From contig NZ_JAOVZO020000023.1 of NCBI RefSeq assembly GCF_025717065.2, positions 496,001 through 560,000 on the forward strand: a stretch of DNA of 64,000 nucleotides, in the 5' to 3' direction. Positions within the stretch are counted from its first letter, which is position 1, and the number at the start of each line of letters is the position of its first letter. The position numbers were made by a program, and so were the translations under genes. This document shows, piece by piece, positions 1-64,000 of this stretch. The notes beneath the pieces are model-generated. The model did no database searches and was not told where the DNA came from. It was given only the letters and a program-made list of their open reading frames with translations. The DNA comes from Tahibacter soli. Lineage in GTDB: Bacteria > Pseudomonadota > Gammaproteobacteria > Xanthomonadales > Rhodanobacteraceae.

Positions 1-804
1 AAGGCCGATCTGTTGCAGCGCCCGGTGATCCACGCGGACGAAACGCCGGTTGCGCTGCTCGATCCGGGCGCGGGCAAGACAGCACGTGCGTATCTGTTTG
101 CCTACTGCGCCACGGACGGACCGCCGATCACGATCTTCGACTTCTGCACCAGTCGCAGCGGCGAGCATGCCAAGAACTTCCTCGGCGCCTTCCGTGGCCA
201 TCTCGTCGTGGACGACTACGCCGGCTACAAAGCCCTTTTTGCAGAAAACATCACCGAAGTGGGCTGCTGGGCGCATATTCGCCGCCTGTTCTTCGAGTTG
301 CATGCGGCGAAGGCCAGCGCGCACGCTGAACCGGCATTGCGCCAGATCGCCGAGCTGTACCGGATCGAAGCCGAGATCAAAGGTCTGGATCCGCCCGAAC
401 GGCTTGCCCGACGACAACGCGATGCGCAACCGGTGCTCGATGCGTTCGAGCAATGGATCGACAACCTGTTGTCTGCCGCTTCACCCAACAGCGGCCTCGC
501 CAAAGCGCTCGCGCATACCCGCAAGCGCTGGCCGGCGCTCGTGCGCTACGTCGACGACGCTTCGCTGCCCATCGACAACAACCCGGTCGAACGTTCGATC
601 CGGCCCATCGCCGTGGGTCGCAAGAACTGGCTGTTCGCAGGCTCCAAAGCCGCCGGCGAGCGTGCCGCCGCGATCATGAGCCTGATCGCCACCGCCAGGC
701 AGAACGGCCATGAGCCTTACGCGTATCTCAAGGATGTGCTGACCCGCCTGCCGACACATCCCGATCGGCGCATCGCCGAACTTCTGCCGCACCGCTGGGG
801 CTGA
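1..804 (+). CDS. tnpC: IS66 family transposase (C-terminal part)
   Basis: C-terminal 267 codons of the DDE transposase of an IS66-type element; the start lies upstream of the window. The reading frame is open from base 1, so the TTG at 13 is not a real start. The catalytic triad is visible: Asp in HADETPV (codon 13), Asp in VVDDYAGY (codons 71-72) and Glu in DNNPVERSIRP (codon 197). The GRKNWLFAGS segment that follows the Glu is typical of the family. A Cys-Trp-Ala-His segment (GCWAHIRRLF) follows the second Asp, also as in IS66 transposases. The visible part has no frameshift or stop, so the enzyme may be intact. It catalyses cut-and-paste or copy transposition of the element and has no functional relation to the genes downstream. 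Confidence 0.95.
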   Translation, partial: KADLLQRPVIHADETPVALLDPGAGKTARAYLFAYCATDGPPITIFDFCTSRSGEHAKNFLGAFRGHLVVDDYAGYKALFAENITEVGCWAHIRRLFFELHAAKASAHAEPALRQIAELYRIEAEIKGLDPPERLARRQRDAQPVLDAFEQWIDNLLSAASPNSGLAKALAHTRKRWPALVRYVDDASLPIDNNPVERSIRPIAVGRKNWLFAGSKAAGERAAAIMSLIATARQNGHEPYAYLKDVLTRLPTHPDRRIAELLPHRWG

Positions 805-834
805 CTATCGCGGCTGATGTGGTTGTGGGGAAGG

Positions 835-854
835 TGGTGAGGCCGAGCGCTTAC
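835..854. repeat. IS66 right terminal inverted repeat
   Basis: About 20 bp ending in CGCTTAC. Read inward on the opposite strand it starts GTAAGCGCTCGG, matching the conserved GTAAGCG tip of IS66-family ends. The inner limit is an estimate because the left repeat is outside the window. Confidence 0.6.
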
Positions 855-896
855 GGTCGCGGCAGGCACGCCGAACGTGAGCCGACGATCGGGCGA

Positions 897-921
897 CCCA
901 CGTCCCCGCAGGAGACGTGGG
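897..921 (-). terminator. Hairpin 30 nt past the stop of the beta-helix/Calx-beta gene
   Basis: CCCACGTC at 897-904 pairs perfectly with GACGTGGG at 914-921 around a 9-nt loop. It lies 30 nt downstream of the minus-strand stop at 951. There is no U-tract, so it is a weak terminator candidate. Confidence 0.25.
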
Positions 922-950
922 CAGCCGTGTCACGACTGCGTGCGGTCGCG

Positions 951-3900
951 CTATGCCGCCGCGCGCCGCCGCCGCATCATCGCCGGCGCGCCCAGCCCGG
1001 CCAGGCCCAGCGCCAACATCAGCACCAGCAATGTCCACGGGCCGGACAGCGGCACGGCCACCGGCGTGGCGGTGCCGGCCGGCGTGAAGAAGAACACGGT
1101 CGCATCCGCGCCCGGCGTGGTCGGGTCGTCCGATAGCGCGGCGGTGTCGTTGCTGCCGTCGCCGTCGCTGTCGTAGTTCGCCAGCGCGCGGTTGCTGATG
1201 GCGCCGGCCGTCGTGGCGACGACGGTGGCGCGGATCTCGACGGTGGCCGACGCGCCGGCCGCCAGCGCGCCGTTCCAGCGCACGGTGTTGGTTGCCGTGT
1301 CGGCGACGACGGTACCGCTCGTTGCGCTGGCGGACTGCAGGGCGAGGGCGGCGGGTAGCGTGTCGACGAGTTCGTCGCCGTCGGCGTCTGGCTGTGGGCC
1401 GGTGCCGGTGTTGCGCAGTTCGATGGCGTAGATCACCGGCTGCGTCGGCGTGCCGGGTTGCGTCACGACCTTGGCCGCCGCGAGCTGCGCGGTCGCGTCG
1501 TCGTCGGTGATGCGGCCCACGCCCTCGGCACGCGACAGCACGACCACGGCCGGATCAGCGCCGGACAGCACCACGCGGAACTGTTCGTCGCCTTCGAACA
1601 CGGCATCGCCGCTGACGGGCACGCTGATGGCCTGCGTTTCGCCGTCGGTGCCGGCGAAGCTCAGCACGCCGGTGGTCGCGGTGTAGTCGCCCGGCGCCTG
1701 CGCGGTGCCGTCGGCCATCGCATAGTTCACTTGTACGCCGCCGGCGACGGTGCCGGTCAGGGTCACGGTGAATACGAACGCGGTGCTGCCGGCATCGCCC
1801 TCGGCCAGGGTCACGTCGTCGATGCGCAGCGAGGCGCCGTCGTCGTCGTCGCGGTTGCTGACGGCGACATCCGCCGCATCGACGCCGGCATAGCCCGCGT
1901 CGGTGCTGGTCGCGGGCGCGGTGATCACGGTGTAGGCCACGTCGCCGTCGACGACGGCGTCGTCCACGCCGGTCACGGTCACGCTCTGCGCGACGTTCCA
2001 GTTGGCGGCGGTGAAGGTGAGGGCGGCCGGCGACACCGTGCCCTCGGTCGTGTCGCTGCTGGATAGCGCGATGCCGACGTCGGCGGTCGGCTGGCTGGCC
2101 AGCACGACGGTGAACGCCGCGCTGCCGCCGGCTTCGGTGGTGATCAGGCCCGATGTCGGCGTGACAACGATGCCGGTCGAGTCGTTGTCGGTGATCGTGA
2201 CGGTGACGCTGGCCGCGGTGACGCTGCCGTAGTCGGCGCCGCTCACGGCATGGGTGATCGTGCCCGTGTGCGTGCCTTCGGCCAGCGTGTCGTCGACGGC
2301 GGTGACGCTGACGGTCTGCGGGACGTTCCAGTTTGCCGCCGTGAACACGCGCGTCGCCGGTGTCGCAGTGACCTGGCTGTCGGCGCTCACGGTCACGGTC
2401 ACGCTGCCGCCGACGGGTTCGCTGTCCAGCACCAGGGTATAGCTCGCGCCGGTGCCGCCTTCGGTGGCCGTGAGCGCGGTCGGCGCCACGCGCACGCCGG
2501 CCACGTCGTTGTCGGCATTGGTCGCGCCGACATCCGGCGGATCCACGTCGTTGAACGCGGGATCGCTGCTGATGGCCGCACCGAGCACGATGGTGTAGGC
2601 GACGCTGCCGTCGACGATGGCGTCGTCGACACCCGTCACCGTCACGGTCTGCGGCGTGGCCCAGTTGGCATAGGTAAACGTCAGTGTGGCCGGCGACACG
2701 CTACCTTCGCCGGTGTTGCTGCTCGACAGCGGCAGCGATACCGTCGCGACGGGCTGCGCCGCGAGCGCGACGGTGAACGTCGCGCTGCCGCCGGCTTCGG
2801 TGGTCTGCACCGCGCCGGGCGTGACGACGAAGCCGGGCGCGGTGTCGTCGTTGCGGATGGTGCCGGTCGCCGTGCCCGGCATGCCGACGGCCGCGTTGGA
2901 AGCGCCGCTCAGGGCGACCGTCAGCGTCTCGTCGGGTTCGAAGCGGAGGTCGCCGTTGACGGTCACGGTGAAGGTCTGCGTTTCGCCGGATGTGCCGGCG
3001 AAGGTCAGCGTGCCGCTTGCGGCGATGTAGTCGTTGTCGGCTGTCGTCGCCGTGCCGTTCGCGGTCGCGTAGTTCGCGGTGAAGCCGCCGGCGACGGCGT
3101 TGCCGAGCGTCGCGGTGAACGTCATCGCGGTGGTGCCGGTGTTGCCTTCGGCGATGCTGACATCGGCAATGGTCACCGCGGCCGTGTCGTCGTTGGTGAT
3201 CGTGCCGGTCGCGGTATCGGTGATGGTCACGGCGGCGTTGGATACCGTGTTCATCGATACGCTGAAGATTTCGTCGGCCTCTACGCGCGTGTCGCCGTTG
3301 ACGGTCACCGTGAAGGTCTGCGTCTCGCCGGGCGTACCGGCGAACGTCAGCGTGCCGTTCGCGGCGACGTAGTCGTTGTCGGTCGTGGTCGCGGTGCCGT
3401 TGGCGGTGGCGTAGTTCACCGTGAAGCCGCCGGCGACGGCGTTGTCCAGCGTCGCGGTAAACGTCATCGTGGACGTGCCCGCGTTGCCTTCGGCCATGCT
3501 CACATCGGCGATGCTCACCGCTGCCGAGTCGTCGTTGTCGATCGTGCCGGTCGCGGTGTCGGTGATGGTCACGGCCGCGTTGGAGACCGTGTTCATCGCT
3601 ACGGTGAAGGTCTCGTTCGGCTCTACGCGGGTATCGCCGTTGACGGTCACCGTGAACGTCTGCGTCTCGCCGGGCGTACCGGCGAACGTCAGCGTGCCGT
3701 TCGCGGCGACGTAGTCGTTGTCGCCCGTGGTCGCGGTGCCGTTGGCCGTGGCGTAGGTCACGGTGAAGCCCCCGGCGACGGCGTTGTCCAGCGTCGCGGT
3801 GAACGTCATCGTCGACGTGCCGGTGTTGCCTTCGGCGATGCTGGCGTTGGCGATGGTGACGGCGGCAGCATCGTCGTTGGTGATCGTGCCGGTCGCGGTA

Positions 3901-6900
3901 TCGGTGATGGTCACGGCGGGGTTGGACACCGTGTTCATCGCTACGGTGAACGTCTCGTCGGACTCCACGCGCGTGTCGCCGTTGACGGTCACGGTGAAGG
4001 TCCGCGTCTCGCCCGCGCTGCCGGCGAAGGTCAGCGTGCCGCTCGCCGCGACGTAGTCGTTGTCGGCGGTGGTCGCCGTGCCGTTGGCGGTGGCGTAGTT
4101 CACCGTGAAGCCGCCGGCAACGGGGTTGTTCAGCGTCGCGGTGAACGTCATCGCGGACGTGCCGGTGTTGCCTTCGGCCATCGAGACATTGGCAATGGTG
4201 ACGGCCGCCGAGTCGTCGTTCTCGATCGTGCCGGTGGCGGTATCCGTGATGTTCACGTTCGGGTTGGAGCTGTTGTCCATCGATACCGTGAAGGTCTCAT
4301 CGGCCTCGAGCTTCGTGTCGCCGTTGACGACGACGACGAAGGTGTGCGTCTCGCCGGGGAGGCCCATGAAGTCCAGGTTGCCGGTGGTGGCGACATAGTC
4401 GTTGTCGGCGGTCGTGGCAGTGCCGTCCGCCGTCGCGTAGTTGAAGTTGAAGGAGCCGCCCGGGGCCTGGTCCAGCCTTGCCGTGAACGTGAGGTTGCGC
4501 GTGCCGGCATTGCCTTCGGTCACGCTGACGCTGTCGATGGTCACCGTGGCGTTGTCGTCGTTGTTGATCGTGCCAGTCGCGGTATCGGTGATGGTCACGG
4601 CGGCGTTGGAGACCGTGTTCATCGCAACGGTGAAGGTCTCGTTCGGCTCCACGCGGGTGTCGCCGTTGATGGTCACGGCGAAGGTCCGCGTCTCGCCCGC
4701 GCTGCCGGCGAAGGTCAGCGTGCCGGTGGCGGCGACGTAGTCGTTGTCAGCGGTGGTCGCCGTGCCGTCGGCGGTGGCGTAGTTGACGGTGAAGCCGCCT
4801 TGCACCGCGTTGTTCAACGCGGCGGTGAAGGTCATCGTCGTGGTGCCGCTGTTGCCTTCGGTCACGCTGGCAGGACCGATGGTGACGGCCGCGGTATCGT
4901 CGTTGTTGATGGTGCCGGTGGCCGTGTCGCCGATGTCCACGGCGGTATTCGAGACGTTGCTCAGCGCGACGGTGAAGGTCTCGTCGGCCTCGAGCTTGGC
5001 GTCGCCGTTGACGGTGACGATGAAGGTGCGCGTCTGGCCGGCCGCGCCGGTGAAGGTCAGCGTGCCGGTGGCGGCGGCGTAGTCGTTGTCGGCCGTCGTG
5101 GCCGTGCCGTCCGCGGTCGCGTAGCTGACGGTGAAGCCGCCGCTCACCGCGTTGTCCAGCGCTGCCGTGAAGATCAGGTTGCGGGTGCCGGTATTGCCTT
5201 CGGTCACGCTGACATTGGCGATGGTGAGCGTGGCGGTGTCGTCGTTGGTGATCGTGCCGGTGGCGGTATCCGTGATGGTCACGGCCGCGTTGGAGACCGT
5301 GTTCATCGCCACGCCGAAGGTTTCGTCCGCCTCTACGTGCGTGTCGCCGTTGACGGTCACGGTGAAGGTCTGCGTTTCGCCGGGCGTGCCGGCAAACGTC
5401 AGCGTGCCGGTGGCGGCCACGTAGTCGTTGTCGGCCGTGGTCGCGGTGCCGTTGGCGGTGGCGTAGTTGACGGTGAAGCCGCCGGCGACGGCGTTGTCCA
5501 GCGTCGCGGTGAACGTCATCGCTACCGTGCCGGCATCGCCTTCGGCCGTGCTGGCGTTGGCGATGGTGACGGCGGCCGCGTCGTCGTTGGCGATCGTGCC
5601 GATGGCGGTATCGGTGATGATCAGCGAGCCCGGTGCCATCGTGCCCAGGGCAGACGGCATGGACACCTGGAAGGTCTCGTTCGCCTCCACCCGGGTGTCG
5701 CCGTTGATGGTGACGGTGAACGTCTGCGTCTCGCCCGATACGCCGGCAAACGCGAGTGTTCCGGATGCGGCGACGAAATCATTGTCGGCCGTGGTGGCCG
5801 TCAGGCTGGTGGTGGTGTAGTCGACCGCGAAGCCGCCCTGGACCGGGTTGTCCAGTGCGATCGTGAAGCTCATCGCACTGGTGCCGGCATTGCCTTCGGG
5901 CTGGCTGACGTTGGCAATGGTCAACGTGGCCGTGTCGTCGTTGCCGATGGTGTGGGTGGTCGTGGCCTGCGTGCCGAGCACCGCGCCGGCGGGGGCCGAC
6001 AGCGTCAGCTGCAAGGTCTCGTCGGGTTCGACCATGCCGTCGTTGGCGACGGTGATGGCGCTGGCAACCGATACCAGCGCGTTGTGCGGCGTGCCTGCGG
6101 GAATCGTCAGTGTGCCGGTCCGCGTGTAGTCGGACGCGGTGGCCGAGCCGCCGGTCACGTTGACGGTGGCCGTGATCGCGGCCTGCGTGACCGCGCCATC
6201 GCTGGTGGTGACGCGAACGATATTGCCGAAGCCCGCGGCTTCGGCGGCGCTGCTCGTGGCAGCGGCAAACGCGACGGTGGATTGCTGTGCGGCGAACGGC
6301 GACTCGACGCTGCCCAGGTCCACGGCGGATTGCTGCACGCGCGCATTGCCGGGCTGATCGACCGTGGCGCCGTCGATGCTGGCCGAGTCGCCGGCATCGA
6401 CGGCCGGACTCGTCGCCGACGACAGCGCATAGAAAGCCGGCGAGCCGGCCGGCGCGCCGAGCTGCGGATCGGCCGCGATCAGGTGCGTGCCGGCGACGCC
6501 GCACGGCACGGCCGCCGGCTGCGTCTCGACGATATTGCTGGTGCCGGCGCTGAAGGCGATGGCGCCGGCCGGGCGGGCGCAGTCGTACGGCGTGTTGTTC
6601 GCGAGGATGCTGTTGTACAGCTGCGTGTCGCCGCTGCTGGCGAGTCCGGCCGAGGCGGTGGTCGAGGTGTTGCTGTTGTCCACGATCGTGCTGTTGACGA
6701 TGCGCAGCTGGCTGCCGGCGGCACCGGTGACCGCGCTGATGGCCGCGGTGCTGCTGTTGCCGGCGACCGTGCTGTTGGACAGCACCAGGCGGCCATCGGT
6801 GTAGGCGGCGCTGGCGCCACTGGTGGCGATGTTGTTGGACAGGGTGCTGCGCGCGACGGTGGCATTCGCGCCGGCACCGTTGTGCAATGCGCCGGCACTG

Positions 6901-8519
6901 TAGGCCGTGTTGTCGGACAGCGTGCTTTGCTGGATCGTCAGCGTGCCGAGGTTGTACACGGCACCGCCGCGCGACGAGCCCGCCACATTGCCGGCATTGC
7001 CGTTGCGCAGCGTCATGCCCGACAGCGTCAGCTGGCCGCCGGCGGCATTGGCCAGCAGACGGAAATTCGGCGTGCCGCCGGCCGTCGATCGCGCGATCTG
7101 GCCATTGCGCAGCGTCATCGTCGAAGTGATCTGCGGCAGCGCCGTCGGCGTGCCGTCGATGGTTGCGAAGGGTGCGTCGTAGGTGAGGGTCTGACCGGCG
7201 AGGTCGATAGTGTCGTCGCTGGCGTTGAGATTGGCGCAGCGCACGGCGTCGCGCAGGTTCAGGCGGCGCGTGGCGGCGGCGGCGGAACCGCTCAAGGTAT
7301 ACGGATAGCTGAAGCTGGCGCAGCTGCCGGACTGGCGCTCGTACGCGCCCAGGTCCGCCAGCGGCGCGGTGCCCGTGCCCGTGTCGCTCACGTTCGTGTC
7401 GTTGGCGCGGCGCGGGCTGGCGTCGAGATCGAGCGTCGACGTGGTGCTGCTGTTGCTGCCCGCATCGATCGCAGGCGCAAACGGCCGCAGGTGCCAGTCG
7501 TACAGCGTCGGGTTGTAGTTCAGACCCGTGCTGGCCGTCCCGGGGGTGGCCAGCGGAGCGACGAAGAAATCGTGGACGGTGTAGCCGGTGTTGATGGTCG
7601 CGCCTGCGTAGCCTTCGGCGGCGGTATACAACATCACCATCGGCGCGCCCATGAAGCTGCCGCCGCTATTGCCCCAGATCAGGCTGTTGGTAAAGGTGGT
7701 GTTCGGGCTGCCACCCAGTTCCACCGCGCTGCCGAGATTGCCGGCCATGGTCGTGCCGGTCACGACGACGACGCCCGTCGCCTGGTACAGCGCCGCGCCG
7801 GCGGCGGCGTTGCCGGCGAACAGGCTGTCGTTGATCTGCAGCATCGAAAACCCGGTCACGCCGAGCGCGCCGCCGCGAGTGCCGGCGACATTGCCGAGAA
7901 ACCGCGAGCGGTTGACACCCACGTCGCCCGAGTCGGCGGTGATCGCGACGGCGCCGCCGGGATCACCGGCCTGGTTGCCCTGAAACAGCGTGTCGGTGAA
8001 CTGTGCCGTGCCCGGGCCGTCGATCAGTACCGCGCCACCGCCATTGTCGGCGGTGTTGTACAGGAAGCTGACGCCGGCGGTGATCAGCGAGCCGCCGCCG
8101 ACCCGGATCGCCCCGCCGCCGGAGGTGCTGCGGCCCGAGGACAGCGTGATGTTGTTCAGCGCGAGCGAACTGCCGCTGTTGACCAGCAGAAAGCGGAAGG
8201 TGGCCGCGGCGCTGCGGCTGACGGTACCGTTGGTCAGCGTGATCGGCGACGTGACCGGCGGCAGCGCCAGTCCCGTGCCGGCATCGCTGAAGCCCGCCGA
8301 CGTGAAGGTGATGGTATTGCCGCCGAGATCGATGGTGTCCGCACCGGGACAATTGCCGCTCTGCGCCTGGTTGATTGCGGTGACGAGGTTGGCCGGCGTG
8401 GTGATCGTCGCCGGAATGAAGCCGGGACAGCTGCTGGCCGCCTGCGCGGACGTGAGCGGCAACAGCGACGCCGCGAGCAGCGGCAAGAGGGCAAGCGCGG
8501 TACGCAACGGGCAATTCAT
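951..8519 (-). CDS. Secreted beta-helix/Calx-beta repeat protein with IPTL-like C-terminal anchor
   Basis: 2522-residue exported protein, probably displayed on the cell surface or released. The ATG at 8519 was chosen over upstream in-frame starts because it opens a clear signal peptide (MNCPLRTALALL..., cleavage near SAQAA) and has GAGAAG about 12 nt upstream. Residues ~25-740 are Asn/Ser/Thr/Gly-rich with recurring 'L.NSTI..N' and 'GGA' turns, as in right-handed parallel beta-helices. Next comes one divergent Calx-beta domain, then nine near-identical 114-residue Calx-beta units (~860-1890), each with a TEGNTGT-like start, DNDY and a terminal NDD. Three related repeats with a 'TTEAGGSA..V.L' start, one more Calx-beta domain and a DUF11-like domain (~2343-2456) follow. 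The end (VPLSGPW, a ~20-residue hydrophobic stretch, then RRRR) resembles an IPTL-CTERM sorting signal. Calx-beta domains bind calcium in other proteins. The role is probably adhesion or matrix; the ligand is unknown. Confidence 0.85.
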   Translation of the reverse strand: MNCPLRTALALLPLLAASLLPLTSAQAASSCPGFIPATITTPANLVTAINQAQSGNCPGADTIDLGGNTITFTSAGFSDAGTGLALPPVTSPITLTNGTVSRSAAATFRFLLVNSGSSLALNNITLSSGRSTSGGGAIRVGGGSLITAGVSFLYNTADNGGGAVLIDGPGTAQFTDTLFQGNQAGDPGGAVAITADSGDVGVNRSRFLGNVAGTRGGALGVTGFSMLQINDSLFAGNAAAGAALYQATGVVVVTGTTMAGNLGSAVELGGSPNTTFTNSLIWGNSGGSFMGAPMVMLYTAAEGYAGATINTGYTVHDFFVAPLATPGTASTGLNYNPTLYDWHLRPFAPAIDAGSNSSTTSTLDLDASPRRANDTNVSDTGTGTAPLADLGAYERQSGSCASFSYPYTLSGSAAAATRRLNLRDAVRCANLNASDDTIDLAGQTLTYDAPFATIDGTPTALPQITSTMTLRNGQIARSTAGGTPNFRLLANAAGGQLTLSGMTLRNGNAGNVAGSSRGGAVYNLGTLTIQQSTLSDNTAYSAGALHNGAGANATVARSTLSNNIATSGASAAYTDGRLVLSNSTVAGNSSTAAISAVTGAAGSQLRIVNSTIVDNSNTSTTASAGLASSGDTQLYNSILANNTPYDCARPAGAIAFSAGTSNIVETQPAAVPCGVAGTHLIAADPQLGAPAGSPAFYALSSATSPAVDAGDSASIDGATVDQPGNARVQQSAVDLGSVESPFAAQQSTVAFAAATSSAAEAAGFGNIVRVTTSDGAVTQAAITATVNVTGGSATASDYTRTGTLTIPAGTPHNALVSVASAITVANDGMVEPDETLQLTLSAPAGAVLGTQATTTHTIGNDDTATLTIANVSQPEGNAGTSAMSFTIALDNPVQGGFAVDYTTTSLTATTADNDFVAASGTLAFAGVSGETQTFTVTINGDTRVEANETFQVSMPSALGTMAPGSLIITDTAIGTIANDDAAAVTIANASTAEGDAGTVAMTFTATLDNAVAGGFTVNYATANGTATTADNDYVAATGTLTFAGTPGETQTFTVTVNGDTHVEADETFGVAMNTVSNAAVTITDTATGTITNDDTATLTIANVSVTEGNTGTRNLIFTAALDNAVSGGFTVSYATADGTATTADNDYAAATGTLTFTGAAGQTRTFIVTVNGDAKLEADETFTVALSNVSNTAVDIGDTATGTINNDDTAAVTIGPASVTEGNSGTTTMTFTAALNNAVQGGFTVNYATADGTATTADNDYVAATGTLTFAGSAGETRTFAVTINGDTRVEPNETFTVAMNTVSNAAVTITDTATGTINNDDNATVTIDSVSVTEGNAGTRNLTFTARLDQAPGGSFNFNYATADGTATTADNDYVATTGNLDFMGLPGETHTFVVVVNGDTKLEADETFTVSMDNSSNPNVNITDTATGTIENDDSAAVTIANVSMAEGNTGTSAMTFTATLNNPVAGGFTVNYATANGTATTADNDYVAASGTLTFAGSAGETRTFTVTVNGDTRVESDETFTVAMNTVSNPAVTITDTATGTITNDDAAAVTIANASIAEGNTGTSTMTFTATLDNAVAGGFTVTYATANGTATTGDNDYVAANGTLTFAGTPGETQTFTVTVNGDTRVEPNETFTVAMNTVSNAAVTITDTATGTIDNDDSAAVSIADVSMAEGNAGTSTMTFTATLDNAVAGGFTVNYATANGTATTTDNDYVAANGTLTFAGTPGETQTFTVTVNGDTRVEADEIFSVSMNTVSNAAVTITDTATGTITNDDTAAVTIADVSIAEGNTGTTAMTFTATLGNAVAGGFTANYATANGTATTADNDYIAASGTLTFAGTSGETQTFTVTVNGDLRFEPDETLTVALSGASNAAVGMPGTATGTIRNDDTAPGFVVTPGAVQTTEAGGSATFTVALAAQPVATVSLPLSSSNTGEGSVSPATLTFTYANWATPQTVTVTGVDDAIVDGSVAYTIVLGAAISSDPAFNDVDPPDVGATNADNDVAGVRVAPTALTATEGGTGASYTLVLDSEPVGGSVTVTVSADSQVTATPATRVFTAANWNVPQTVSVTAVDDTLAEGTHTGTITHAVSGADYGSVTAASVTVTITDNDSTGIVVTPTSGLITTEAGGSAAFTVVLASQPTADVGIALSSSDTTEGTVSPAALTFTAANWNVAQSVTVTGVDDAVVDGDVAYTVITAPATSTDAGYAGVDAADVAVSNRDDDDGASLRIDDVTLAEGDAGSTAFVFTVTLTGTVAGGVQVNYAMADGTAQAPGDYTATTGVLSFAGTDGETQAISVPVSGDAVFEGDEQFRVVLSGADPAVVVLSRAEGVGRITDDDATAQLAAAKVVTQPGTPTQPVIYAIELRNTGTGPQPDADGDELVDTLPAALALQSASATSGTVVADTATNTVRWNGALAAGASATVEIRATVVATTAGAISNRALANYDSDGDGSNDTAALSDDPTTPGADATVFFFTPAGTATPVAVPLSGPWTLLVLMLALGLAGLGAPAMMRRRRAAA
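2843..5940 (-). repeat. Nine tandem 342-bp Calx-beta-coding units
   Basis: The codons for the Asn-Asp-Asp boundary recur near 2843, 3187, 3530, 3872, 4214, 4556, 4898, 5240, 5582 and 5938. The period is 342 bp (114 codons), except the first-translated unit, which is about 14 bp longer. Units 2-9 are highly alike at both DNA and protein level, whereas the flanking Calx-beta domains have diverged. This points to recent duplication or gene conversion within the array, and the copy number is likely to vary between strains. Confidence 0.9.
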
Positions 8520-8994
8520 CAGCGGGTACTTCTCGTCATGAAAGCAAACGGCGTTGCCGGCCCGGCGGCGTAGCCAGGGGCGGCAGTGGTTGGTGGCACT
8601 CGCGGTGCGGCGATCCGAAAAAAGTCGAACGGCGATGTCGCATTTCGTCGCCAAACGTCGTTGCGGCGAAATCGTGTTCAATGCTTGCCGTATCAGCACA
8701 CTCGCGGAGATCGTTCGTAGCGCAAAACGGTGCATTCACGCCTCATCGCACGAGGCATGACGCCGATGTCCCACGACACGCGGCGCAGCCGGCAAGCTTA
8801 GTCGACGACTGCGTGCGCGCAAGATTGACGTTGGTCGAGGTGCGGGGCGTTGCGATGCGCGAGCATCGCGCAGAGCACGAGTCGCGCACTATTTGACTTT
8901 GATAAAAAGAAACACGATCGCGCAAGGCGGCGCGGGCGGCGGCTTGGGATTCCCCGCCTCGACGGTCGGCGAAAGCGGGGCAGGACGACGCGCT
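8520..8994. other. Intergenic stretch without a supported gene
   Basis: 475 bp between two minus-strand genes. It should hold the promoter of the beta-helix/Calx-beta gene and the 3' end signals of the upstream gene. Open frames on both strands are short and lack ribosome sites or recognisable products. An AT-richer patch lies at about 8885-8925. I see no convincing promoter boxes or terminator. Confidence 0.6.
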
Positions 8995-10458
8995 TTACTC
9001 GAACCCGTCCGCAAACACCCGATCCGGATTCGCGTCGATCACGAGATCGAGATTCAACACCGCATTCGGATACCCCGACTCGATGTTCAACGTCGAAAAC
9101 CGCACCACGTTGTCCCCGTCGACGAGTTCCGCGAGCGGCACGTCGATCGCATGGTTGTAGCCACCGGTCTGTCCCGGCGTGTCGATCATCGCCGTCTCGC
9201 CCGGCGTGAACGCGCGCACGTGGATCGGCCCGTCGTTGAGCTGGTAGCGCAGCCTGCCGGTGCCGAGCCGGATGCCGTCGGTGCCGTAGCCCTGGTAGTA
9301 CCCGTTGAACACGAGCCGGGCGCGCGTCGCGTTCGCAAGCGAGACGTTGCGGAACGTCAGCGGCGCGCTCATCGTCGACGCGCTGTTCGGGATCACGTAG
9401 CCGAGGCTCATGCCGTTGTGCACCGTCGTGTGGAACGTGCCCGGCGGATACTCGTCGGTCGTCGTACGCGTCGACGGAACCTCGGCGCCGGGGATCTCGT
9501 ACTCGCGCGTCCACGTGATCGCCGGTCCGTCGAAACCGATGTTGTCCCAGTACAGGTTCCACGACCGCAACGGCCGCGGCAGTCCGCCGAACGTGATGCC
9601 GTATTTCCACGTCGCGTGGTTGTGGCCGATCAGGTGCACGTAGCCGCGCGAGAACGCCAGCGGCTGCGCGAAGTTCACCACGCGACGGCTGACGAGCGGC
9701 GCGAAGTTCACGCCGTCGTCCGACGGCGGTGAGGTGAGCACTTCCAACTGCGTCGTCGACAGCCGCAGTTCCACGCGGCTCATGCGGCCTTTCTGCGCCG
9801 GGATCGTCGTCGCCGTGCCTGCGATCGTCGTCAGCGCGTAGTCGCGCACGTCGTACACTTCCACATTGTTGCTGACGAACACGAGCATCAGTCCGTTGCG
9901 CGGGTTCGGACCGCGGCCGTTGAGATCCCACGTCGGCGTCGGCGACGGATCTTCGCTGATCACGATGCTCATGTAGCCGAGCAGGAAGTTCGTCGTCAGG
10001 TCGGTGTCGAACACGATGCGTCCGGTGCGGCCGGCGAAATCGAACGGCTGGCGGATGCGGTACACGTTGCTGCCGTAATTCTGCGAACCCACCGCGGTCA
10101 TGAGATACCGGCTGCCGATATGCGCCGACGGTTCGCAGATCAGCGTGTCGCGCGTCGCCGGCAGAAACCCGACGACGTCGCTGCGGCACGGCGGCGGTTC
10201 GTCGGGCACCAGGCCGAATTCCGATTCCCACACCCAGAACGTCACGCCGTCCCCGGTCGACAGCGACGGCGCGTAGCGCGTCGCGCTGAAGCGCGTGCGA
10301 CTCAGCTCGTTGCCGCGCCCGCGATCGGCGAGCGGCGCCGGTCCGCTTTCGAATGTTTCGCAGAACGCCGGGGCGGGCAGGCCGCACGCGTCGGCGAAGG
10401 CGGCGGCCGGTGCCGCGGCGGCGAGCAGCAGCGCGAAAAGCGGCGGAGCGATGCGCAT
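8995..10458 (-). CDS. Secreted jelly-roll-like protein ending in DGFE
   Basis: 487-residue exported protein of unknown function. The signal peptide spans residues ~1-22 (MRIAPPLFALLLAAAAPAAAFA), with AGGAAA about 10 nt upstream of the ATG. The mature start (FCETFESGPAP) and the body are rich in short beta-strand patterns (SRVELRLSTTQLEV, LYWDNIGFDGP), consistent with concanavalin A-like or other jelly-roll folds; this fold call is inference. The second half has a LVDGDNVVRFSTLN segment like carbohydrate-binding or beta-sandwich modules. The protein ends exactly at VFADGFE, a tail shared in form with several other exported proteins here. It is divergently paired with the Kelch gene at 10608 and is a distant paralogue of the 14241-16502 product, with which it shares a 'WDN.GFDGP' segment. 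Confidence 0.8.
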   Translation of the reverse strand: MRIAPPLFALLLAAAAPAAAFADACGLPAPAFCETFESGPAPLADRGRGNELSRTRFSATRYAPSLSTGDGVTFWVWESEFGLVPDEPPPCRSDVVGFLPATRDTLICEPSAHIGSRYLMTAVGSQNYGSNVYRIRQPFDFAGRTGRIVFDTDLTTNFLLGYMSIVISEDPSPTPTWDLNGRGPNPRNGLMLVFVSNNVEVYDVRDYALTTIAGTATTIPAQKGRMSRVELRLSTTQLEVLTSPPSDDGVNFAPLVSRRVVNFAQPLAFSRGYVHLIGHNHATWKYGITFGGLPRPLRSWNLYWDNIGFDGPAITWTREYEIPGAEVPSTRTTTDEYPPGTFHTTVHNGMSLGYVIPNSASTMSAPLTFRNVSLANATRARLVFNGYYQGYGTDGIRLGTGRLRYQLNDGPIHVRAFTPGETAMIDTPGQTGGYNHAIDVPLAELVDGDNVVRFSTLNIESGYPNAVLNLDLVIDANPDRVFADGFE

Positions 10459-10545
10459 GACGGCGGTTTCCTGCAGCGATCGGCATGGCCGCGATCTTGG
10501 TCCGCCGTCGAGGCCGGTTCTTCGACGGTGCGCACATTAACGGCG

Positions 10546-10576
10546 TTGACAGTCGGGTGGTGCGAATTCCGATAGC
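10546..10576 (+). promoter_or_regulatory. Possible promoter of the 14-blade Kelch gene
   Basis: A perfect TTGACA lies at 10546-10551 in the 149-bp divergent gap. The best -10 candidate, GATAGC at 10571, is weak and 19 bp away. A start of transcription near 10583 would fit the gene start at 10608. Confidence 0.35.
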
Positions 10577-10607
10577 CGTCGTATCAGGGGAATAGTGGAG
10601 AACCGGC

Positions 10608-13600
10608 ATGCGCGCGCTCACGCGATCGGCCGTCGGCTTTGGCATGTCCTGCCTTCTGGCAACGCTGTGCACGACCGCATCGGCGGCATCGTTTCGCCGC
10701 GGACCCGACCTCGTCGCGGCGCACGCCGGCCAGGCCGCGGCCCTGTTGAACGACGGCCGCGTGATGCTCGCGGGCAGCACCAATGCATCGGCGGCGCAGG
10801 CGGTGGATCTGTACGATCCCGCGCGCAACCGCTGGCAGGCCGGGCCGCCGCTCTCGCGCGCGGAAGCCGGCGCCACGCTCACGACGCTGCCCAACGGCAA
10901 GGTGCTGCTGGTGGGGCAGGGCCGGCAGGTGTTCGACCCGGTGGCCAACACCTGGGCGACGGTGGCGCCGGGTACCACGGTCTCGCTGCGCCGGCATACC
11001 GCAACGCTGCTCGCGACGGGCCAGGTGATGATTGCCGGCGGCGAACGGCAGTTCGGCGAAACGTTCGGCCTGGAGCTGTACGACCCCGTTGCCAACACCT
11101 GGATGCCCTGGGGCCATCTCGACTACGAACGCCAGCGGCACGCCGCCGTGCAGTTGGCGTCGGGCAAGGTGCTGTTCGCCGGCGGGCGCCGCAGCGGGGC
11201 GGCGATGTCCAATGTGGAATTGTACGATCCGCAGTTCGGCGCCGTCGATTCGAGCGGCAGCATGCTGGTCGCGCGCAGCGGCCTTACGCTCACGCTGCTG
11301 CCGGGCGGGAAGGTGCTCGCGGCGGGCGGCGACGACGGCGGCGTGAGCCTCGCGAGCTGCGAAATCTACGACCCCGCCACCGGCGGCTGGCAGTTCGCGG
11401 CGGCGATGAACGCGCCGCGCACCGGCCATGCGGCGACGGTGCTGCCGGACGGCCGCGTGCTGGTCAGCGGCGGCGAATCGGCGCCGGGCACGGCGGTGCC
11501 GGCGGCGGAAATCTACGACCCCGCCGGCAACGGCTGGATCGCCGCCGGCAATCTCGCGGTGACGCGGGCCGGCCATTCGGCCGTGCCGATGCCGAACGGT
11601 TCGGTGCTGCTCGCGGGCGGCACCGGCGACGCGTCGGCATCGTCAAGTTCGGAATGGTTCGATCCCGCGACGGCCAGCAGCGTGTTCGACCGCACGCTGC
11701 CGAGCCTGCGCACCGGCGCGACGGCCACCTGGCTGCCGCCGGGCAAGGTGCTGGTCGTCGGCGGCGGCTTCGACGCGGACTACGACGCCTTCGCGGACGT
11801 GTTCGACGTCGCCACGGCGACGTGGTCGAGCCTGGGTCTCGCGGCACGGCACACGCGGCACACGCAGACCGTGCTGCGCAACGGCCGGGTACTGCTGGCC
11901 GGCGGACTCTCCGGCGGCACGCCGATTCCGTATGCCGAGACGGTCAACGGCACGACGATGACGTCCAGTGGCGTGGCGTCGATGTCCGTGCCGCGCTACC
12001 TGCACGCGGCGACGCTGATGCCCGACGGCACGACGCTCGTCACCGGCGGATATACGAGCGGCGGCGTGGCGGTGGCGTCGGCCGAGCTGTACCGGCCGGG
12101 CGTCGACACATGGACGCCGCGCGCGCCGATGAACGCGCCGCGCGGCGAACACGCGGCCACCTTGCTCGACGACGGGCGGGTTCTGGTCAGCGGCGGCCGC
12201 GATGCGGCGGGGCAGGCGCTCGACAGCGCGGAGGTCTACGATCCGGCGGCCGACCGCTGGACGACGCTCGCCGCGCCCGGCATCGCGCGCTACGCCGCGT
12301 CGGCGACGCTGCTGCGCAACGGATCGGTGCTGGTCGCGGGCGGCCTCGACAACGCCGGCACGCCGCTGGCGCGCGCCGATGTGTTCGATCCGCGCCAGCC
12401 GGCGTGGAGCCGCGCGCCGGACATGGCGCTGCCGCGCGCGCAGCACACCACGACGCTGCTGCCGTCCGGGCAGGTGATGCTGGCCGGCGGCCGTTCGGGC
12501 GCGAGCGGCGGAACGCGCGGTGTGGAAATATATACGCCGGAAGTCGATCGCTGGTCGCCGGCAGCCGACCTTGCATTCGCGCGCAACTCGCATTCGGCGG
12601 TGCTGCTGCCGTCGGGTCATATGCTCGTCGTCTACGGCTATGCGGCCAACTGGGTGCCGTTCGCCGAATACTACGACCCCGGCCTTGCGCCCGATCCGGC
12701 GCGCCAGCCGCGCCTGTACTCGGCCGACCTGCTGAGCGCCGGCCATGGCACGTTGCGCGCGAGCGGCAACGGTTTTCAGCCGGCCTTCGGCGGCAACAGC
12801 AGCGGCGCCGGTGCCGGCAGCAATTTCCCCTTGTTGCAAGTGCAGCGTATCGACAACGGCCAGATGCGGTTCGTCCGCGCCGACGCCGACCTGCCGTTCA
12901 GCGGCATGCAGTTCAGCGGCAGGCCGCTGGAACTGGCCGATTTTCCGGCCGGGCCGGTGCAGGTGCGTGCCTGGGTCAACGGCGTTCCGAGCGCGGCGGT
13001 GAATGCCACCGTGGCGAGCGTGCCGGCGCCGGTCGCGGCACCGACGGCGACGGGCGGCGTGCTGCGCGCGACGGTCGCTTTTGCGCCGCCGGGCGACGAC
13101 GGCGGCACGGCCGTCACCGGCTATCGCGTGACCGCCGCGCCCGGCGGCGCGCAGCAAAGCTGCCTGGCGCCTTGTAATAATGTGGAATTTGCATCGCTGC
13201 CGCCCGGCGTCTACGCATTCGCCGCGAGCGCCGTGAACGCGGCCGGCACGGCCGCCGCATCGCCGCCGAGCAACAGCGTGGTGGTGCAGGCGCGCAGCAG
13301 CGTGACGCTCGCGAGCGGCGTCAATCCCAGCCGCTACGGCGACACCGTCACGTTCACCGCGACGGCGAGCGGCCTCGCGCCCGGCGGCACGATGACGTTC
13401 CGCGCGGACGGCAATGCGCTGTGCACCGGCGTCGCGCTGACCGCGGGCGTCGCGCAATGCAACACGCAGACGCTCGCCGGCGGCCTGCATGCGATCACGG
13501 CGAGCTATTCCGGCGACGCGGGCAATACCGCGTCGCAATCGGCGACGCTGCAACAGCAGGTGAACACCGTCGATTCGAACGCGGCGCTGGTCAGTTCGGT

Positions 13601-14225
13601 GAACCCGTCGACCTATGGCGACACCGTCGTGCTGACGGCCACTATCACCACCGAGCTGCTCGGCGGCCACGTCGGCTTCTACGACGGCGCGACGCCGCTG
13701 TGCGCGAACGTGAATCTCGTCGGCGGCACCGCGAGCTGCACGGTGACCGATTTCGCCGTCGGCACCCACGCGATCACCGCGCGCTACGGCGGCGACGACG
13801 ATACCGGCGCTTCGGTGTCGTTCGCCCTCGCGCAACAGGTGCTCGCGCTGCCGACGACCACCAGCGTGGAAACGGCGTGCGCGCGCGCCTTCACCGCGAA
13901 CCAGCCGTTCACGCTGCGCGCGTCGATCGCGACGGCGAGCCTCGGCGGCGTTCCGGCCGGCAGCGTCGACTTCGTCGCCGATACCGGTGCGACGCTGTGC
14001 CACGCGGTCGCGCTGACGGACGGTACGGCCAGCTGCACGACCACGGACATCGCCGCGCCGGCCGGGCAAGGCCAGGGCACTGTCGCGATCCGCGCGCGCT
14101 ACAGCGGCGACGCGATCAACGCCGGCGGCAGCTCGCCGGATCTGACGGTGACCGTGTTCGATCCGGCCGACGTGCTGCTGCGCAACGGTTTCGAGGCGGC
14201 GACGCCGGGGTGCCCTGTGCGATAG
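10608..14225 (+). CDS. Secreted Kelch-propeller protein (14 motifs) with FN3/Ig-like domains
   Basis: 1205-residue exported protein. The ATG is preceded by GTGGAG with 7-nt spacing and opens a signal peptide (MRALTRSAVGFGMSCLLATL..., cleavage near TASA). Residues ~28-690 hold 14 Kelch motifs of ~48 residues, pattern 'H.ATLLP.G.VL..GG....... ..AE.YDP....W'. Fourteen blades would make two seven-bladed propellers. A ~110-residue beta domain with VQRIDNGQMRFV then RAWVNGVPSAA resembles the module after the propeller in galactose-oxidase-like proteins, but no copper-site residues can be assigned. A fibronectin type III domain and three Ig-like domains ('GDTVTFTATA....HAITA.Y.GD') follow. The end is VLLRNGFE plus nine residues. 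It runs convergently into 14241-16502 with a 15-bp gap. A structural or glycan-binding role is likelier than an enzymatic one. Confidence 0.88.
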   Translation: MRALTRSAVGFGMSCLLATLCTTASAASFRRGPDLVAAHAGQAAALLNDGRVMLAGSTNASAAQAVDLYDPARNRWQAGPPLSRAEAGATLTTLPNGKVLLVGQGRQVFDPVANTWATVAPGTTVSLRRHTATLLATGQVMIAGGERQFGETFGLELYDPVANTWMPWGHLDYERQRHAAVQLASGKVLFAGGRRSGAAMSNVELYDPQFGAVDSSGSMLVARSGLTLTLLPGGKVLAAGGDDGGVSLASCEIYDPATGGWQFAAAMNAPRTGHAATVLPDGRVLVSGGESAPGTAVPAAEIYDPAGNGWIAAGNLAVTRAGHSAVPMPNGSVLLAGGTGDASASSSSEWFDPATASSVFDRTLPSLRTGATATWLPPGKVLVVGGGFDADYDAFADVFDVATATWSSLGLAARHTRHTQTVLRNGRVLLAGGLSGGTPIPYAETVNGTTMTSSGVASMSVPRYLHAATLMPDGTTLVTGGYTSGGVAVASAELYRPGVDTWTPRAPMNAPRGEHAATLLDDGRVLVSGGRDAAGQALDSAEVYDPAADRWTTLAAPGIARYAASATLLRNGSVLVAGGLDNAGTPLARADVFDPRQPAWSRAPDMALPRAQHTTTLLPSGQVMLAGGRSGASGGTRGVEIYTPEVDRWSPAADLAFARNSHSAVLLPSGHMLVVYGYAANWVPFAEYYDPGLAPDPARQPRLYSADLLSAGHGTLRASGNGFQPAFGGNSSGAGAGSNFPLLQVQRIDNGQMRFVRADADLPFSGMQFSGRPLELADFPAGPVQVRAWVNGVPSAAVNATVASVPAPVAAPTATGGVLRATVAFAPPGDDGGTAVTGYRVTAAPGGAQQSCLAPCNNVEFASLPPGVYAFAASAVNAAGTAAASPPSNSVVVQARSSVTLASGVNPSRYGDTVTFTATASGLAPGGTMTFRADGNALCTGVALTAGVAQCNTQTLAGGLHAITASYSGDAGNTASQSATLQQQVNTVDSNAALVSSVNPSTYGDTVVLTATITTELLGGHVGFYDGATPLCANVNLVGGTASCTVTDFAVGTHAITARYGGDDDTGASVSFALAQQVLALPTTTSVETACARAFTANQPFTLRASIATASLGGVPAGSVDFVADTGATLCHAVALTDGTASCTTTDIAAPAGQGQGTVAIRARYSGDAINAGGSSPDLTVTVFDPADVLLRNGFEAATPGCPVR

Positions 14226-14240
14226 CGCTCACGACGCCGA

Positions 14241-16502
14241 TCAGTTCTGGATGCGAATCGGTATCGGGTAGTAGGCCCCCGACAGCGCGGCCGCATCGAA
14301 CACGTGCACCTCGTCGCCGTAGCTCGGCACGCTTTTCAGACCCGACGGCGTCGTCGCCTGTACGAACAGGTCGTAGTCGCCGTTCGGGAACGCGGCCGAG
14401 TCGAACTGCAGGCCGTAGCGTCCTTGCGGCGCCGGCACGTGGCGCGCGGTCTCGATCAGCGCGAGGCGCGTGCCCGGCGCGACCCCGCCGGTCGGACGGA
14501 TGAACACCTCGACCGTCGCGATGCCCGCCGTGCCGCCCGCGCTCCACACCTCGCCGCTGACCACCGGCATGTGCATCAGCTGCGGCGCCCAGCCGGCCCA
14601 GCTCGCGTTGCCGACCTCGACGTTGAGCGGCACCGTGCCGCCGACGGTGATGCGCGTCGGCGGATTCGCCGACAGGTGCTGCGGCTCGCCGACGTCGGTG
14701 TCGCCGATGCGCTGCAGCCGCGCGGGCGGACCGATCCGCGGCAGTTCGGCGTGCAGCGGGAAGTGGTGCAGCGCCGACGGCGGCGTGTAGGCCGGCGCGC
14801 TGCCGGGCGGGTAGAGCACTTCGACGTGCGCGTTCAGGAGGCCCGCGTTGTCGACGAAGAACTGGAACGTGTTGTTGCCGACGAGCAGCGGCGAACCGCC
14901 GCCCTGCACGAGATTGCCGAGCTTGATGCGCGCCGTGTGCGGCATGCCCCACTGCACGAGCGACGCGGTGTACGGCACGCTGTTGTTCACGGGCTGCGGC
15001 AGCGGGAACTGGCCCGCGCCGTTCACCTTGACGTAGTCGGTCGGCAGCACGTTCAAGCCGGAATAATCGCCCATTTGATACGTGTATACCAGCCACGCCT
15101 CGGCCGTCGCATTCGCGGTCACCGGGCGCAGGTCGTCGGGGATGTTGATGCGGAACGTCGGAAACGTGTTGTTCCAGCGTTGCGACTTCTGATAGTCGGT
15201 GCCTTCGATGCGCGTGACGTAGTTGTGCACCGTGCGCGCATCGACCGTAGGTCCGTCGAAGCCGAAGTTGTCCCAGTGCACGAGGTAGTAGGGCACGGCG
15301 TCCTTCGGCGTGTTGTAGCCGAAGCCGACCCATAGCAGTTCGTAGTCGCCGGTCGCGAACGCGCCGGGCGCGAACGGCGCGTCGATGAGGCTCTTGCCGT
15401 CGACGAAGATCTGCACGCCGTCGGTGCCCACGCGCATGTCGAAGAACCGCCGCACGTTCGTGACCACCTGCCGCCCGGCGTTTTCCATGTCGACCGTCGC
15501 AACCTGGTGCGACGCGCCCTGCATGTCGATCAGGCTCACGCTCAGCGTCTGGAACTGCGCGCGCACGCGCAGCACGCCGGCCGGCAGTCCGGCCGCGCCG
15601 TCCTCGTCGAAGAAGCTCGCGTGCGCGGTGGTGTCGGTGCTCACGGGATTGAGATCGAGGTACCACACCGAGCGCGGGCTCAACGGGCCGTCCATGTCGA
15701 ACACGACGCGGCGTCGCACGCCCGATTCCACGCGCATCTTCTTGCGGAAGCGCTGCGAGGTCTGCGACTTGTCGCCGGTGTTGTCCACGCGCGTGCCGTT
15801 CAACGTGTGCGCGTGGAACTGGTCGTTGATGAAGAACAGGTTGAAGCGCGGATCGGTCGACGTCACCGTCGCGTTGTTCCAGAGCTTCTCGTCGGCCGCG
15901 CCGAGCGGCAGGTTGAAGTCGTCGAAATACGTGAGGCTCGAACGCAGCGCATCGACGCGCGCGGGATCGCCGCCGTTGAAGTTGATCTGCGTCGGCAGAC
16001 TCGTCACCTCTCCGAGCGCGTTCACGCGCTGCACGCGCACGACGTACGCGGCGTTGTTCGCCAGCGGCTGCAGCTGCACGCGGCGGTTGGCGGTGACCAG
16101 CCATTTGTAGCCGGGCGGCAGATCCGACGGAATCGGCGCGAGCTTCGGGGCGATCAGGTGATCGGGGTTCAGGCACATCCCGCCGCTGTCGTTACCGGAC
16201 ATCGCACGCGCGGCGTCGAGCGCGTTCGCGGTCTGCGGCCACCAGCTCACGAGAAACCCGGCGTCGTCTTTGGGCGACCCGCTCATGGTCCAGAACTGGC
16301 CCCAGGGGTTGTCGGCGTTGTAGTCCATCTCGATCGTCGCCACGCGATCGTCGCGCAGCACGCGCACGACCGGCGCGGGGCCGGCGTCGAAGCCGTCGAC
16401 GAACAGGAATTCGGCGCGCGCGAGCGCCGGGGCGGCGAGCAGGCAGGCGCACAGCAACCACCGCGCGGACAGGCGCCGCGCGCCGACGAGAACTGCGTTC
16501 AT
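14241..16502 (-). CDS. Large secreted beta-sandwich protein
   Basis: 753-residue exported protein without a family I can name. The ATG at 16502 has a strong GGAGGGAGG ribosome site and opens a signal peptide ending near ARAEF; in-frame sequence further upstream lacks such signals. The mature protein starts FLFVDGFDAGPAP, which resembles the C-terminal GFE tails of its neighbours but is placed at the N-terminus. Residues ~330-420 include 'VHWDNFGFDGPTV', shared with the 487-residue protein at 8995. A later part (LLVGNNTFQFFVDN) also matches that paralogue in pattern. The C-terminal third looks like an Ig-like or E-set region (VEVFIRPTGGVAPG, YDLFVQATTPSGLKSVPSYGDEVHV). It has no GFE tail and ends in RIQN. 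It is divergent from the 21-motif Kelch gene, so they may share control sequences at 16503-16664. Confidence 0.8.
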   Translation of the reverse strand: MNAVLVGARRLSARWLLCACLLAAPALARAEFLFVDGFDAGPAPVVRVLRDDRVATIEMDYNADNPWGQFWTMSGSPKDDAGFLVSWWPQTANALDAARAMSGNDSGGMCLNPDHLIAPKLAPIPSDLPPGYKWLVTANRRVQLQPLANNAAYVVRVQRVNALGEVTSLPTQINFNGGDPARVDALRSSLTYFDDFNLPLGAADEKLWNNATVTSTDPRFNLFFINDQFHAHTLNGTRVDNTGDKSQTSQRFRKKMRVESGVRRRVVFDMDGPLSPRSVWYLDLNPVSTDTTAHASFFDEDGAAGLPAGVLRVRAQFQTLSVSLIDMQGASHQVATVDMENAGRQVVTNVRRFFDMRVGTDGVQIFVDGKSLIDAPFAPGAFATGDYELLWVGFGYNTPKDAVPYYLVHWDNFGFDGPTVDARTVHNYVTRIEGTDYQKSQRWNNTFPTFRINIPDDLRPVTANATAEAWLVYTYQMGDYSGLNVLPTDYVKVNGAGQFPLPQPVNNSVPYTASLVQWGMPHTARIKLGNLVQGGGSPLLVGNNTFQFFVDNAGLLNAHVEVLYPPGSAPAYTPPSALHHFPLHAELPRIGPPARLQRIGDTDVGEPQHLSANPPTRITVGGTVPLNVEVGNASWAGWAPQLMHMPVVSGEVWSAGGTAGIATVEVFIRPTGGVAPGTRLALIETARHVPAPQGRYGLQFDSAAFPNGDYDLFVQATTPSGLKSVPSYGDEVHVFDAAALSGAYYPIPIRIQN

Positions 16503-16664
16503 GACCGATCCTCCCTCCGACGGGGGGCGATGCTGTGCCTGAACGCGCGGCGGTTCTTCGAACCCGTCCACAATTTGCCGGTGACGGCGACCGGGTTCGT
16601 CGTCGATGAGGGGGGAAACCACGATTCCGCGCTAGTGGTCGGGAAGACCCGCGGGGGATTCTCG

Positions 16665-19600
16665 ATGATCAGCACTACCTCTGGCCCGGCGTCGCACAAC
16701 GCCGGCCGCGTATCGCCGTCGTCGCGACGCGTCGCGCGGATGGCCGTCTGGATGTCCGTTCTGTTAGCGATCCTGGCCGCCGGCAACGCGTTCGCGTCGG
16801 GATTCCTTCCGGCTGCGACGCCGGCCGCGGCACGCACCGGTCATACGACCACGCTGCTGCCGACGGGCAAGGTGCTCGTCGCCGGCGGCACCGGCGCGGG
16901 CGGCGCGGTGCTCGGCAGCACCGAGCTGTACGATGCCGTGACGAACACCTGGAGCGCGGGTCCCGCGATGCCCGCGGCGCGCGCCAACCACACCGCGACG
17001 CGGCTGCGCTCGGGCAAGGTGCTCGTCGTCGGCGGCTTCGACGGCACCGCGATCGTCGGCACCGCGCTGTTGTACGACCCGGTCGCGAACGCCTGGAGCG
17101 CCGCCGCCGCGCCGTCGGGTGCGCGCGCGAACCACACCGCCACGCTGCTGTCGTCGGGCAAGGTGCTCGTCGTCGGCGGCAACAACGAAAGCGTGCTCAA
17201 TACGGCCGAAATCTACGATCCGGCGAGCGACAGCTGGACCGCCGCCCGGCCGCTCGCCGTCGCGCGCACGAATCACACTGCAACGTTGATGCCGTCGGGC
17301 CGCGTGCTCGTCGTCGGCGGCTTTCGCATCGGCGCGCTCGACAGCGCCGTGCTGTACGACCCGCCGACCGATACCTGGATCGGCGCGCTGACGCTCGCGA
17401 CGCCGCGCAGCGCGCACACGGCCACGCTGATGCCGAACGGCAAGGTGCTGGTGGCCGGTGGACTCAACGGCAGCAACGCGATCGCGAGCGCGGAAATCTT
17501 CGACGCGACGACCGGCTGGAGCGCTGCGGCGCCCATGGGTGCCGCGCGCCAGGCGCACGCCGCGACGGTGCTGTCGACCGGCGAAGTGCTCGTCGTGGGC
17601 GGCGCGGCCGGCAACGCCGCGGGCAGCGCGAGACTCGGCGCGGCGGAAAGGTACGACCCCGCGACGAACCGCTGGACGCACGCCGACAACCTCGTCGTCG
17701 CGCGCAGCCAGGCCACGCTGACGTCGCTGCCGAACGGCCAGTTGCTGCTCGCCGGCGGTGCCGATGCGTCGGGCCCGCTCGCGAGCGCGGAACTCTACGA
17801 CCGCACGACGCCGTACTACGCGACCTGGATTCCGGGCGGCACGCTCGCGGCCGGACGCATGAATCACACGACGACGGCGCTGCCGTCGGGCAAGGCGCTC
17901 GTCGTCGGCGGCGGGCTCGCGAGCGACGGCAACAGCGCGCTGACGAGCGTCGAGCTGTACGACCCGGCGGCGAACGCGTTCACCGCGGCGGCGCCGCTCG
18001 CGGTCGCGCGCCGCTACCACAGCGCGACGCTGATGCCGTCGGGCAAGGTGCTCGTGGTCGGCGGCTACAACGGCACGAACATGCTCAATACCGCCGTGCT
18101 GTACGACCCGGCCAACAATACCTGGAGCGGCGCCGGCACCATGGGCAAGAGCCGCTCGCTGCACACGGCTACGTTGCTGGCATCCGGCAAGGTGCTGATC
18201 GTCGGCGGCACCGAGGACGGCGGCGGCATGCCCAATACGGCCGAGGTCTACGATCCCGCGACGAACGGCTGGACGCCCGCCGGGACGATCACGACCGTGC
18301 GCTTTCATCACGTCGCCGGCCTGCTCGGCTCGGGCAAGGTGCTGATCGCCGGCGGCGACAACGGTCCGTCCGCGTTCGACAGCGTCGAGATCTACGATCC
18401 CGCGACGAACGCATGGAGCCCCGGTCCGCGCACGTCGAGCGCGCGCCAGGAAGCCGTGGGCATGATGCTGCCGTCAGGCAGGTTCCTCGTGATCGGCGGC
18501 GTCAACGCGGCCGGTACCGTCCTGAGCAGCGCGGAGCAATACGATCCGACGACCAACAGCTGGTCCGACGTCGCGTGGATGTCGACGCAACGGCGCTGGC
18601 ACACCGCGGCGCTGCTGCCGTCGGGCAAGGTGCTCGTCGCCGGCGGTGTCGACGCGTATTTCAACTACAACATTCACGACTGGGCCGAACTGTACGACCC
18701 GGCCCTGAACCTGTGGACCACCGTCGGCACGTTCGGCACGCCGCGGTACGGCCATACGCTGACGACGCTGCTCTCGGGCCGGGCGATCATCGTCGGCGGT
18801 ACCGACGGCACCACGTCGCACGCCGTCGCGATGCTGTACCAGCCGCAGTCGACCACGCTGTCGAACGCCGCCGCGGCGCCGTCGGCACGCGGCGGGCACA
18901 CGGCCACGATGCTCTCGACCGGCCGGCTGCTGCTCGCGGGCGGTGCAGATGTATCGGGCCCGATCGGCACCGCGCAGCGCTACGACGCGTCGACGGACGC
19001 CTGGAGCGCCGCGGCCGGATTCACGACGGCGCGGCGCGCGCACACCGCGACGACGCTGCCCGACGGCCGCGTGCTCGCGATCGGCGGGCTCGGCAGCGCC
19101 GGCGTGCTCGCGAGCGTCGAACGCTACGACCCGCCGGGCAACGCGTGGAGCGCCGCAAGCCCGCTCGCGACGGCACGCCGCGCGCACACGGCCACGCTGC
19201 TCGCGAACGGGCAGGTGCTCGTCGCCGGCGGCTTCGGCAGCGCCGCGCTGAACGGCGCCGAACGCTACGATCCGGCGACCAACGCGTGGACCGGTGCCGG
19301 CACGATGACCACGGCGCGCTACCAGCACGCGGCCACGCTGCTGCCGTCGGGCAAGGTGCTGGTGAGCGGCGGGAGCGACGCCTCCGGGGCGCTCAATTCG
19401 GCCGAACTGTACGATCCGGCGACCGGCAGCTGGACCCCGGCAGGCACATTCTCGCAAACTCGCGAATTGCACACGTCCACCTTGCTGCCCTCGGGCAAGG
19501 TGCTGCTGATCGGCGGACGCAGCGGTACGAGCCCCCGCGGCGCATTGGTGGTCTACGACCCGGCGGCGAACACCTGGACGCGACTCGACAGCGGCCTGTT

Positions 19601-22043
19601 CACGTTGACCTTCTCGCACACGGCGACGCTGTTGCCGTCGGGCCGCGTGCTGATCGCCGGCGGCGACCGCGGCGACGGCGGTGGCCAGCGCCGCGTCGCC
19701 ATCTTCGATCCGGTCACCGAAGTGCTCACCGCCTTCCTGCCGCTCGCGGTGCCGCGCTACGGCCACACGGCGACGCTGCTGCCGACCGGAAAGGTGCTGA
19801 TTGCCGGCGGCTTCAACGCCGGCGGTGCCGTCACGAGCACCGAGCTGTACGACCCCGATCTCGCGCCGGTCGCGGCGCGGCGTCCCGACGTCGCGTCGGC
19901 CGGCAGTTTCGCGACGCCCACGACGGCGCTCACCGCGAACGCACTCGGCACCACTTACAGCGGCGGCGCCGTACAGACGACGGGTTTCGCGTCGCCGGTC
20001 GACGGCAGCAGCGGCAACGGCACGGCGAGCTCGGCGACGGGCTCGCCCGTGATCCAGGTGCAGCGTCTCGACAACGAGCAGCAGCGCTACGTCGACGGCG
20101 GCGCGACCGACACATTGTTCACCGGCCGCGCCGCGGCGCTGGCCGGTTTCGCGGCGGGTCCGGTGCTCGTGCGCGCGTGGGTGAACGGCGTGCCCGGCGC
20201 GGCGACCTATACGACGATCGCGGCGACGGCCGGCCAGCCGACATCGGTGTCCGCGACCGCCGGCACGATGCAGGCGACCGTGACGTTCGCGGCGTCGACG
20301 AACGCCAACGGCGGCGCGCCGATCACCGGCTACGTCGCCACCGCCACCGGCGGGGCGACGGCGGCGTGTACCGCGCCGTGCACGAGCATCGTGTTCGATC
20401 CGCTGCCCGGCGGCGCGTATACGTTCACCGTCGCCGCGGTGAACGCGGCCGGCACGGGCACGCCGTCGGCCGCGAGCAACGGCATCGTCGTGCGCGCGGC
20501 GCCGACGCTGAGTCTGTCGAGCGGCACGAATCCGGCGACCGTCGGCGACGACGTCACGTTCACGGCGACGCTGACGCAGGCGTTCGCGCCGACCGGCAAT
20601 GTGCAGTTCTGCGCCAATTCCACGATTACCACGTCCGGCTGCATCGGCGGCACGGTGCTGTGCACGGTGCCGGCGAACGCCTCGCCGATCGCGTGCACGA
20701 GTGCGGCGCTGCCGGCCGGCACGCATGCGGTCGCGGCGTGGTATCCCGGCGACGCGAACAACGCGTTCGCGGTGACGCAATCGCTGAGCCAGGTCGTCGA
20801 CAAACGCCTGCCGAGCCTCGGCTGGGCCGAACCCGCGCCGATCACGTACGGCACGGCGCTCGGCGCGGCGCAGTTGAACGCGACGGCCACCTGGAACGGC
20901 AATCCGGTCGCCGGCACGTTCACGTACTTCCCGCCGGCCGGCACCATGCTCGACGCCGGTGCGGGCCAACTGTTGTCGGCGACGTTCGTGCCGGCCGACA
21001 CGGCGACTTACGCGACGTCGGGCGCGGTCATGACGACGACGCTGATCGTCAACGCCGTTTCGACCACGGTCGCGATCGGCAGCGTCGCCGGCGCGCGCGT
21101 CGGCGTTGCGCTGAGTGTGCCGTACACGGTATCCGGTGCCGCCGGCGCGCCGGCCGTGCCGGGCGGCAGCGGCGTCGTCGTCACGGCCACGCCCGGCGGC
21201 GCAACGTGCACCGCGAGCGTCGCGGCGGGGCAGTGCGCGATCACGTTCGCCACGGCGGGAAACTACGCGCTGACGGCGCAGTACGAGGGCAGCGCGAATT
21301 TCCTGCCGTCGGCTACCGGCGCCGCGACTGCCGTGACGGTCGGCACGAACACGACGGCGACGACGCTGAGCGCGGCGCCGAATCCGTCGGTGCTCGGACA
21401 GCCGGTGACGGCGTCCGTGTCCGTCGCCGACACCACCGGCGGCCCCGTGCCCACCGGCAGCGTCAACGTCAATGCCGATTCCGGCGAATCGTGCACGGCG
21501 ACGCTGGCAAACGGCGCCGGGCAGTGCACGCTGACGCTGACGCACCTGGGCCCACGCACGCTGACGGCGAGCTATGCCGGCGACGCCGCCAATGCCGTGA
21601 GTGCCGGCACGGCGACGCAGAGCGTCAACCGAGCGACCGTTGCCGTCACGATCGACGATCACCACGGCTATACGCGCTACGACGCGGTGCCGAGCTATGT
21701 CGTCACGCTGGCCAACGCAAGCCCGGTGACCACGCATCCGGTGTTGAGCGCGAGTTCGCCGGGCACCGGCATCAACCTCGCGGGTGCGCAGTGGTTCTGC
21801 ACGAGCAACGGAGGCGGCAGCGGCTGCGTCGACGGCACGGGCGTGTTCGCGGCGAACGCGACACTGCCCGCGAACGCCAGCATGACCTGGACGCTGCTCG
21901 TGCCGCTGGTGCCGGCCAGCAACGATCCGACGATCGAACTGCGCATCGACGTCGCCGGCGACGTGAACCCCGCGAGTGCGAGCGACGTCAACACGCTGGT
22001 GATCTTCCGCGACGGACTGCAGGTTCCCGGCGATACGCAGTGA
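16665..22043 (+). CDS. Secreted Kelch-propeller giant (21 motifs) with FN3/Ig-like domains
   Basis: 1792-residue exported protein, a longer paralogue of the 10608-14225 product. The ATG at 16665 follows GGGGGATT; a second in-frame ATG at 16740 lies closer to the hydrophobic core (MSVLLAILAAGNAFAS), so the exact start is uncertain. The long in-frame stretch upstream of 16665 is antisense to the neighbouring gene and not coding. Residues ~50-1060 hold 21 Kelch motifs of ~48 residues, enough for three seven-bladed propellers. Then come the same ~110-residue module (PVIQVQRLDNEQQRYV), one FN3 domain, several Ig-like domains of the 'PTGSVNV..D.G..C.ATL..G.GQCTLTL' type and a DUF11-like end. It finishes LVIFRDGLQVPGDTQ, a degenerate form of the NGFE tail. 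It is probably a surface adhesin or carbohydrate-binding scaffold. Confidence 0.87.
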   Translation: MISTTSGPASHNAGRVSPSSRRVARMAVWMSVLLAILAAGNAFASGFLPAATPAAARTGHTTTLLPTGKVLVAGGTGAGGAVLGSTELYDAVTNTWSAGPAMPAARANHTATRLRSGKVLVVGGFDGTAIVGTALLYDPVANAWSAAAAPSGARANHTATLLSSGKVLVVGGNNESVLNTAEIYDPASDSWTAARPLAVARTNHTATLMPSGRVLVVGGFRIGALDSAVLYDPPTDTWIGALTLATPRSAHTATLMPNGKVLVAGGLNGSNAIASAEIFDATTGWSAAAPMGAARQAHAATVLSTGEVLVVGGAAGNAAGSARLGAAERYDPATNRWTHADNLVVARSQATLTSLPNGQLLLAGGADASGPLASAELYDRTTPYYATWIPGGTLAAGRMNHTTTALPSGKALVVGGGLASDGNSALTSVELYDPAANAFTAAAPLAVARRYHSATLMPSGKVLVVGGYNGTNMLNTAVLYDPANNTWSGAGTMGKSRSLHTATLLASGKVLIVGGTEDGGGMPNTAEVYDPATNGWTPAGTITTVRFHHVAGLLGSGKVLIAGGDNGPSAFDSVEIYDPATNAWSPGPRTSSARQEAVGMMLPSGRFLVIGGVNAAGTVLSSAEQYDPTTNSWSDVAWMSTQRRWHTAALLPSGKVLVAGGVDAYFNYNIHDWAELYDPALNLWTTVGTFGTPRYGHTLTTLLSGRAIIVGGTDGTTSHAVAMLYQPQSTTLSNAAAAPSARGGHTATMLSTGRLLLAGGADVSGPIGTAQRYDASTDAWSAAAGFTTARRAHTATTLPDGRVLAIGGLGSAGVLASVERYDPPGNAWSAASPLATARRAHTATLLANGQVLVAGGFGSAALNGAERYDPATNAWTGAGTMTTARYQHAATLLPSGKVLVSGGSDASGALNSAELYDPATGSWTPAGTFSQTRELHTSTLLPSGKVLLIGGRSGTSPRGALVVYDPAANTWTRLDSGLFTLTFSHTATLLPSGRVLIAGGDRGDGGGQRRVAIFDPVTEVLTAFLPLAVPRYGHTATLLPTGKVLIAGGFNAGGAVTSTELYDPDLAPVAARRPDVASAGSFATPTTALTANALGTTYSGGAVQTTGFASPVDGSSGNGTASSATGSPVIQVQRLDNEQQRYVDGGATDTLFTGRAAALAGFAAGPVLVRAWVNGVPGAATYTTIAATAGQPTSVSATAGTMQATVTFAASTNANGGAPITGYVATATGGATAACTAPCTSIVFDPLPGGAYTFTVAAVNAAGTGTPSAASNGIVVRAAPTLSLSSGTNPATVGDDVTFTATLTQAFAPTGNVQFCANSTITTSGCIGGTVLCTVPANASPIACTSAALPAGTHAVAAWYPGDANNAFAVTQSLSQVVDKRLPSLGWAEPAPITYGTALGAAQLNATATWNGNPVAGTFTYFPPAGTMLDAGAGQLLSATFVPADTATYATSGAVMTTTLIVNAVSTTVAIGSVAGARVGVALSVPYTVSGAAGAPAVPGGSGVVVTATPGGATCTASVAAGQCAITFATAGNYALTAQYEGSANFLPSATGAATAVTVGTNTTATTLSAAPNPSVLGQPVTASVSVADTTGGPVPTGSVNVNADSGESCTATLANGAGQCTLTLTHLGPRTLTASYAGDAANAVSAGTATQSVNRATVAVTIDDHHGYTRYDAVPSYVVTLANASPVTTHPVLSASSPGTGINLAGAQWFCTSNGGGSGCVDGTGVFAANATLPANASMTWTLLVPLVPASNDPTIELRIDVAGDVNPASASDVNTLVIFRDGLQVPGDTQ

Positions 22044-22049
22044 GCACGG

Positions 22050-22076
22050 GGCGGCCGTGGCGCATTCGCGGCCGCC
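22050..22076 (+). terminator. Hairpin between the Kelch giant and RHS1
   Basis: GGCGGCCG at 22050-22057 pairs perfectly with CGGCCGCC at 22069-22076 around an 11-nt loop, 7 nt after the stop codon. There is no U-tract, so termination may be partial and RHS1 could be partly co-transcribed. Confidence 0.35.
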
Positions 22077-22116
22077 GCTTCGTTGTACGTCTCCACATCA
22101 ACGGCGTGGAGCGTAC

Positions 22117-25100
22117 ATGTATCGAATATTCCCTCGTACCGTCTGCAGGGCCGCCCTCGCGGCAGGCGGATTGCTCGGCGTGTCGACGGCACCGGCGCAA
22201 CTCGCGCCGGTGTCCGGTTCGCACTACGCGGCGCGACCGACGGATACCGGCTTCGCCGGCGCGGTGACGGCCGGTGGCGACTACGCCGTCGACGTGCCGC
22301 TCGACTTTTCGCCGGCCGACCCGGCGTTGCCGATTCCCGTCGGCGTGGTGCACGGCGGCCGCAACGTCGGCGCGGCCGGCCTCGGCTGGGACGTGCCGCT
22401 GTCCTTCGTCGTCCGCGAAACGACGATGGCGCGCCGTCGCCCGGAAGTCTCCGGCGGCAGCGCGCACGGGCACGAGCGCTGGAGCCTCACCTTGCTCGGC
22501 GAACGCATCGACCTCGTGCGCAACGCGACCGACACGCTGTGGATCGCCGCCAGCGACCATCCGCAGCTGGAAGTACGGGAGGTGAACGCGCAGACGCTCG
22601 TCGCCTACGACGGCGACGGCCGCTCGTATACCTTTGACAATCGCCGCACGAACGGCGCCCCGCTCGCCGGCGGCAATCTGTATCTGCTCACGCGCATCGC
22701 CGACGCATCGGGACGTTCGGTGCGGCTCGAATACGCGACCCCCGACGTCGCGCTGCCTGGCGGGGGCAACGGCGTGCAGCTCGATCTCGCGCGCGTGCGC
22801 TACAACGCGCATCCGACCACGCCCGACTGCTACAAGAACGAAGTAGTGCTGCAGTACGACGCGCCGGCCGCGGCGCCGCTGTCGCTGTCGATCGCGGGCG
22901 GCAGCGTGCTGGCGCGCGCGAGCAAGCTCGCGACGATCGGGGTCAACGCGGCGGCCGACTGCGCCGCGACGCCGACGCGCCTGCGCACGTGGCGCTTCGA
23001 CTACACCGACGCGCAGACGCATCAGGACAAGCCCGACACCGACACCGGCCTGCCGCGCCTGCGCGCGGTCACCATGACCGGCCGCGCCGGCACGCCCGAG
23101 GCCGACGTCGTGCTGCCGGTGGCGGCGTACGCCTACGGTTCGGTCGTCGATCCGGCGACGCGCGTCATCACCTACCAGAAGGCGCAGCCCGTCAATCCGC
23201 CGATCCACACCGGCGCGCACACGTTCGACTTCGGCATCGGCTACACGACGACCAACGCGTCGAGCGCGCCGCACGGCCCCCATGAGGTGGTGTACGACCT
23301 CACGACCGACCAGAACCTGATCGACCTCAACGGCGACGGCCGGGCCGACTTCTACGACGAGACCGGGTTCTACCGCAACGTGCCGGCCGCGGGCGGCATC
23401 AGCCAGCTCCTGCCCGGCACGCGGGAATCGTGGGTCGACATGCGCGAGCGCATCGAATCGCGGCAGATGAACGCGCCGACGCATCCGCCCGGTACCGCGC
23501 AGATCGTCGGCGGGAACGACACGCTGCGGCAGGTCATCGACATGAACGCCGACGGCCGCCTCGACGTGGTGGAAGCCGGCGTGCCCGACGACGACCACTG
23601 GACGATCCATCTGAACGCGCCGTCGGAATGGGACGCCAAGGCCATCACCTGGCGCAACGTCGTGGTGTCTATCGACGCGCCGCGCAACGCGCTGGCCGCG
23701 ACCGGCGCGAACATCTCGCGGCTGCCGCTCGCGCGGGTCACGCTGCTGCCGCAGCTGTTCGCGCACTGCTGGTACTGGGAGTCGCGCTGGAAGGAGGACA
23801 GTCTCGCCGGCTGCAGCGACATACCGGCCGGCGCGTCGCTGCCCAAGACGATCACCGAGTTCGCGCTCAGGGACGTCAACGGCGACGGCTATCCCGACTT
23901 TGTGTACAACGCCTCGCCGGTCAACGTCGTCGACCCGGTGGCGAAGCCGCCGATCCCGACCGATCCCTTTCCATTGCAGCGCGCATCCACGACGGTATCG
24001 CCCGACATGCAGGGCTCGCGCGACGTGCGCGTGCTGATGAACGTCGCCGGCACGCATCTCGCGGCGAACGGCGCCCTGTTCGCGGCGACGCCGATCACGC
24101 TCGAGGCGGGCGGCACGAACGGCTGCGGCATCGAGCGCTGGGAACCCGATCCGGCGTTCGTGCCGGCGCCGACGACGTTCGCGCCGGTCAACCAGCTCTG
24201 CGGGTTCGCGGACGTCAACGGCGACGGCCTGGCCGACCGCGTGACGACCTCGACGCAGAACGGCACGTTCGTGTCGAAGGCGATGCTCGGTACCGGCGAC
24301 GCGGCGCAGCCGTTCGCCGCCGGCGCGGCGGTGACGCTGCCCGGCGTGATCGGTGCCACGCGCACGAATTTGACCCAGGGGCCGGCCGGCGGCTGGGAAC
24401 CCGTGTGCGGGGCGCCGAATCAGGCGTTCTCCGACACGCAACGCACGCGCGGCCTGCGCGACGTCAACGGCGACGGCATTCCCGACTACATCAACGGCGC
24501 GACGGTGGCCATGGGTACGGGCGCGGGCTATGCGCCGGCGGTGACGGTGTCGAGCCCGGTGGGCCTCGAACTGTCGCTCGAGCGCACCGCATGCCCGACC
24601 GTGTATCGCAGCACGCCGCGCGGGCTGTACGACATCGACGGCGACGGACAGCCCGAAGTGATCGACATGGTGGGCACCGGCAGCCCGCACTGGGAGGTCT
24701 ACCAGATCAAGCGGCCGCGCCCGCAGTGGGAGCTCGCCGCCACGCCGAGCGCGCCCGAGGCGGGACGTCTCGTGAGCATCGACAACGGCTACGGCGCCTA
24801 CACGCGCATCGCCTACCAGTCGGCCAAGGACGACACGTACAGCCGGCACGACGTGCCGTTCGCCGAAATCGTGGCGACGCTGGTGGCCGTCACCGACGCG
24901 ACGGGCGTGCCACTGGTCGAGACGGTGCGCCACGCCTACGGCTACGCGACGCAGTATTTCGATCCGGCGGCCGACGCGTTCGTGTTCGCCGGCTACGCCC
25001 GTACCGTGCAGGCGCAGCGCACCGTCGACGGCAGCCCGAACCTCGGCATGGCCACCATCAGCGACGCGTACGAAATCGAACCGTTCGTGCCGGGCACCAA

Positions 25101-28100
25101 CGCCGCGCTGCGCCTCGCGCGCTACGCCAACGTCGGCCGCGTGCACGACGTCACGCGGCTGGCCGGCGCGCTCGGCGACCTCGCCAATCCGTGGGCGCTG
25201 CTCATGACCGACACCGGCAGAGACGCGCGTCGCGTCGGCGGCACGCACTACGCGTGGGACCTGCGCCTGTTGCCGGCGGGCAAGGGGCCGGCCGCGAACG
25301 CGCCGTGCGTCGACATGATGTATCCGTACGACTACGCCGCGAGCCTCGCCGACGCGCTGTCGGCGACCGACGATGCGTGCACGAAAAACGCGTTCGTTTT
25401 TCAAACGAACCGCACCGACTGGACCGGCAGCCCCGGCACCGCCTCGCCGGCCGCGCTGAGCCCCAACGTCGTCGCGACCAATACCACGGTCAAGGCGCAG
25501 GACGTCGACGATCTCGGTCGCGTCGCCGCGATCGCCGAGAACAACGATCTCAACCGCGGCGACGACGATCGCTGCGTGCAGGTCGCCTACGCGAATCCGC
25601 CGTCGGCGGCGGCGCGTCCGCGCGTGATCAACGCCGTGTCGCAGCGCACCGTGACCAATTGCGCCGCGAGCCCGGTCACGCTGACGAAGCAGCAGTGGGA
25701 ATACGACGCGCTGCCGGCCGGGCAGGCGACGAAGGGCTACGCCACGGCGCACATCGCGACGCGGCTCGACGAGAACGGCGTGCCGGTGCCGGGCGCCGAC
25801 GGCGCGAGCGCCGTGCGGCGCTTCGACGCGGTGCGCGACGCACGCGGCAACGCCACCAGCGTCCGGCGCGTACGCGACGACGGCGCGGTGCGCACCGTGA
25901 CGACGACGTTCGACGCGTTCGGCCTCGCGAGCACGGGCATCAGCGTCGCGGCGACGAACGCCGACGGCACCGCGCTGCCGCTGCAGGCATCCGGCGTCGC
26001 GCGCGACCCGCTGACGCTCGACGTGCTCGCCGCGACGGAACCCAACGGCAGCCGCGCCGAAACGGCGTACGACGGCTTCGGCCGCCTGCGGCAGTCGGGC
26101 GCCGTGCCGGTGTCGGGCACCGCGGGCGTGCTCGCGACGACCACCTACCAGGGCTATGCGGTCGGCGAAACCGGCGGACGCCGCATCGTGGAAAAATCGT
26201 TTGCCGATCCGGTGCCCGCCGCGACCGCGTCGGTCGCGGCGGGCCGCACGCGCACCGCGATCGTCGACAGCCTCGGCCGCGCGCAGCGTACCGAGGTGCA
26301 GCTCGGCGCCGACTACGGCAATCAGGTGCTCGTGGTGGGGTTCCGCACCTTCGACGGGCAGGGCCGCGTGCGCTTCGACGCCGATCCGTTCTTGTCGACC
26401 GACCCGGGGCTGACCGCCTACGGCACCACGCATTTCTTCAACGCCGACGGCTCGCCGTTCTGCGACGTGCGCGGCGCCGGCATGCGCCAGCCGAAGTCCG
26501 CGTGGCAGACCGACGAGAGCCAGCAGATCTATCCGACCTGCTATACGCGCACGTACCAGTCGTACCGCCGCACCGACGCGGTGCAGCCCGCCGACGCGCT
26601 GCTCCCGGGGTCCGCGCAGGCCGGCGTGACCTGGGCGACGACCGTCAGCGCGACGGGCCGTCCGCTGGTGCGCACGGTCACGCGCGCGACCGGCGGCCTA
26701 TGGACCGTGCTCGAGAAAACGCAGTTCACATCCGATGCGCTCGACCGCCTCGTCAAGATGCGGCGCTACCGCAATCCCGGCGCCGAGACCGAGCCCGTCG
26801 ACACCGCCTGGCACTACGACTCGTTCGGGCTCGCGACGCGCATCGAAGAGCAGGGCAATGCCACGCAGCACCGCCGCTACGACAGCTGGGGCGCCCTCGT
26901 GCGCACGCAGCGCTGCGACGACGGCGTGAGCGTCGCGCCGTGCCCGGCGAGCGACCGCCGCCAGCTGTTTCGCCACGACGCGCTCGGCCGCGTGCTGCAC
27001 AGCGAGGAGCGCAGCGGCGGCAGCGGCGACGCCGACGGCACGCTCGACGCCGACACCGTGAACGACTACACCTACGATGCGCCGGCGACGTTCGTCAGCC
27101 GCCTCGCGCCGACGTACGTGCTCGGCCGTCTCGCGTCGGCGAGTTCGCCGACGACGCAGGTGTCGCTGAGCTACGACGCGCTCGGCCGCATCAACGGCCG
27201 CGGCTACAACGACCGCCACGGCAATACCAACGTCGAGCGGCACGACTGGCACGGCGACGGCACCGAGGCGGCGCTGCGCCTCATCCTCAACGACAACGGC
27301 TTCAAGACCGAGCAGGTGACCTACGGCTACGACTCGGCCGGACGTCCGGCCTCGGCCGTATACACCGACGGCACGTTGCCGCAGCCGCTGTACGCCGCGC
27401 CCGCGAACGGCGTCGACGCGCTCGGCCGCGTGCTGCAGGCGCAGTACGGCGCGGCGACCTACAGCGCGTCTTACGCGCCCGGCGGCCGCCGCGTGCCGGA
27501 CTACGTGCGTGTCGACGGCGCAGGCTCGGCCTACCGCGAAACCGGATTCCCGGTCGTCTTCGGCGTGCCGGCGTTCGATCCGGTGGGCCGCGAGCGACTG
27601 CGCACCGAGCGCGTCAACGGCGCGCCGACCGACATCGCCGCGCTCTACGATCCGCAAGGCCGCCTGTCCGCGTCGACGCGCAGCGTCGCGTCCGCGGCGA
27701 TGCCGTCGCTGTCGTTCTCGTACGACGCGCTCGGCAACCTCACGGCGCAGACCGAACCCGGCCAGCCGTCGTCGGCGAACGCGGTGACGCTCGGCTATGC
27801 CGCGAGCGGCGATCGCGACCGCCTGTGCGCGATCGCGTTCGGCGCGGCCCCGCTGCCGGCGGCCTGCAACGTGCAGTACGACGGCATGGGCAACGTTCTG
27901 GCCGAGCCCTCGCGCACCGGGCAGCGCACGTTCACGTACTACGGCAGCGGCCGCGTGAAGACCGCGAAAGCCAACGGCAGCGAAGCCGTGTTCAAGTACG
28001 ACGGCACCGGCAACCTGCAGACGCTGACGGTGACCGGCGCGACCGACGCGCGCAACGACCGCCGCCTCGGCGCGCTGCTGCGCGTGCGCAACGAAACCGC

Positions 28101-29397
28101 CGGCGGCGCGACGAAGTCGGTCATGACGCGCCGCATTCCGCTGCCCGGCGCCGCCGCCACGCGCCACGGCGCGACCGGACCGTGGACGTTCACGTTCGGC
28201 GAGGCGCGCGGCAACCGTTTCGCGGTCGACGCGTCGGGCGCGTTCTTGCAGGACGTCGACTACCAGGCGTTCGGCACCGCGAACGCGACCGGCGCGGTGC
28301 CCGGCACGCCGCAGTACGACAACCGCCAGTGGAACGGCGGCGATGCGTTGAACGCGCTCGGTCTCGTTCAACTCGGCGCGCGCCTGTACGACCCCGCGAT
28401 CGGCCGTTTCCTGAGCCGCGACCCGATGTTCGATCCGAACAACCCGAACCCTTATGCGTTCGCCGCGAACGATCCGGTCAACGCCTCGGACCCCGGCGGC
28501 AACACCATCGTGTTCGGCGGCCTCGACTTGTTGTACCGCATCGAAGGCAACGTGTCGGGCTGGGCCATCGAGGCTTCCATTGCGCAGCCGACCGAAACGG
28601 CGGGTCCGTCCGGTTCGTCCGGCCCCGCGCCGTCGCAGCCGGTGGCGCCGCCCGCGCCGCCGGCGCCGCTCCCGTCGCCGGGCCTGTCCGTCCCGCCGAT
28701 CGTCGACACGGGCGGCGGGGCGATCCTCATGCCGCCGCTGTCGGGCGCGCCGGGTTCGTGGAACAACACGCTGACGCTGTTCGGCAGCGTGAGCACCGGG
28801 TCGGCGTCGGTGCCCGATGTTGCCGGCACGTCCGGTGCGAACGATGCGCCGCGTCCGAGCCCGAACCTGTCTTCGCCGCGTGTCCCGGACCGGTCGAGCG
28901 GTGCCGACGACTGGGTCGAGGCGATCCGCAAGTTCCGCGCGCGCACGAAGCAGCCGCCGTCGGACGACGCCGGCCCGCATACCGACGGGCCGGTCGAGGT
29001 GTTCGCGACGTTCGAGCTCGAACTGGGCGATGCGTTCTGGGACGAGAGACGCAACCTCATCGCGCACGGCGGCATTCGCCGGCCGAGCGCGGTGCTCGGC
29101 CGCGCAAGCGGCGGCTGGAGCTACGAGTTCGCGTTCGGCATCGGCGACGACGGCGAGGGGTTCAAGGCCGTCGGCGCGGGGCCGTGGGCGCGCGTCGACG
29201 TGGGGCCGGTCAACCTCACGACGGCCGGCGTCGCCTACTGGGCGAACGGCAACAACAGCCACGTCGCGGGCGAAGCGAGCCTCAACGTTCGCGTGGCCGA
29301 GGGCGTGTTCCTGAAACTCGCCGGCACCCACGCGTGGGCGTTCAGCGGCGGTCCCGCGCACGATTCGGTGGGCGTAGGCATCGGCTTCGGCCGCTAG
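22117..29397 (+). CDS. RHS1: Sec-exported SpvB/FG-GAP/RHS repeat protein (TcB-TcC-like)
   Basis: 2426-residue exported RHS protein. The ATG at 22117 has GGAG five nt upstream and opens a signal peptide (CRAALAAGGLLGVSTAPAQ). The N-terminal region (~30-340) matches the SpvB type (YAVDVPLDFSPAD...GLGWDVPLSFV). FG-GAP/VCBS-like Ca-binding motifs follow near residues 404, 474, 585, 701, 782 and 838 (DLNGDGRADF, DVNGDGYPDF and relatives), then a TcdB-middle-like region with DNGYGAYTRIAY. YD/RHS repeats fill ~1230-2060. The RHS core (~2071-2127) has QLGARLYDPAIGRFLSRDP and ends NASDPGG. In TcB/TcC toxins and related RHS proteins this core closes a cocoon, and the part beyond it is cleaved and delivered. 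The 300-residue tail here is a Pro/Gly/Ser linker plus a ~120-residue beta-rich domain ending VGVGIGFGR; I recognise no toxin in it. No small immunity-like gene follows. Confidence 0.9.
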   Translation: MYRIFPRTVCRAALAAGGLLGVSTAPAQLAPVSGSHYAARPTDTGFAGAVTAGGDYAVDVPLDFSPADPALPIPVGVVHGGRNVGAAGLGWDVPLSFVVRETTMARRRPEVSGGSAHGHERWSLTLLGERIDLVRNATDTLWIAASDHPQLEVREVNAQTLVAYDGDGRSYTFDNRRTNGAPLAGGNLYLLTRIADASGRSVRLEYATPDVALPGGGNGVQLDLARVRYNAHPTTPDCYKNEVVLQYDAPAAAPLSLSIAGGSVLARASKLATIGVNAAADCAATPTRLRTWRFDYTDAQTHQDKPDTDTGLPRLRAVTMTGRAGTPEADVVLPVAAYAYGSVVDPATRVITYQKAQPVNPPIHTGAHTFDFGIGYTTTNASSAPHGPHEVVYDLTTDQNLIDLNGDGRADFYDETGFYRNVPAAGGISQLLPGTRESWVDMRERIESRQMNAPTHPPGTAQIVGGNDTLRQVIDMNADGRLDVVEAGVPDDDHWTIHLNAPSEWDAKAITWRNVVVSIDAPRNALAATGANISRLPLARVTLLPQLFAHCWYWESRWKEDSLAGCSDIPAGASLPKTITEFALRDVNGDGYPDFVYNASPVNVVDPVAKPPIPTDPFPLQRASTTVSPDMQGSRDVRVLMNVAGTHLAANGALFAATPITLEAGGTNGCGIERWEPDPAFVPAPTTFAPVNQLCGFADVNGDGLADRVTTSTQNGTFVSKAMLGTGDAAQPFAAGAAVTLPGVIGATRTNLTQGPAGGWEPVCGAPNQAFSDTQRTRGLRDVNGDGIPDYINGATVAMGTGAGYAPAVTVSSPVGLELSLERTACPTVYRSTPRGLYDIDGDGQPEVIDMVGTGSPHWEVYQIKRPRPQWELAATPSAPEAGRLVSIDNGYGAYTRIAYQSAKDDTYSRHDVPFAEIVATLVAVTDATGVPLVETVRHAYGYATQYFDPAADAFVFAGYARTVQAQRTVDGSPNLGMATISDAYEIEPFVPGTNAALRLARYANVGRVHDVTRLAGALGDLANPWALLMTDTGRDARRVGGTHYAWDLRLLPAGKGPAANAPCVDMMYPYDYAASLADALSATDDACTKNAFVFQTNRTDWTGSPGTASPAALSPNVVATNTTVKAQDVDDLGRVAAIAENNDLNRGDDDRCVQVAYANPPSAAARPRVINAVSQRTVTNCAASPVTLTKQQWEYDALPAGQATKGYATAHIATRLDENGVPVPGADGASAVRRFDAVRDARGNATSVRRVRDDGAVRTVTTTFDAFGLASTGISVAATNADGTALPLQASGVARDPLTLDVLAATEPNGSRAETAYDGFGRLRQSGAVPVSGTAGVLATTTYQGYAVGETGGRRIVEKSFADPVPAATASVAAGRTRTAIVDSLGRAQRTEVQLGADYGNQVLVVGFRTFDGQGRVRFDADPFLSTDPGLTAYGTTHFFNADGSPFCDVRGAGMRQPKSAWQTDESQQIYPTCYTRTYQSYRRTDAVQPADALLPGSAQAGVTWATTVSATGRPLVRTVTRATGGLWTVLEKTQFTSDALDRLVKMRRYRNPGAETEPVDTAWHYDSFGLATRIEEQGNATQHRRYDSWGALVRTQRCDDGVSVAPCPASDRRQLFRHDALGRVLHSEERSGGSGDADGTLDADTVNDYTYDAPATFVSRLAPTYVLGRLASASSPTTQVSLSYDALGRINGRGYNDRHGNTNVERHDWHGDGTEAALRLILNDNGFKTEQVTYGYDSAGRPASAVYTDGTLPQPLYAAPANGVDALGRVLQAQYGAATYSASYAPGGRRVPDYVRVDGAGSAYRETGFPVVFGVPAFDPVGRERLRTERVNGAPTDIAALYDPQGRLSASTRSVASAAMPSLSFSYDALGNLTAQTEPGQPSSANAVTLGYAASGDRDRLCAIAFGAAPLPAACNVQYDGMGNVLAEPSRTGQRTFTYYGSGRVKTAKANGSEAVFKYDGTGNLQTLTVTGATDARNDRRLGALLRVRNETAGGATKSVMTRRIPLPGAAATRHGATGPWTFTFGEARGNRFAVDASGAFLQDVDYQAFGTANATGAVPGTPQYDNRQWNGGDALNALGLVQLGARLYDPAIGRFLSRDPMFDPNNPNPYAFAANDPVNASDPGGNTIVFGGLDLLYRIEGNVSGWAIEASIAQPTETAGPSGSSGPAPSQPVAPPAPPAPLPSPGLSVPPIVDTGGGAILMPPLSGAPGSWNNTLTLFGSVSTGSASVPDVAGTSGANDAPRPSPNLSSPRVPDRSSGADDWVEAIRKFRARTKQPPSDDAGPHTDGPVEVFATFELELGDAFWDERRNLIAHGGIRRPSAVLGRASGGWSYEFAFGIGDDGEGFKAVGAGPWARVDVGPVNLTTAGVAYWANGNNSHVAGEASLNVRVAEGVFLKLAGTHAWAFSGGPAHDSVGVGIGFGR

Positions 29398-29407
29398 CGG
29401 CATCCGC

Positions 29408-29440
29408 ACGGCGCCCGGCCTGCCCGGGCGCCGTCTTTTT
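29408..29440 (+). terminator. Rho-independent terminator of RHS1
   Basis: ACGGCGCCCGG at 29408-29418 pairs perfectly with CCGGGCGCCGT at 29424-29434 around a 5-nt loop, followed by CTTTTT. It starts 11 nt after the RHS1 stop. It is a textbook intrinsic terminator and separates RHS1 from the kinase gene. Confidence 0.9.
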
Positions 29441-29587
29441 CGTCCATGGCGCACGAGCGTTCTTCTTTGCGTTGTACGCCGGCGACGTCGGCCACAATGA
29501 GGATCCGTCCATGAAAATCGCACCTGCGGCTTGCCGTCGTTTTTGCGTCCGACGATGCTTGCCGTCCGGCCCGTCGCGGCCGACTTC

Positions 29588-32461
<2,874 letters not shown>

Positions 32462-32469
32462 GGACGCTC

Positions 32470-33000
32470 ATGAGCCCGACGAAGGCAACGCCTGCGACGC
32501 ATTCGATCGACCCTGTGTTCGAGGATCTCTACGCACGCCTCAAGGCGATGGCGAGCCGCCAGCGCGCGCGCGGCGCGAACGCCACGCTGTGCACGACCGA
32601 ACTCGTACACGAAACGTATCTGCGGCTCGGCGACGCGCGCTTCGCGTTCGACAACGCCGAACGCTTTTTCTCGTACGCCGCGCGCGCGATGCGCTCGATC
32701 CTCGCCGACGCCGCGCGCCGGCGCGGCCAGCACAAGCGCGGCGGCGATCTTGCGCGGATCGATCTGGGCGATCCGCTCGTCGGCGCGGTGCACGTCGATC
32801 CGGCGCTTGCACTACAGCTCGACGATGCGCTGACGTCGCTCGAGCGCGAAGACCCGCGCGCGGCGCGCCTCGTCGAGCTGCATTACTTCGCCGGACGCGA
32901 CCTGTACGAAGTGGCCGACCTGCTCGGCATCGCGCGGCGCACCGCCGACCGCGACTGGCGTTTCGCGCGCGCGTTTCTCGCGAGTCGCGCGAGCGGGTAG
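32470..33000 (+). CDS. ECF sigma factor linked to a Ser/Thr kinase (ECF1)
   Basis: 176-residue sigma-70 factor of the ECF type found beside TPR kinases (Sigma70_ECF/ECF43-like). The start is 8 nt after the kinase stop, and TGAGGA, which includes that stop, serves as ribosome site. Region 2 spans ~16-90 (FEDLYARLKAMAS ... FSYAARAMRSILADAARR) and region 4 ~118-172 (EREDPRAARLVELHYFAG ... VADLLGIARRTADRDW). At the place of the acidic DAED motif of ordinary ECF factors it has CTTELVHE, with Thr42-Thr43. In Vibrio parahaemolyticus EcfP, phosphorylation of a Thr in this region by its kinase restores the missing charge; the same control is likely here. No anti-sigma factor gene is adjacent. Which promoters it reads is unknown. 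Confidence 0.9.
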   Translation: MSPTKATPATHSIDPVFEDLYARLKAMASRQRARGANATLCTTELVHETYLRLGDARFAFDNAERFFSYAARAMRSILADAARRRGQHKRGGDLARIDLGDPLVGAVHVDPALALQLDDALTSLEREDPRAARLVELHYFAGRDLYEVADLLGIARRTADRDWRFARAFLASRASG

Positions 33001-33003
33001 GCG

Positions 33004-33034
33004 GCTCGCGCGGAGCGCAGCGCTCCGCGCGAGC
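33004..33034. terminator. Bidirectional hairpin between convergent genes
   Basis: A perfect 15-bp inverted repeat around a single central base: GCTCGCGCGGAGCGC at 33004-33018 and its complement at 33020-33034. It fills the gap between the sigma factor stop (33000) and the stop of the opposing protease gene (33051). There is no U-tract on either side, so efficiency is uncertain. Confidence 0.6.
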
Positions 33035-33050
33035 GGGGTTCGCTGCCGCG

Positions 33051-36000
33051 TCATTCGACCGGGCAGCCGTCGGGATCGCCCGCCGGTTCGAAGCCGTTGC
33101 GGAAGATCGCCTCGACGAGCCCGAGCACCGTGACGTCGAACGGCGCGGCCTGGCTCGCCTCGTGGTTCGCGTCGCCCGGATAGGCCGCGGCGAGCGCGAG
33201 CTTCGCCGACGGCTGATCGTTCGCCGTCAGCGTCGCGACGCACGTCGCCGCGCCGCCCTGCACGGCCACGCTGCCGCACAGCGCGCGCTGGCCGTCGCCG
33301 AAGTCGACGCCGCCGGTCGCGCCGACGCCGCCGGTCAGCGTCGCGACGAGCGTGAACGGCTGTCCCTCGACGAACGTGCGCAGGCAGTCGCTCGACAGCG
33401 CGAGGAACGTGCCGGCCTTGCGAATGATCGCCGTGGCGCCGCCGCTCGCCGTGTAGTTCGTGCCGGTGCAGGTCGCCGACACCGGCGTGGTGCCGGCGCC
33501 CGGTCCGACGCCGGCCGGCACGACGGTGCAGCTCGCGCCCGGCTCTTCATGCAGCGTCGCGGTGATCGGCCGCACGTTGCCGTTGTAGACGAATTCCAAT
33601 GTCCCGAAATCCACCGTGCCGACCGCGCGGTTCACCGTGTGGCTCAGCGTGTTCGAGGCCGGCTGCTGGTTCGCCGTGTAAGTCGCGTCGCCGCCGTAGC
33701 GCGCCGTGATCGCGTGACTGCCCACGCTCAGGGCGGCGGTCGTGCACGCGGCCCTGATCGGCGCCGCCGTCGTCAGCGCGACGTCGACGCAGCCGGCGAT
33801 CGGCGTGTCGCCGTCCTTGAACGTGACGGTGCCGGTCGGCGTCGCCGTCGCGGGCGCGACGGGTGCGACGGTGACGGTGAACGTCAGCGACTGGCCCCAG
33901 GCGCTCGGCGCGGTGCCGGCGGTCAGCGCGACCGTCGCGCCGACGCGCGCCGGTGCCGGCGTCGCGGTCAGCGCGTTCGATGCCGCTCCCGTCGACGCCG
34001 CGTTGCGCGCGACGACGCGGCAGCTCACCTCGACGTCGTTCGCGAGGCCGGTCACCGCGAGCGGCGACGCCGCGCCGGTGATCGACTGCGCGCCGCAGGT
34101 CGCCGTGTAATCGAGGATCGCGCTGCCGCCGTTGCTCGCCGGCGGATCGAACACGAGCGTGACGCGCGTGTCGCCGGGCTGCGCGGCGGCCAGCACCGGC
34201 GCGCCGGGCGAGGCCGCGGGCGTGACCTGCAACGGTCCCGCGATGCCGCTGAGGCCGGCCGCGTTGTGCGCGAACACGCTGCAGAACGCGACGGTGCCGT
34301 TGGTCAGGCCGGTCACGACGATCGGCGACGCCGTGCCCGTCACGACCTTGCCGGAGCAGACCGCGCGGTAGTAGTCGATCGTGCTGCCGCCGTCGTTCGC
34401 GGGCGCGGTGAACGTCAGCGTCGCGCTGCCGTCGCCCGGCTGCACGCTGACGAGCGTCGGCGCGCCGGGTGGACCGATCGGCGTCACGGCGAGCGCGCCG
34501 GACGCGGCGCCGGTACCGAACGCGTTGCGCGCGCTCACGGTGCAGTTGACGGGCGTGCCGTTGGCGAGGCCCGTCACGACGATCGGCGAGGCCGTGCCGA
34601 CCGTCGACTGCGTGCCGCAGGTGGCCGTGTAGTCGAGCACCGCGCTGCCGCCGTCGTCGGCGAGGCTGAAGGTCAGCGTCGCGCGCGCGTTGCCCGGCGT
34701 CGCCTGCGTCAGCGCCGGCGCGGCCGGCACGTCGGCGACGGTGTGCGCGGCGGTGCCGCTCGAGCCGGTGTAGGCCGCGTTGGCGACGTAGCTCGCCGTG
34801 AGCGTCTTGTTGCCGCGCGTCAGCGACGTGAGCGTACAGCTGCCGGTCGACGGCGTGCCGGGCGCAAGCGTCGCGATGCACGACGCGCCGCCGTCGGTGA
34901 CGACCACCTGGCCGCCGGGCGCCGGCGTGCCGTCGCCGAGCACCGACACCTGCACCGTGTACGCGGTGTTGACGCGCGACGGGTTCGGCGCGTGCGAGAC
35001 GATACTCGTGGTCGTGCTGCCGATCGGCGTCGCGGCGACCGGGTCGGACGGCGGGCTGGTGCCGATGCTGTTGCGCGAGACGATGGTGCAGTTCACGGTG
35101 ACGCCGTTGTCGAGTCCGGTCACCGTGATCGGCACGCCCGGGCTGTCCTGGCTGCGCGTGCCGCAGGTCGCGGTGTAGCCGGTGAACGGCGAACCGATGT
35201 TGCTGATGCCGATCTGCAGCGTGACGCTGCCGTTGCCCGGCGTCGCGGAAACGATCGTCGGCTTGGCCGGCACGACCGGGTCCTGCACCGGCAGCGAGTA
35301 GCCGGCCGAACTCGCCGCGCCGTTCGTGTCGTCGCCGCCGTAGTACGCGGTCAGCGTCGCGGTGCCGCTGATTCCGGTGGCCATGTCGCAGCTGCCGGTC
35401 GACGGCGTACCCGGCGTGAGCGTCGCCACGCAGGTGGGGTAGGCGTCGGTGCCGTCGAACACGCGCACGCGGCCCGACGGCGGATTCGCGCCGGAGCCGG
35501 TCACGCTGATGTTGACCGTGTAGCCGCGGCCGGCTTCCGGCAGCGCCGGCGACGTCGAGACGATATCGACCGCGCTCGCCGGGAACAGGCCGGAATAGTT
35601 TGCGAGGAACACGCTCGAGACCAGCGGCGTCCCGATCGCGGCGAGATTGCCGGCGTCGGAGGCGAAGGCGGCCATACCGTTGTCGCCGAACGCGCGGGTA
35701 CCGGCGAAGCTCGCGGCGTCGGCGGCGATGCCGGCGGCGTTCTGCGACAGGCGCGCGATCGCGCCGCTCGTGCGGTCCTTCACGTAGACCGCGAGCGTGT
35801 TGTTGCCGCCCGCGACGAGATTGCCCTGCGCGCACGCGAAGCCGACGAAGCGCGCGCCCGAACTGAACGACGGCGAGCCGCAGTCGCCGCCGGTGCCCTG
35901 CGCGCCGGCCGCGCTCGTGTTGACGCGTTCGATCGCGCCGGTCTCCAGATCCTTGACGAACACGTCGGCGACGCCGTTGTCGTCGCCCGGCACGAGATTG

Positions 36001-39000
36001 GTCGCCCACGACACGAACGCGACGTAGCGGCCGTCGGCGCTCACCGACGACTGCTCGCTGTGGCCGTTCGCGGGCACGCCGGCCGCGTCGGCGCTGACGA
36101 GCTGCGTCGGCTGCGGCACATTGAAGTATTCGCGCATGTTTCGCGCGTACACGTTGCGCAGCCCCGCGGTGCCGCTGACGCCGAGATTCGTCGCTTCCGA
36201 CGTGAACGCGAGGATGCGCCCGTCGTCGGAGATCGACGGCTGCGAACTGTTGCCGTTCGCGCCGATCGTCAGGAGGTTGCCGGTCGCGATGCTGCCGCCG
36301 GCGTCGCGCCGGTAGACGAGGATGTCGGTGAATCCGTTGCGGTCGGCCACCGCATTGCCGTCGGGCGACGTCACCGCGATGATCCGGGCATTGGCGCTGA
36401 CCGCGATCGGCCCCAGCGTGTCGGCGGTGGCCTGCTGGCCGTAGAACAGGTTCACGCGATCGATCGCGCCGTCGGAGAGACGTTTGCGGAACAGGTCGAC
36501 CTTGCCGTTCGTGTCGCCCGCGACGAGATTGTTCGCGGCCGACAGGAAGTACACGTCGCCCGCGCGCTCGGCGTAGGCCGGCGCGTAGCTGTCGCCGTTG
36601 CCGGCCGTGCCCGACGCGGTGGCGCTCAGGCGCGTCGTCGCGCCGTTGCCGGTACGGTAGGCGAACACGTCGCGCGTGCCGACGGCGTCGCCGTCGACGA
36701 GGCTCGAACTCCACGAGTCGTACAGCACGAGACTGCCGTCGCGCGAGATCGCGACGTTCTGGCTGTCGCCGTCGTTGCGCAGGCCGAAGTACGCGCCGCT
36801 CGCGCGCCGCGTGACGCCCGCCGTGCGATCGCGCACGAACACGTCGGCGGCGCCGTTGTTGTCGGGCGGCGCGATCGTCGGCGACACCGACTGGAACGCG
36901 ACGAAGCGGCCGTCCGCGCTGATCGACGGCCACATGCGCGGCTCCCACGACACCTGTTCCTCGGTCGCGGTCGAGCCGTCGGGCCTCACGTGCTGGTTGA
37001 CGATCTGGCCGGTCTGGCGGTCCTTGACGTAGACGCCGACGTGCGACGGCGGGAGGTTGTACGCGAGCTGCATCGCCAGATAGCGGCCGTCGGCGCTGAG
37101 CGCCGGCGTGCGGCTGTCGCGGTAGACGTTGCTCGACGCGCCGAGCTCGATCGCGCCTGTCGTCATGTCCTTGACGAAGACGCGCTCGCCGGTCCAGCCG
37201 GCGCTCGGCAGGTTGCTCGCGCTGCACTGGAACGCGACATAGCGGCCGTCGGCGCTGATCGCCGGCCAGTCGTTGCACGCGCCGCTCGCGACCGTGCCGT
37301 CGGCCGCGGCGCTCGCGAGCGACGAGGCGCGCGTCAGGCGGTCCTTGTAGAACACGCGGTTGGCGAGGCCGTTCGGCGTGAAGTCCGGCACGAGATTGCC
37401 GGCGGTGGAGTTGTATACGACGTAGCGTCCGTTCGCGCTGATCGCCGGAAACTGGCTGTGGTTGTCGCCGGGCTGGTCGGCGCCGTTGCTGCTGACGAGA
37501 TCGAGCGCGCCGGTGACGAGATCGCGCACGTAGACGTCCATGCGGCCGTTGACATCGCCCGGCGCCAGTACGCGATACGTGGAGAAAGCCACAAAGCGTC
37601 CGTCCGCGCTCAGCGACGAGCGCAGCTGCGTCGCGGGCGCCGCGATCTCGGGCGTCGTCGGCGCGCTGCCGTCGGCGCGCGTCGTCGCGCGCACGAGGGC
37701 GCCGGTGTAGAGATCCTTGACGAAGACGTCCTTGTCGGCGCCGTCGCCCGGATAGAAATTGCTCGCTTCCGACTGGAACGACACGTAGCGGCCGTCGGCG
37801 CTGATCGCCGGGAAGCGGCTCGGGCCGTTGCCCTGCGTGCCGTCGGCGGCGACGCTGACGCGGCGCAGTGCGCCGCTCGACTGGTCGCGCACGAACACGT
37901 CCTCGACGCCGTTCGTGTCGTCGCCGACGAGGTCGGTCGCCGTCGACGAGAACGCGACGAAGCGTCCGTCGGCCGACAGGCCCTGCGTCGAACCGGTGGA
38001 CGCCGCGTTGCTGTCCGGATAGCCGCTGCGCGGTCGCGAAACCCACAGCGGCGATGCCGGCGGCGCCGCCGACACGGTCTGCGCGACCGCGGCCGTGGTC
38101 ATCGCCGGATAGTTCGCGTCGCCGGCCCACGTCGCGATGAGCGGATGCGTCCCGACGCTCGAGCCGTACCACAGGCAGTGGCTCGCCGGCAGCGCGATCT
38201 CGCAGGTGTCGGTGCCGTCGCCGACGACGATCGTTCCCGTCGGTGCGGGCGTGCCGGCGAACGGCGCGACCTCGAGCGACACGACCACGCTCGCCGGCTG
38301 CCCGAGCGGCACGCTGGACGGACGGTTGGCGACGATCGCGAACTGACGCACCGAATGCGCGGTCTGCGCCGAACTGCTGCCCGTCCACATGCCCTGGTCG
38401 GCGAATGTCGCCGTCAACGCACGCACGCCGGCGCGGTTCGACGCGAGCTGGCAAGAAGCGGTTTCGTTCGCCGTGCCGGCGAGCGTCGCGGTGCAGCGCG
38501 TCGTGAGCGGATCGTTCTCCGGGCCGTCGCGCACGATCACGGCGCCTTGCGGAAAGCCGCCGAGGTCCGGCGTTTCGCGCACGCGCACCTGCACGGTGTA
38601 CGGCTCGAACGGCTTGGTCGACGACGGCGAATGCCCGACGATGGTGGTCGCGGTCGCGCGGCCCGCGAGCACGTCGTGCGTCGTGCTCGCGGTCGCGGGC
38701 GCAACGGCGCCGTCGCCGGCGTAGCACAGCTGCATCGTATGCGTGCCCGGGCTCGCAAAGCGGATCGAACACGCGTGCGCCGGCAGCGTCGCCGTGCACT
38801 GGTGCGAAGGATCGACCGGCGCCGACGCGCAGTTCGCGGCTTCCTTCACGACGACGGTGCCGGTGGGCTGCACCGGCGCGCCGTTCGCGGGCGGCGCCAG
38901 CGTCCAGTCGAACGCGACGTCCACGCCGATGGCCGACGGCGACGGCGCGTGCGTCACGTTCGAGAACGCGACGACGCCGCTCGACGTATGCGCGGCGGTC

Positions 39001-40292
39001 GCGGTGTTGCCGTCCCAGCCGCCCCAGCCGACGTAGTCGGCCGTCAGCGTCTTCTGGCCCGCCGTTAGCGGCGTCAGCGTGCAGCTGCCGGTGCCGCCGG
39101 ACGCCGGCGCGAGTTCGATGGAGCAGGTCGCCGTCTGCGGATCGTCGCGATCGCCGTCGCGCACGACGACCGTGCCGCGCGGCGTGCCGCTCATCAGGTT
39201 GTAGGCGGCCTTGCCGACGGTCGCCTGCACGGAATAGGGCGCGATACCGACGCTGGTGGCGGGCGTGACCGGATCGATCTGCATGACGGTGTTCGGACCC
39301 GGCGTGAAATACCAGTTCACCGCCGGGTTGAAGCGCATGCGCGTCGGATAGATCAGCCGCCAGTGATTCGGCGCCAGCGGCGCGAGGCCGACGAACGTGC
39401 CGGCGAAGGCGACCTCGTCGTTGAAGCGCACGACGATGTTGCACTCGCCGCCTTGTGGATTGTTGTAATAGCCGGCGAAGACGGCGGTGCTGCGATAGTC
39501 GTCGGCCGTGCCGGCGATGCCGTCGATGCCGGCGCGCGCGAGCCGCAGCATCGCCAGATCGTCGTTGTGCAGATGGCGCCCGACCTGGCCCTGGATGTAG
39601 CCCTGGACCGCGACCGCCTCGCTGTTCGGGTGGCCGAGCGCGGTCATCACGTCGCTGTTGCCGTTCGCGGCGAAGTGCTGGCCCGGCGGCAGGTGATCGA
39701 GCGTCCGTGCCATCGTGGTGGTGTCCACGACCGCGGGCAGGAACGCGGGGTCGTTCGATCCGCGCGGGTACCACAGCAGGTTCACGTCGTCGCCGCGCTG
39801 GTCGTCGGCCGAGCCGGGAATGCCGTCGGCGTCGCCCAGCCGATCGAGCACGCCGTTCGCGCCGTCGCCGCTGCGCGAGTCGTAGTAGCCGTACGTCCCG
39901 TTGCCCGCGGGATTGTTGGCCTGGTTGGGATGGTCGAGGCCGTGCGCGTGCATGAATTCGTGCAGCAGCACGGTTTCGAAGTCGACCCGGTCCGCCGGCG
40001 CGCTGGTGTCGGCGCCGCTGGCGAACGTGTTGTCGGCGAGCGAGCGGAAGCGGTTGTAGGTGGCGATCACGTTGCGCACCGCCGGTTCCGCCGCGGTCGC
40101 GAGCGATAGGTTGATCGAGTTGTCGATGCAGACGCGGATCGACGACAGCTCGCCGCCGCCGCCGTAGTAGTTCTGGTGCGCGACGCGGTCGGGTTCGTCC
40201 TGGTTGACGGTCACGAAACCGCCGGCGACGCCCGGCTGCGGCAGCATCGTCACGCCGAACGCGACGAGCGCGGTGAGGTACAGGCGCTTCAT
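33051..40292 (-). CDS. Secreted metzincin-like protease fused to PD40 propellers and FN3/Ig-like repeats
   Basis: 2413-residue exported protein. The ATG at 40292 has GGAGGG upstream and a signal peptide (MKRLYLTALVAFGVTMLPQPGVAG). Residues 111-121 read HEFMHAHGLDH, a full HExxHxxGxxH zinc site; VMTALG at ~215-220 is a candidate Met-turn. Residues ~340-760 are Ig-like domains (TGTVVVKEA..C, GSCTLTPLT). From ~760 to 1567 there are 14 WD40/PD40-like blades ('SADGR.VAF.S.A..L...D.NG..DVFV.D..TG'), which would form two seven-bladed propellers. An Ig-like domain, then four FN3 domains separated from the first by another Ig-like domain (SATPGNGSVTLQI, TYTATCGTQS-like) and two further Ig-like domains follow. 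It ends EAIFRNGFEPAGDPDGCPVE. The small upstream gene overlaps it by 4 nt, so both are made together. It is probably a secreted or surface protease with adhesive modules; the substrate is unknown. Confidence 0.87.
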   Translation of the reverse strand: MKRLYLTALVAFGVTMLPQPGVAGGFVTVNQDEPDRVAHQNYYGGGGELSSIRVCIDNSINLSLATAAEPAVRNVIATYNRFRSLADNTFASGADTSAPADRVDFETVLLHEFMHAHGLDHPNQANNPAGNGTYGYYDSRSGDGANGVLDRLGDADGIPGSADDQRGDDVNLLWYPRGSNDPAFLPAVVDTTTMARTLDHLPPGQHFAANGNSDVMTALGHPNSEAVAVQGYIQGQVGRHLHNDDLAMLRLARAGIDGIAGTADDYRSTAVFAGYYNNPQGGECNIVVRFNDEVAFAGTFVGLAPLAPNHWRLIYPTRMRFNPAVNWYFTPGPNTVMQIDPVTPATSVGIAPYSVQATVGKAAYNLMSGTPRGTVVVRDGDRDDPQTATCSIELAPASGGTGSCTLTPLTAGQKTLTADYVGWGGWDGNTATAAHTSSGVVAFSNVTHAPSPSAIGVDVAFDWTLAPPANGAPVQPTGTVVVKEAANCASAPVDPSHQCTATLPAHACSIRFASPGTHTMQLCYAGDGAVAPATASTTHDVLAGRATATTIVGHSPSSTKPFEPYTVQVRVRETPDLGGFPQGAVIVRDGPENDPLTTRCTATLAGTANETASCQLASNRAGVRALTATFADQGMWTGSSSAQTAHSVRQFAIVANRPSSVPLGQPASVVVSLEVAPFAGTPAPTGTIVVGDGTDTCEIALPASHCLWYGSSVGTHPLIATWAGDANYPAMTTAAVAQTVSAAPPASPLWVSRPRSGYPDSNAASTGSTQGLSADGRFVAFSSTATDLVGDDTNGVEDVFVRDQSSGALRRVSVAADGTQGNGPSRFPAISADGRYVSFQSEASNFYPGDGADKDVFVKDLYTGALVRATTRADGSAPTTPEIAAPATQLRSSLSADGRFVAFSTYRVLAPGDVNGRMDVYVRDLVTGALDLVSSNGADQPGDNHSQFPAISANGRYVVYNSTAGNLVPDFTPNGLANRVFYKDRLTRASSLASAAADGTVASGACNDWPAISADGRYVAFQCSASNLPSAGWTGERVFVKDMTTGAIELGASSNVYRDSRTPALSADGRYLAMQLAYNLPPSHVGVYVKDRQTGQIVNQHVRPDGSTATEEQVSWEPRMWPSISADGRFVAFQSVSPTIAPPDNNGAADVFVRDRTAGVTRRASGAYFGLRNDGDSQNVAISRDGSLVLYDSWSSSLVDGDAVGTRDVFAYRTGNGATTRLSATASGTAGNGDSYAPAYAERAGDVYFLSAANNLVAGDTNGKVDLFRKRLSDGAIDRVNLFYGQQATADTLGPIAVSANARIIAVTSPDGNAVADRNGFTDILVYRRDAGGSIATGNLLTIGANGNSSQPSISDDGRILAFTSEATNLGVSGTAGLRNVYARNMREYFNVPQPTQLVSADAAGVPANGHSEQSSVSADGRYVAFVSWATNLVPGDDNGVADVFVKDLETGAIERVNTSAAGAQGTGGDCGSPSFSSGARFVGFACAQGNLVAGGNNTLAVYVKDRTSGAIARLSQNAAGIAADAASFAGTRAFGDNGMAAFASDAGNLAAIGTPLVSSVFLANYSGLFPASAVDIVSTSPALPEAGRGYTVNISVTGSGANPPSGRVRVFDGTDAYPTCVATLTPGTPSTGSCDMATGISGTATLTAYYGGDDTNGAASSAGYSLPVQDPVVPAKPTIVSATPGNGSVTLQIGISNIGSPFTGYTATCGTRSQDSPGVPITVTGLDNGVTVNCTIVSRNSIGTSPPSDPVAATPIGSTTTSIVSHAPNPSRVNTAYTVQVSVLGDGTPAPGGQVVVTDGGASCIATLAPGTPSTGSCTLTSLTRGNKTLTASYVANAAYTGSSGTAAHTVADVPAAPALTQATPGNARATLTFSLADDGGSAVLDYTATCGTQSTVGTASPIVVTGLANGTPVNCTVSARNAFGTGAASGALAVTPIGPPGAPTLVSVQPGDGSATLTFTAPANDGGSTIDYYRAVCSGKVVTGTASPIVVTGLTNGTVAFCSVFAHNAAGLSGIAGPLQVTPAASPGAPVLAAAQPGDTRVTLVFDPPASNGGSAILDYTATCGAQSITGAASPLAVTGLANDVEVSCRVVARNAASTGAASNALTATPAPARVGATVALTAGTAPSAWGQSLTFTVTVAPVAPATATPTGTVTFKDGDTPIAGCVDVALTTAAPIRAACTTAALSVGSHAITARYGGDATYTANQQPASNTLSHTVNRAVGTVDFGTLEFVYNGNVRPITATLHEEPGASCTVVPAGVGPGAGTTPVSATCTGTNYTASGGATAIIRKAGTFLALSSDCLRTFVEGQPFTLVATLTGGVGATGGVDFGDGQRALCGSVAVQGGAATCVATLTANDQPSAKLALAAAYPGDANHEASQAAPFDVTVLGLVEAIFRNGFEPAGDPDGCPVE

Positions 40293-40873
40293 GGCGTTCC
40301 CTCCGCGCCGACGCGCTTGCCCGGGCGCGCCGCAAGGGCGCGCAGGGCGCCGATCGCCTCGGCGACGCGATTGACCTCGGCGGCCTTGGGTTGGCGCTGC
40401 GCCGCCTGCTGCGGACTGCGCGCGACCAGCTGACGCGACTGGTCGCCGTCGCGCCATTGCAACGTGTACAGGTCGGCATCGGGATCGGCGTACACGACGG
40501 CATCGGCCGATGCGTCTTTCCACACGTTGCCGGTCTGCGCGCGCAGGCGCTGCCGATCGACCTTGTTCAATTCCTGGGGCGCGACCGCGCTTTGAAGGGC
40601 GGCCCATTCCCGCGCGTCGAGGCGCAGTTCGAAGTCGCCCGCGTCGCGCAGAAACCACGGCCGATGCACGGCGACGCAGCCGTCCGCGTGCGCGCGGACC
40701 TCGATGCGGCTCTCCTTGCCGTCGCGCATCGCGCCGCTGGCGATGGACAGTTCGAACGCCGCCGGCGGCGAGTCCGCGCAGGCGGCGGTCGCAGCGGACG
40801 CGGCGAACGGCATTGCCAGGAAGACGGCGGCAAGGGCGCGTCGGCGCCACGGGACGGTCGGGCGGCTGGGCAT
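40289..40873 (-). CDS. Small secreted protein translationally coupled to the metzincin gene
   Basis: 194-residue exported protein of no family I recognise. The ATG at 40873 has GGAG with 8-nt spacing and opens a signal peptide (RRRALAAVFLAMPFAASAATA). The mature part has two Cys, one at the mature N-terminus and one in HADGCVAVHRPWFL, and a beta-rich first half (FELSIASGAMRDGKESRIEV, FELRLDAREWAAL). The second half is charged and helical (QRQPKAAEVNRVAEAIGALRAL). Its stop codon overlaps the start of the protease gene (ATGA, 40289-40292), so the two are translationally coupled. A role as chaperone, inhibitor or partner of the protease is inferred from this coupling only. The longer open frame upstream of 40873 lacks coding signs. 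Confidence 0.78.
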   Translation of the reverse strand: MPSRPTVPWRRRALAAVFLAMPFAASAATAACADSPPAAFELSIASGAMRDGKESRIEVRAHADGCVAVHRPWFLRDAGDFELRLDAREWAALQSAVAPQELNKVDRQRLRAQTGNVWKDASADAVVYADPDADLYTLQWRDGDQSRQLVARSPQQAAQRQPKAAEVNRVAEAIGALRALAARPGKRVGAEGTP

Positions 40874-41049
40874 GAAAGACTCCGGATTCGCCGAGAAGGG
40901 CGGTATCAGCGTGTCTTTCGTTTTTTCGGGGCGGCGGTTGTCAGGCGGTCGTGAAAATCTCGCGGCGAGCGCGGTGGGATGAATTGTCCCGTCGCGACAG
41001 ATCTCGCGAAGACCGACGCGCCGTCGGATCCCGCTCCGAGGTGTTCGCC

Positions 41050-42268
41050 GTGGATGAAAAGCCGACCGACCGCGCATCGAACGACGCCGACCTCGCGACC
41101 GAGAAGTGGCGCTTCGAGCGCGATCTGCGGGCGCGCGAATTCGAACTGCGAACACGCGAGCAATCGGTTCGCGAGGCCGAGATCGAACTCAAGCGGCTCG
41201 ACTACGCACTGCGGGAGCGCGATCAGGCGAACCGCGACCGCGAGGTCGAGATCAAGCACGCCGAGAGCCGCGGCGCGAAGTGGCGCAGCCCGCTGATCGT
41301 CGCCGTGCTGGCCGCCGCGCTGGCCGCGGGCGGCAATGCCGTGGTGGCCTTCGTCAACGGGGCTTCGCAGCGCGACCTGGAGAAATCCAAGCAGGAAGCC
41401 GAGCGCATCCTGGAGATGATCAAGACCGGCGGCGGCGAAAACGCCGCGAAGCGTGCCGACGTCAATCTGCGCTTCTTGCTCGAATCCGGCCTGATCGCCG
41501 ATCCCGTCCTCGGCGCGAAACTCTCCGCGTACCTCGACAAGACGCCGAAGGGCAGCGGTCCTTTGCTGCCGTCGGCATCGACGCGCCTCGGGTTCGACGA
41601 CGCGGCGCCGATCGACGCCTCCTTGCGGCGCAACCTCGAAACGATATTCACCAGATACCTCGCGTATCTCGACAAGGCGGGTTTTCCGCCGGCGATCAAG
41701 AAGATCGTCGTGCAGATCGAACCGGGCTTCGACAACGCCGCCTACGACGGCGAAAAGATCATCATCGACGACAAGATCGCGGACGACCCGTCGGTCCCGA
41801 TCCGCGAGTACATGCACCACGTGCTGCTCGAAGGGGGTCGAACATCTGCACACGCAGCACGCAGCCATCGAAGGCGGTCTCGCGGACTATTTCGCCTGCA
41901 GTTTCTTGAACACGCCGGTGCTCGGTGAAAAATTCGCGCGCGTTTTCGGTACGGCGAATCCCTACATCCGCAATCTCAAGCACGACGAATCGTTCGCGAG
42001 CTTCGCGAAGAACCTCGACGGCGAGCCGTACGGCGGCATGGCGATCTGGGGCGGACTGTTCTGGCAACTGCGCGAGGCGCTCGGCGCTGCGGTCGCGGAC
42101 AAGCTGCTGGCGACCTCGTGGCAGGCGTTCGAGGCGCCAAAAAAGCGCCAGGACACCGCAGCGCGTTTCGCCGCCGTGCTGCAGGCGGAAGCGGCGAAAC
42201 TCGGCGAGATGCAGTCCGCGACCGTTGCCAAGGCGCTGCGCGATCGGGCGTTTCCGATCGGCAAATGA
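41050..42268 (+). pseudogene. Frameshifted membrane-anchored gluzincin-like gene
   Basis: Two reading frames encode one protein. The first (GTG at 41050, with GAGG about 9 nt upstream; GTG at 41041 also possible) gives an N-terminal charged coiled coil (~18-75), a membrane segment (SPLIVAVLAAALAAGG) and a C-terminal domain. The frame is lost in a run of five G at 41833-41837. Removing one G restores LLEGVEHLHTQHAAIEGGLADYFACSF and joins the frame that ends at 42268, about 405 residues in all. The downstream half (GGLADYFACSF, GEPYGGMAIWGGLFWQLREALG) resembles thermolysin-like gluzincin peptidases, where the third zinc ligand is a Glu in such a segment. The expected HEYMHH is here REYMHH, so zinc binding is doubtful. 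It could be a real lesion, a slippage switch or a sequencing error. Confidence 0.7.
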
Positions 42269-42330
42269 CCGGCCGGTTCGGTACGCATGGACTCGGTTCG
42301 GTGCCGGTTTGCGAATCCGATTTCTCGAAT

Positions 42331-42548
42331 CGTGGGTGTCGCGAATTCGAATCGATCGTGGGTGTCCCGAATCCGATCGCGCGAATCCGAATCGTGAGTG
42401 TCCCGATCCGCCCCAATCGTGGGTGTCCCGAATCCGGGTGCTCGAATCGTGGGTGTCCCGAATTCGTGGGTGTCACGAATTCGTGGGTGTCACGAATTCG
42501 TGGGTGTCCCGAATTCCTGGGTGTCCCGAATCCGCGAATCCGGGTGTC
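42331..42548. repeat. Cluster of ten CGTGGGTGTC decamer repeats, partly 17-bp tandem
   Basis: In the 371-bp gap between the broken peptidase gene and RHS2, the decamer CGTGGGTGTC (0-2 mismatches) starts at 42331, 42357, 42393, 42418, 42448, 42465, 42482, 42499, 42516 and 42539. From 42448 to about 42532 five copies follow each other every 17 bp, with CCGAATT or ACGAATT between them. The outer copies are 23-36 bp apart and linked by GAATCC-like sequence. The period is not a multiple of three, so this is not coding. There are no unique spacers, so it is not a CRISPR array. The cluster ends ~90 bp before the RHS2 start, so it may act as regulator-binding sites or as a length-variable promoter region. 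Confidence 0.85.
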
Positions 42549-42639
42549 CCAAATCCGTCGATGTCCCACCGGAACGCCGTTTGCCGTCCCCGCCTGCCGA
42601 GAAGGTCCGCACGGTTGCGGTACCGGATGGAGAGGGTGC

Positions 42640-45600
42640 ATGGGAAGGTCGACAAGGATCGGCCGGCGCTGCCGCAGGGCGGCGCCGGCATTGGGAAGCG
42701 CGTTGCTGGCACTGTTGCCGCTGGGTGCCGGCGCGCAGCTGGCGCCGGTCGCCGGCGCGCATTACGACACGGCGTCGGACGCCGGATTCCGGCACGGCGC
42801 GAACGCCGCCGGCGACTACGCCGCGAGCGTGCCGCTCGATCTGCCGGCTGCGCGCGGCGATCTGCCCGTACCGTTGCGGGTGGTCTACGGCGGGCGGCGC
42901 GTCGGCGCCGCCGGCCTCGGCTGGGACGTGCCGCTCTCGTTCATCGCGCGCAGCACGACCACGTCGCAGCAGCGGCCGGCGCCGCAGGCGTTTTCGCTGA
43001 CGCCGCCGCCGCTGTCGGCGCCGGAACGGCTGAGCCTCAATCTCGACGGCGCCTCGGTCGATCTCGTACGCAACGCCGCGAACACGGCCTGGACCGGCAT
43101 CCGCGGCGACAGCACGATCGAGGTGCGCAGCGGCGGCGACGGCATCTTGCTGGCCTACGACGGCGAAGGCCGCACGTACACGTTCAGTTCGCGCGGCGCG
43201 ACGACCGGCTCGCGGCTCGTCGACGGCAATCTATACCTGTTGACCGCGATCGCGGGCCCCGGCAGCGCAAACCGTCTGGAGCTCAGCTACGCGATCGGCG
43301 CGCCGGCGCTGCCGGGCGGCGGCACGGGGCTGTCGATCGATCTTGCGTCGGTGTCGTACAACGCGCATCCGGTCACGGCCGGTTGCTACAAGCACCGGGC
43401 CATCCTGAGCTACGACGCGGCGGCGGTCGCGCCGCTGTCGATGTCGCTGATCAACGGCGCGGTGCTTGCGCGACAGCGCAAGCTCACCGCGATCACGCTC
43501 AAGAGCCGCGAAACCTGCGGCAGCGAAAAGACGCTCGCGAACTACGCGTTCGCCTACCAGCCCGACGCCGACACGCGCCTGCCGCGACTGTCCTCGGTGA
43601 CGCGGTCGGGCCAGCAGGGCACGCCCGAGCAGAACGTGTCGCTGCCGGTCGGCGCCTACGGCTACGGCGGCATCGTCGGCGCCGGCAACGCCGTGACGTT
43701 TCAGAAAGTGCAGAGCGCCGGACCGCCGTCGGGCGGCGGCCACTACGACAACGGCATCGGATACACCACCGCGGCGCGCCTGGGCAGCGCGAGCGATCCG
43801 CGCGACGAGCAGCAGCTCGAAACGACGCAGTCGCTGATCGATCTCAACGGCGACGGCCGCCCGGACTTCACCGACGCGGCGCGGCAGGTCTACGTCAACC
43901 GCGCCAACGCGGCCGGACCCGTGCAATTCGTCGCGGTGCCGACGCTGCTGCCGGCGTTTCCGTCAAGCCGGGCGCTCAGCTCCGGCCCCAACAGCACCCG
44001 CTTCCGGAACGACAACCGGCACGACACCTACGTGCAGTACCTCGACATGAACGGCGACGGCCGCGTCGACCTGATCGATGCGGCGAGCGACCCGAACGCA
44101 TGGCTCGTCAAACTCAACACGCCGAACCCGGCCGACGCGGACAAGAGCGTCTATCTTGCGTACCGGATCGACACGACGCGCCTGCGCCAGGCGCTGCAGG
44201 CCGCCGGCACGACGTTCGACGGCGCCGTGCCGCTGGCGCGCCGCACGACGGTGCCGCAGAACGCGTATGCGACGTGCTGGACCAATCATCTCGTCGACGG
44301 CACGGTGCGCTGGCTGCCGAACCAGGCCGGAACGAACGGCGCAGGGTGTTCGGGCGCGCCGGCGATCACGCCGCGCAAGCGCACGATCACCGAGTTCGAA
44401 CTCAAAGACGTCAACGGCGACGGCTACCCGGACTTCGTCTACAACGGCTCGTACGTCAATCTGAGCACACGCCACAGCCCGCCGCCGCCGAACTATCCGC
44501 CACCGCCGCCGCTGGACTTCCGCCACGAGCTGACCACGCTCGCGAGCGACCTGTCCGGCTCGCGCGACGTCAAGGCGCTGATCAACACCGCCGGCACGCA
44601 CCTTGAAAACGGCGCGGAGCTCTTTTCCTCGCCGGTGCTGCTCGAAAGCGGCGGCAGCGACGGCTGCGGCGTCGACCGCTGGGAAGTCGATCCCGCGAGC
44701 GCCGCGCCCGGCGGCCTCATGGCCCAGACGTGCGCGTTCCAGGACGTCAACGGCGACGGCATCGCCGATCGCGTGACCACGTCGAACGGCATCGCCTCGG
44801 CGCGGCTCGGCACCGGCGACATGAGCCGGCCGTACGCAACCGCAAGCGTCACGCTGCCGGGACCGCTGTCGCGCACGTCGACCGATCTCGTCACCGACGT
44901 ATCGCGTCCGGGCGAGGCCAGGCCGCAGTCGTGCGGCACGCTGACGCAGTACGACACGAAGACGCTCGCCGCGCTGCGCGACATCAACGGCGACGGCATC
45001 GCCGACTATCTCGACCAGGCCGGCTTCACGAAGACCGTGGCGCTCGGCACCGGCACCGGGTATGCGCCGGCGGCGACGATCGCGATCGTCGGCGCGGCGC
45101 TCGACGACAACGTCGCGCTGTCGGTCGAACGCAACCGCTGCGAGCTGCCGGCCGGCCCCGCGGCGAACGTTTCCGCCGGCACCGTGCAGGGCCTGTACGA
45201 CCTCGACGGCGACGGGCAGCCCGAACTCGTCAACCAGAAGGCCGACCGCTGGGACGTGTTCCAGCTCAAGCCGCCGGTCGCGCAGGTCGACGTCGGCGCG
45301 GGCGTCGCGAGCGTGCCCGCGGCCGGGCGTCTCACGCGTATCGACAACGGCTACGGCGCGTCCACGACGATCGGCTACCGCTCGGCCAAGGAGGAATGGA
45401 ACGGCGAGCACCGCGTGCCGTTCGCGGAAATCGTGGTCGAGTCGGTGGGCACGCGCGACGCTTCGAACAACGCGCTGCTGGCGACGTGGCGCTACGCGTA
45501 TCGCGGCGCGTCGATGCACTTCGATCCGCTGGCCGACGCGTTCCGCTTCACCGGCTACCGGCGCAGCGTGAGCCTGCAGGCTGGCGGCGACGGCAGCGGC

Positions 45601-48600
45601 ACCGCGACCATCGAGGAGCGCCGCGGACTGGACGTCTATACGGCCGGCAGCGACGCAGCCGCGCGACTGCGGCGCTACCTGCTGGCCGGCCGGCCCGCCG
45701 AAACGGTGAGTCTCGCGGGCAGCGTCGGCACGAATCCGTGGAATCTCCTCAACGTCGACCTCGCGAGCGATCCGCGCCGCAGCGCCGGCACGCAGTACGT
45801 GTGGTCGACGCGCGCACTGGCCGACGGCGTCGCGCCGGCGAACAACGAGCGGTGCCAGGACATGGTGTATCCGTACGACTACGCGTCGTCGAAGTCGCAG
45901 GTGCCGGCCGCCGACGCGTGCACGCAGCGCGGCTTTGCCTACCTGCAGACGCGCTTCGACTGGCGCGGCACGCCGGGTGGTGGTGACGCGCTGGCCTCGA
46001 CGCAGACGGTACAGACGAGCCGCCAGGTGCTCGCGATCGACGACTACGCGCGTACGACGTCGGTGCGCGACGACAACGATCTCAACATCGAAGACGACGA
46101 CGTGTGCACGCAGACCGTGTATGCCGTGCCGGTGACCGCGGTGCCGCGCGTGCTGGTCGCGCCGGCGTCGGTGACGCTGCGCGACTGCGACGGCGCGACC
46201 TTGCTGAGCCACGAGCGCTACGAGTACGACACGCCCGCGAGCGGCGTGAAGCTGCCGGCGGGCAAGGTGGCGGCCGGTCTCGCGACCGCGCAGATCAGCG
46301 CGCGGCTCGACGTCGCGACCGGCGCGCCGGTCGATCCGGCACGGCCGGACGTGCGCAGGTTCGATGCGATTTACGACACGGCGACCGCGCAGCTCCTGAA
46401 CCTGACGACGGCGCGCGAAGACGGCGCGAGCCGCACGGTGAACATCAACTACGACGCGTTCGGTCTGGTGGCCACGGGCGTGCAGCAGGCCGCCATCGAC
46501 GCCGACGGCACCGCGCTGCCGGCACAGGCGACGACTTCGACGTTCGATGCGGTGACCTTGCGGGTGCTCGGCGTGACCGACGCCAACGGCACGCGGCGCG
46601 GCCGCACCTACGACGGTTTCGGACGCGAGCTGCGCACGACGGTCGCGCCGCCCGGCGGCAGCGAGGGTGTGCTGAGCCGGACGAATTATCTCGGCTTCGC
46701 GATCGGTCAGGGCGGCGGTCGCCGCGTTACGCGCACGGTATTTCCCGACGTCGTGGCGCCCGGCAGCGCCGACACGGCGGCGGGCCGCTCGGCGACGGTG
46801 TTCGTCGACGTCCTGGGCCGCATGCAGCGCAGCGAGGTGGCGCTCGGCGCCGACTACGCGAACCGCACGCTGAGCGTCGGCCAGCGCAGCTACGATGCGT
46901 TCGGCCGCGTCGCGTTCGTCGCCGATGCGTTCGAGACCGGGCAGAACTTCGCGACGGCGTACGGCACGACGCATCACTACCGGCCCGACGGCGACGCGCA
47001 GTGCACCTGGCGCGGCTACGGCCCGCAGGCGTTCGCGGCGAACCCGCAGAGCGACGCGGGCGCGGAGCGCTACGTCGGCTGCCAGAGCCGCGTGTTCGAC
47101 GCGAACGAGGAGCGCGTGCGCTACAGCGACGCCGACGCGCGTACGAGCGGCTCGCCGCAGGCGGGCGTCGAGCAGGAGGCGAGCTATAGCGCGATCGGGC
47201 AGCTGCTGCGCCAGCGCACGCGGCGCTCGGGCAACGACGAGACGCTCGAGATCGCCGACTACGGCTACGACAAGCTCGGCAACCGCATACAGACGAATCG
47301 CTACCTCGACGTCGTGAACCTCGCCGGCGCGGTCAGCAGCAACTGGCGCTACGACTCGCTCGGCCGCGTGACGCGACTCGCCGAAAGCGGCTCGGCGCCG
47401 CAGCGGCGCCGTTACAACGACTGGGGCGATCTGGTCTCGACGCAATGGTGCGACACCGCGGTATCCGCCTGCACCGAAGACGCGCCGAACCGCGGCTTGC
47501 ACAACGTCTACGACGGCCTGGGCCGCCTGACGCACGGCGAGGAGCGCAGCAACGGCAAGGCGATCGCCGCGACGGTGCGCGAGTTCGCCTACGACATCGG
47601 CGTGAACACCGCGACGCCGCCGGTGCCGGCAACCTTCGTGCTCGGCCGACTGGCGCAGGCGAGCTCGCCGACGAGCACCGTCAGCTACAGCTACGACGCC
47701 TTCGGCCGCGCGGCGGCGCAGGTGTACACCGATCGCACGTCCACCGCGAACAACGTCTATGTACAGAAGCAGGAATATCGCGGCGACGGCGCGCCGACGC
47801 GGCTGCACCTGCTGTTGCCGGACACGGGCTATCGCGACGAAACCGCGGACTATGCCTACGATTCCGTCGGCCGCGGCCGCTCGGTCGTATATACGGACGC
47901 GTCGCTCGTCAAGTCGCTGTTCGATGCGAGCGGCAGCGCCGACCTCGACCTGTTCGGCCGCGTGCGCAGCGCGCGCTACGGCCGGAACCTCTACGCCGCG
48001 ACGTATGCGGAGACCGGCCGCCGTCTGCTCGACCGCGTCAGCGTGAGCGCTCCGGCGCCGCTCGGAAGCGCGCGCGAATTCGTGTTCGCCGGCAGCAACG
48101 GCGCGGCGCCCGCGTACGACGCGGTCGGACGCGAGCTGTCGCGTCAGGAGCTCACGGACGGGCAAGCCGCGGCGCCGACGATCCGCGCGAGCTACGACGC
48201 GCTGGGCCGTCTAGCGCAGGTCGAGCGCCGGCCGGCCGGCGCACCGGCGACGAGCCGGCGCGACATGAGCTACGACGCGCTCGGCAACGTGTTGGCGCAG
48301 ATCGACAGCGCGGCGGGCGCGAACCTTGCGCTGAGCTACCAGACGGCCGATCGCGACCGGATCTGCAGCGTCGGCTATGCGACGACGCCGAGCCCCGCGT
48401 GCAACGTCAAGTACGACGCGGTCGGCAACGTCGTGGAAATGCCCGCGCGCAACGGCGCCACGCGCACGCTGAGCTATCTCCCCGGCGGACAGACGCGGCA
48501 GATCGTGCAAGGTACGACGCAGGCGACCTACGACTACGACGCGTATGGCCATGTGCAGCGTCTCGCGCTGACGAGTTCCGACGCGACCGACACGCGCCAG

Positions 48601-49851
48601 GACAAGCACTTCGGCGCGTTGATCAAGCAGCGCGACGAGACGGTCGGCGGCGCGCGCACGGCGGTCGTGACGCGCACGATTCCGGGACCGGGCAACCTGC
48701 GCGCGACGCGCCACGGCGGCGGCGAGGGCACGGGCTGGACGTTCGCGTACGGCGAGACCCGCGGCAACCGGTTCTTCACGAATCAGAACGGCGCGTTCGT
48801 GCAGGACGTCGACTATCAGCCGTTCGGCGAAGTGAGGACATCGGCCGGCGCGCTGCCCGGTGCGGCCGATTACACCAGTGAACAATGGAACGGCGGCGAC
48901 TTCCTCGCGGCGCTCGGCATCTCGCAGCTCGGCGCGCGCCTGTACGATCCGGTGATCGGTCGTTTCCTGAGCCGCGATCCGCTGCTGCTCGCGAGCACGG
49001 CATCGACGAGCAATCCGTACGCGTTCGCCGAGAACGACCCGTTGAACAAGGCCGATCCGACGGGCCTTTCGACCGATCCCGACTTCGGATTCAGGCCGCT
49101 GCAGCGCGAATTGAGCGGCATCGCCGGGCACGATACGCCGATCTCGTCGATCCACTCGAACCGAAACGCCCCGCCGATCGGGGAACTCCCCGGGCTTGGC
49201 GGCTTCGAGCCGACGCGCGGCGGCGGAGGCACGATCTGCGTATTTCCGCCGCCGGAGCCTCCTGTCGATACGGCGACGGGAACCGGCATACGCACGCCGT
49301 TCGCCACGCCGTCGAACGGCAGCGGCGCTCGACCGGACAACCACGCGTTGAACCTCGGCAACGGTGCAAATGTGTTCGCCTCGCCCAGGAGCGGCGGTCA
49401 ATCGACGGCGGCGGCACCGATGTCGCCGCTCATCAAGCGGGTTCGACTCGAAGCCTCACCGGAGATGGGCAAGGGCGAGCTGACCTTGAACTGGGCGCCC
49501 GTTCGCGAGCTGATCGCGCCGCAGCGAAGACTGATCATTCTGACCAGCCTTTTCGATCTGATCGACGCGGATCTGGACGATGCCGACCGCTTTCGGGACG
49601 AAGTGGATATCTGGCGTCACGGCTCGAAATACGCCCGTCAGTGGATCAAGGAGAACGACGCGCTGAACAAACAGCACACCGAACTCTATGTCGAAATCGA
49701 GGCGCTGAGGAGCGCGATGGGGATGGACCCGATCGATAACCCTCGCGCCGAAAGAGCCCTGCATCCGGCATCGCCGGAAGGCAACTTTATTTGGGAATTG
49801 CTTTGCGTGAGTAAACCGGGTTCTTGCACAGACGCCAGGCTATATCGGTAA
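42640..49851 (+). CDS. RHS2: Sec-exported SpvB/FG-GAP/RHS repeat protein
   Basis: 2403-residue paralogue of RHS1. The ATG at 42640 follows GGAGAGGG and opens a signal peptide (APALGSALLALLPLGAGAQ). The mature start LAPVAGAHYDTASDAGFRHG parallels LAPVSGSHYAARPTDTGFAG of RHS1. SpvB-like N-terminal domain to ~330 (YAASVPLDLPAARGDLPV, GLGWDVPLSFI); six FG-GAP-like motifs near residues 400, 467, 589, 703, 780 and 853; TcdB-middle-like region; YD/RHS repeats to ~2080; RHS core with QLGARLYDPVIGRFLSRDP, ending NKADPTG (~2140). The ~260-residue tail is a Gly/Pro/Ser linker followed by a helical domain (LIDADLDDADRFRDEVDIW, LYVEIEALRSAMGM) and a terminal CVSKPGSC. No immunity-like gene follows; instead comes RHS3, which shares the core and part of the tail. 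It is predicted to be a secreted or surface cocoon protein; cargo activity is unknown. Confidence 0.9.
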   Translation: MGRSTRIGRRCRRAAPALGSALLALLPLGAGAQLAPVAGAHYDTASDAGFRHGANAAGDYAASVPLDLPAARGDLPVPLRVVYGGRRVGAAGLGWDVPLSFIARSTTTSQQRPAPQAFSLTPPPLSAPERLSLNLDGASVDLVRNAANTAWTGIRGDSTIEVRSGGDGILLAYDGEGRTYTFSSRGATTGSRLVDGNLYLLTAIAGPGSANRLELSYAIGAPALPGGGTGLSIDLASVSYNAHPVTAGCYKHRAILSYDAAAVAPLSMSLINGAVLARQRKLTAITLKSRETCGSEKTLANYAFAYQPDADTRLPRLSSVTRSGQQGTPEQNVSLPVGAYGYGGIVGAGNAVTFQKVQSAGPPSGGGHYDNGIGYTTAARLGSASDPRDEQQLETTQSLIDLNGDGRPDFTDAARQVYVNRANAAGPVQFVAVPTLLPAFPSSRALSSGPNSTRFRNDNRHDTYVQYLDMNGDGRVDLIDAASDPNAWLVKLNTPNPADADKSVYLAYRIDTTRLRQALQAAGTTFDGAVPLARRTTVPQNAYATCWTNHLVDGTVRWLPNQAGTNGAGCSGAPAITPRKRTITEFELKDVNGDGYPDFVYNGSYVNLSTRHSPPPPNYPPPPPLDFRHELTTLASDLSGSRDVKALINTAGTHLENGAELFSSPVLLESGGSDGCGVDRWEVDPASAAPGGLMAQTCAFQDVNGDGIADRVTTSNGIASARLGTGDMSRPYATASVTLPGPLSRTSTDLVTDVSRPGEARPQSCGTLTQYDTKTLAALRDINGDGIADYLDQAGFTKTVALGTGTGYAPAATIAIVGAALDDNVALSVERNRCELPAGPAANVSAGTVQGLYDLDGDGQPELVNQKADRWDVFQLKPPVAQVDVGAGVASVPAAGRLTRIDNGYGASTTIGYRSAKEEWNGEHRVPFAEIVVESVGTRDASNNALLATWRYAYRGASMHFDPLADAFRFTGYRRSVSLQAGGDGSGTATIEERRGLDVYTAGSDAAARLRRYLLAGRPAETVSLAGSVGTNPWNLLNVDLASDPRRSAGTQYVWSTRALADGVAPANNERCQDMVYPYDYASSKSQVPAADACTQRGFAYLQTRFDWRGTPGGGDALASTQTVQTSRQVLAIDDYARTTSVRDDNDLNIEDDDVCTQTVYAVPVTAVPRVLVAPASVTLRDCDGATLLSHERYEYDTPASGVKLPAGKVAAGLATAQISARLDVATGAPVDPARPDVRRFDAIYDTATAQLLNLTTAREDGASRTVNINYDAFGLVATGVQQAAIDADGTALPAQATTSTFDAVTLRVLGVTDANGTRRGRTYDGFGRELRTTVAPPGGSEGVLSRTNYLGFAIGQGGGRRVTRTVFPDVVAPGSADTAAGRSATVFVDVLGRMQRSEVALGADYANRTLSVGQRSYDAFGRVAFVADAFETGQNFATAYGTTHHYRPDGDAQCTWRGYGPQAFAANPQSDAGAERYVGCQSRVFDANEERVRYSDADARTSGSPQAGVEQEASYSAIGQLLRQRTRRSGNDETLEIADYGYDKLGNRIQTNRYLDVVNLAGAVSSNWRYDSLGRVTRLAESGSAPQRRRYNDWGDLVSTQWCDTAVSACTEDAPNRGLHNVYDGLGRLTHGEERSNGKAIAATVREFAYDIGVNTATPPVPATFVLGRLAQASSPTSTVSYSYDAFGRAAAQVYTDRTSTANNVYVQKQEYRGDGAPTRLHLLLPDTGYRDETADYAYDSVGRGRSVVYTDASLVKSLFDASGSADLDLFGRVRSARYGRNLYAATYAETGRRLLDRVSVSAPAPLGSAREFVFAGSNGAAPAYDAVGRELSRQELTDGQAAAPTIRASYDALGRLAQVERRPAGAPATSRRDMSYDALGNVLAQIDSAAGANLALSYQTADRDRICSVGYATTPSPACNVKYDAVGNVVEMPARNGATRTLSYLPGGQTRQIVQGTTQATYDYDAYGHVQRLALTSSDATDTRQDKHFGALIKQRDETVGGARTAVVTRTIPGPGNLRATRHGGGEGTGWTFAYGETRGNRFFTNQNGAFVQDVDYQPFGEVRTSAGALPGAADYTSEQWNGGDFLAALGISQLGARLYDPVIGRFLSRDPLLLASTASTSNPYAFAENDPLNKADPTGLSTDPDFGFRPLQRELSGIAGHDTPISSIHSNRNAPPIGELPGLGGFEPTRGGGGTICVFPPPEPPVDTATGTGIRTPFATPSNGSGARPDNHALNLGNGANVFASPRSGGQSTAAAPMSPLIKRVRLEASPEMGKGELTLNWAPVRELIAPQRRLIILTSLFDLIDADLDDADRFRDEVDIWRHGSKYARQWIKENDALNKQHTELYVEIEALRSAMGMDPIDNPRAERALHPASPEGNFIWELLCVSKPGSCTDARLYR

Positions 49852-49879
49852 AACCGCGCGCAAACCCGCGAGCGGTTTT
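49850..49879 (+). terminator. Terminator-like hairpin overlapping the RHS2 stop codon
   Basis: AAAACCGC at 49850-49857 pairs with GCGGTTTT at 49872-49879 around a 14-nt loop. The right arm itself supplies four U residues. It begins inside the stop codon TAA, so translation may interfere with folding. Confidence 0.5.
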
Positions 49880-50128
49880 GCGCCGGACGATGCCTCATGG
49901 CGCGTCCGGCGCTTTGCATTTCCACGCGTGGTTGACGCTTGATGGCCCGATCGCCTTTGCTCGCAAGCTCGCCGAACTTCGTCCGGGACCAACGAAGCCG
50001 GAAGTCCGGGACAAGCAGTTCTTGCGATGCGCCGGTATCGATCGAGATTCCGATGTCCCATCGCGTCGCGCTATTTCGTCCCTGTTCGCGCAGAGCCCGC
50101 GACGTCGCGGGCCGATCGGAGACGAAGC

Positions 50129-51745
50129 ATGGAAAAGCGGATCGAAGTCGGCAGGCGACGCGCAACGACGGCGCCTGCCTGGGGCGGCATGTTGCTGGTG
50201 CTGCTGCCGTGGAGCGCCGGCGCGCAAACGGGCATGGGGTTGCAGGCCGGTACGAATCTGACGTTGAGCTATCAGACGACCGACCGCGACCGGATATGCA
50301 GCATCGGCTATGCGGCGACGCCGAATTCCGCGTGCAACGTCAAGTACGACGCGGTCGGCAACATCGTGGAAATGCCCGCGCGCAACGGTGCCACGCGCAC
50401 GCTGAGCTACTTTCCCGGCGGACGGACACGGCAGATCGCGCAAGGCGCCGCGCAGGCGACCTACGACTACGACGCGGACGGTCACGTGCAGCGCCTCGTG
50501 CTGACGGGGCCGGGAACGACCGACACGCGCCAGGACAAACACTTCGGCCCGCTGATCAAGCGGCGCGAGGAAATGATCGACGGTGTGCGCACGACGGTGA
50601 TCGTGCGCACGATTCCGGGGCCGGGCGATCTGCGCGCGACGCGCCACGGCGGTAGCGACGGCGCGGGCTGGACGTTCGCGTTCGGCGAGGCGCGCGGCAA
50701 CCGGTTCTTCACGAACCAGAACGGCGCGTTCGCGCAGGACGTCGATTACCAGCCGTTCGGCGAAGTGAGGACCGCCGCCGGCGCGCTGCCGGGTGCTGCA
50801 GATTACACGAGTGAACAATGGAATGGCGGCGACTTTCTCGCGGCGTTCGGCATCTCGCAGCTCGGCGCGCGCCTGTACGATCCGGTCATCGGCCGTTTTC
50901 TGAGCCGCGATCCGCTGCTGCTTGCGAGCGCGGCGTCGAAGAGCAACCCGTATGCGTTCGCCGAGAACGATCCTTTGAACAAGGCCGATCCGACGGGGCT
51001 GGTCGCCGATCCCGACTCCGGTTTGCAGCCGCTGATACGCGAAATGAGCAGCGTCGCCGGTGCCAATACCTCGCTCTCGTCGATTTCTTCGGGCCGAAGT
51101 GCACCGGCGGCCGGCGGACCCGCGCCCGGCGGCCACGAATCGGTGCACGGCGGCACCGGCACATCGCCGCCGCCGGAGCCTTCAGGCACCGGCAACACGA
51201 TGGGCGGCGGCATGCGCACACCGCAGGCCAGTCCGACCGGCGGCGGCGGCGATCCGCCGGACAACCGCGCGCCCAATCTCGGCAACGGCGGCAACCTGTT
51301 CGCGGCGCCCGGCGGCGGCGGAAACGGGCAGGGCTCGCCCGCGAGCGCGCCGAAGCCGGCCATCGAACCGCTCGGCCCGCAAGACCGGTTGCCGATCGTC
51401 GGCATGTCCTCCGACGAGATGCATCTGAAAATCGCCGAGGCGCTGATGAAACTGCTGCAGGAAAATGTGGAAGATCTCGGCGCCGAACCTTTTTCCACTG
51501 CCGCGCGCGCGGACCGCATCGGGGCCGAACGGCGCGATCTGTACGAGCGTATCTTCGATCTGCGACAGCAGAGCCGCGATCTGCGCAAGAAGCTCGGCTT
51601 GCCGCCGCCGGATGTCCGGATATCCCGTCCCGGCGCGCGAAACACCGATGGCGGCGGATTTCCGGTTACGCCCGGCGAACTCGGCTGCCTCGCGCTCGGC
51701 GGCAATTGCGTGCCCCGCAGCGTCCAGGACGTCCTGCGTCAATGA
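50129..51745 (+). CDS. RHS3: minimal RHS protein, signal peptide fused to core and tail
   Basis: 538-residue exported RHS fragment. The ATG at 50129 has GGAGA 6 nt upstream. It opens a signal peptide (WGGMLLVLLPWSAGAQ) resembling that of RHS2. After only ~10 residues it joins the last part of the RHS repeat region (NLTLSYQTTDRDRICS), matching RHS2 from about base 48315. From there to the core end (NKADPTG, ~289) it is very close to RHS2, so the SpvB, FG-GAP and most RHS repeats are missing without loss of frame. The tail (290-538) shares the Gly/Pro linker (NLGNGGNLFAAP) with RHS2, then diverges into its own helical domain (MHLKIAEALMKLLQENVEDL, ERIFDLRQQSRDLRKKLGL) and ends with CLALGGNC and a short tail. 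It may be an orphan tip that recombines with RHS2, or a gene product in its own right. A ribosome site and signal peptide favour expression. Confidence 0.85.
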   Translation: MEKRIEVGRRRATTAPAWGGMLLVLLPWSAGAQTGMGLQAGTNLTLSYQTTDRDRICSIGYAATPNSACNVKYDAVGNIVEMPARNGATRTLSYFPGGRTRQIAQGAAQATYDYDADGHVQRLVLTGPGTTDTRQDKHFGPLIKRREEMIDGVRTTVIVRTIPGPGDLRATRHGGSDGAGWTFAFGEARGNRFFTNQNGAFAQDVDYQPFGEVRTAAGALPGAADYTSEQWNGGDFLAAFGISQLGARLYDPVIGRFLSRDPLLLASAASKSNPYAFAENDPLNKADPTGLVADPDSGLQPLIREMSSVAGANTSLSSISSGRSAPAAGGPAPGGHESVHGGTGTSPPPEPSGTGNTMGGGMRTPQASPTGGGGDPPDNRAPNLGNGGNLFAAPGGGGNGQGSPASAPKPAIEPLGPQDRLPIVGMSSDEMHLKIAEALMKLLQENVEDLGAEPFSTAARADRIGAERRDLYERIFDLRQQSRDLRKKLGLPPPDVRISRPGARNTDGGGFPVTPGELGCLALGGNCVPRSVQDVLRQ

Positions 51746-51806
51746 CGCCGGGCGCGCGCCGGCGAAAGGCCGTCGGCCGTCGCCGTCGGGACGCCCGCGG
51801 ATTCTC

Positions 51807-51812
51807 AAGGAG
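51807..51812 (+). promoter_or_regulatory. Strong Shine-Dalgarno in front of GTG 51819
   Basis: AAGGAG lies 6 nt before a GTG at 51819 that is in frame with the ECF2 sigma factor. The alternative start at 51951 has no ribosome site. This site therefore decides whether the sigma factor carries a 44-residue N-terminal extension. Confidence 0.55.
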
Positions 51813-51950
51813 ACTCGCGTGATTTCCATCCGTATGCATCACGCCGACATCGTCGCGAAACAACGGCGTTCGTCACCCGGCGCGGTCGCACGAACATTTG
51901 CCTTGCCGCGACAATTGCAGTCGTTCTCGGCGACATGCGACCCTTGCCGC

Positions 51951-52508
51951 ATGTCGACCGAACCTCTCGTTTCACCGGATGCAGGAAGCACCATCGGCAC
52001 GGCGGCCGGCGACGACCTGTTTCACGCGGCGTACGAGCGCCTGAAGACGATCGCGAGCCGGCAGATCGCGCGCGATCGCGGCGTGACGCTCAACACCACC
52101 GAACTCGTGCACGAGCTGTACGAACGCATGACGCGACAGGAGATGCTCGCGCTCGGCGGGCCGCGCAACTTCTTTGCCTATGCGGCCAATGCGATGCGCA
52201 ACATCCTGATCGACCGGGCGCGCCACCGGCTCGCGCAGAAGTCGGGCGGCGACTGGATCCGCGTGACGATATCCGATCACCACGAATCGGCGGCCGACGC
52301 GCTCGCGCTCGACGTCATCGCGCTGAACGACGCGCTGGGACGGCTCGAAGCGGAAGACCGTCGTGCGGCGAAAGTCGTCGAACTGCGGTATTTCGCGGGG
52401 CTGCCGGTCGAGGAGATCGCCGACATCATCGGCGTCAACCGCCGCACGATCACGCGCGACTGGGATTTCGCCCGCGCGTTTCTGCACGCGGAGCTCAAGA
52501 AGGCCTAG
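51951..52508 (+). CDS. ECF sigma factor linked to a Ser/Thr kinase (ECF2)
   Basis: 185-residue paralogue of the sigma factor at 32470. The ATG at 51951 was chosen because it gives the same length and N-terminus as that paralogue. A GTG at 51819 with a perfect AAGGAG site would add 44 residues including CDPC and may be the true start. Region 2: LFHAAYERLKTIAS ... FFAYAANAMRNILIDRAR. Region 4: EAEDRRAAKVVELRYFAG and the helix-turn-helix VEEIADIIGVNRRTITRDW. The acidic motif of region 2.2 is replaced by NTTELVHE (Thr49-Thr50), the same substitution as in ECF1, so kinase phosphorylation is the likely activating step. The gene precedes its kinase by 39 bp, the reverse of the order at 29588-33000. 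It lies 206 bp after RHS3. Targets are unknown; the RHS genes and surface giants are candidates. Confidence 0.87.
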   Translation: MSTEPLVSPDAGSTIGTAAGDDLFHAAYERLKTIASRQIARDRGVTLNTTELVHELYERMTRQEMLALGGPRNFFAYAANAMRNILIDRARHRLAQKSGGDWIRVTISDHHESAADALALDVIALNDALGRLEAEDRRAAKVVELRYFAGLPVEEIADIIGVNRRTITRDWDFARAFLHAELKKA

Positions 52509-52547
52509 CCGGGCGGCGCGGGCCGCTATGCCAAGGCGCATCCCATC

Positions 52548-55310
52548 ATGCGCATCGTCCATTTATCCCTTCGTGACTATTTCGAGGCCGCGCTGGCGTT
52601 GCCTGCCGCCGACCGCGCCGCGTTCCTGCGCGAGCGGTGCGACGATCCGTCGACGCGGCGCCGCGTCGAGGCCATGCTCGCCGCGCACGACGGCGAGGGC
52701 CTTCTCAATCTGCCGGTCGAAGCGCTCGCCGACCGGTTGGCCGCGGCGCCGGCGATGGACCCGGCCGACTGGACCGGCCGCACCGTTGGCGGCGTGCGCC
52801 TGCTCGGCGCGATCGGGCAGGGCGGCTCCGCCGTCGTCTTTCGCGGCGAAAGGCTGCTGCAGGACGTGCCGCAGACCGTCGCGGTCAAACTGCTGCGCCA
52901 CGTGCTGCTGACCGAGTTCGACGTGCGCCGCTTCCGGCGCGAGCGCGCGGCGATGGCGCGCCTGACGCATCCGCACATCGCACGACTCTTCGACGGCGGC
53001 ACGACCGACGCGGGCCTCGCGTATCTCGTGCTCGAATACGTCGACGGCGAGCGCATCACCGACTACGCGACGCGCGAGGGACTCGGGTCGGGCCCGCGCA
53101 TCGCATTGATGATCGACGTGTGCCGCGCGGTGGAAGCCGCGCACCGCGCGCTGATCGTGCACCGCGACCTGAAGCCGTCGAACGTGTTCGTCACGCGCGA
53201 GGGCCACGTCAAACTGCTCGATTTCGGCATCGCGAAGTTTCTCAACGCCGACGAAGACGCGACGGTCACCGGCCACGGCGCGCTGACGCCGGCCTATGCC
53301 GCGCCCGAACAATTCCATGGCGAGGCGGTGACCACCGCGACCGACGTCTACGCGCTCGGCGTTCTGCTCGCCGAGCTTGCGACCGGCCGGCGCCCGGGCG
53401 ACGTCCGCGCAAGCGATGCCGACGACACGCGGCCGCTGCCGCGCCGGCTGCAGGGCGATCTCGCCAACGTCGTGCGCATGGCGACGGCGTCCGATCCGCA
53501 GCGGCGCTACGCGTCGGCCGGTTCGCTTGCCGACGATCTGGAGCGGTTTCTCGAATCGCGTCCGGTGCGCGCGCACCCGCCGTCGCGGCGCTACCGGCTC
53601 GGAAAATTCTACGCGCGCCATCGACCGGCGATCGGCGTCGCGGCAGTGTTTCTCGCGCTGCTGCTCGTCGCGGTCGCCGCGGCGCTGTGGCAGGCCGACG
53701 CCGCGACCGCGCACGCGGCGCGCGCGCGCGCCGAGGCCGCGCAAGCCCGAGCCACGCGCGACTTCATGATCGACGTGTTTCGCCTCGCCGAACCGGCGGG
53801 CGCGCGCGCGGCGCCGCCGAGCGTCGTCGACGTGACCGAGGCGGCGCTGTCGCGCATCGCGGACGACCGGCGCATGGATTCTCGCGCGCGGCTCGAACTC
53901 GAAACCCGGCTCGGCGCGGTGCTGCGCGGACAAGGCCGGCTCGAAGGCAGCCGCGAGGTGCTGCGCGCGGCCGCGGCGCGCGGCGAGGCGGCGTTCGGCG
54001 CCGACGACGCGCTCGTGGCCGACGCGCGCCTCGAGCTGATCGAGGCGTCGATCGCCGCCGGCGACTACGCCGCCGCCGACGCAGAGGTCGAAGCGCTGGG
54101 GCTCCACGCGCGTCTCGATCGCGACCGCACCGTCAGACGCGCGCTGCTCGCCGCGACCGTCGCCGCGCGCCGCGGCGACGCGGCGAAAGCGACGCGGCTG
54201 ATCGGCGATGCCGAGGCGCTGTGCGCCGATTGCGCCGATCCGCTGCGGTTCGAGCTCCTGATCGCCAAGGGCGACGTGTACGGCACGTTCGACCGCAACG
54301 CCGTCGCCGCGGCGTCGTTCGAGGCGGGCGCGGCGCTCGCCGCGACGCTGTACGGGCCGGTGCACACCAAGCGCGCGTCCGCGCTCGACGGCCTTTCGAG
54401 CGCGTACCGGCGCATGGGGCGTGCCGACGACGCGCTGCGCATCGCGCGCGAGGTGCTCGACATCGACGATCGCGTCGGCACGCCGGCGCTGCACTGGCGG
54501 CGTGCCGTGCACCTGCATCGTCTTGCGAACGCGTATCACGATCTCGGCCGCTTCGACGAAGCGCTCGACGCGTTCGAGCGCAGCCTCGCGGTGTCGAAAC
54601 AGGTGAGCGACGACAACGACCAGTCGCTCGCCGTGGACATCCGCAACGTCGGCATCGTGTATTACAAGCTCGGCCGGTTCGATCGCGCGATCGCGCATCT
54701 GAACGACGCGCTCGCGCGCTTCGTCGCGTTCAGCGGCCCGCACCATCGCAGCGTCGCCGACCTGCGTGCGAACATCGCCGACATCCTCGCGACGGGCGGC
54801 GACACGGCGAAGGCGTTGCCGATGGTGGATGCCGCGATCGCGGATCTGCGGCAGGCCGGCGCAGGCGCCGAGCGCCCGCTCGCCGAGGCCTGGCTGCACC
54901 AGGGTTCGATCCGCCTGATTGCCGGCGATCCCGCCGGCGCGCTCGTCAGCATCGAACAGGCGACGGCGCTGCTCGACGCGCCGGCCGCCGAAACGCGCGA
55001 AGCGACGCGCCTGCACGCGCGCGTCCTGCACGGCGTCGCGCTCGCGCGGCTGCGGCGCGCGCAAGCGGCGAGGGCGCAACTGACGCCGGCGCTCGAACGG
55101 CTCGCCGCGCTCGACGCGAACCATCACGGTCAGGCCTACGCGCGCTTTGCGCTCGGCGCGCTCGCGCTCGCCGAAGGGCACTGCGAAGCGGCCCGCGAAA
55201 ACCTCGAGGCCGGCCGCGCGCTGCTGCGGCGCAAGCCGTTCGTCTACGCGCATCTGCGGGCCGCCGAGGCCGACCTCGCGTCGGATCTGCCGCGCCGCTG
55301 CGCGCCGTGA
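52548..55310 (+). CDS. Membrane Ser/Thr protein kinase with TPR-rich C-terminal domain
   Basis: 920-residue paralogue of the kinase at 29588. The ATG at 52548 starts MRIVHLSLRDYFEAAL; only a weak AAGG precedes it. The kinase domain (~80-340) is complete: glycine loop GQGGSAVVF, VAVKLL with Lys near 113, HRDLKPSN at ~204, DFGIAKF at ~224 and APEQF at ~253. A transmembrane segment lies at ~361-383 (AIGVAAVFLALLLVAVAAAL), then an Ala-rich coiled coil and TPR repeats (YRRMGRADDALRIAREVL, YHDLGRFDEALDAFERSL, YYKLGRFDRAIAHLNDAL). Topology puts the kinase in the cytoplasm and the TPRs outside the inner membrane, suited to sensing an envelope signal. The sigma factor just upstream is its probable substrate. 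A hairpin with a T-run follows the gene. Confidence 0.9.
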   Translation: MRIVHLSLRDYFEAALALPAADRAAFLRERCDDPSTRRRVEAMLAAHDGEGLLNLPVEALADRLAAAPAMDPADWTGRTVGGVRLLGAIGQGGSAVVFRGERLLQDVPQTVAVKLLRHVLLTEFDVRRFRRERAAMARLTHPHIARLFDGGTTDAGLAYLVLEYVDGERITDYATREGLGSGPRIALMIDVCRAVEAAHRALIVHRDLKPSNVFVTREGHVKLLDFGIAKFLNADEDATVTGHGALTPAYAAPEQFHGEAVTTATDVYALGVLLAELATGRRPGDVRASDADDTRPLPRRLQGDLANVVRMATASDPQRRYASAGSLADDLERFLESRPVRAHPPSRRYRLGKFYARHRPAIGVAAVFLALLLVAVAAALWQADAATAHAARARAEAAQARATRDFMIDVFRLAEPAGARAAPPSVVDVTEAALSRIADDRRMDSRARLELETRLGAVLRGQGRLEGSREVLRAAAARGEAAFGADDALVADARLELIEASIAAGDYAAADAEVEALGLHARLDRDRTVRRALLAATVAARRGDAAKATRLIGDAEALCADCADPLRFELLIAKGDVYGTFDRNAVAAASFEAGAALAATLYGPVHTKRASALDGLSSAYRRMGRADDALRIAREVLDIDDRVGTPALHWRRAVHLHRLANAYHDLGRFDEALDAFERSLAVSKQVSDDNDQSLAVDIRNVGIVYYKLGRFDRAIAHLNDALARFVAFSGPHHRSVADLRANIADILATGGDTAKALPMVDAAIADLRQAGAGAERPLAEAWLHQGSIRLIAGDPAGALVSIEQATALLDAPAAETREATRLHARVLHGVALARLRRAQAARAQLTPALERLAALDANHHGQAYARFALGALALAEGHCEAARENLEAGRALLRRKPFVYAHLRAAEADLASDLPRRCAP

Positions 55311-55325
55311 TTCGCCGCAACCGGC

Positions 55326-55353
55326 AGCGCCGTTGAAGCAATGACGGCGTTTT
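55326..55353 (+). terminator. Terminator after the sigma/kinase operon
   Basis: AGCGCCGT at 55326-55333 pairs (one G-U) with ACGGCGTT at 55344-55351 around a 10-nt loop; TTTT at 55350-55353 overlaps the right arm. It starts 16 nt after the kinase stop. Confidence 0.6.
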
Positions 55354-55518
55354 CGCGTTCGCCGTGATCGGCCGGCGCGCCCGATTGCGCTAGTCGGAGT
55401 GTCGCGGTCGCGGGGCTGGCGCGATCGATGCGAGTGCGCCGACCGGGCGGCTCGCGTTTCTTCTCCGTGGCACCTTTGATGCATGCACGGTCGCTCTTTC
55501 TCAGGGGGAAAGATTCCG

Positions 55519-58500
55519 ATGAAACGCTTTTTCGCAGCACTGTTGTTGGGGCTGTCGTCCGCTATCGCGGCCGGCGCGACGTGGGCGTCCGAGCACGACT
55601 CGGCCCGGCCGGTTTCGACATCGGCGGGCAACCCGACGGAGGCGCGCATGCGCCTGGCCGGCACGTCGAACGTCGATCTGCGCAATCTGTCCGGGGGAAC
55701 GCCGGTCAGGCGCGATGCCTTCAGAGCCGCCGCTCCGGAGTTCGCGCCGCGCGAGCTGCCCGGCGCGACCGGCGCCGCGTCCGAAAACGCAGCACCGGTC
55801 GTCGGCGCGGCGGCGCCCGCGCCGATCGCGAATTTCGACGGCCTGGACTTCGCGACCTTCGGTGCGACCTATCCGCCGGACGCCAACGGCGACGTCGGTC
55901 CGGTCTATTTCATCCAGGCCATCAATTCGTCGGTCGGCATCTTCCGCAAGTCGGACGGCCTTCGCGTCGCGGCGTTCACGCTCGATACGTTCATGAGCCA
56001 GGGTGCCTTCGGCAATCCGTGCGACACGAACAATCGCGGCGACGCGGTCGTGCTCTACGACACATTCGAGGACCGCTGGGTCATCGCCGACATCGCGCTC
56101 ACGGTCGACGGCTCGGGCAACGTCATCAATCCGCCGGGCGCATTCCAGTGTTTCGCGGTCTCCAAGACCGGCGATCCGGTCTCGGGCGGCTGGAACTACT
56201 ACGCGATTCCGATCGCGGGCGGCGTCAACGACTCTCCGAAACTCGGCATCTGGCCGGACGGCATCTACGTGTCGGGCAATCTGCTCAACCTTCAGGCCCC
56301 GAACGCGTTCGTCGCGCCGCGCGTTTATGCGCTGAACAAGGCGCAGATGTACGCCGGACTGCCGACGGTGCAGATCGTCTCGTTCGATGCGCCGTCGGCG
56401 GACTTCTCGCTGCTGCCGGGCAACGCGCGGCTGCAGACCGGCACGCCGCCGGCCGGCACGCCCAATTACTTCGTGTCCACATGGCAATTTCTGAACGGTC
56501 TGACCGTGTATAAATTCCACGTGGATTGGGATCACATCTCGCTGTCGACCTTCACCGGCCCCGACGTGCCGCTCGCGGCCACGAGCTGGCCGAATGCGAG
56601 CGTCGCCGGCGCGCCGTCGCTCGGCGGGAATTCGCTCGACGTCGTGCAGATCCGCGCGATGCCGCAGGTGCAGTACACGAACCTCGGCGGCGTCGAATCG
56701 CTGTGGGCGACGCACACCGTCCGGCGCGCCAACACGACCGGCTTCGCCGCGCCGCGCTGGTACCAGGTGAACGTCACCGGCGGCACGGTGGCAGCGAACC
56801 TGCCGCAGGCGACGACGTGGGATCCGGACGGCGCGAACGTGATGCACCGTTTCATTCCGAGCCTCGCCGTCAATCGCGCGGGCGACATGGCACTCGGCTA
56901 CACCACGTCGAGCAGCACGACCAAGCCGGCGCTCAAGTACGCCGGGCGGCTCGCCGGCGACCCGGTCAATACGTTCAGCCAGACCGAGCAGCTCTTGATT
57001 CAGGGGGCCGGCACGCAAACCGGCAGTTGCGCGGGCAGCACCTGCGCGCGCTGGGGCGAATACAGCGCGATGACGCTCGATCCGGACGGCTGCACGTTCT
57101 GGATGACCGGCGAGTACTACGCCGCGGACGGACTCAACTACCAGACGCGGATCGGATCGTTCTCGTATCCGTCGTGCACGCCGGTCGGCGCGGGCGGAAC
57201 CGTGTCCGGCGTCGTGACGGCCGCCGTCGGCGGCGCGCCGCTGAACGGCGCGACCGTGTCGCTCGGCAGCCGCACCACGACGACCGACGCGACCGGCACG
57301 TATACGTTCACGGCGATTCCGGCCGGCACGTATCCGAGCATCAGCGCGCGCTTTCCCGGCTGCATCACGGGCACGGCGAACAACATCCCGGTCGGTGATT
57401 CCATTACCACAACGCAGAATTTTGCACTCGGTGCGGCGGCGCAGACAGCGTGCCTGACCGACACGACGCAATCGGACTTCCAGGCTGGCCTGCCGACGAA
57501 CGTCGACCTCGTCACGAGCCCCGCCGACGTCATTCTCGCCGGCGGCCCGAACGTCGATCAGCAGAACGCATCGCTGGGCACGAGCGGCGTCGGCATCACC
57601 ACGACGACCTGGGGCGGGCAGACGTTCACGCCATCGGTCACCGGGCTGATCACGCGGGTCGACGTCAACCTGTTCTGCAGCGGCTGCACCGGCACGATAC
57701 CGAACTTGACCTTGAGCATCCGCGCCGCCAGCAGCGGCCTGCCGACAGGCGCGGATCTGGCGTCCGGAACGATCGCCGGATTCAACAGCGGCGCGAGCGC
57801 GTACTACACCGCGAACCTCGTTACGCCGATCGTGCTCAATGCCGGCACGCAGTACGCGTTCGTCGTGCGTCCGACGGCCAACCCGTCGCCGGGTACTTAT
57901 GCGCTGACACGCAGCGGCACGTCGACCGCGGGCGCCGACGTCTATGTCGGCGGCTCGCGCGTCGCCGGCGCGACGAGCGGCACGGTCTGGTCGATACCGC
58001 TGACCGGCGGCATACAGACCGATACGGGGTTCAAGGTATACATGGATACCGGCTATCGCGCGGCGGGCGACCTGATCTCGTCGGTCAAGGACGCCAACCC
58101 CGAGCCGGGCCACGCGCCGAACTGGCCGACGCTGTCGTGGAACGCGACGGTACCGGCGAATACGAGCCTGCGATTCCAGGTGGCCGCGAGCAACGCGTTC
58201 ACGGGGCCGTTCAACTTCGTCGGGCCGGACGGCACCGCCGCGACGTTCTTCACGACGAGCGGCGCGTCGCTGAGCCAGTTCGACGGCAATCGCTACCTGC
58301 GCTATCGCGCGTACCTCGCGACGACCGACAGCGCCGCATCGCCGACGCTCAACGACGTCACGGTGTGCCACACGAATCCCTGCATCCCGCCGCCGACGCC
58401 GACGGTCACGCCGGGCGGGCCGACGACGTTCTGCGCCGGCGGCAGCGTCTCGCTGACGTCGTCGAGCGCGAGCGGCAACCAGTGGAGTCTCAACGGCAAT

Positions 58501-60072
58501 CCGATCGGCGGCGCGACGCTGCAGTCGTTCGTCGCCACCGCGTCGGGCGACTACACGACGACTACGACGAACGAATTCCAGTGTTCGAGCGCCTCGTCGG
58601 CGATCACGACGGTGACCGTCAACCCGCTGCCGCCCACGCCGACGGTCACGCCCGGCGGCCCGACGACGTTCTACGCCGGCGGCAGCGTCACGCTGACGTC
58701 GTCGAGCCCGAGCGGCAACCAGTGGTACCTCAACGGCAATCCGATCGGCGGCGCGACCGGCCAGCAGTACGTCGCGACGGCGAGCGGCAACTACAGCGTC
58801 GCGGTCGCGAGTTCGGGCTGTTCGAGCGCGTCGTCGCCGGTCGCGGTCACCGCGATGGCGCCGCCGGATCTTTCGATCACCGTGACCAACGGTGTGACCC
58901 AGGTGAACCCGGGCGGCGTCACGACCTATACGGTCACGGCGTCCAACAACGGGCCGAGTCCCGCGCCAGGCTCGACGGTGGCCGATACGTTCCCGGCGGC
59001 GCTGACCTGCACCTGGACCTGCGTCGGCACGGGAGGCGGCACCTGCACGGCCTCAGGCTCGGGGAACATCAACGACACCGTCAATCTGCCGGTTAGCGGC
59101 AGTGTCACTTATACGGCAAGTTGTACGATCGCCGCTTCGGCGTCGGGCACGATCAGCAACACGGCGACGGTGAGCGCGCCGCCCGGCGCGACCGATCCGG
59201 TGCCCGGCAACAACGCGGCGACCGACATGGACAGTCTGATCACCGTGGCCGACGTGTCGATCGCGATGACCGACAACCGCCAGTTCGTGCAGATCGGCAA
59301 CACGCTGAACTACGTGATCGGCGTCGCGAATGCCGGACCGAGCAACGCAACGGTGACGGTGACCGATGCGTTGCCCGCGCAGCTGGGCAGCGGCAGCTGG
59401 ACCTGCGTACCGACCGGCGGGGCCTCGTGCGCCGGCGGCAGCGGCAACACGCTGAGCGATGTCGCCACGCTGCCGGCAGGCAGCCAGGCGTCTTACCTCT
59501 ACTCGGCGACGGTGCTGGGGAGCGGGCCGAACGAAGAGATCGCTAACACGGCAACGGTCGGGTTGCTGGTCGGAACCGATCCGGCGCCAGGCAACAATTC
59601 GGCCACCGATACCGACGCCGTCGTGATCTTCCGCAACGGTTTCGAGGGCTCGTCGTCGCTGCAGGCGAAGGTCGCGGGCGAAGGCGGCGACATCGTGGCG
59701 GCCGCGCTGCGCGTGGATGCGCGGTTGCTCGGTGCGCTGAATATCGCGCCGCGCTTCATTGCCAGCGGTCGGACGGCCGACGGCGGCGTCCTGTTCACGC
59801 TGGAACTGGCGCGCCTGGGCAAAGACGTCGCGCTGCGCACGTCGACCACCGATCGCAGCGGCGCGAACGAACGCTCGACGTGGCGTCCGGTGAATCTCGG
59901 CCGGCACCTGCTGTCGTTCGCGTGGCAGCCGGCGGCCGACGGAAACGGCGCGTTCCTCACGATCAACGGCGACGCGGCGTTCCTCCTCGACACCGGCGTG
60001 CCGGGTTCGCTGGCCGACCTGTGGATCGCGACGGAAAACGACGTGCCGTGGCTGGTGCTGCCGGCGCGCTGA
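55519..60072 (+). CDS. Secreted propeller-like protein with Ig-like, DUF11 and C-terminal jelly-roll domains
   Basis: 1517-residue exported protein. The ATG at 55519 follows AGGGGGAAAG and opens a signal peptide (MKRFFAALLLGLSSAIAAGATWA). Residues ~110-560 form one large domain with short repeated strands and motifs such as DANGDVGPVYFIQAINSS and EYSAMTLDPDGCTFWMTGEY, seen in secreted propeller-type proteins; I cannot name its activity. A carboxypeptidase-regulatory-like domain follows (GTVSGVVTAAVGGAPLNGATVSL-type, ~565-640), then a beta-sandwich (~680-850). Next come two near-identical Ig-like modules (TPTVTPGGPTTF.AGGSV.LTSSS) and two DUF11 domains (TYTVTASNNGPSPAPG). VVIFRNGFEGSSS marks the same motif that ends its neighbours, but here ~140 more residues follow with strands such as HLLSFAWQPAADGNGAFLTI, like a concanavalin-type domain. 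It is probably an adhesin or matrix protein. Confidence 0.85.
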   Translation: MKRFFAALLLGLSSAIAAGATWASEHDSARPVSTSAGNPTEARMRLAGTSNVDLRNLSGGTPVRRDAFRAAAPEFAPRELPGATGAASENAAPVVGAAAPAPIANFDGLDFATFGATYPPDANGDVGPVYFIQAINSSVGIFRKSDGLRVAAFTLDTFMSQGAFGNPCDTNNRGDAVVLYDTFEDRWVIADIALTVDGSGNVINPPGAFQCFAVSKTGDPVSGGWNYYAIPIAGGVNDSPKLGIWPDGIYVSGNLLNLQAPNAFVAPRVYALNKAQMYAGLPTVQIVSFDAPSADFSLLPGNARLQTGTPPAGTPNYFVSTWQFLNGLTVYKFHVDWDHISLSTFTGPDVPLAATSWPNASVAGAPSLGGNSLDVVQIRAMPQVQYTNLGGVESLWATHTVRRANTTGFAAPRWYQVNVTGGTVAANLPQATTWDPDGANVMHRFIPSLAVNRAGDMALGYTTSSSTTKPALKYAGRLAGDPVNTFSQTEQLLIQGAGTQTGSCAGSTCARWGEYSAMTLDPDGCTFWMTGEYYAADGLNYQTRIGSFSYPSCTPVGAGGTVSGVVTAAVGGAPLNGATVSLGSRTTTTDATGTYTFTAIPAGTYPSISARFPGCITGTANNIPVGDSITTTQNFALGAAAQTACLTDTTQSDFQAGLPTNVDLVTSPADVILAGGPNVDQQNASLGTSGVGITTTTWGGQTFTPSVTGLITRVDVNLFCSGCTGTIPNLTLSIRAASSGLPTGADLASGTIAGFNSGASAYYTANLVTPIVLNAGTQYAFVVRPTANPSPGTYALTRSGTSTAGADVYVGGSRVAGATSGTVWSIPLTGGIQTDTGFKVYMDTGYRAAGDLISSVKDANPEPGHAPNWPTLSWNATVPANTSLRFQVAASNAFTGPFNFVGPDGTAATFFTTSGASLSQFDGNRYLRYRAYLATTDSAASPTLNDVTVCHTNPCIPPPTPTVTPGGPTTFCAGGSVSLTSSSASGNQWSLNGNPIGGATLQSFVATASGDYTTTTTNEFQCSSASSAITTVTVNPLPPTPTVTPGGPTTFYAGGSVTLTSSSPSGNQWYLNGNPIGGATGQQYVATASGNYSVAVASSGCSSASSPVAVTAMAPPDLSITVTNGVTQVNPGGVTTYTVTASNNGPSPAPGSTVADTFPAALTCTWTCVGTGGGTCTASGSGNINDTVNLPVSGSVTYTASCTIAASASGTISNTATVSAPPGATDPVPGNNAATDMDSLITVADVSIAMTDNRQFVQIGNTLNYVIGVANAGPSNATVTVTDALPAQLGSGSWTCVPTGGASCAGGSGNTLSDVATLPAGSQASYLYSATVLGSGPNEEIANTATVGLLVGTDPAPGNNSATDTDAVVIFRNGFEGSSSLQAKVAGEGGDIVAAALRVDARLLGALNIAPRFIASGRTADGGVLFTLELARLGKDVALRTSTTDRSGANERSTWRPVNLGRHLLSFAWQPAADGNGAFLTINGDAAFLLDTGVPGSLADLWIATENDVPWLVLPAR

Positions 60073-60090
60073 GCGTCGCTGTGCATTGAA

Positions 60091-60122
60091 CCATCGGGTC
60101 CGGCGCGTGCCGGGCCCGATGG
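60091..60122 (+). terminator. Long hairpin after the DUF11 protein gene
   Basis: CCATCGGGTCCGGC at 60091-60104 pairs with GCCGGGCCCGATGG at 60109-60122 around a GCGT loop, 14 bp with one G-U. It lies 18 nt after the stop. No U-tract follows, but the stem is strong. Confidence 0.6.
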
Positions 60123-60148
60123 ATCGGCGGCGCGCTCCGATAACCAAA

Positions 60149-60215
60149 ATCGATACTTCTATAAATTTCGGGAATCTGGCGGACATCTCCATAAATCGTC
60201 GTACTGGGTATCGAT
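60149..60215 (+). promoter_or_regulatory. AT-rich control region of the fourth RHS gene
   Basis: This AT-rich island in GC-rich DNA ends 84 bp before the ATG at 60300. ATCGATAC at 60149-60156 and GTATCGAT at 60208-60215 are perfect inverted copies. Between them lie CTTCTATAAAT (60156-60166) and CTCCATAAAT (60187-60196), about 31 bp apart or three helical turns. TATAAAT could be a -10 element. An operator for a dimeric regulator is plausible but unproven. Confidence 0.4.
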
Positions 60216-60299
60216 CGCCGTGCCGCGAACGCTTGTCGGCCGGGATCGCGCGACGCGTCGGACGCGCCGCGGCCGAGCCACGACACCAGGAGATCGACA

Positions 60300-63200
60300 A
60301 TGGAAACCCGTTCCACGCCCGCCGCGCAGCGCGACACGGCAGCGGGCATTGATGTCTTGCAGCCCGCCGGTTCGCGGCGGGCTCGCATCCTCGGCCACGC
60401 AGCGACCGGCAGAATTCTGCTGACGCTCGCGATGGCGGCGACGACTTTCATGAGCGGCATGCCGTCGAGCGCACAGGCGCAGGCTGCGGCGGCGACCGCA
60501 TCGGCGCGCGACCGCGGCGAGGCGGTCACGTTCGAACGCCGCAAGCTGCCGTACAAGCGCCCCGTCAAGCGCAAGTTTCCGGACTTCCCGGGCGGCGACC
60601 TTCTGCCGGCCGAGGAGGTGGGCTATCTGGCCGGCGCGGGCGGCGTCGGCAGTACCGGCCAGGCCACCTACAGCATTCCGATCGCGGTTCCTGCCGGTGT
60701 GCGCGGGATGCAGCCGGCGCTGAGCCTCAACTACGACAGCGATGCGGGCGACGGCGTGCTCGGCATCGGCTGGGGGCTGAGCGGCAGCTCGATCATCCGG
60801 CGGTGCCACAAGAGCCTGCGCACGGACGGCGTCGTCGACGGCATTTCCTACGCGGACGACGACGCGATCTGCATGGACGGCAAAAGACTCGTCCGGATCG
60901 GCGCGTCGCCGGAGGGCTGGGGCGAGTACCGCAGCGAAGCGTCGCCGTTCGATCGCATTCTGCGCGTGGGCGATTCGTGGAAAGTGTTCGGCAAGGACGG
61001 ACGCATCTCCTGGTACAAGGCGCAGGCGCTGCCGCGGATGAGGATCGCGGACCCGAATCTCGATCAGGATCCGGGAAACGACAGCCCGAAAATGGTGCCG
61101 TGGCGGGTCGGCGAAGTCGCGGACGGCACGGCGGTCCTGATGTGGACACTTGAAAAAGTGGAGGACCGGTTCGGCAACTGGATCTCCTACGTGTACGACG
61201 GTATCGTGCTCAAGGAAATCCGCTACGGGTTCAATGCCGACAACACGACGTACAGCCGAAAGATCGTATTCGACTACACCGGGCGCCCCGATGTCGGACC
61301 CGTTTCGTACGTCAACGGTGTGCGCATCGCACAGCCGCAGCTTCTGCGGGCCATCAAGATCTATGCGCCGGCAGTTCCCGGCGGCACCAGCCTGCAGTTG
61401 ACGTCGCAGTACCTCATGCTTCACGACACGTCGGCCAAGTCGGGCCGCTCGCAGCTGGTGATGGTGAAACAGTGCGACGGGTCGAGCGAGATCGTTCCTC
61501 GCTGCGGCTGGGAAAGAACGTTCGTCTGGAAGCAGGCCGCCGCGCCGGTCGTCACGGGCGGGCCGATGAGCGATGTCCAGACCTATGCCGACTCCAGCGA
61601 CTACGGTCACGGGCCGGTCATTCTGGACGCCAACGGCGACGGCCGTCAGGACGTGCTGTACCAGGAAACGGCGCTCGCCGACGGCTGGAAGCTCCTGCTG
61701 GCGGGCGAGCCGGCGGGCATCCCCGTCGGCGGCGACACGTTCGACATCGACGGACAGACGCTGCGCGCCAATGCGTCGCGCTTCCGGATCGCCGATATCA
61801 ACAACGACGGCCGCGACGACCTGATCGTCGGCGGCCTCGCCAACGAAAACACCGATCCGAAGTTCAAGTATTTCTGTCTCACGTGGGTGAGCGGTCCGGG
61901 ACAGGATCATTTCGAGAAGTGCCTGGCGCCCGAGACGAAGCTCGAGTATTCGAACCTCGGCGCGGAGGAGGCGTTCAGCGCTCCGTTGTGGAATTTTGGC
62001 GATTTCAACGGCGACGGACGCGTCGACCTGATCGAGAACGACCGCGTTCGACTCAACCTCGGCGCAGTCGGGGCACAGGCGCAGCTTCAACCGAGCGACG
62101 AGCCCGCCGACATCGCCGGGCCGCCGTTCCCGTTCCCGTGGAAGGTGTACAACCGCGGCGCCGGCGTTTCCGATCTCGACGGAGACGGCCGCGCCGAGCT
62201 CATGCTGGCATCGCCCGTCGGCGTGACACCGGGCACGCCCGGCGACGATCAGTACCTGTGGGACCAGGGCGAGTTCACGATGCGCAGCCGCGGGCTCGAC
62301 GCGACCGGGGCGGTCGAGGAGGCTCTGGTACCCGGCCTCGGCAACGACAGCCTGATGTGGGCCAAGAAAGGGCTGCACAATTTTCCGACCTGGGCCGACA
62401 GCTGGGTGTGGGAAGCCGAGCGCGATCCCTATCAGGCATGGATGCTCGATATCAACGGCGACGGTCTGAAAGATCGCCTGCTGATCCGGCAGGTGTTGAA
62501 CGAAAACTGGCATCCGTCGGCCGACGCGCCCGGCGTGTACGCCAACAACGCCTTCTATGAAATCGCCTACAAGGGCGAGGACGAGAAAGGCGGCTTCGGG
62601 TCCTTCGTGCAATTCAATACGGGGCGCGGCTTTACGCCGGCCAGGCGGACGAAGACCCAGTTCCGACCCCTTGAGATGTTCGCCAAATGGAGCCTCGATC
62701 AGGCCTATCTCGACTGGCGCTCGGAGCTGTTCGGCAGCGCCGTGGACGTGGTCGATCTCAACGGCGACGGACGCGACGACGTCGTCGTCAAGAGCATGCA
62801 TACGCTCGACTTCGGCACGGCCCCGCAGGTGCTGGCCAACCATCCCGGCGGTTCGCAGAACCCGGACAACTGCGTTCCGGCGGACCTGCATTCGAACCAG
62901 TGCAGTTTCCGGCCGATGGTGCGCGCGTACCTCTCGACCGGCGACGATTTCAAACTGATCGAAGACTTGTTCGATCCCGGCAGCCCCGGCATCGATCCCA
63001 CGATGGACACGCCGTACGGATTCGGCCACACGCGGCCCGTCGAGATCGACGGCGACGGCGCGCCGGAATACCTGCGCTCGGTGAACAAGCGGATCTCGAG
63101 AGTCGATCTCGACCTGGGGCCGCCCGAGGTCATCGCCGAAGTTCGCGACGAAGGCTCGGACGTTCCGCGGGAAGTGTTCACCTACCACGACGTGTCGTTC

Positions 63201-64000
63201 CCGCGCACGGGCGACGGTTGCGCCTATCCGATCGAATGCCCGGGCCGGCTGCTTTCGCGGGTCGACGAGCATCACGTCGACGTCGGTCGCGACAGGAACG
63301 GCAAGCCGATGTACCGCCGCAACAAGTACAGTTATTGGCGTCCGCGCTCGGACCTGCGCGGGCGGGGCATGCTCGGTTTCGACAGTACCGAGACGATCGA
63401 TCTCGACACGGGCGTCCGGACGACGTCGACGTACGAGCTGAACACCGTGCAGGTCGCGGAGTTTTTCCCCTACGCCGGCACGGCGACGAACGTGACGACG
63501 GACGTGCCGATCGTCCAGGCGCCCGACGACGGCAAGCCGAACCTTTCCGCCGGCGTCGTCAAGGTGTGGCGGACGACGGTCGACAACCTGCCGGGCATCA
63601 AGCTGCTCAATCCCGATGCGAACAACAACCCGCGCAGCTACTTCGGCTACGTGTCGCTGAGCGCCGGCGAGACGCGCGAAAAGCCGATGCAGCTGAACCT
63701 CGTGAACGGCGTTCCCAAGCTCGTCGAGATCGGCAATCTGCCGGGCGACATTCTCAACTACACGACGACGACGACCGCCTACGACGATTGGGGCAACGCG
63801 ACTTCGTCGGAAGTCGACGTGCTCAACGGCGAAAAACGCGTCACCACGACGACGTATCTCAACGACACGGCGACGTGGCTGCTGGGCCTGCCGGACGTCG
63901 TGACGACCACGTCGCTCGGCCAGCAGCGCGTCGTCGACCACGGCTATACGGACCAGGGACACCTGCAGACCATCCAGGTACAGCCGAACGATCCGGACCC
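60300..64000 (+). CDS. RHS4: SpvB-type exported RHS/Tc-like protein (N-terminal part)
   Basis: At least 1233 residues; the frame is open to the window end. The ATG at 60300 has AGGAG 7 nt upstream. A ~37-residue N-terminal extension precedes a hydrophobic signal segment (ILLTLAMAATTFMSGM) ending near AQAQA, so the signal peptide is long. A basic stretch (RRKLPYKRPVKRKFPDFPGG) follows. The SpvB-type domain starts near 116 (GSTGQATYSIPIAVPAGVRG, GVLGIGWGLSGSSIIRRC) and is closer to classical SpvB/TcaC than RHS1 and RHS2 are. Seven FG-GAP-like motifs lie near residues 443, 499, 568, 626, 717, 818 and 914 (DANGDGRQDV, DLNGDGRDDV and relatives). A TcdB-middle-like region follows (RGRGMLGFDSTETIDLDTG, TTTTAYDDWGNATSSEVDV). 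The RHS core and tail lie outside the window. Confidence 0.88.
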   Translation, partial: METRSTPAAQRDTAAGIDVLQPAGSRRARILGHAATGRILLTLAMAATTFMSGMPSSAQAQAAAATASARDRGEAVTFERRKLPYKRPVKRKFPDFPGGDLLPAEEVGYLAGAGGVGSTGQATYSIPIAVPAGVRGMQPALSLNYDSDAGDGVLGIGWGLSGSSIIRRCHKSLRTDGVVDGISYADDDAICMDGKRLVRIGASPEGWGEYRSEASPFDRILRVGDSWKVFGKDGRISWYKAQALPRMRIADPNLDQDPGNDSPKMVPWRVGEVADGTAVLMWTLEKVEDRFGNWISYVYDGIVLKEIRYGFNADNTTYSRKIVFDYTGRPDVGPVSYVNGVRIAQPQLLRAIKIYAPAVPGGTSLQLTSQYLMLHDTSAKSGRSQLVMVKQCDGSSEIVPRCGWERTFVWKQAAAPVVTGGPMSDVQTYADSSDYGHGPVILDANGDGRQDVLYQETALADGWKLLLAGEPAGIPVGGDTFDIDGQTLRANASRFRIADINNDGRDDLIVGGLANENTDPKFKYFCLTWVSGPGQDHFEKCLAPETKLEYSNLGAEEAFSAPLWNFGDFNGDGRVDLIENDRVRLNLGAVGAQAQLQPSDEPADIAGPPFPFPWKVYNRGAGVSDLDGDGRAELMLASPVGVTPGTPGDDQYLWDQGEFTMRSRGLDATGAVEEALVPGLGNDSLMWAKKGLHNFPTWADSWVWEAERDPYQAWMLDINGDGLKDRLLIRQVLNENWHPSADAPGVYANNAFYEIAYKGEDEKGGFGSFVQFNTGRGFTPARRTKTQFRPLEMFAKWSLDQAYLDWRSELFGSAVDVVDLNGDGRDDVVVKSMHTLDFGTAPQVLANHPGGSQNPDNCVPADLHSNQCSFRPMVRAYLSTGDDFKLIEDLFDPGSPGIDPTMDTPYGFGHTRPVEIDGDGAPEYLRSVNKRISRVDLDLGPPEVIAEVRDEGSDVPREVFTYHDVSFPRTGDGCAYPIECPGRLLSRVDEHHVDVGRDRNGKPMYRRNKYSYWRPRSDLRGRGMLGFDSTETIDLDTGVRTTSTYELNTVQVAEFFPYAGTATNVTTDVPIVQAPDDGKPNLSAGVVKVWRTTVDNLPGIKLLNPDANNNPRSYFGYVSLSAGETREKPMQLNLVNGVPKLVEIGNLPGDILNYTTTTTAYDDWGNATSSEVDVLNGEKRVTTTTYLNDTATWLLGLPDVVTTTSLGQQRVVDHGYTDQGHLQTIQVQPNDPD

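Follow-up and report, generated by a model that had tools for sequence, protein, structure and literature searches.

Rhs proteins of known structure form a shell of about 100 kDa, in which the conserved C-terminal region spirals inward and seals one end (PMC8765631, available portion). The same portion of that article describes how, in Tc toxins and RhsA, this C-terminal region cuts the tail at a PxxxxDPxGL motif using two aspartates. For the TcdB/TcaC path, the available text of Zhang 2012 (PMC3482391) gives the domain list as signal peptide, SpvB, propeller, and RHS. In enterobacteria, orphan rhs tips usually lack a start and an export signal, and a case from Salmonella shows such a tip fused to a main rhs gene (Koskiniemi 2014, PMC3967940, as far as the excerpted text goes).

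The window analyzed here, a stretch of 64,000 nucleotides from Tahibacter soli, carries the RHS genes RHS1, RHS2, and RHS3 (Table 1). RHS1 and RHS2 are full length and match FG-GAP, TcdB_toxin_midN, RHS repeat, and core profiles in Pfam and TIGR; SpvB is absent among the Pfam matches of both. The start of RHS2 was set at 42640 rather than at 42118 of the raw ORF list, based on a ribosome site (GGAG) and a signal peptide ending in GAGAQ. Just upstream of RHS2 lies an array of seven copies of a 17-bp unit (42417-42531), accompanied by longer variants (42326-42557). A 20-bp probe from this array, allowing up to 2 mismatches, matches only 42326-42557 among eight genomes of the genus.

TABLE 1 RHS genes, parts of RHS3, and downstream neighbors in the window (positions counted from the first letter of the window)
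Feature	Coordinates	Strand	Description
RHS1	22117..29397	+	2,426 aa; full length, same architecture as RHS2
RHS2	42640..49851	+	2,403 aa; signal peptide, FG-GAP, TcdB_toxin_midN, RHS repeats, core, tail
5' flank of RHS3	50051..50128	+	Homologous to RHS2 flank 42559-42639
RHS3	50129..51745	+	538 aa; signal peptide, short YD stretch, Rhs core, linker, unique tip
Signal peptide of RHS3 (MEKR..SAGA)	50129..50224	+	Homologous to RHS2 MGRS..GAGA; called by a home-made rule
Junction Ala-Gln (GCGCAA) in RHS3	50222..50227	+	End of signal peptide meets RHS body
Rhs core segment of RHS3	50747..51001	+	Candidate catalytic Asp261 and Asp287; motif PLNKADPTGL
Gly/Pro/Ser/Ala-rich linker of RHS3	51002..51337	+	54% aa identity to RHS2 linker
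Unique tip of RHS3	51338..51742	+	Without known domain
ECF sigma factor (TIGR02999)	51951..52508	+	Directly downstream of RHS3; counterpart adjoins RHS in sister species G003
Ser/Thr kinase with TPRs	52548..55310	+	Counterpart adjoins RHS gene in G003

RHS3 is a real, intact gene. Its ATG at 50129 follows a GGAG ribosome site at a spacing of seven bases and opens a frame of 538 codons without internal stop, which bears out the claim of an earlier, sequence-only note that this gene has its own ribosome site and signal peptide. No Pfam profile matches RHS3 at E 0.01; the curated profile TIGR03696 (Rhs_assc_core) places it among the RHS repeat-associated core proteins, with a match at residues 207-291 (E 2.8e-16; 59.8 bits against a cutoff of 32.5). 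The autoprotease signature is retained as well: PLNKADPTGL occupies residues 282-291, and D261 and D287 are both kept. Across 14 aligned cores, G211, R248, Y250, D251, D261, P262, P282, D287, and G290 (RHS3 numbering) are invariant. The two aspartates are 26 residues apart, compared with 22 for D1324 and D1346 of RhsA (PMC8765631, available portion). A scan for a sigma-70-like promoter of RHS3 found none, and a terminator scan returned two hits where 2.5 were expected.

Both ends of RHS3 are homologous to RHS2. At the 5' side, the flank and signal peptide (50051-50226 against 42559-42737) are 66.7% identical in DNA (E 1e-15). The signal peptides share 52% of their amino acids over 33 codons, and none of 500 shuffles reached their score. 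The flank score was reached by none of 1,000 shuffles and by 3 of 1,000 random 78-mers of the window (maximum, 75), one or more of these overlapping the query flank. In the eight genomes of the genus, the closest relative of the RHS3 5' end after itself is the start of RHS2 (72% over 79 bases; E 5e-5). The flank homology begins right after the 17-bp-unit array at 42326-42557. At the other side, the cores (RHS2 48320-49151, RHS3 50253-51084) are 86.8% identical in DNA and 83% in amino acids over 255 codons. The tips share 28% of amino acids over 123 aligned codons, a similarity that is weak at best, as 9 of 500 shuffles reached its score. A nearly identical core with a different tail end, as the note had described, is thus what the alignment returns. 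RHS1 is more distant, with 45% amino acid identity to RHS3 across the matched stretch.

The two homologous parts meet at an Ala-Gln pair. RHS2 has in-frame Ala-Gln codons (GCGCAG) at 42733-42738 and again at 48295-48300, separated by 5,562 bp or 1,854 codons, and RHS3 downstream of its junction follows RHS2 from the second site. In the alignment, the glutamine at this position is common to RHS3, RHS2, the G003 relative, and RHS1. The earlier note had RHS3 entering the RHS sequence at a point equal to base ~48315 of RHS2, with about 1,850 residues lacking. The number of missing residues and the in-frame entry on the core side stand. The entry point can be moved to the Ala-Gln, and the DNA alignment that the note had proposed adds the homology of the 5' flank and signal peptide. 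A shared run of at least 6 within 15 nt also turns up in 263 of 5,000 random in-frame junctions, or in 1,540 of 5,000 when an offset slippage of as many as 3 codons is allowed, so the GCGCAG microhomology is suggestive at most of the mode of deletion.

A search of 41 near genomes with RHS3 at E 1e-20 gave matches in two, its own genome and that of G003; the other 40 contained a single match, the long RHS gene of G003. A scan of genome contigs yielded nothing but the RHS core of a Frankia (E 7e-8, as calculated against the candidate stretches). In G003, contig C54 carries an RHS frame of at least 1,324 aa, running off the contig end, immediately upstream of counterparts of the ECF sigma factor at 51951 and the kinase at 52548 (69.7% DNA identity over 52051-53932; family searches for the sigma factor used a query from codon 2, 51954-52505). 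A long RHS gene hence occupies the place of RHS3 in this sister species, where any second copy would be hidden by the contig end. Its tail after DPTGL (L071, 3130-3972) differs from that of RHS3 and has no Pfam match; by eye, a Cys and a later His in it recall papain-like toxins.

The combination of RHS gene, Ser/Thr kinase with TPRs, and ECF sigma factor occurs twice in the window (29500-32900 and 51951-55310) and again in G003. After RHS1, the kinase precedes the sigma factor, as judged from visual inspection and from similarity of the kinase DNA; after RHS3, the sigma factor comes first. These genes may have a regulatory link with the expression of RHS genes.

Collapse of a full RHS copy in frame, one of two readings that the earlier note had offered, is well supported by the homologous start and flank, the in-frame junction, and the long RHS gene in G003, and we consider it likely. 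In this reading, a second full-length, TcB-like RHS gene would have been copied beside RHS2, and the in-frame loss of about 5.5 kb would then have brought its signal peptide directly against the core and the few YD repeats that precede it. The other proposal of the note, a selected minimal exporter of the tail, does not stand as an alternative to collapse, as both can hold; what it says about retention is taken up below. As a whole, a collapsed full-length copy that most likely still serves as a small secreted carrier is the account we favor, with a slight lean. The anatomy of RHS3, the homology at both of its ends, and the kept motif are shown; its export, its autocleavage, and whatever activity the tail may have are inferred.

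The tail itself offers few leads. Whole, it has no match in Pfam up to E 5 or in PADLOC, and nothing credible among PDB sequences (best E, 0.74). Many polymorphic-toxin tips are still undescribed. Among 117 genomes of the family, the RHS3 tip matches only its own genome and G052 (E 3e-4); the latter match, lying amid unrelated frames that look housekeeping-like by eye, was judged to be chance. The RHS2 tip has a single outside match in the family genomes (E 0.006), which was set aside as a 44-aa frame holding a stop. Considering ORFs of at least 30 aa that lie wholly inside the gaps flanking RHS3 rather than overlapping genes, the 277 bp before and 205 bp after it contain only antisense ORFs of 37 to 43 aa, and no immunity candidate. 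Within these gaps, RHS3 therefore has no candidate for the adjacent immunity gene of a polymorphic toxin.

Short RHS genes with a signal peptide are also present elsewhere. We scanned 39 short RHS frames: 19 from the genus (404 to 720 aa, RHS3 included; the set passes over frames that are truncated by a contig edge, interrupted, or shorter, as well as a single 834-aa frame) and 20 places of 450 to 800 aa outside it, among the matches listed. Two of the 39, truncated at their 5' end by a contig edge, were set aside. A home-made rule, allowing a start within the first 120 codons, called a signal-peptide-like start in 12 of the remaining 37, namely, 8 of the 19 genus frames and 4 of the 18 others (among the matches listed); as a control, 38 of 1,000 stretches inside RHS1 and RHS2 satisfied the same rule. 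On reading, 11 of the 12 calls are credible. The exception, L109 from outside the genus, was taken as false since it sits within an RHS stretch. For L058, the called start is a GTG that no ribosome site precedes, though the L058 peptide can be aligned to its L051 counterpart.

L051, L058, L066, and L073 form one family of short signal-peptide RHS genes, found in three of the eight genus genomes, including that of RHS3 itself (G000:C1). Its signal peptide, YD repeats, and core are conserved, with omega between 0.09 and 0.24, and its pretoxin region has an omega of 0.06 to 0.15; in the most distant member, dS approaches or exceeds saturation. The tips are of three different kinds, 17 to 32% identical apart from one pair at 97%. 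Outside the genus, in 59 sampled family genomes, the carrier part matches only long frames. Members resemble RHS3 in having a signal peptide, few YD repeats, a core, and a tip, but differ from it in their core lineage, the conserved pretoxin region, DRSG in place of DPTG at the core end, and, by eye in three of the four, an HH-bearing tip. In addition, a short signal-peptide RHS gene of G002 carries an AHH nuclease domain at its C-terminal end (Pfam E 2e-13). Two further short signal-peptide RHS genes, L078 and L079 of G003, have tails with an HExxH-like stretch, and the match of L078 to an M6 peptidase falls just short of the Pfam cutoff.

The signal-peptide scan, the four-member family, and the AHH gene of G002 thus suggest that short exported RHS genes recur in the genus and that RHS3 is one with a readable origin. 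The earlier note had assumed that orphan RHS tips normally lack a start and export signal. This agrees with the enterobacterial orphans (PMC3967940, excerpted text) but does not extend to the frames scanned here, where short signal-peptide RHS genes are not rare (12 of 37, 11 of them credible). The search of related genomes that it had suggested did find such genes, in 8 of the 19 genus frames with RHS3 counted.

Between the RHS2 and RHS3 cores, dS equals 0.33 and dN 0.08 (ratio, 0.24). With G003 as outgroup, which is distant (dS 0.86 to 0.96), the RHS2 branch has 22 synonymous and 15 nonsynonymous changes (omega about 0.23) and the RHS3 branch 16 and 18 (omega about 0.38, departing from neutrality at a one-sided P of 0.005 on rounded site numbers; the counts pool time before and after the collapse). 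The RHS3 core thus appears to have changed under purifying selection, of which the share after the collapse is not separable from the share before. Retention of RHS3 under selection is only moderately supported.

RHS3 could instead be a decaying, functionless leftover whose frame is open only because the collapse is recent. This is a possibility to which we give appreciable but less than even weight. It would fit the failure to find an ortholog in the 40 other near genomes and in the contig scan, the unmatched tail with no immunity candidate inside the gaps, and a GC3 of 0.818, below the 0.892 of RHS2. In neutral simulations, the 538-codon frame was open in 502, 219, 160, and 41 of 2,000 runs at 0.05, 0.085, 0.1, and 0.16 substitutions per site, respectively; the count at the lowest rate speaks for decay, the smaller counts at the higher rates for retention. 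Decay is harder to reconcile with the intact ribosome site, signal peptide, and core motif, with the RHS3 branch omega below 1, and with the constraint on short signal-peptide RHS genes of another lineage in the genus. Between the two, a secreted minimal carrier is somewhat more likely.

A different origin, without any collapse, is that a displaced RHS tip beside RHS2 captured an RHS 5' end by recombination. It would end in the same final structure, and the orphan tip joined to a main rhs gene in Salmonella (PMC3967940, excerpted text) provides a precedent. The synonymous difference between RHS2 and RHS3 is also higher in the signal peptide (pS 0.45) than in the core (0.28), though not significantly so (Fisher P = 0.12 on rounded counts); for the same reason, gene conversion is unnecessary to account for the alike cores. 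Since the junction is in register with Ala-Gln on both sides, and G003 has a long RHS gene at the RHS3 place, although its contig end may hide a second, we regard capture as unlikely. That the short gene is an assembly artefact within a repeat family is very improbable: repeated RHS genes are difficult to assemble and this is a draft of 23 contigs, yet no identical copy was found to misjoin, the next best cores in the genome being 73% and 45% identical in amino acids and the next best 5' end 72% in DNA over 79 bases.

If RHS3 is a collapsed copy that still works as a carrier, its product would be exported by Sec to the periplasm, as the signal-peptide rule and the homology to RHS2 suggest, with cleavage probably after Ala32, and might then move outward via a type II system. 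The core of about 260 residues, which in known Rhs proteins plugs and cuts, is predicted to cut after Leu291 and would free a 247-residue tail; alternatively, it may hold the tail as an uncut C-terminus. Without a shell, a stable fold of this core is not assured. The genome has type II secretin GspD matches above the cutoff at two places and one VgrG match of the type VI system, below the cutoff. The Tc A partner profile PF18276 gave no match, the control likewise matching nowhere.

Judged from length, RHS3 is too short for a closed cocoon, because only about 259 residues separate the signal peptide from the end of DPTGL. Compared to its TcdB/TcaC-type sisters (type as in the available text of PMC3482391), RHS3 shares the signal peptide, the core, the RHS2 linker, and the locus. 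It differs by lacking 1,854 residues, that is, FG-GAP, TcdB_toxin_midN, and nearly all RHS repeats, and so has neither the propeller nor the TcdB midN of a Tc toxin B-C-like protein, both of which RHS1 and RHS2 match. Like the orphan rhs-CT modules (PMC3967940, excerpted text), it is short, lies downstream of a full rhs gene, and combines a common core with a different tail. Unlike them, it comes with a start, a ribosome site, and an export signal of its own, and with no immunity candidate in the flanking gaps. It resembles the unstalked secreted polymorphic toxins (PMC3482391, available text) in its signal peptide, its few hundred residues, and its variable C-terminus, but differs in the Rhs core with an autoprotease motif, the unrecognized tip, the evident kinship to a stalked sister, and, again, the missing immunity candidate.

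Two further observations concern the remainder of the window. A 342-bp unit is repeated 8.7 times in tandem at 2949-5943, with long frames on both strands (2,594 aa on the minus and 2,107 aa on the plus strand). By eye, the string IFRNGFE recurs in two large proteins, 33051-40850 (-) and 55483-60072 (+), near the C-terminus in one and before a C-terminal stretch in the other; it is possibly a sorting tag.

Among the matches listed in a literature search of partial coverage, no description of a collapse of this kind was found. That one in-frame deletion turned a stalked cocoon RHS carrier into a freely secreted minimal one, whose plug-and-autoprotease core functions shell-less, and that such conversions have recurred in this genus, is doubtful and is offered tentatively. 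If true, RHS tails would have a second mode of delivery, one that needs no shell. The known Rhs core closes and cuts inside a shell, and RHS3 raises the question of whether such a core can fold, cut, and carry alone. That comparison is eased by RHS2 lying alongside and by a distinct family of short RHS genes that has a member in this genome.
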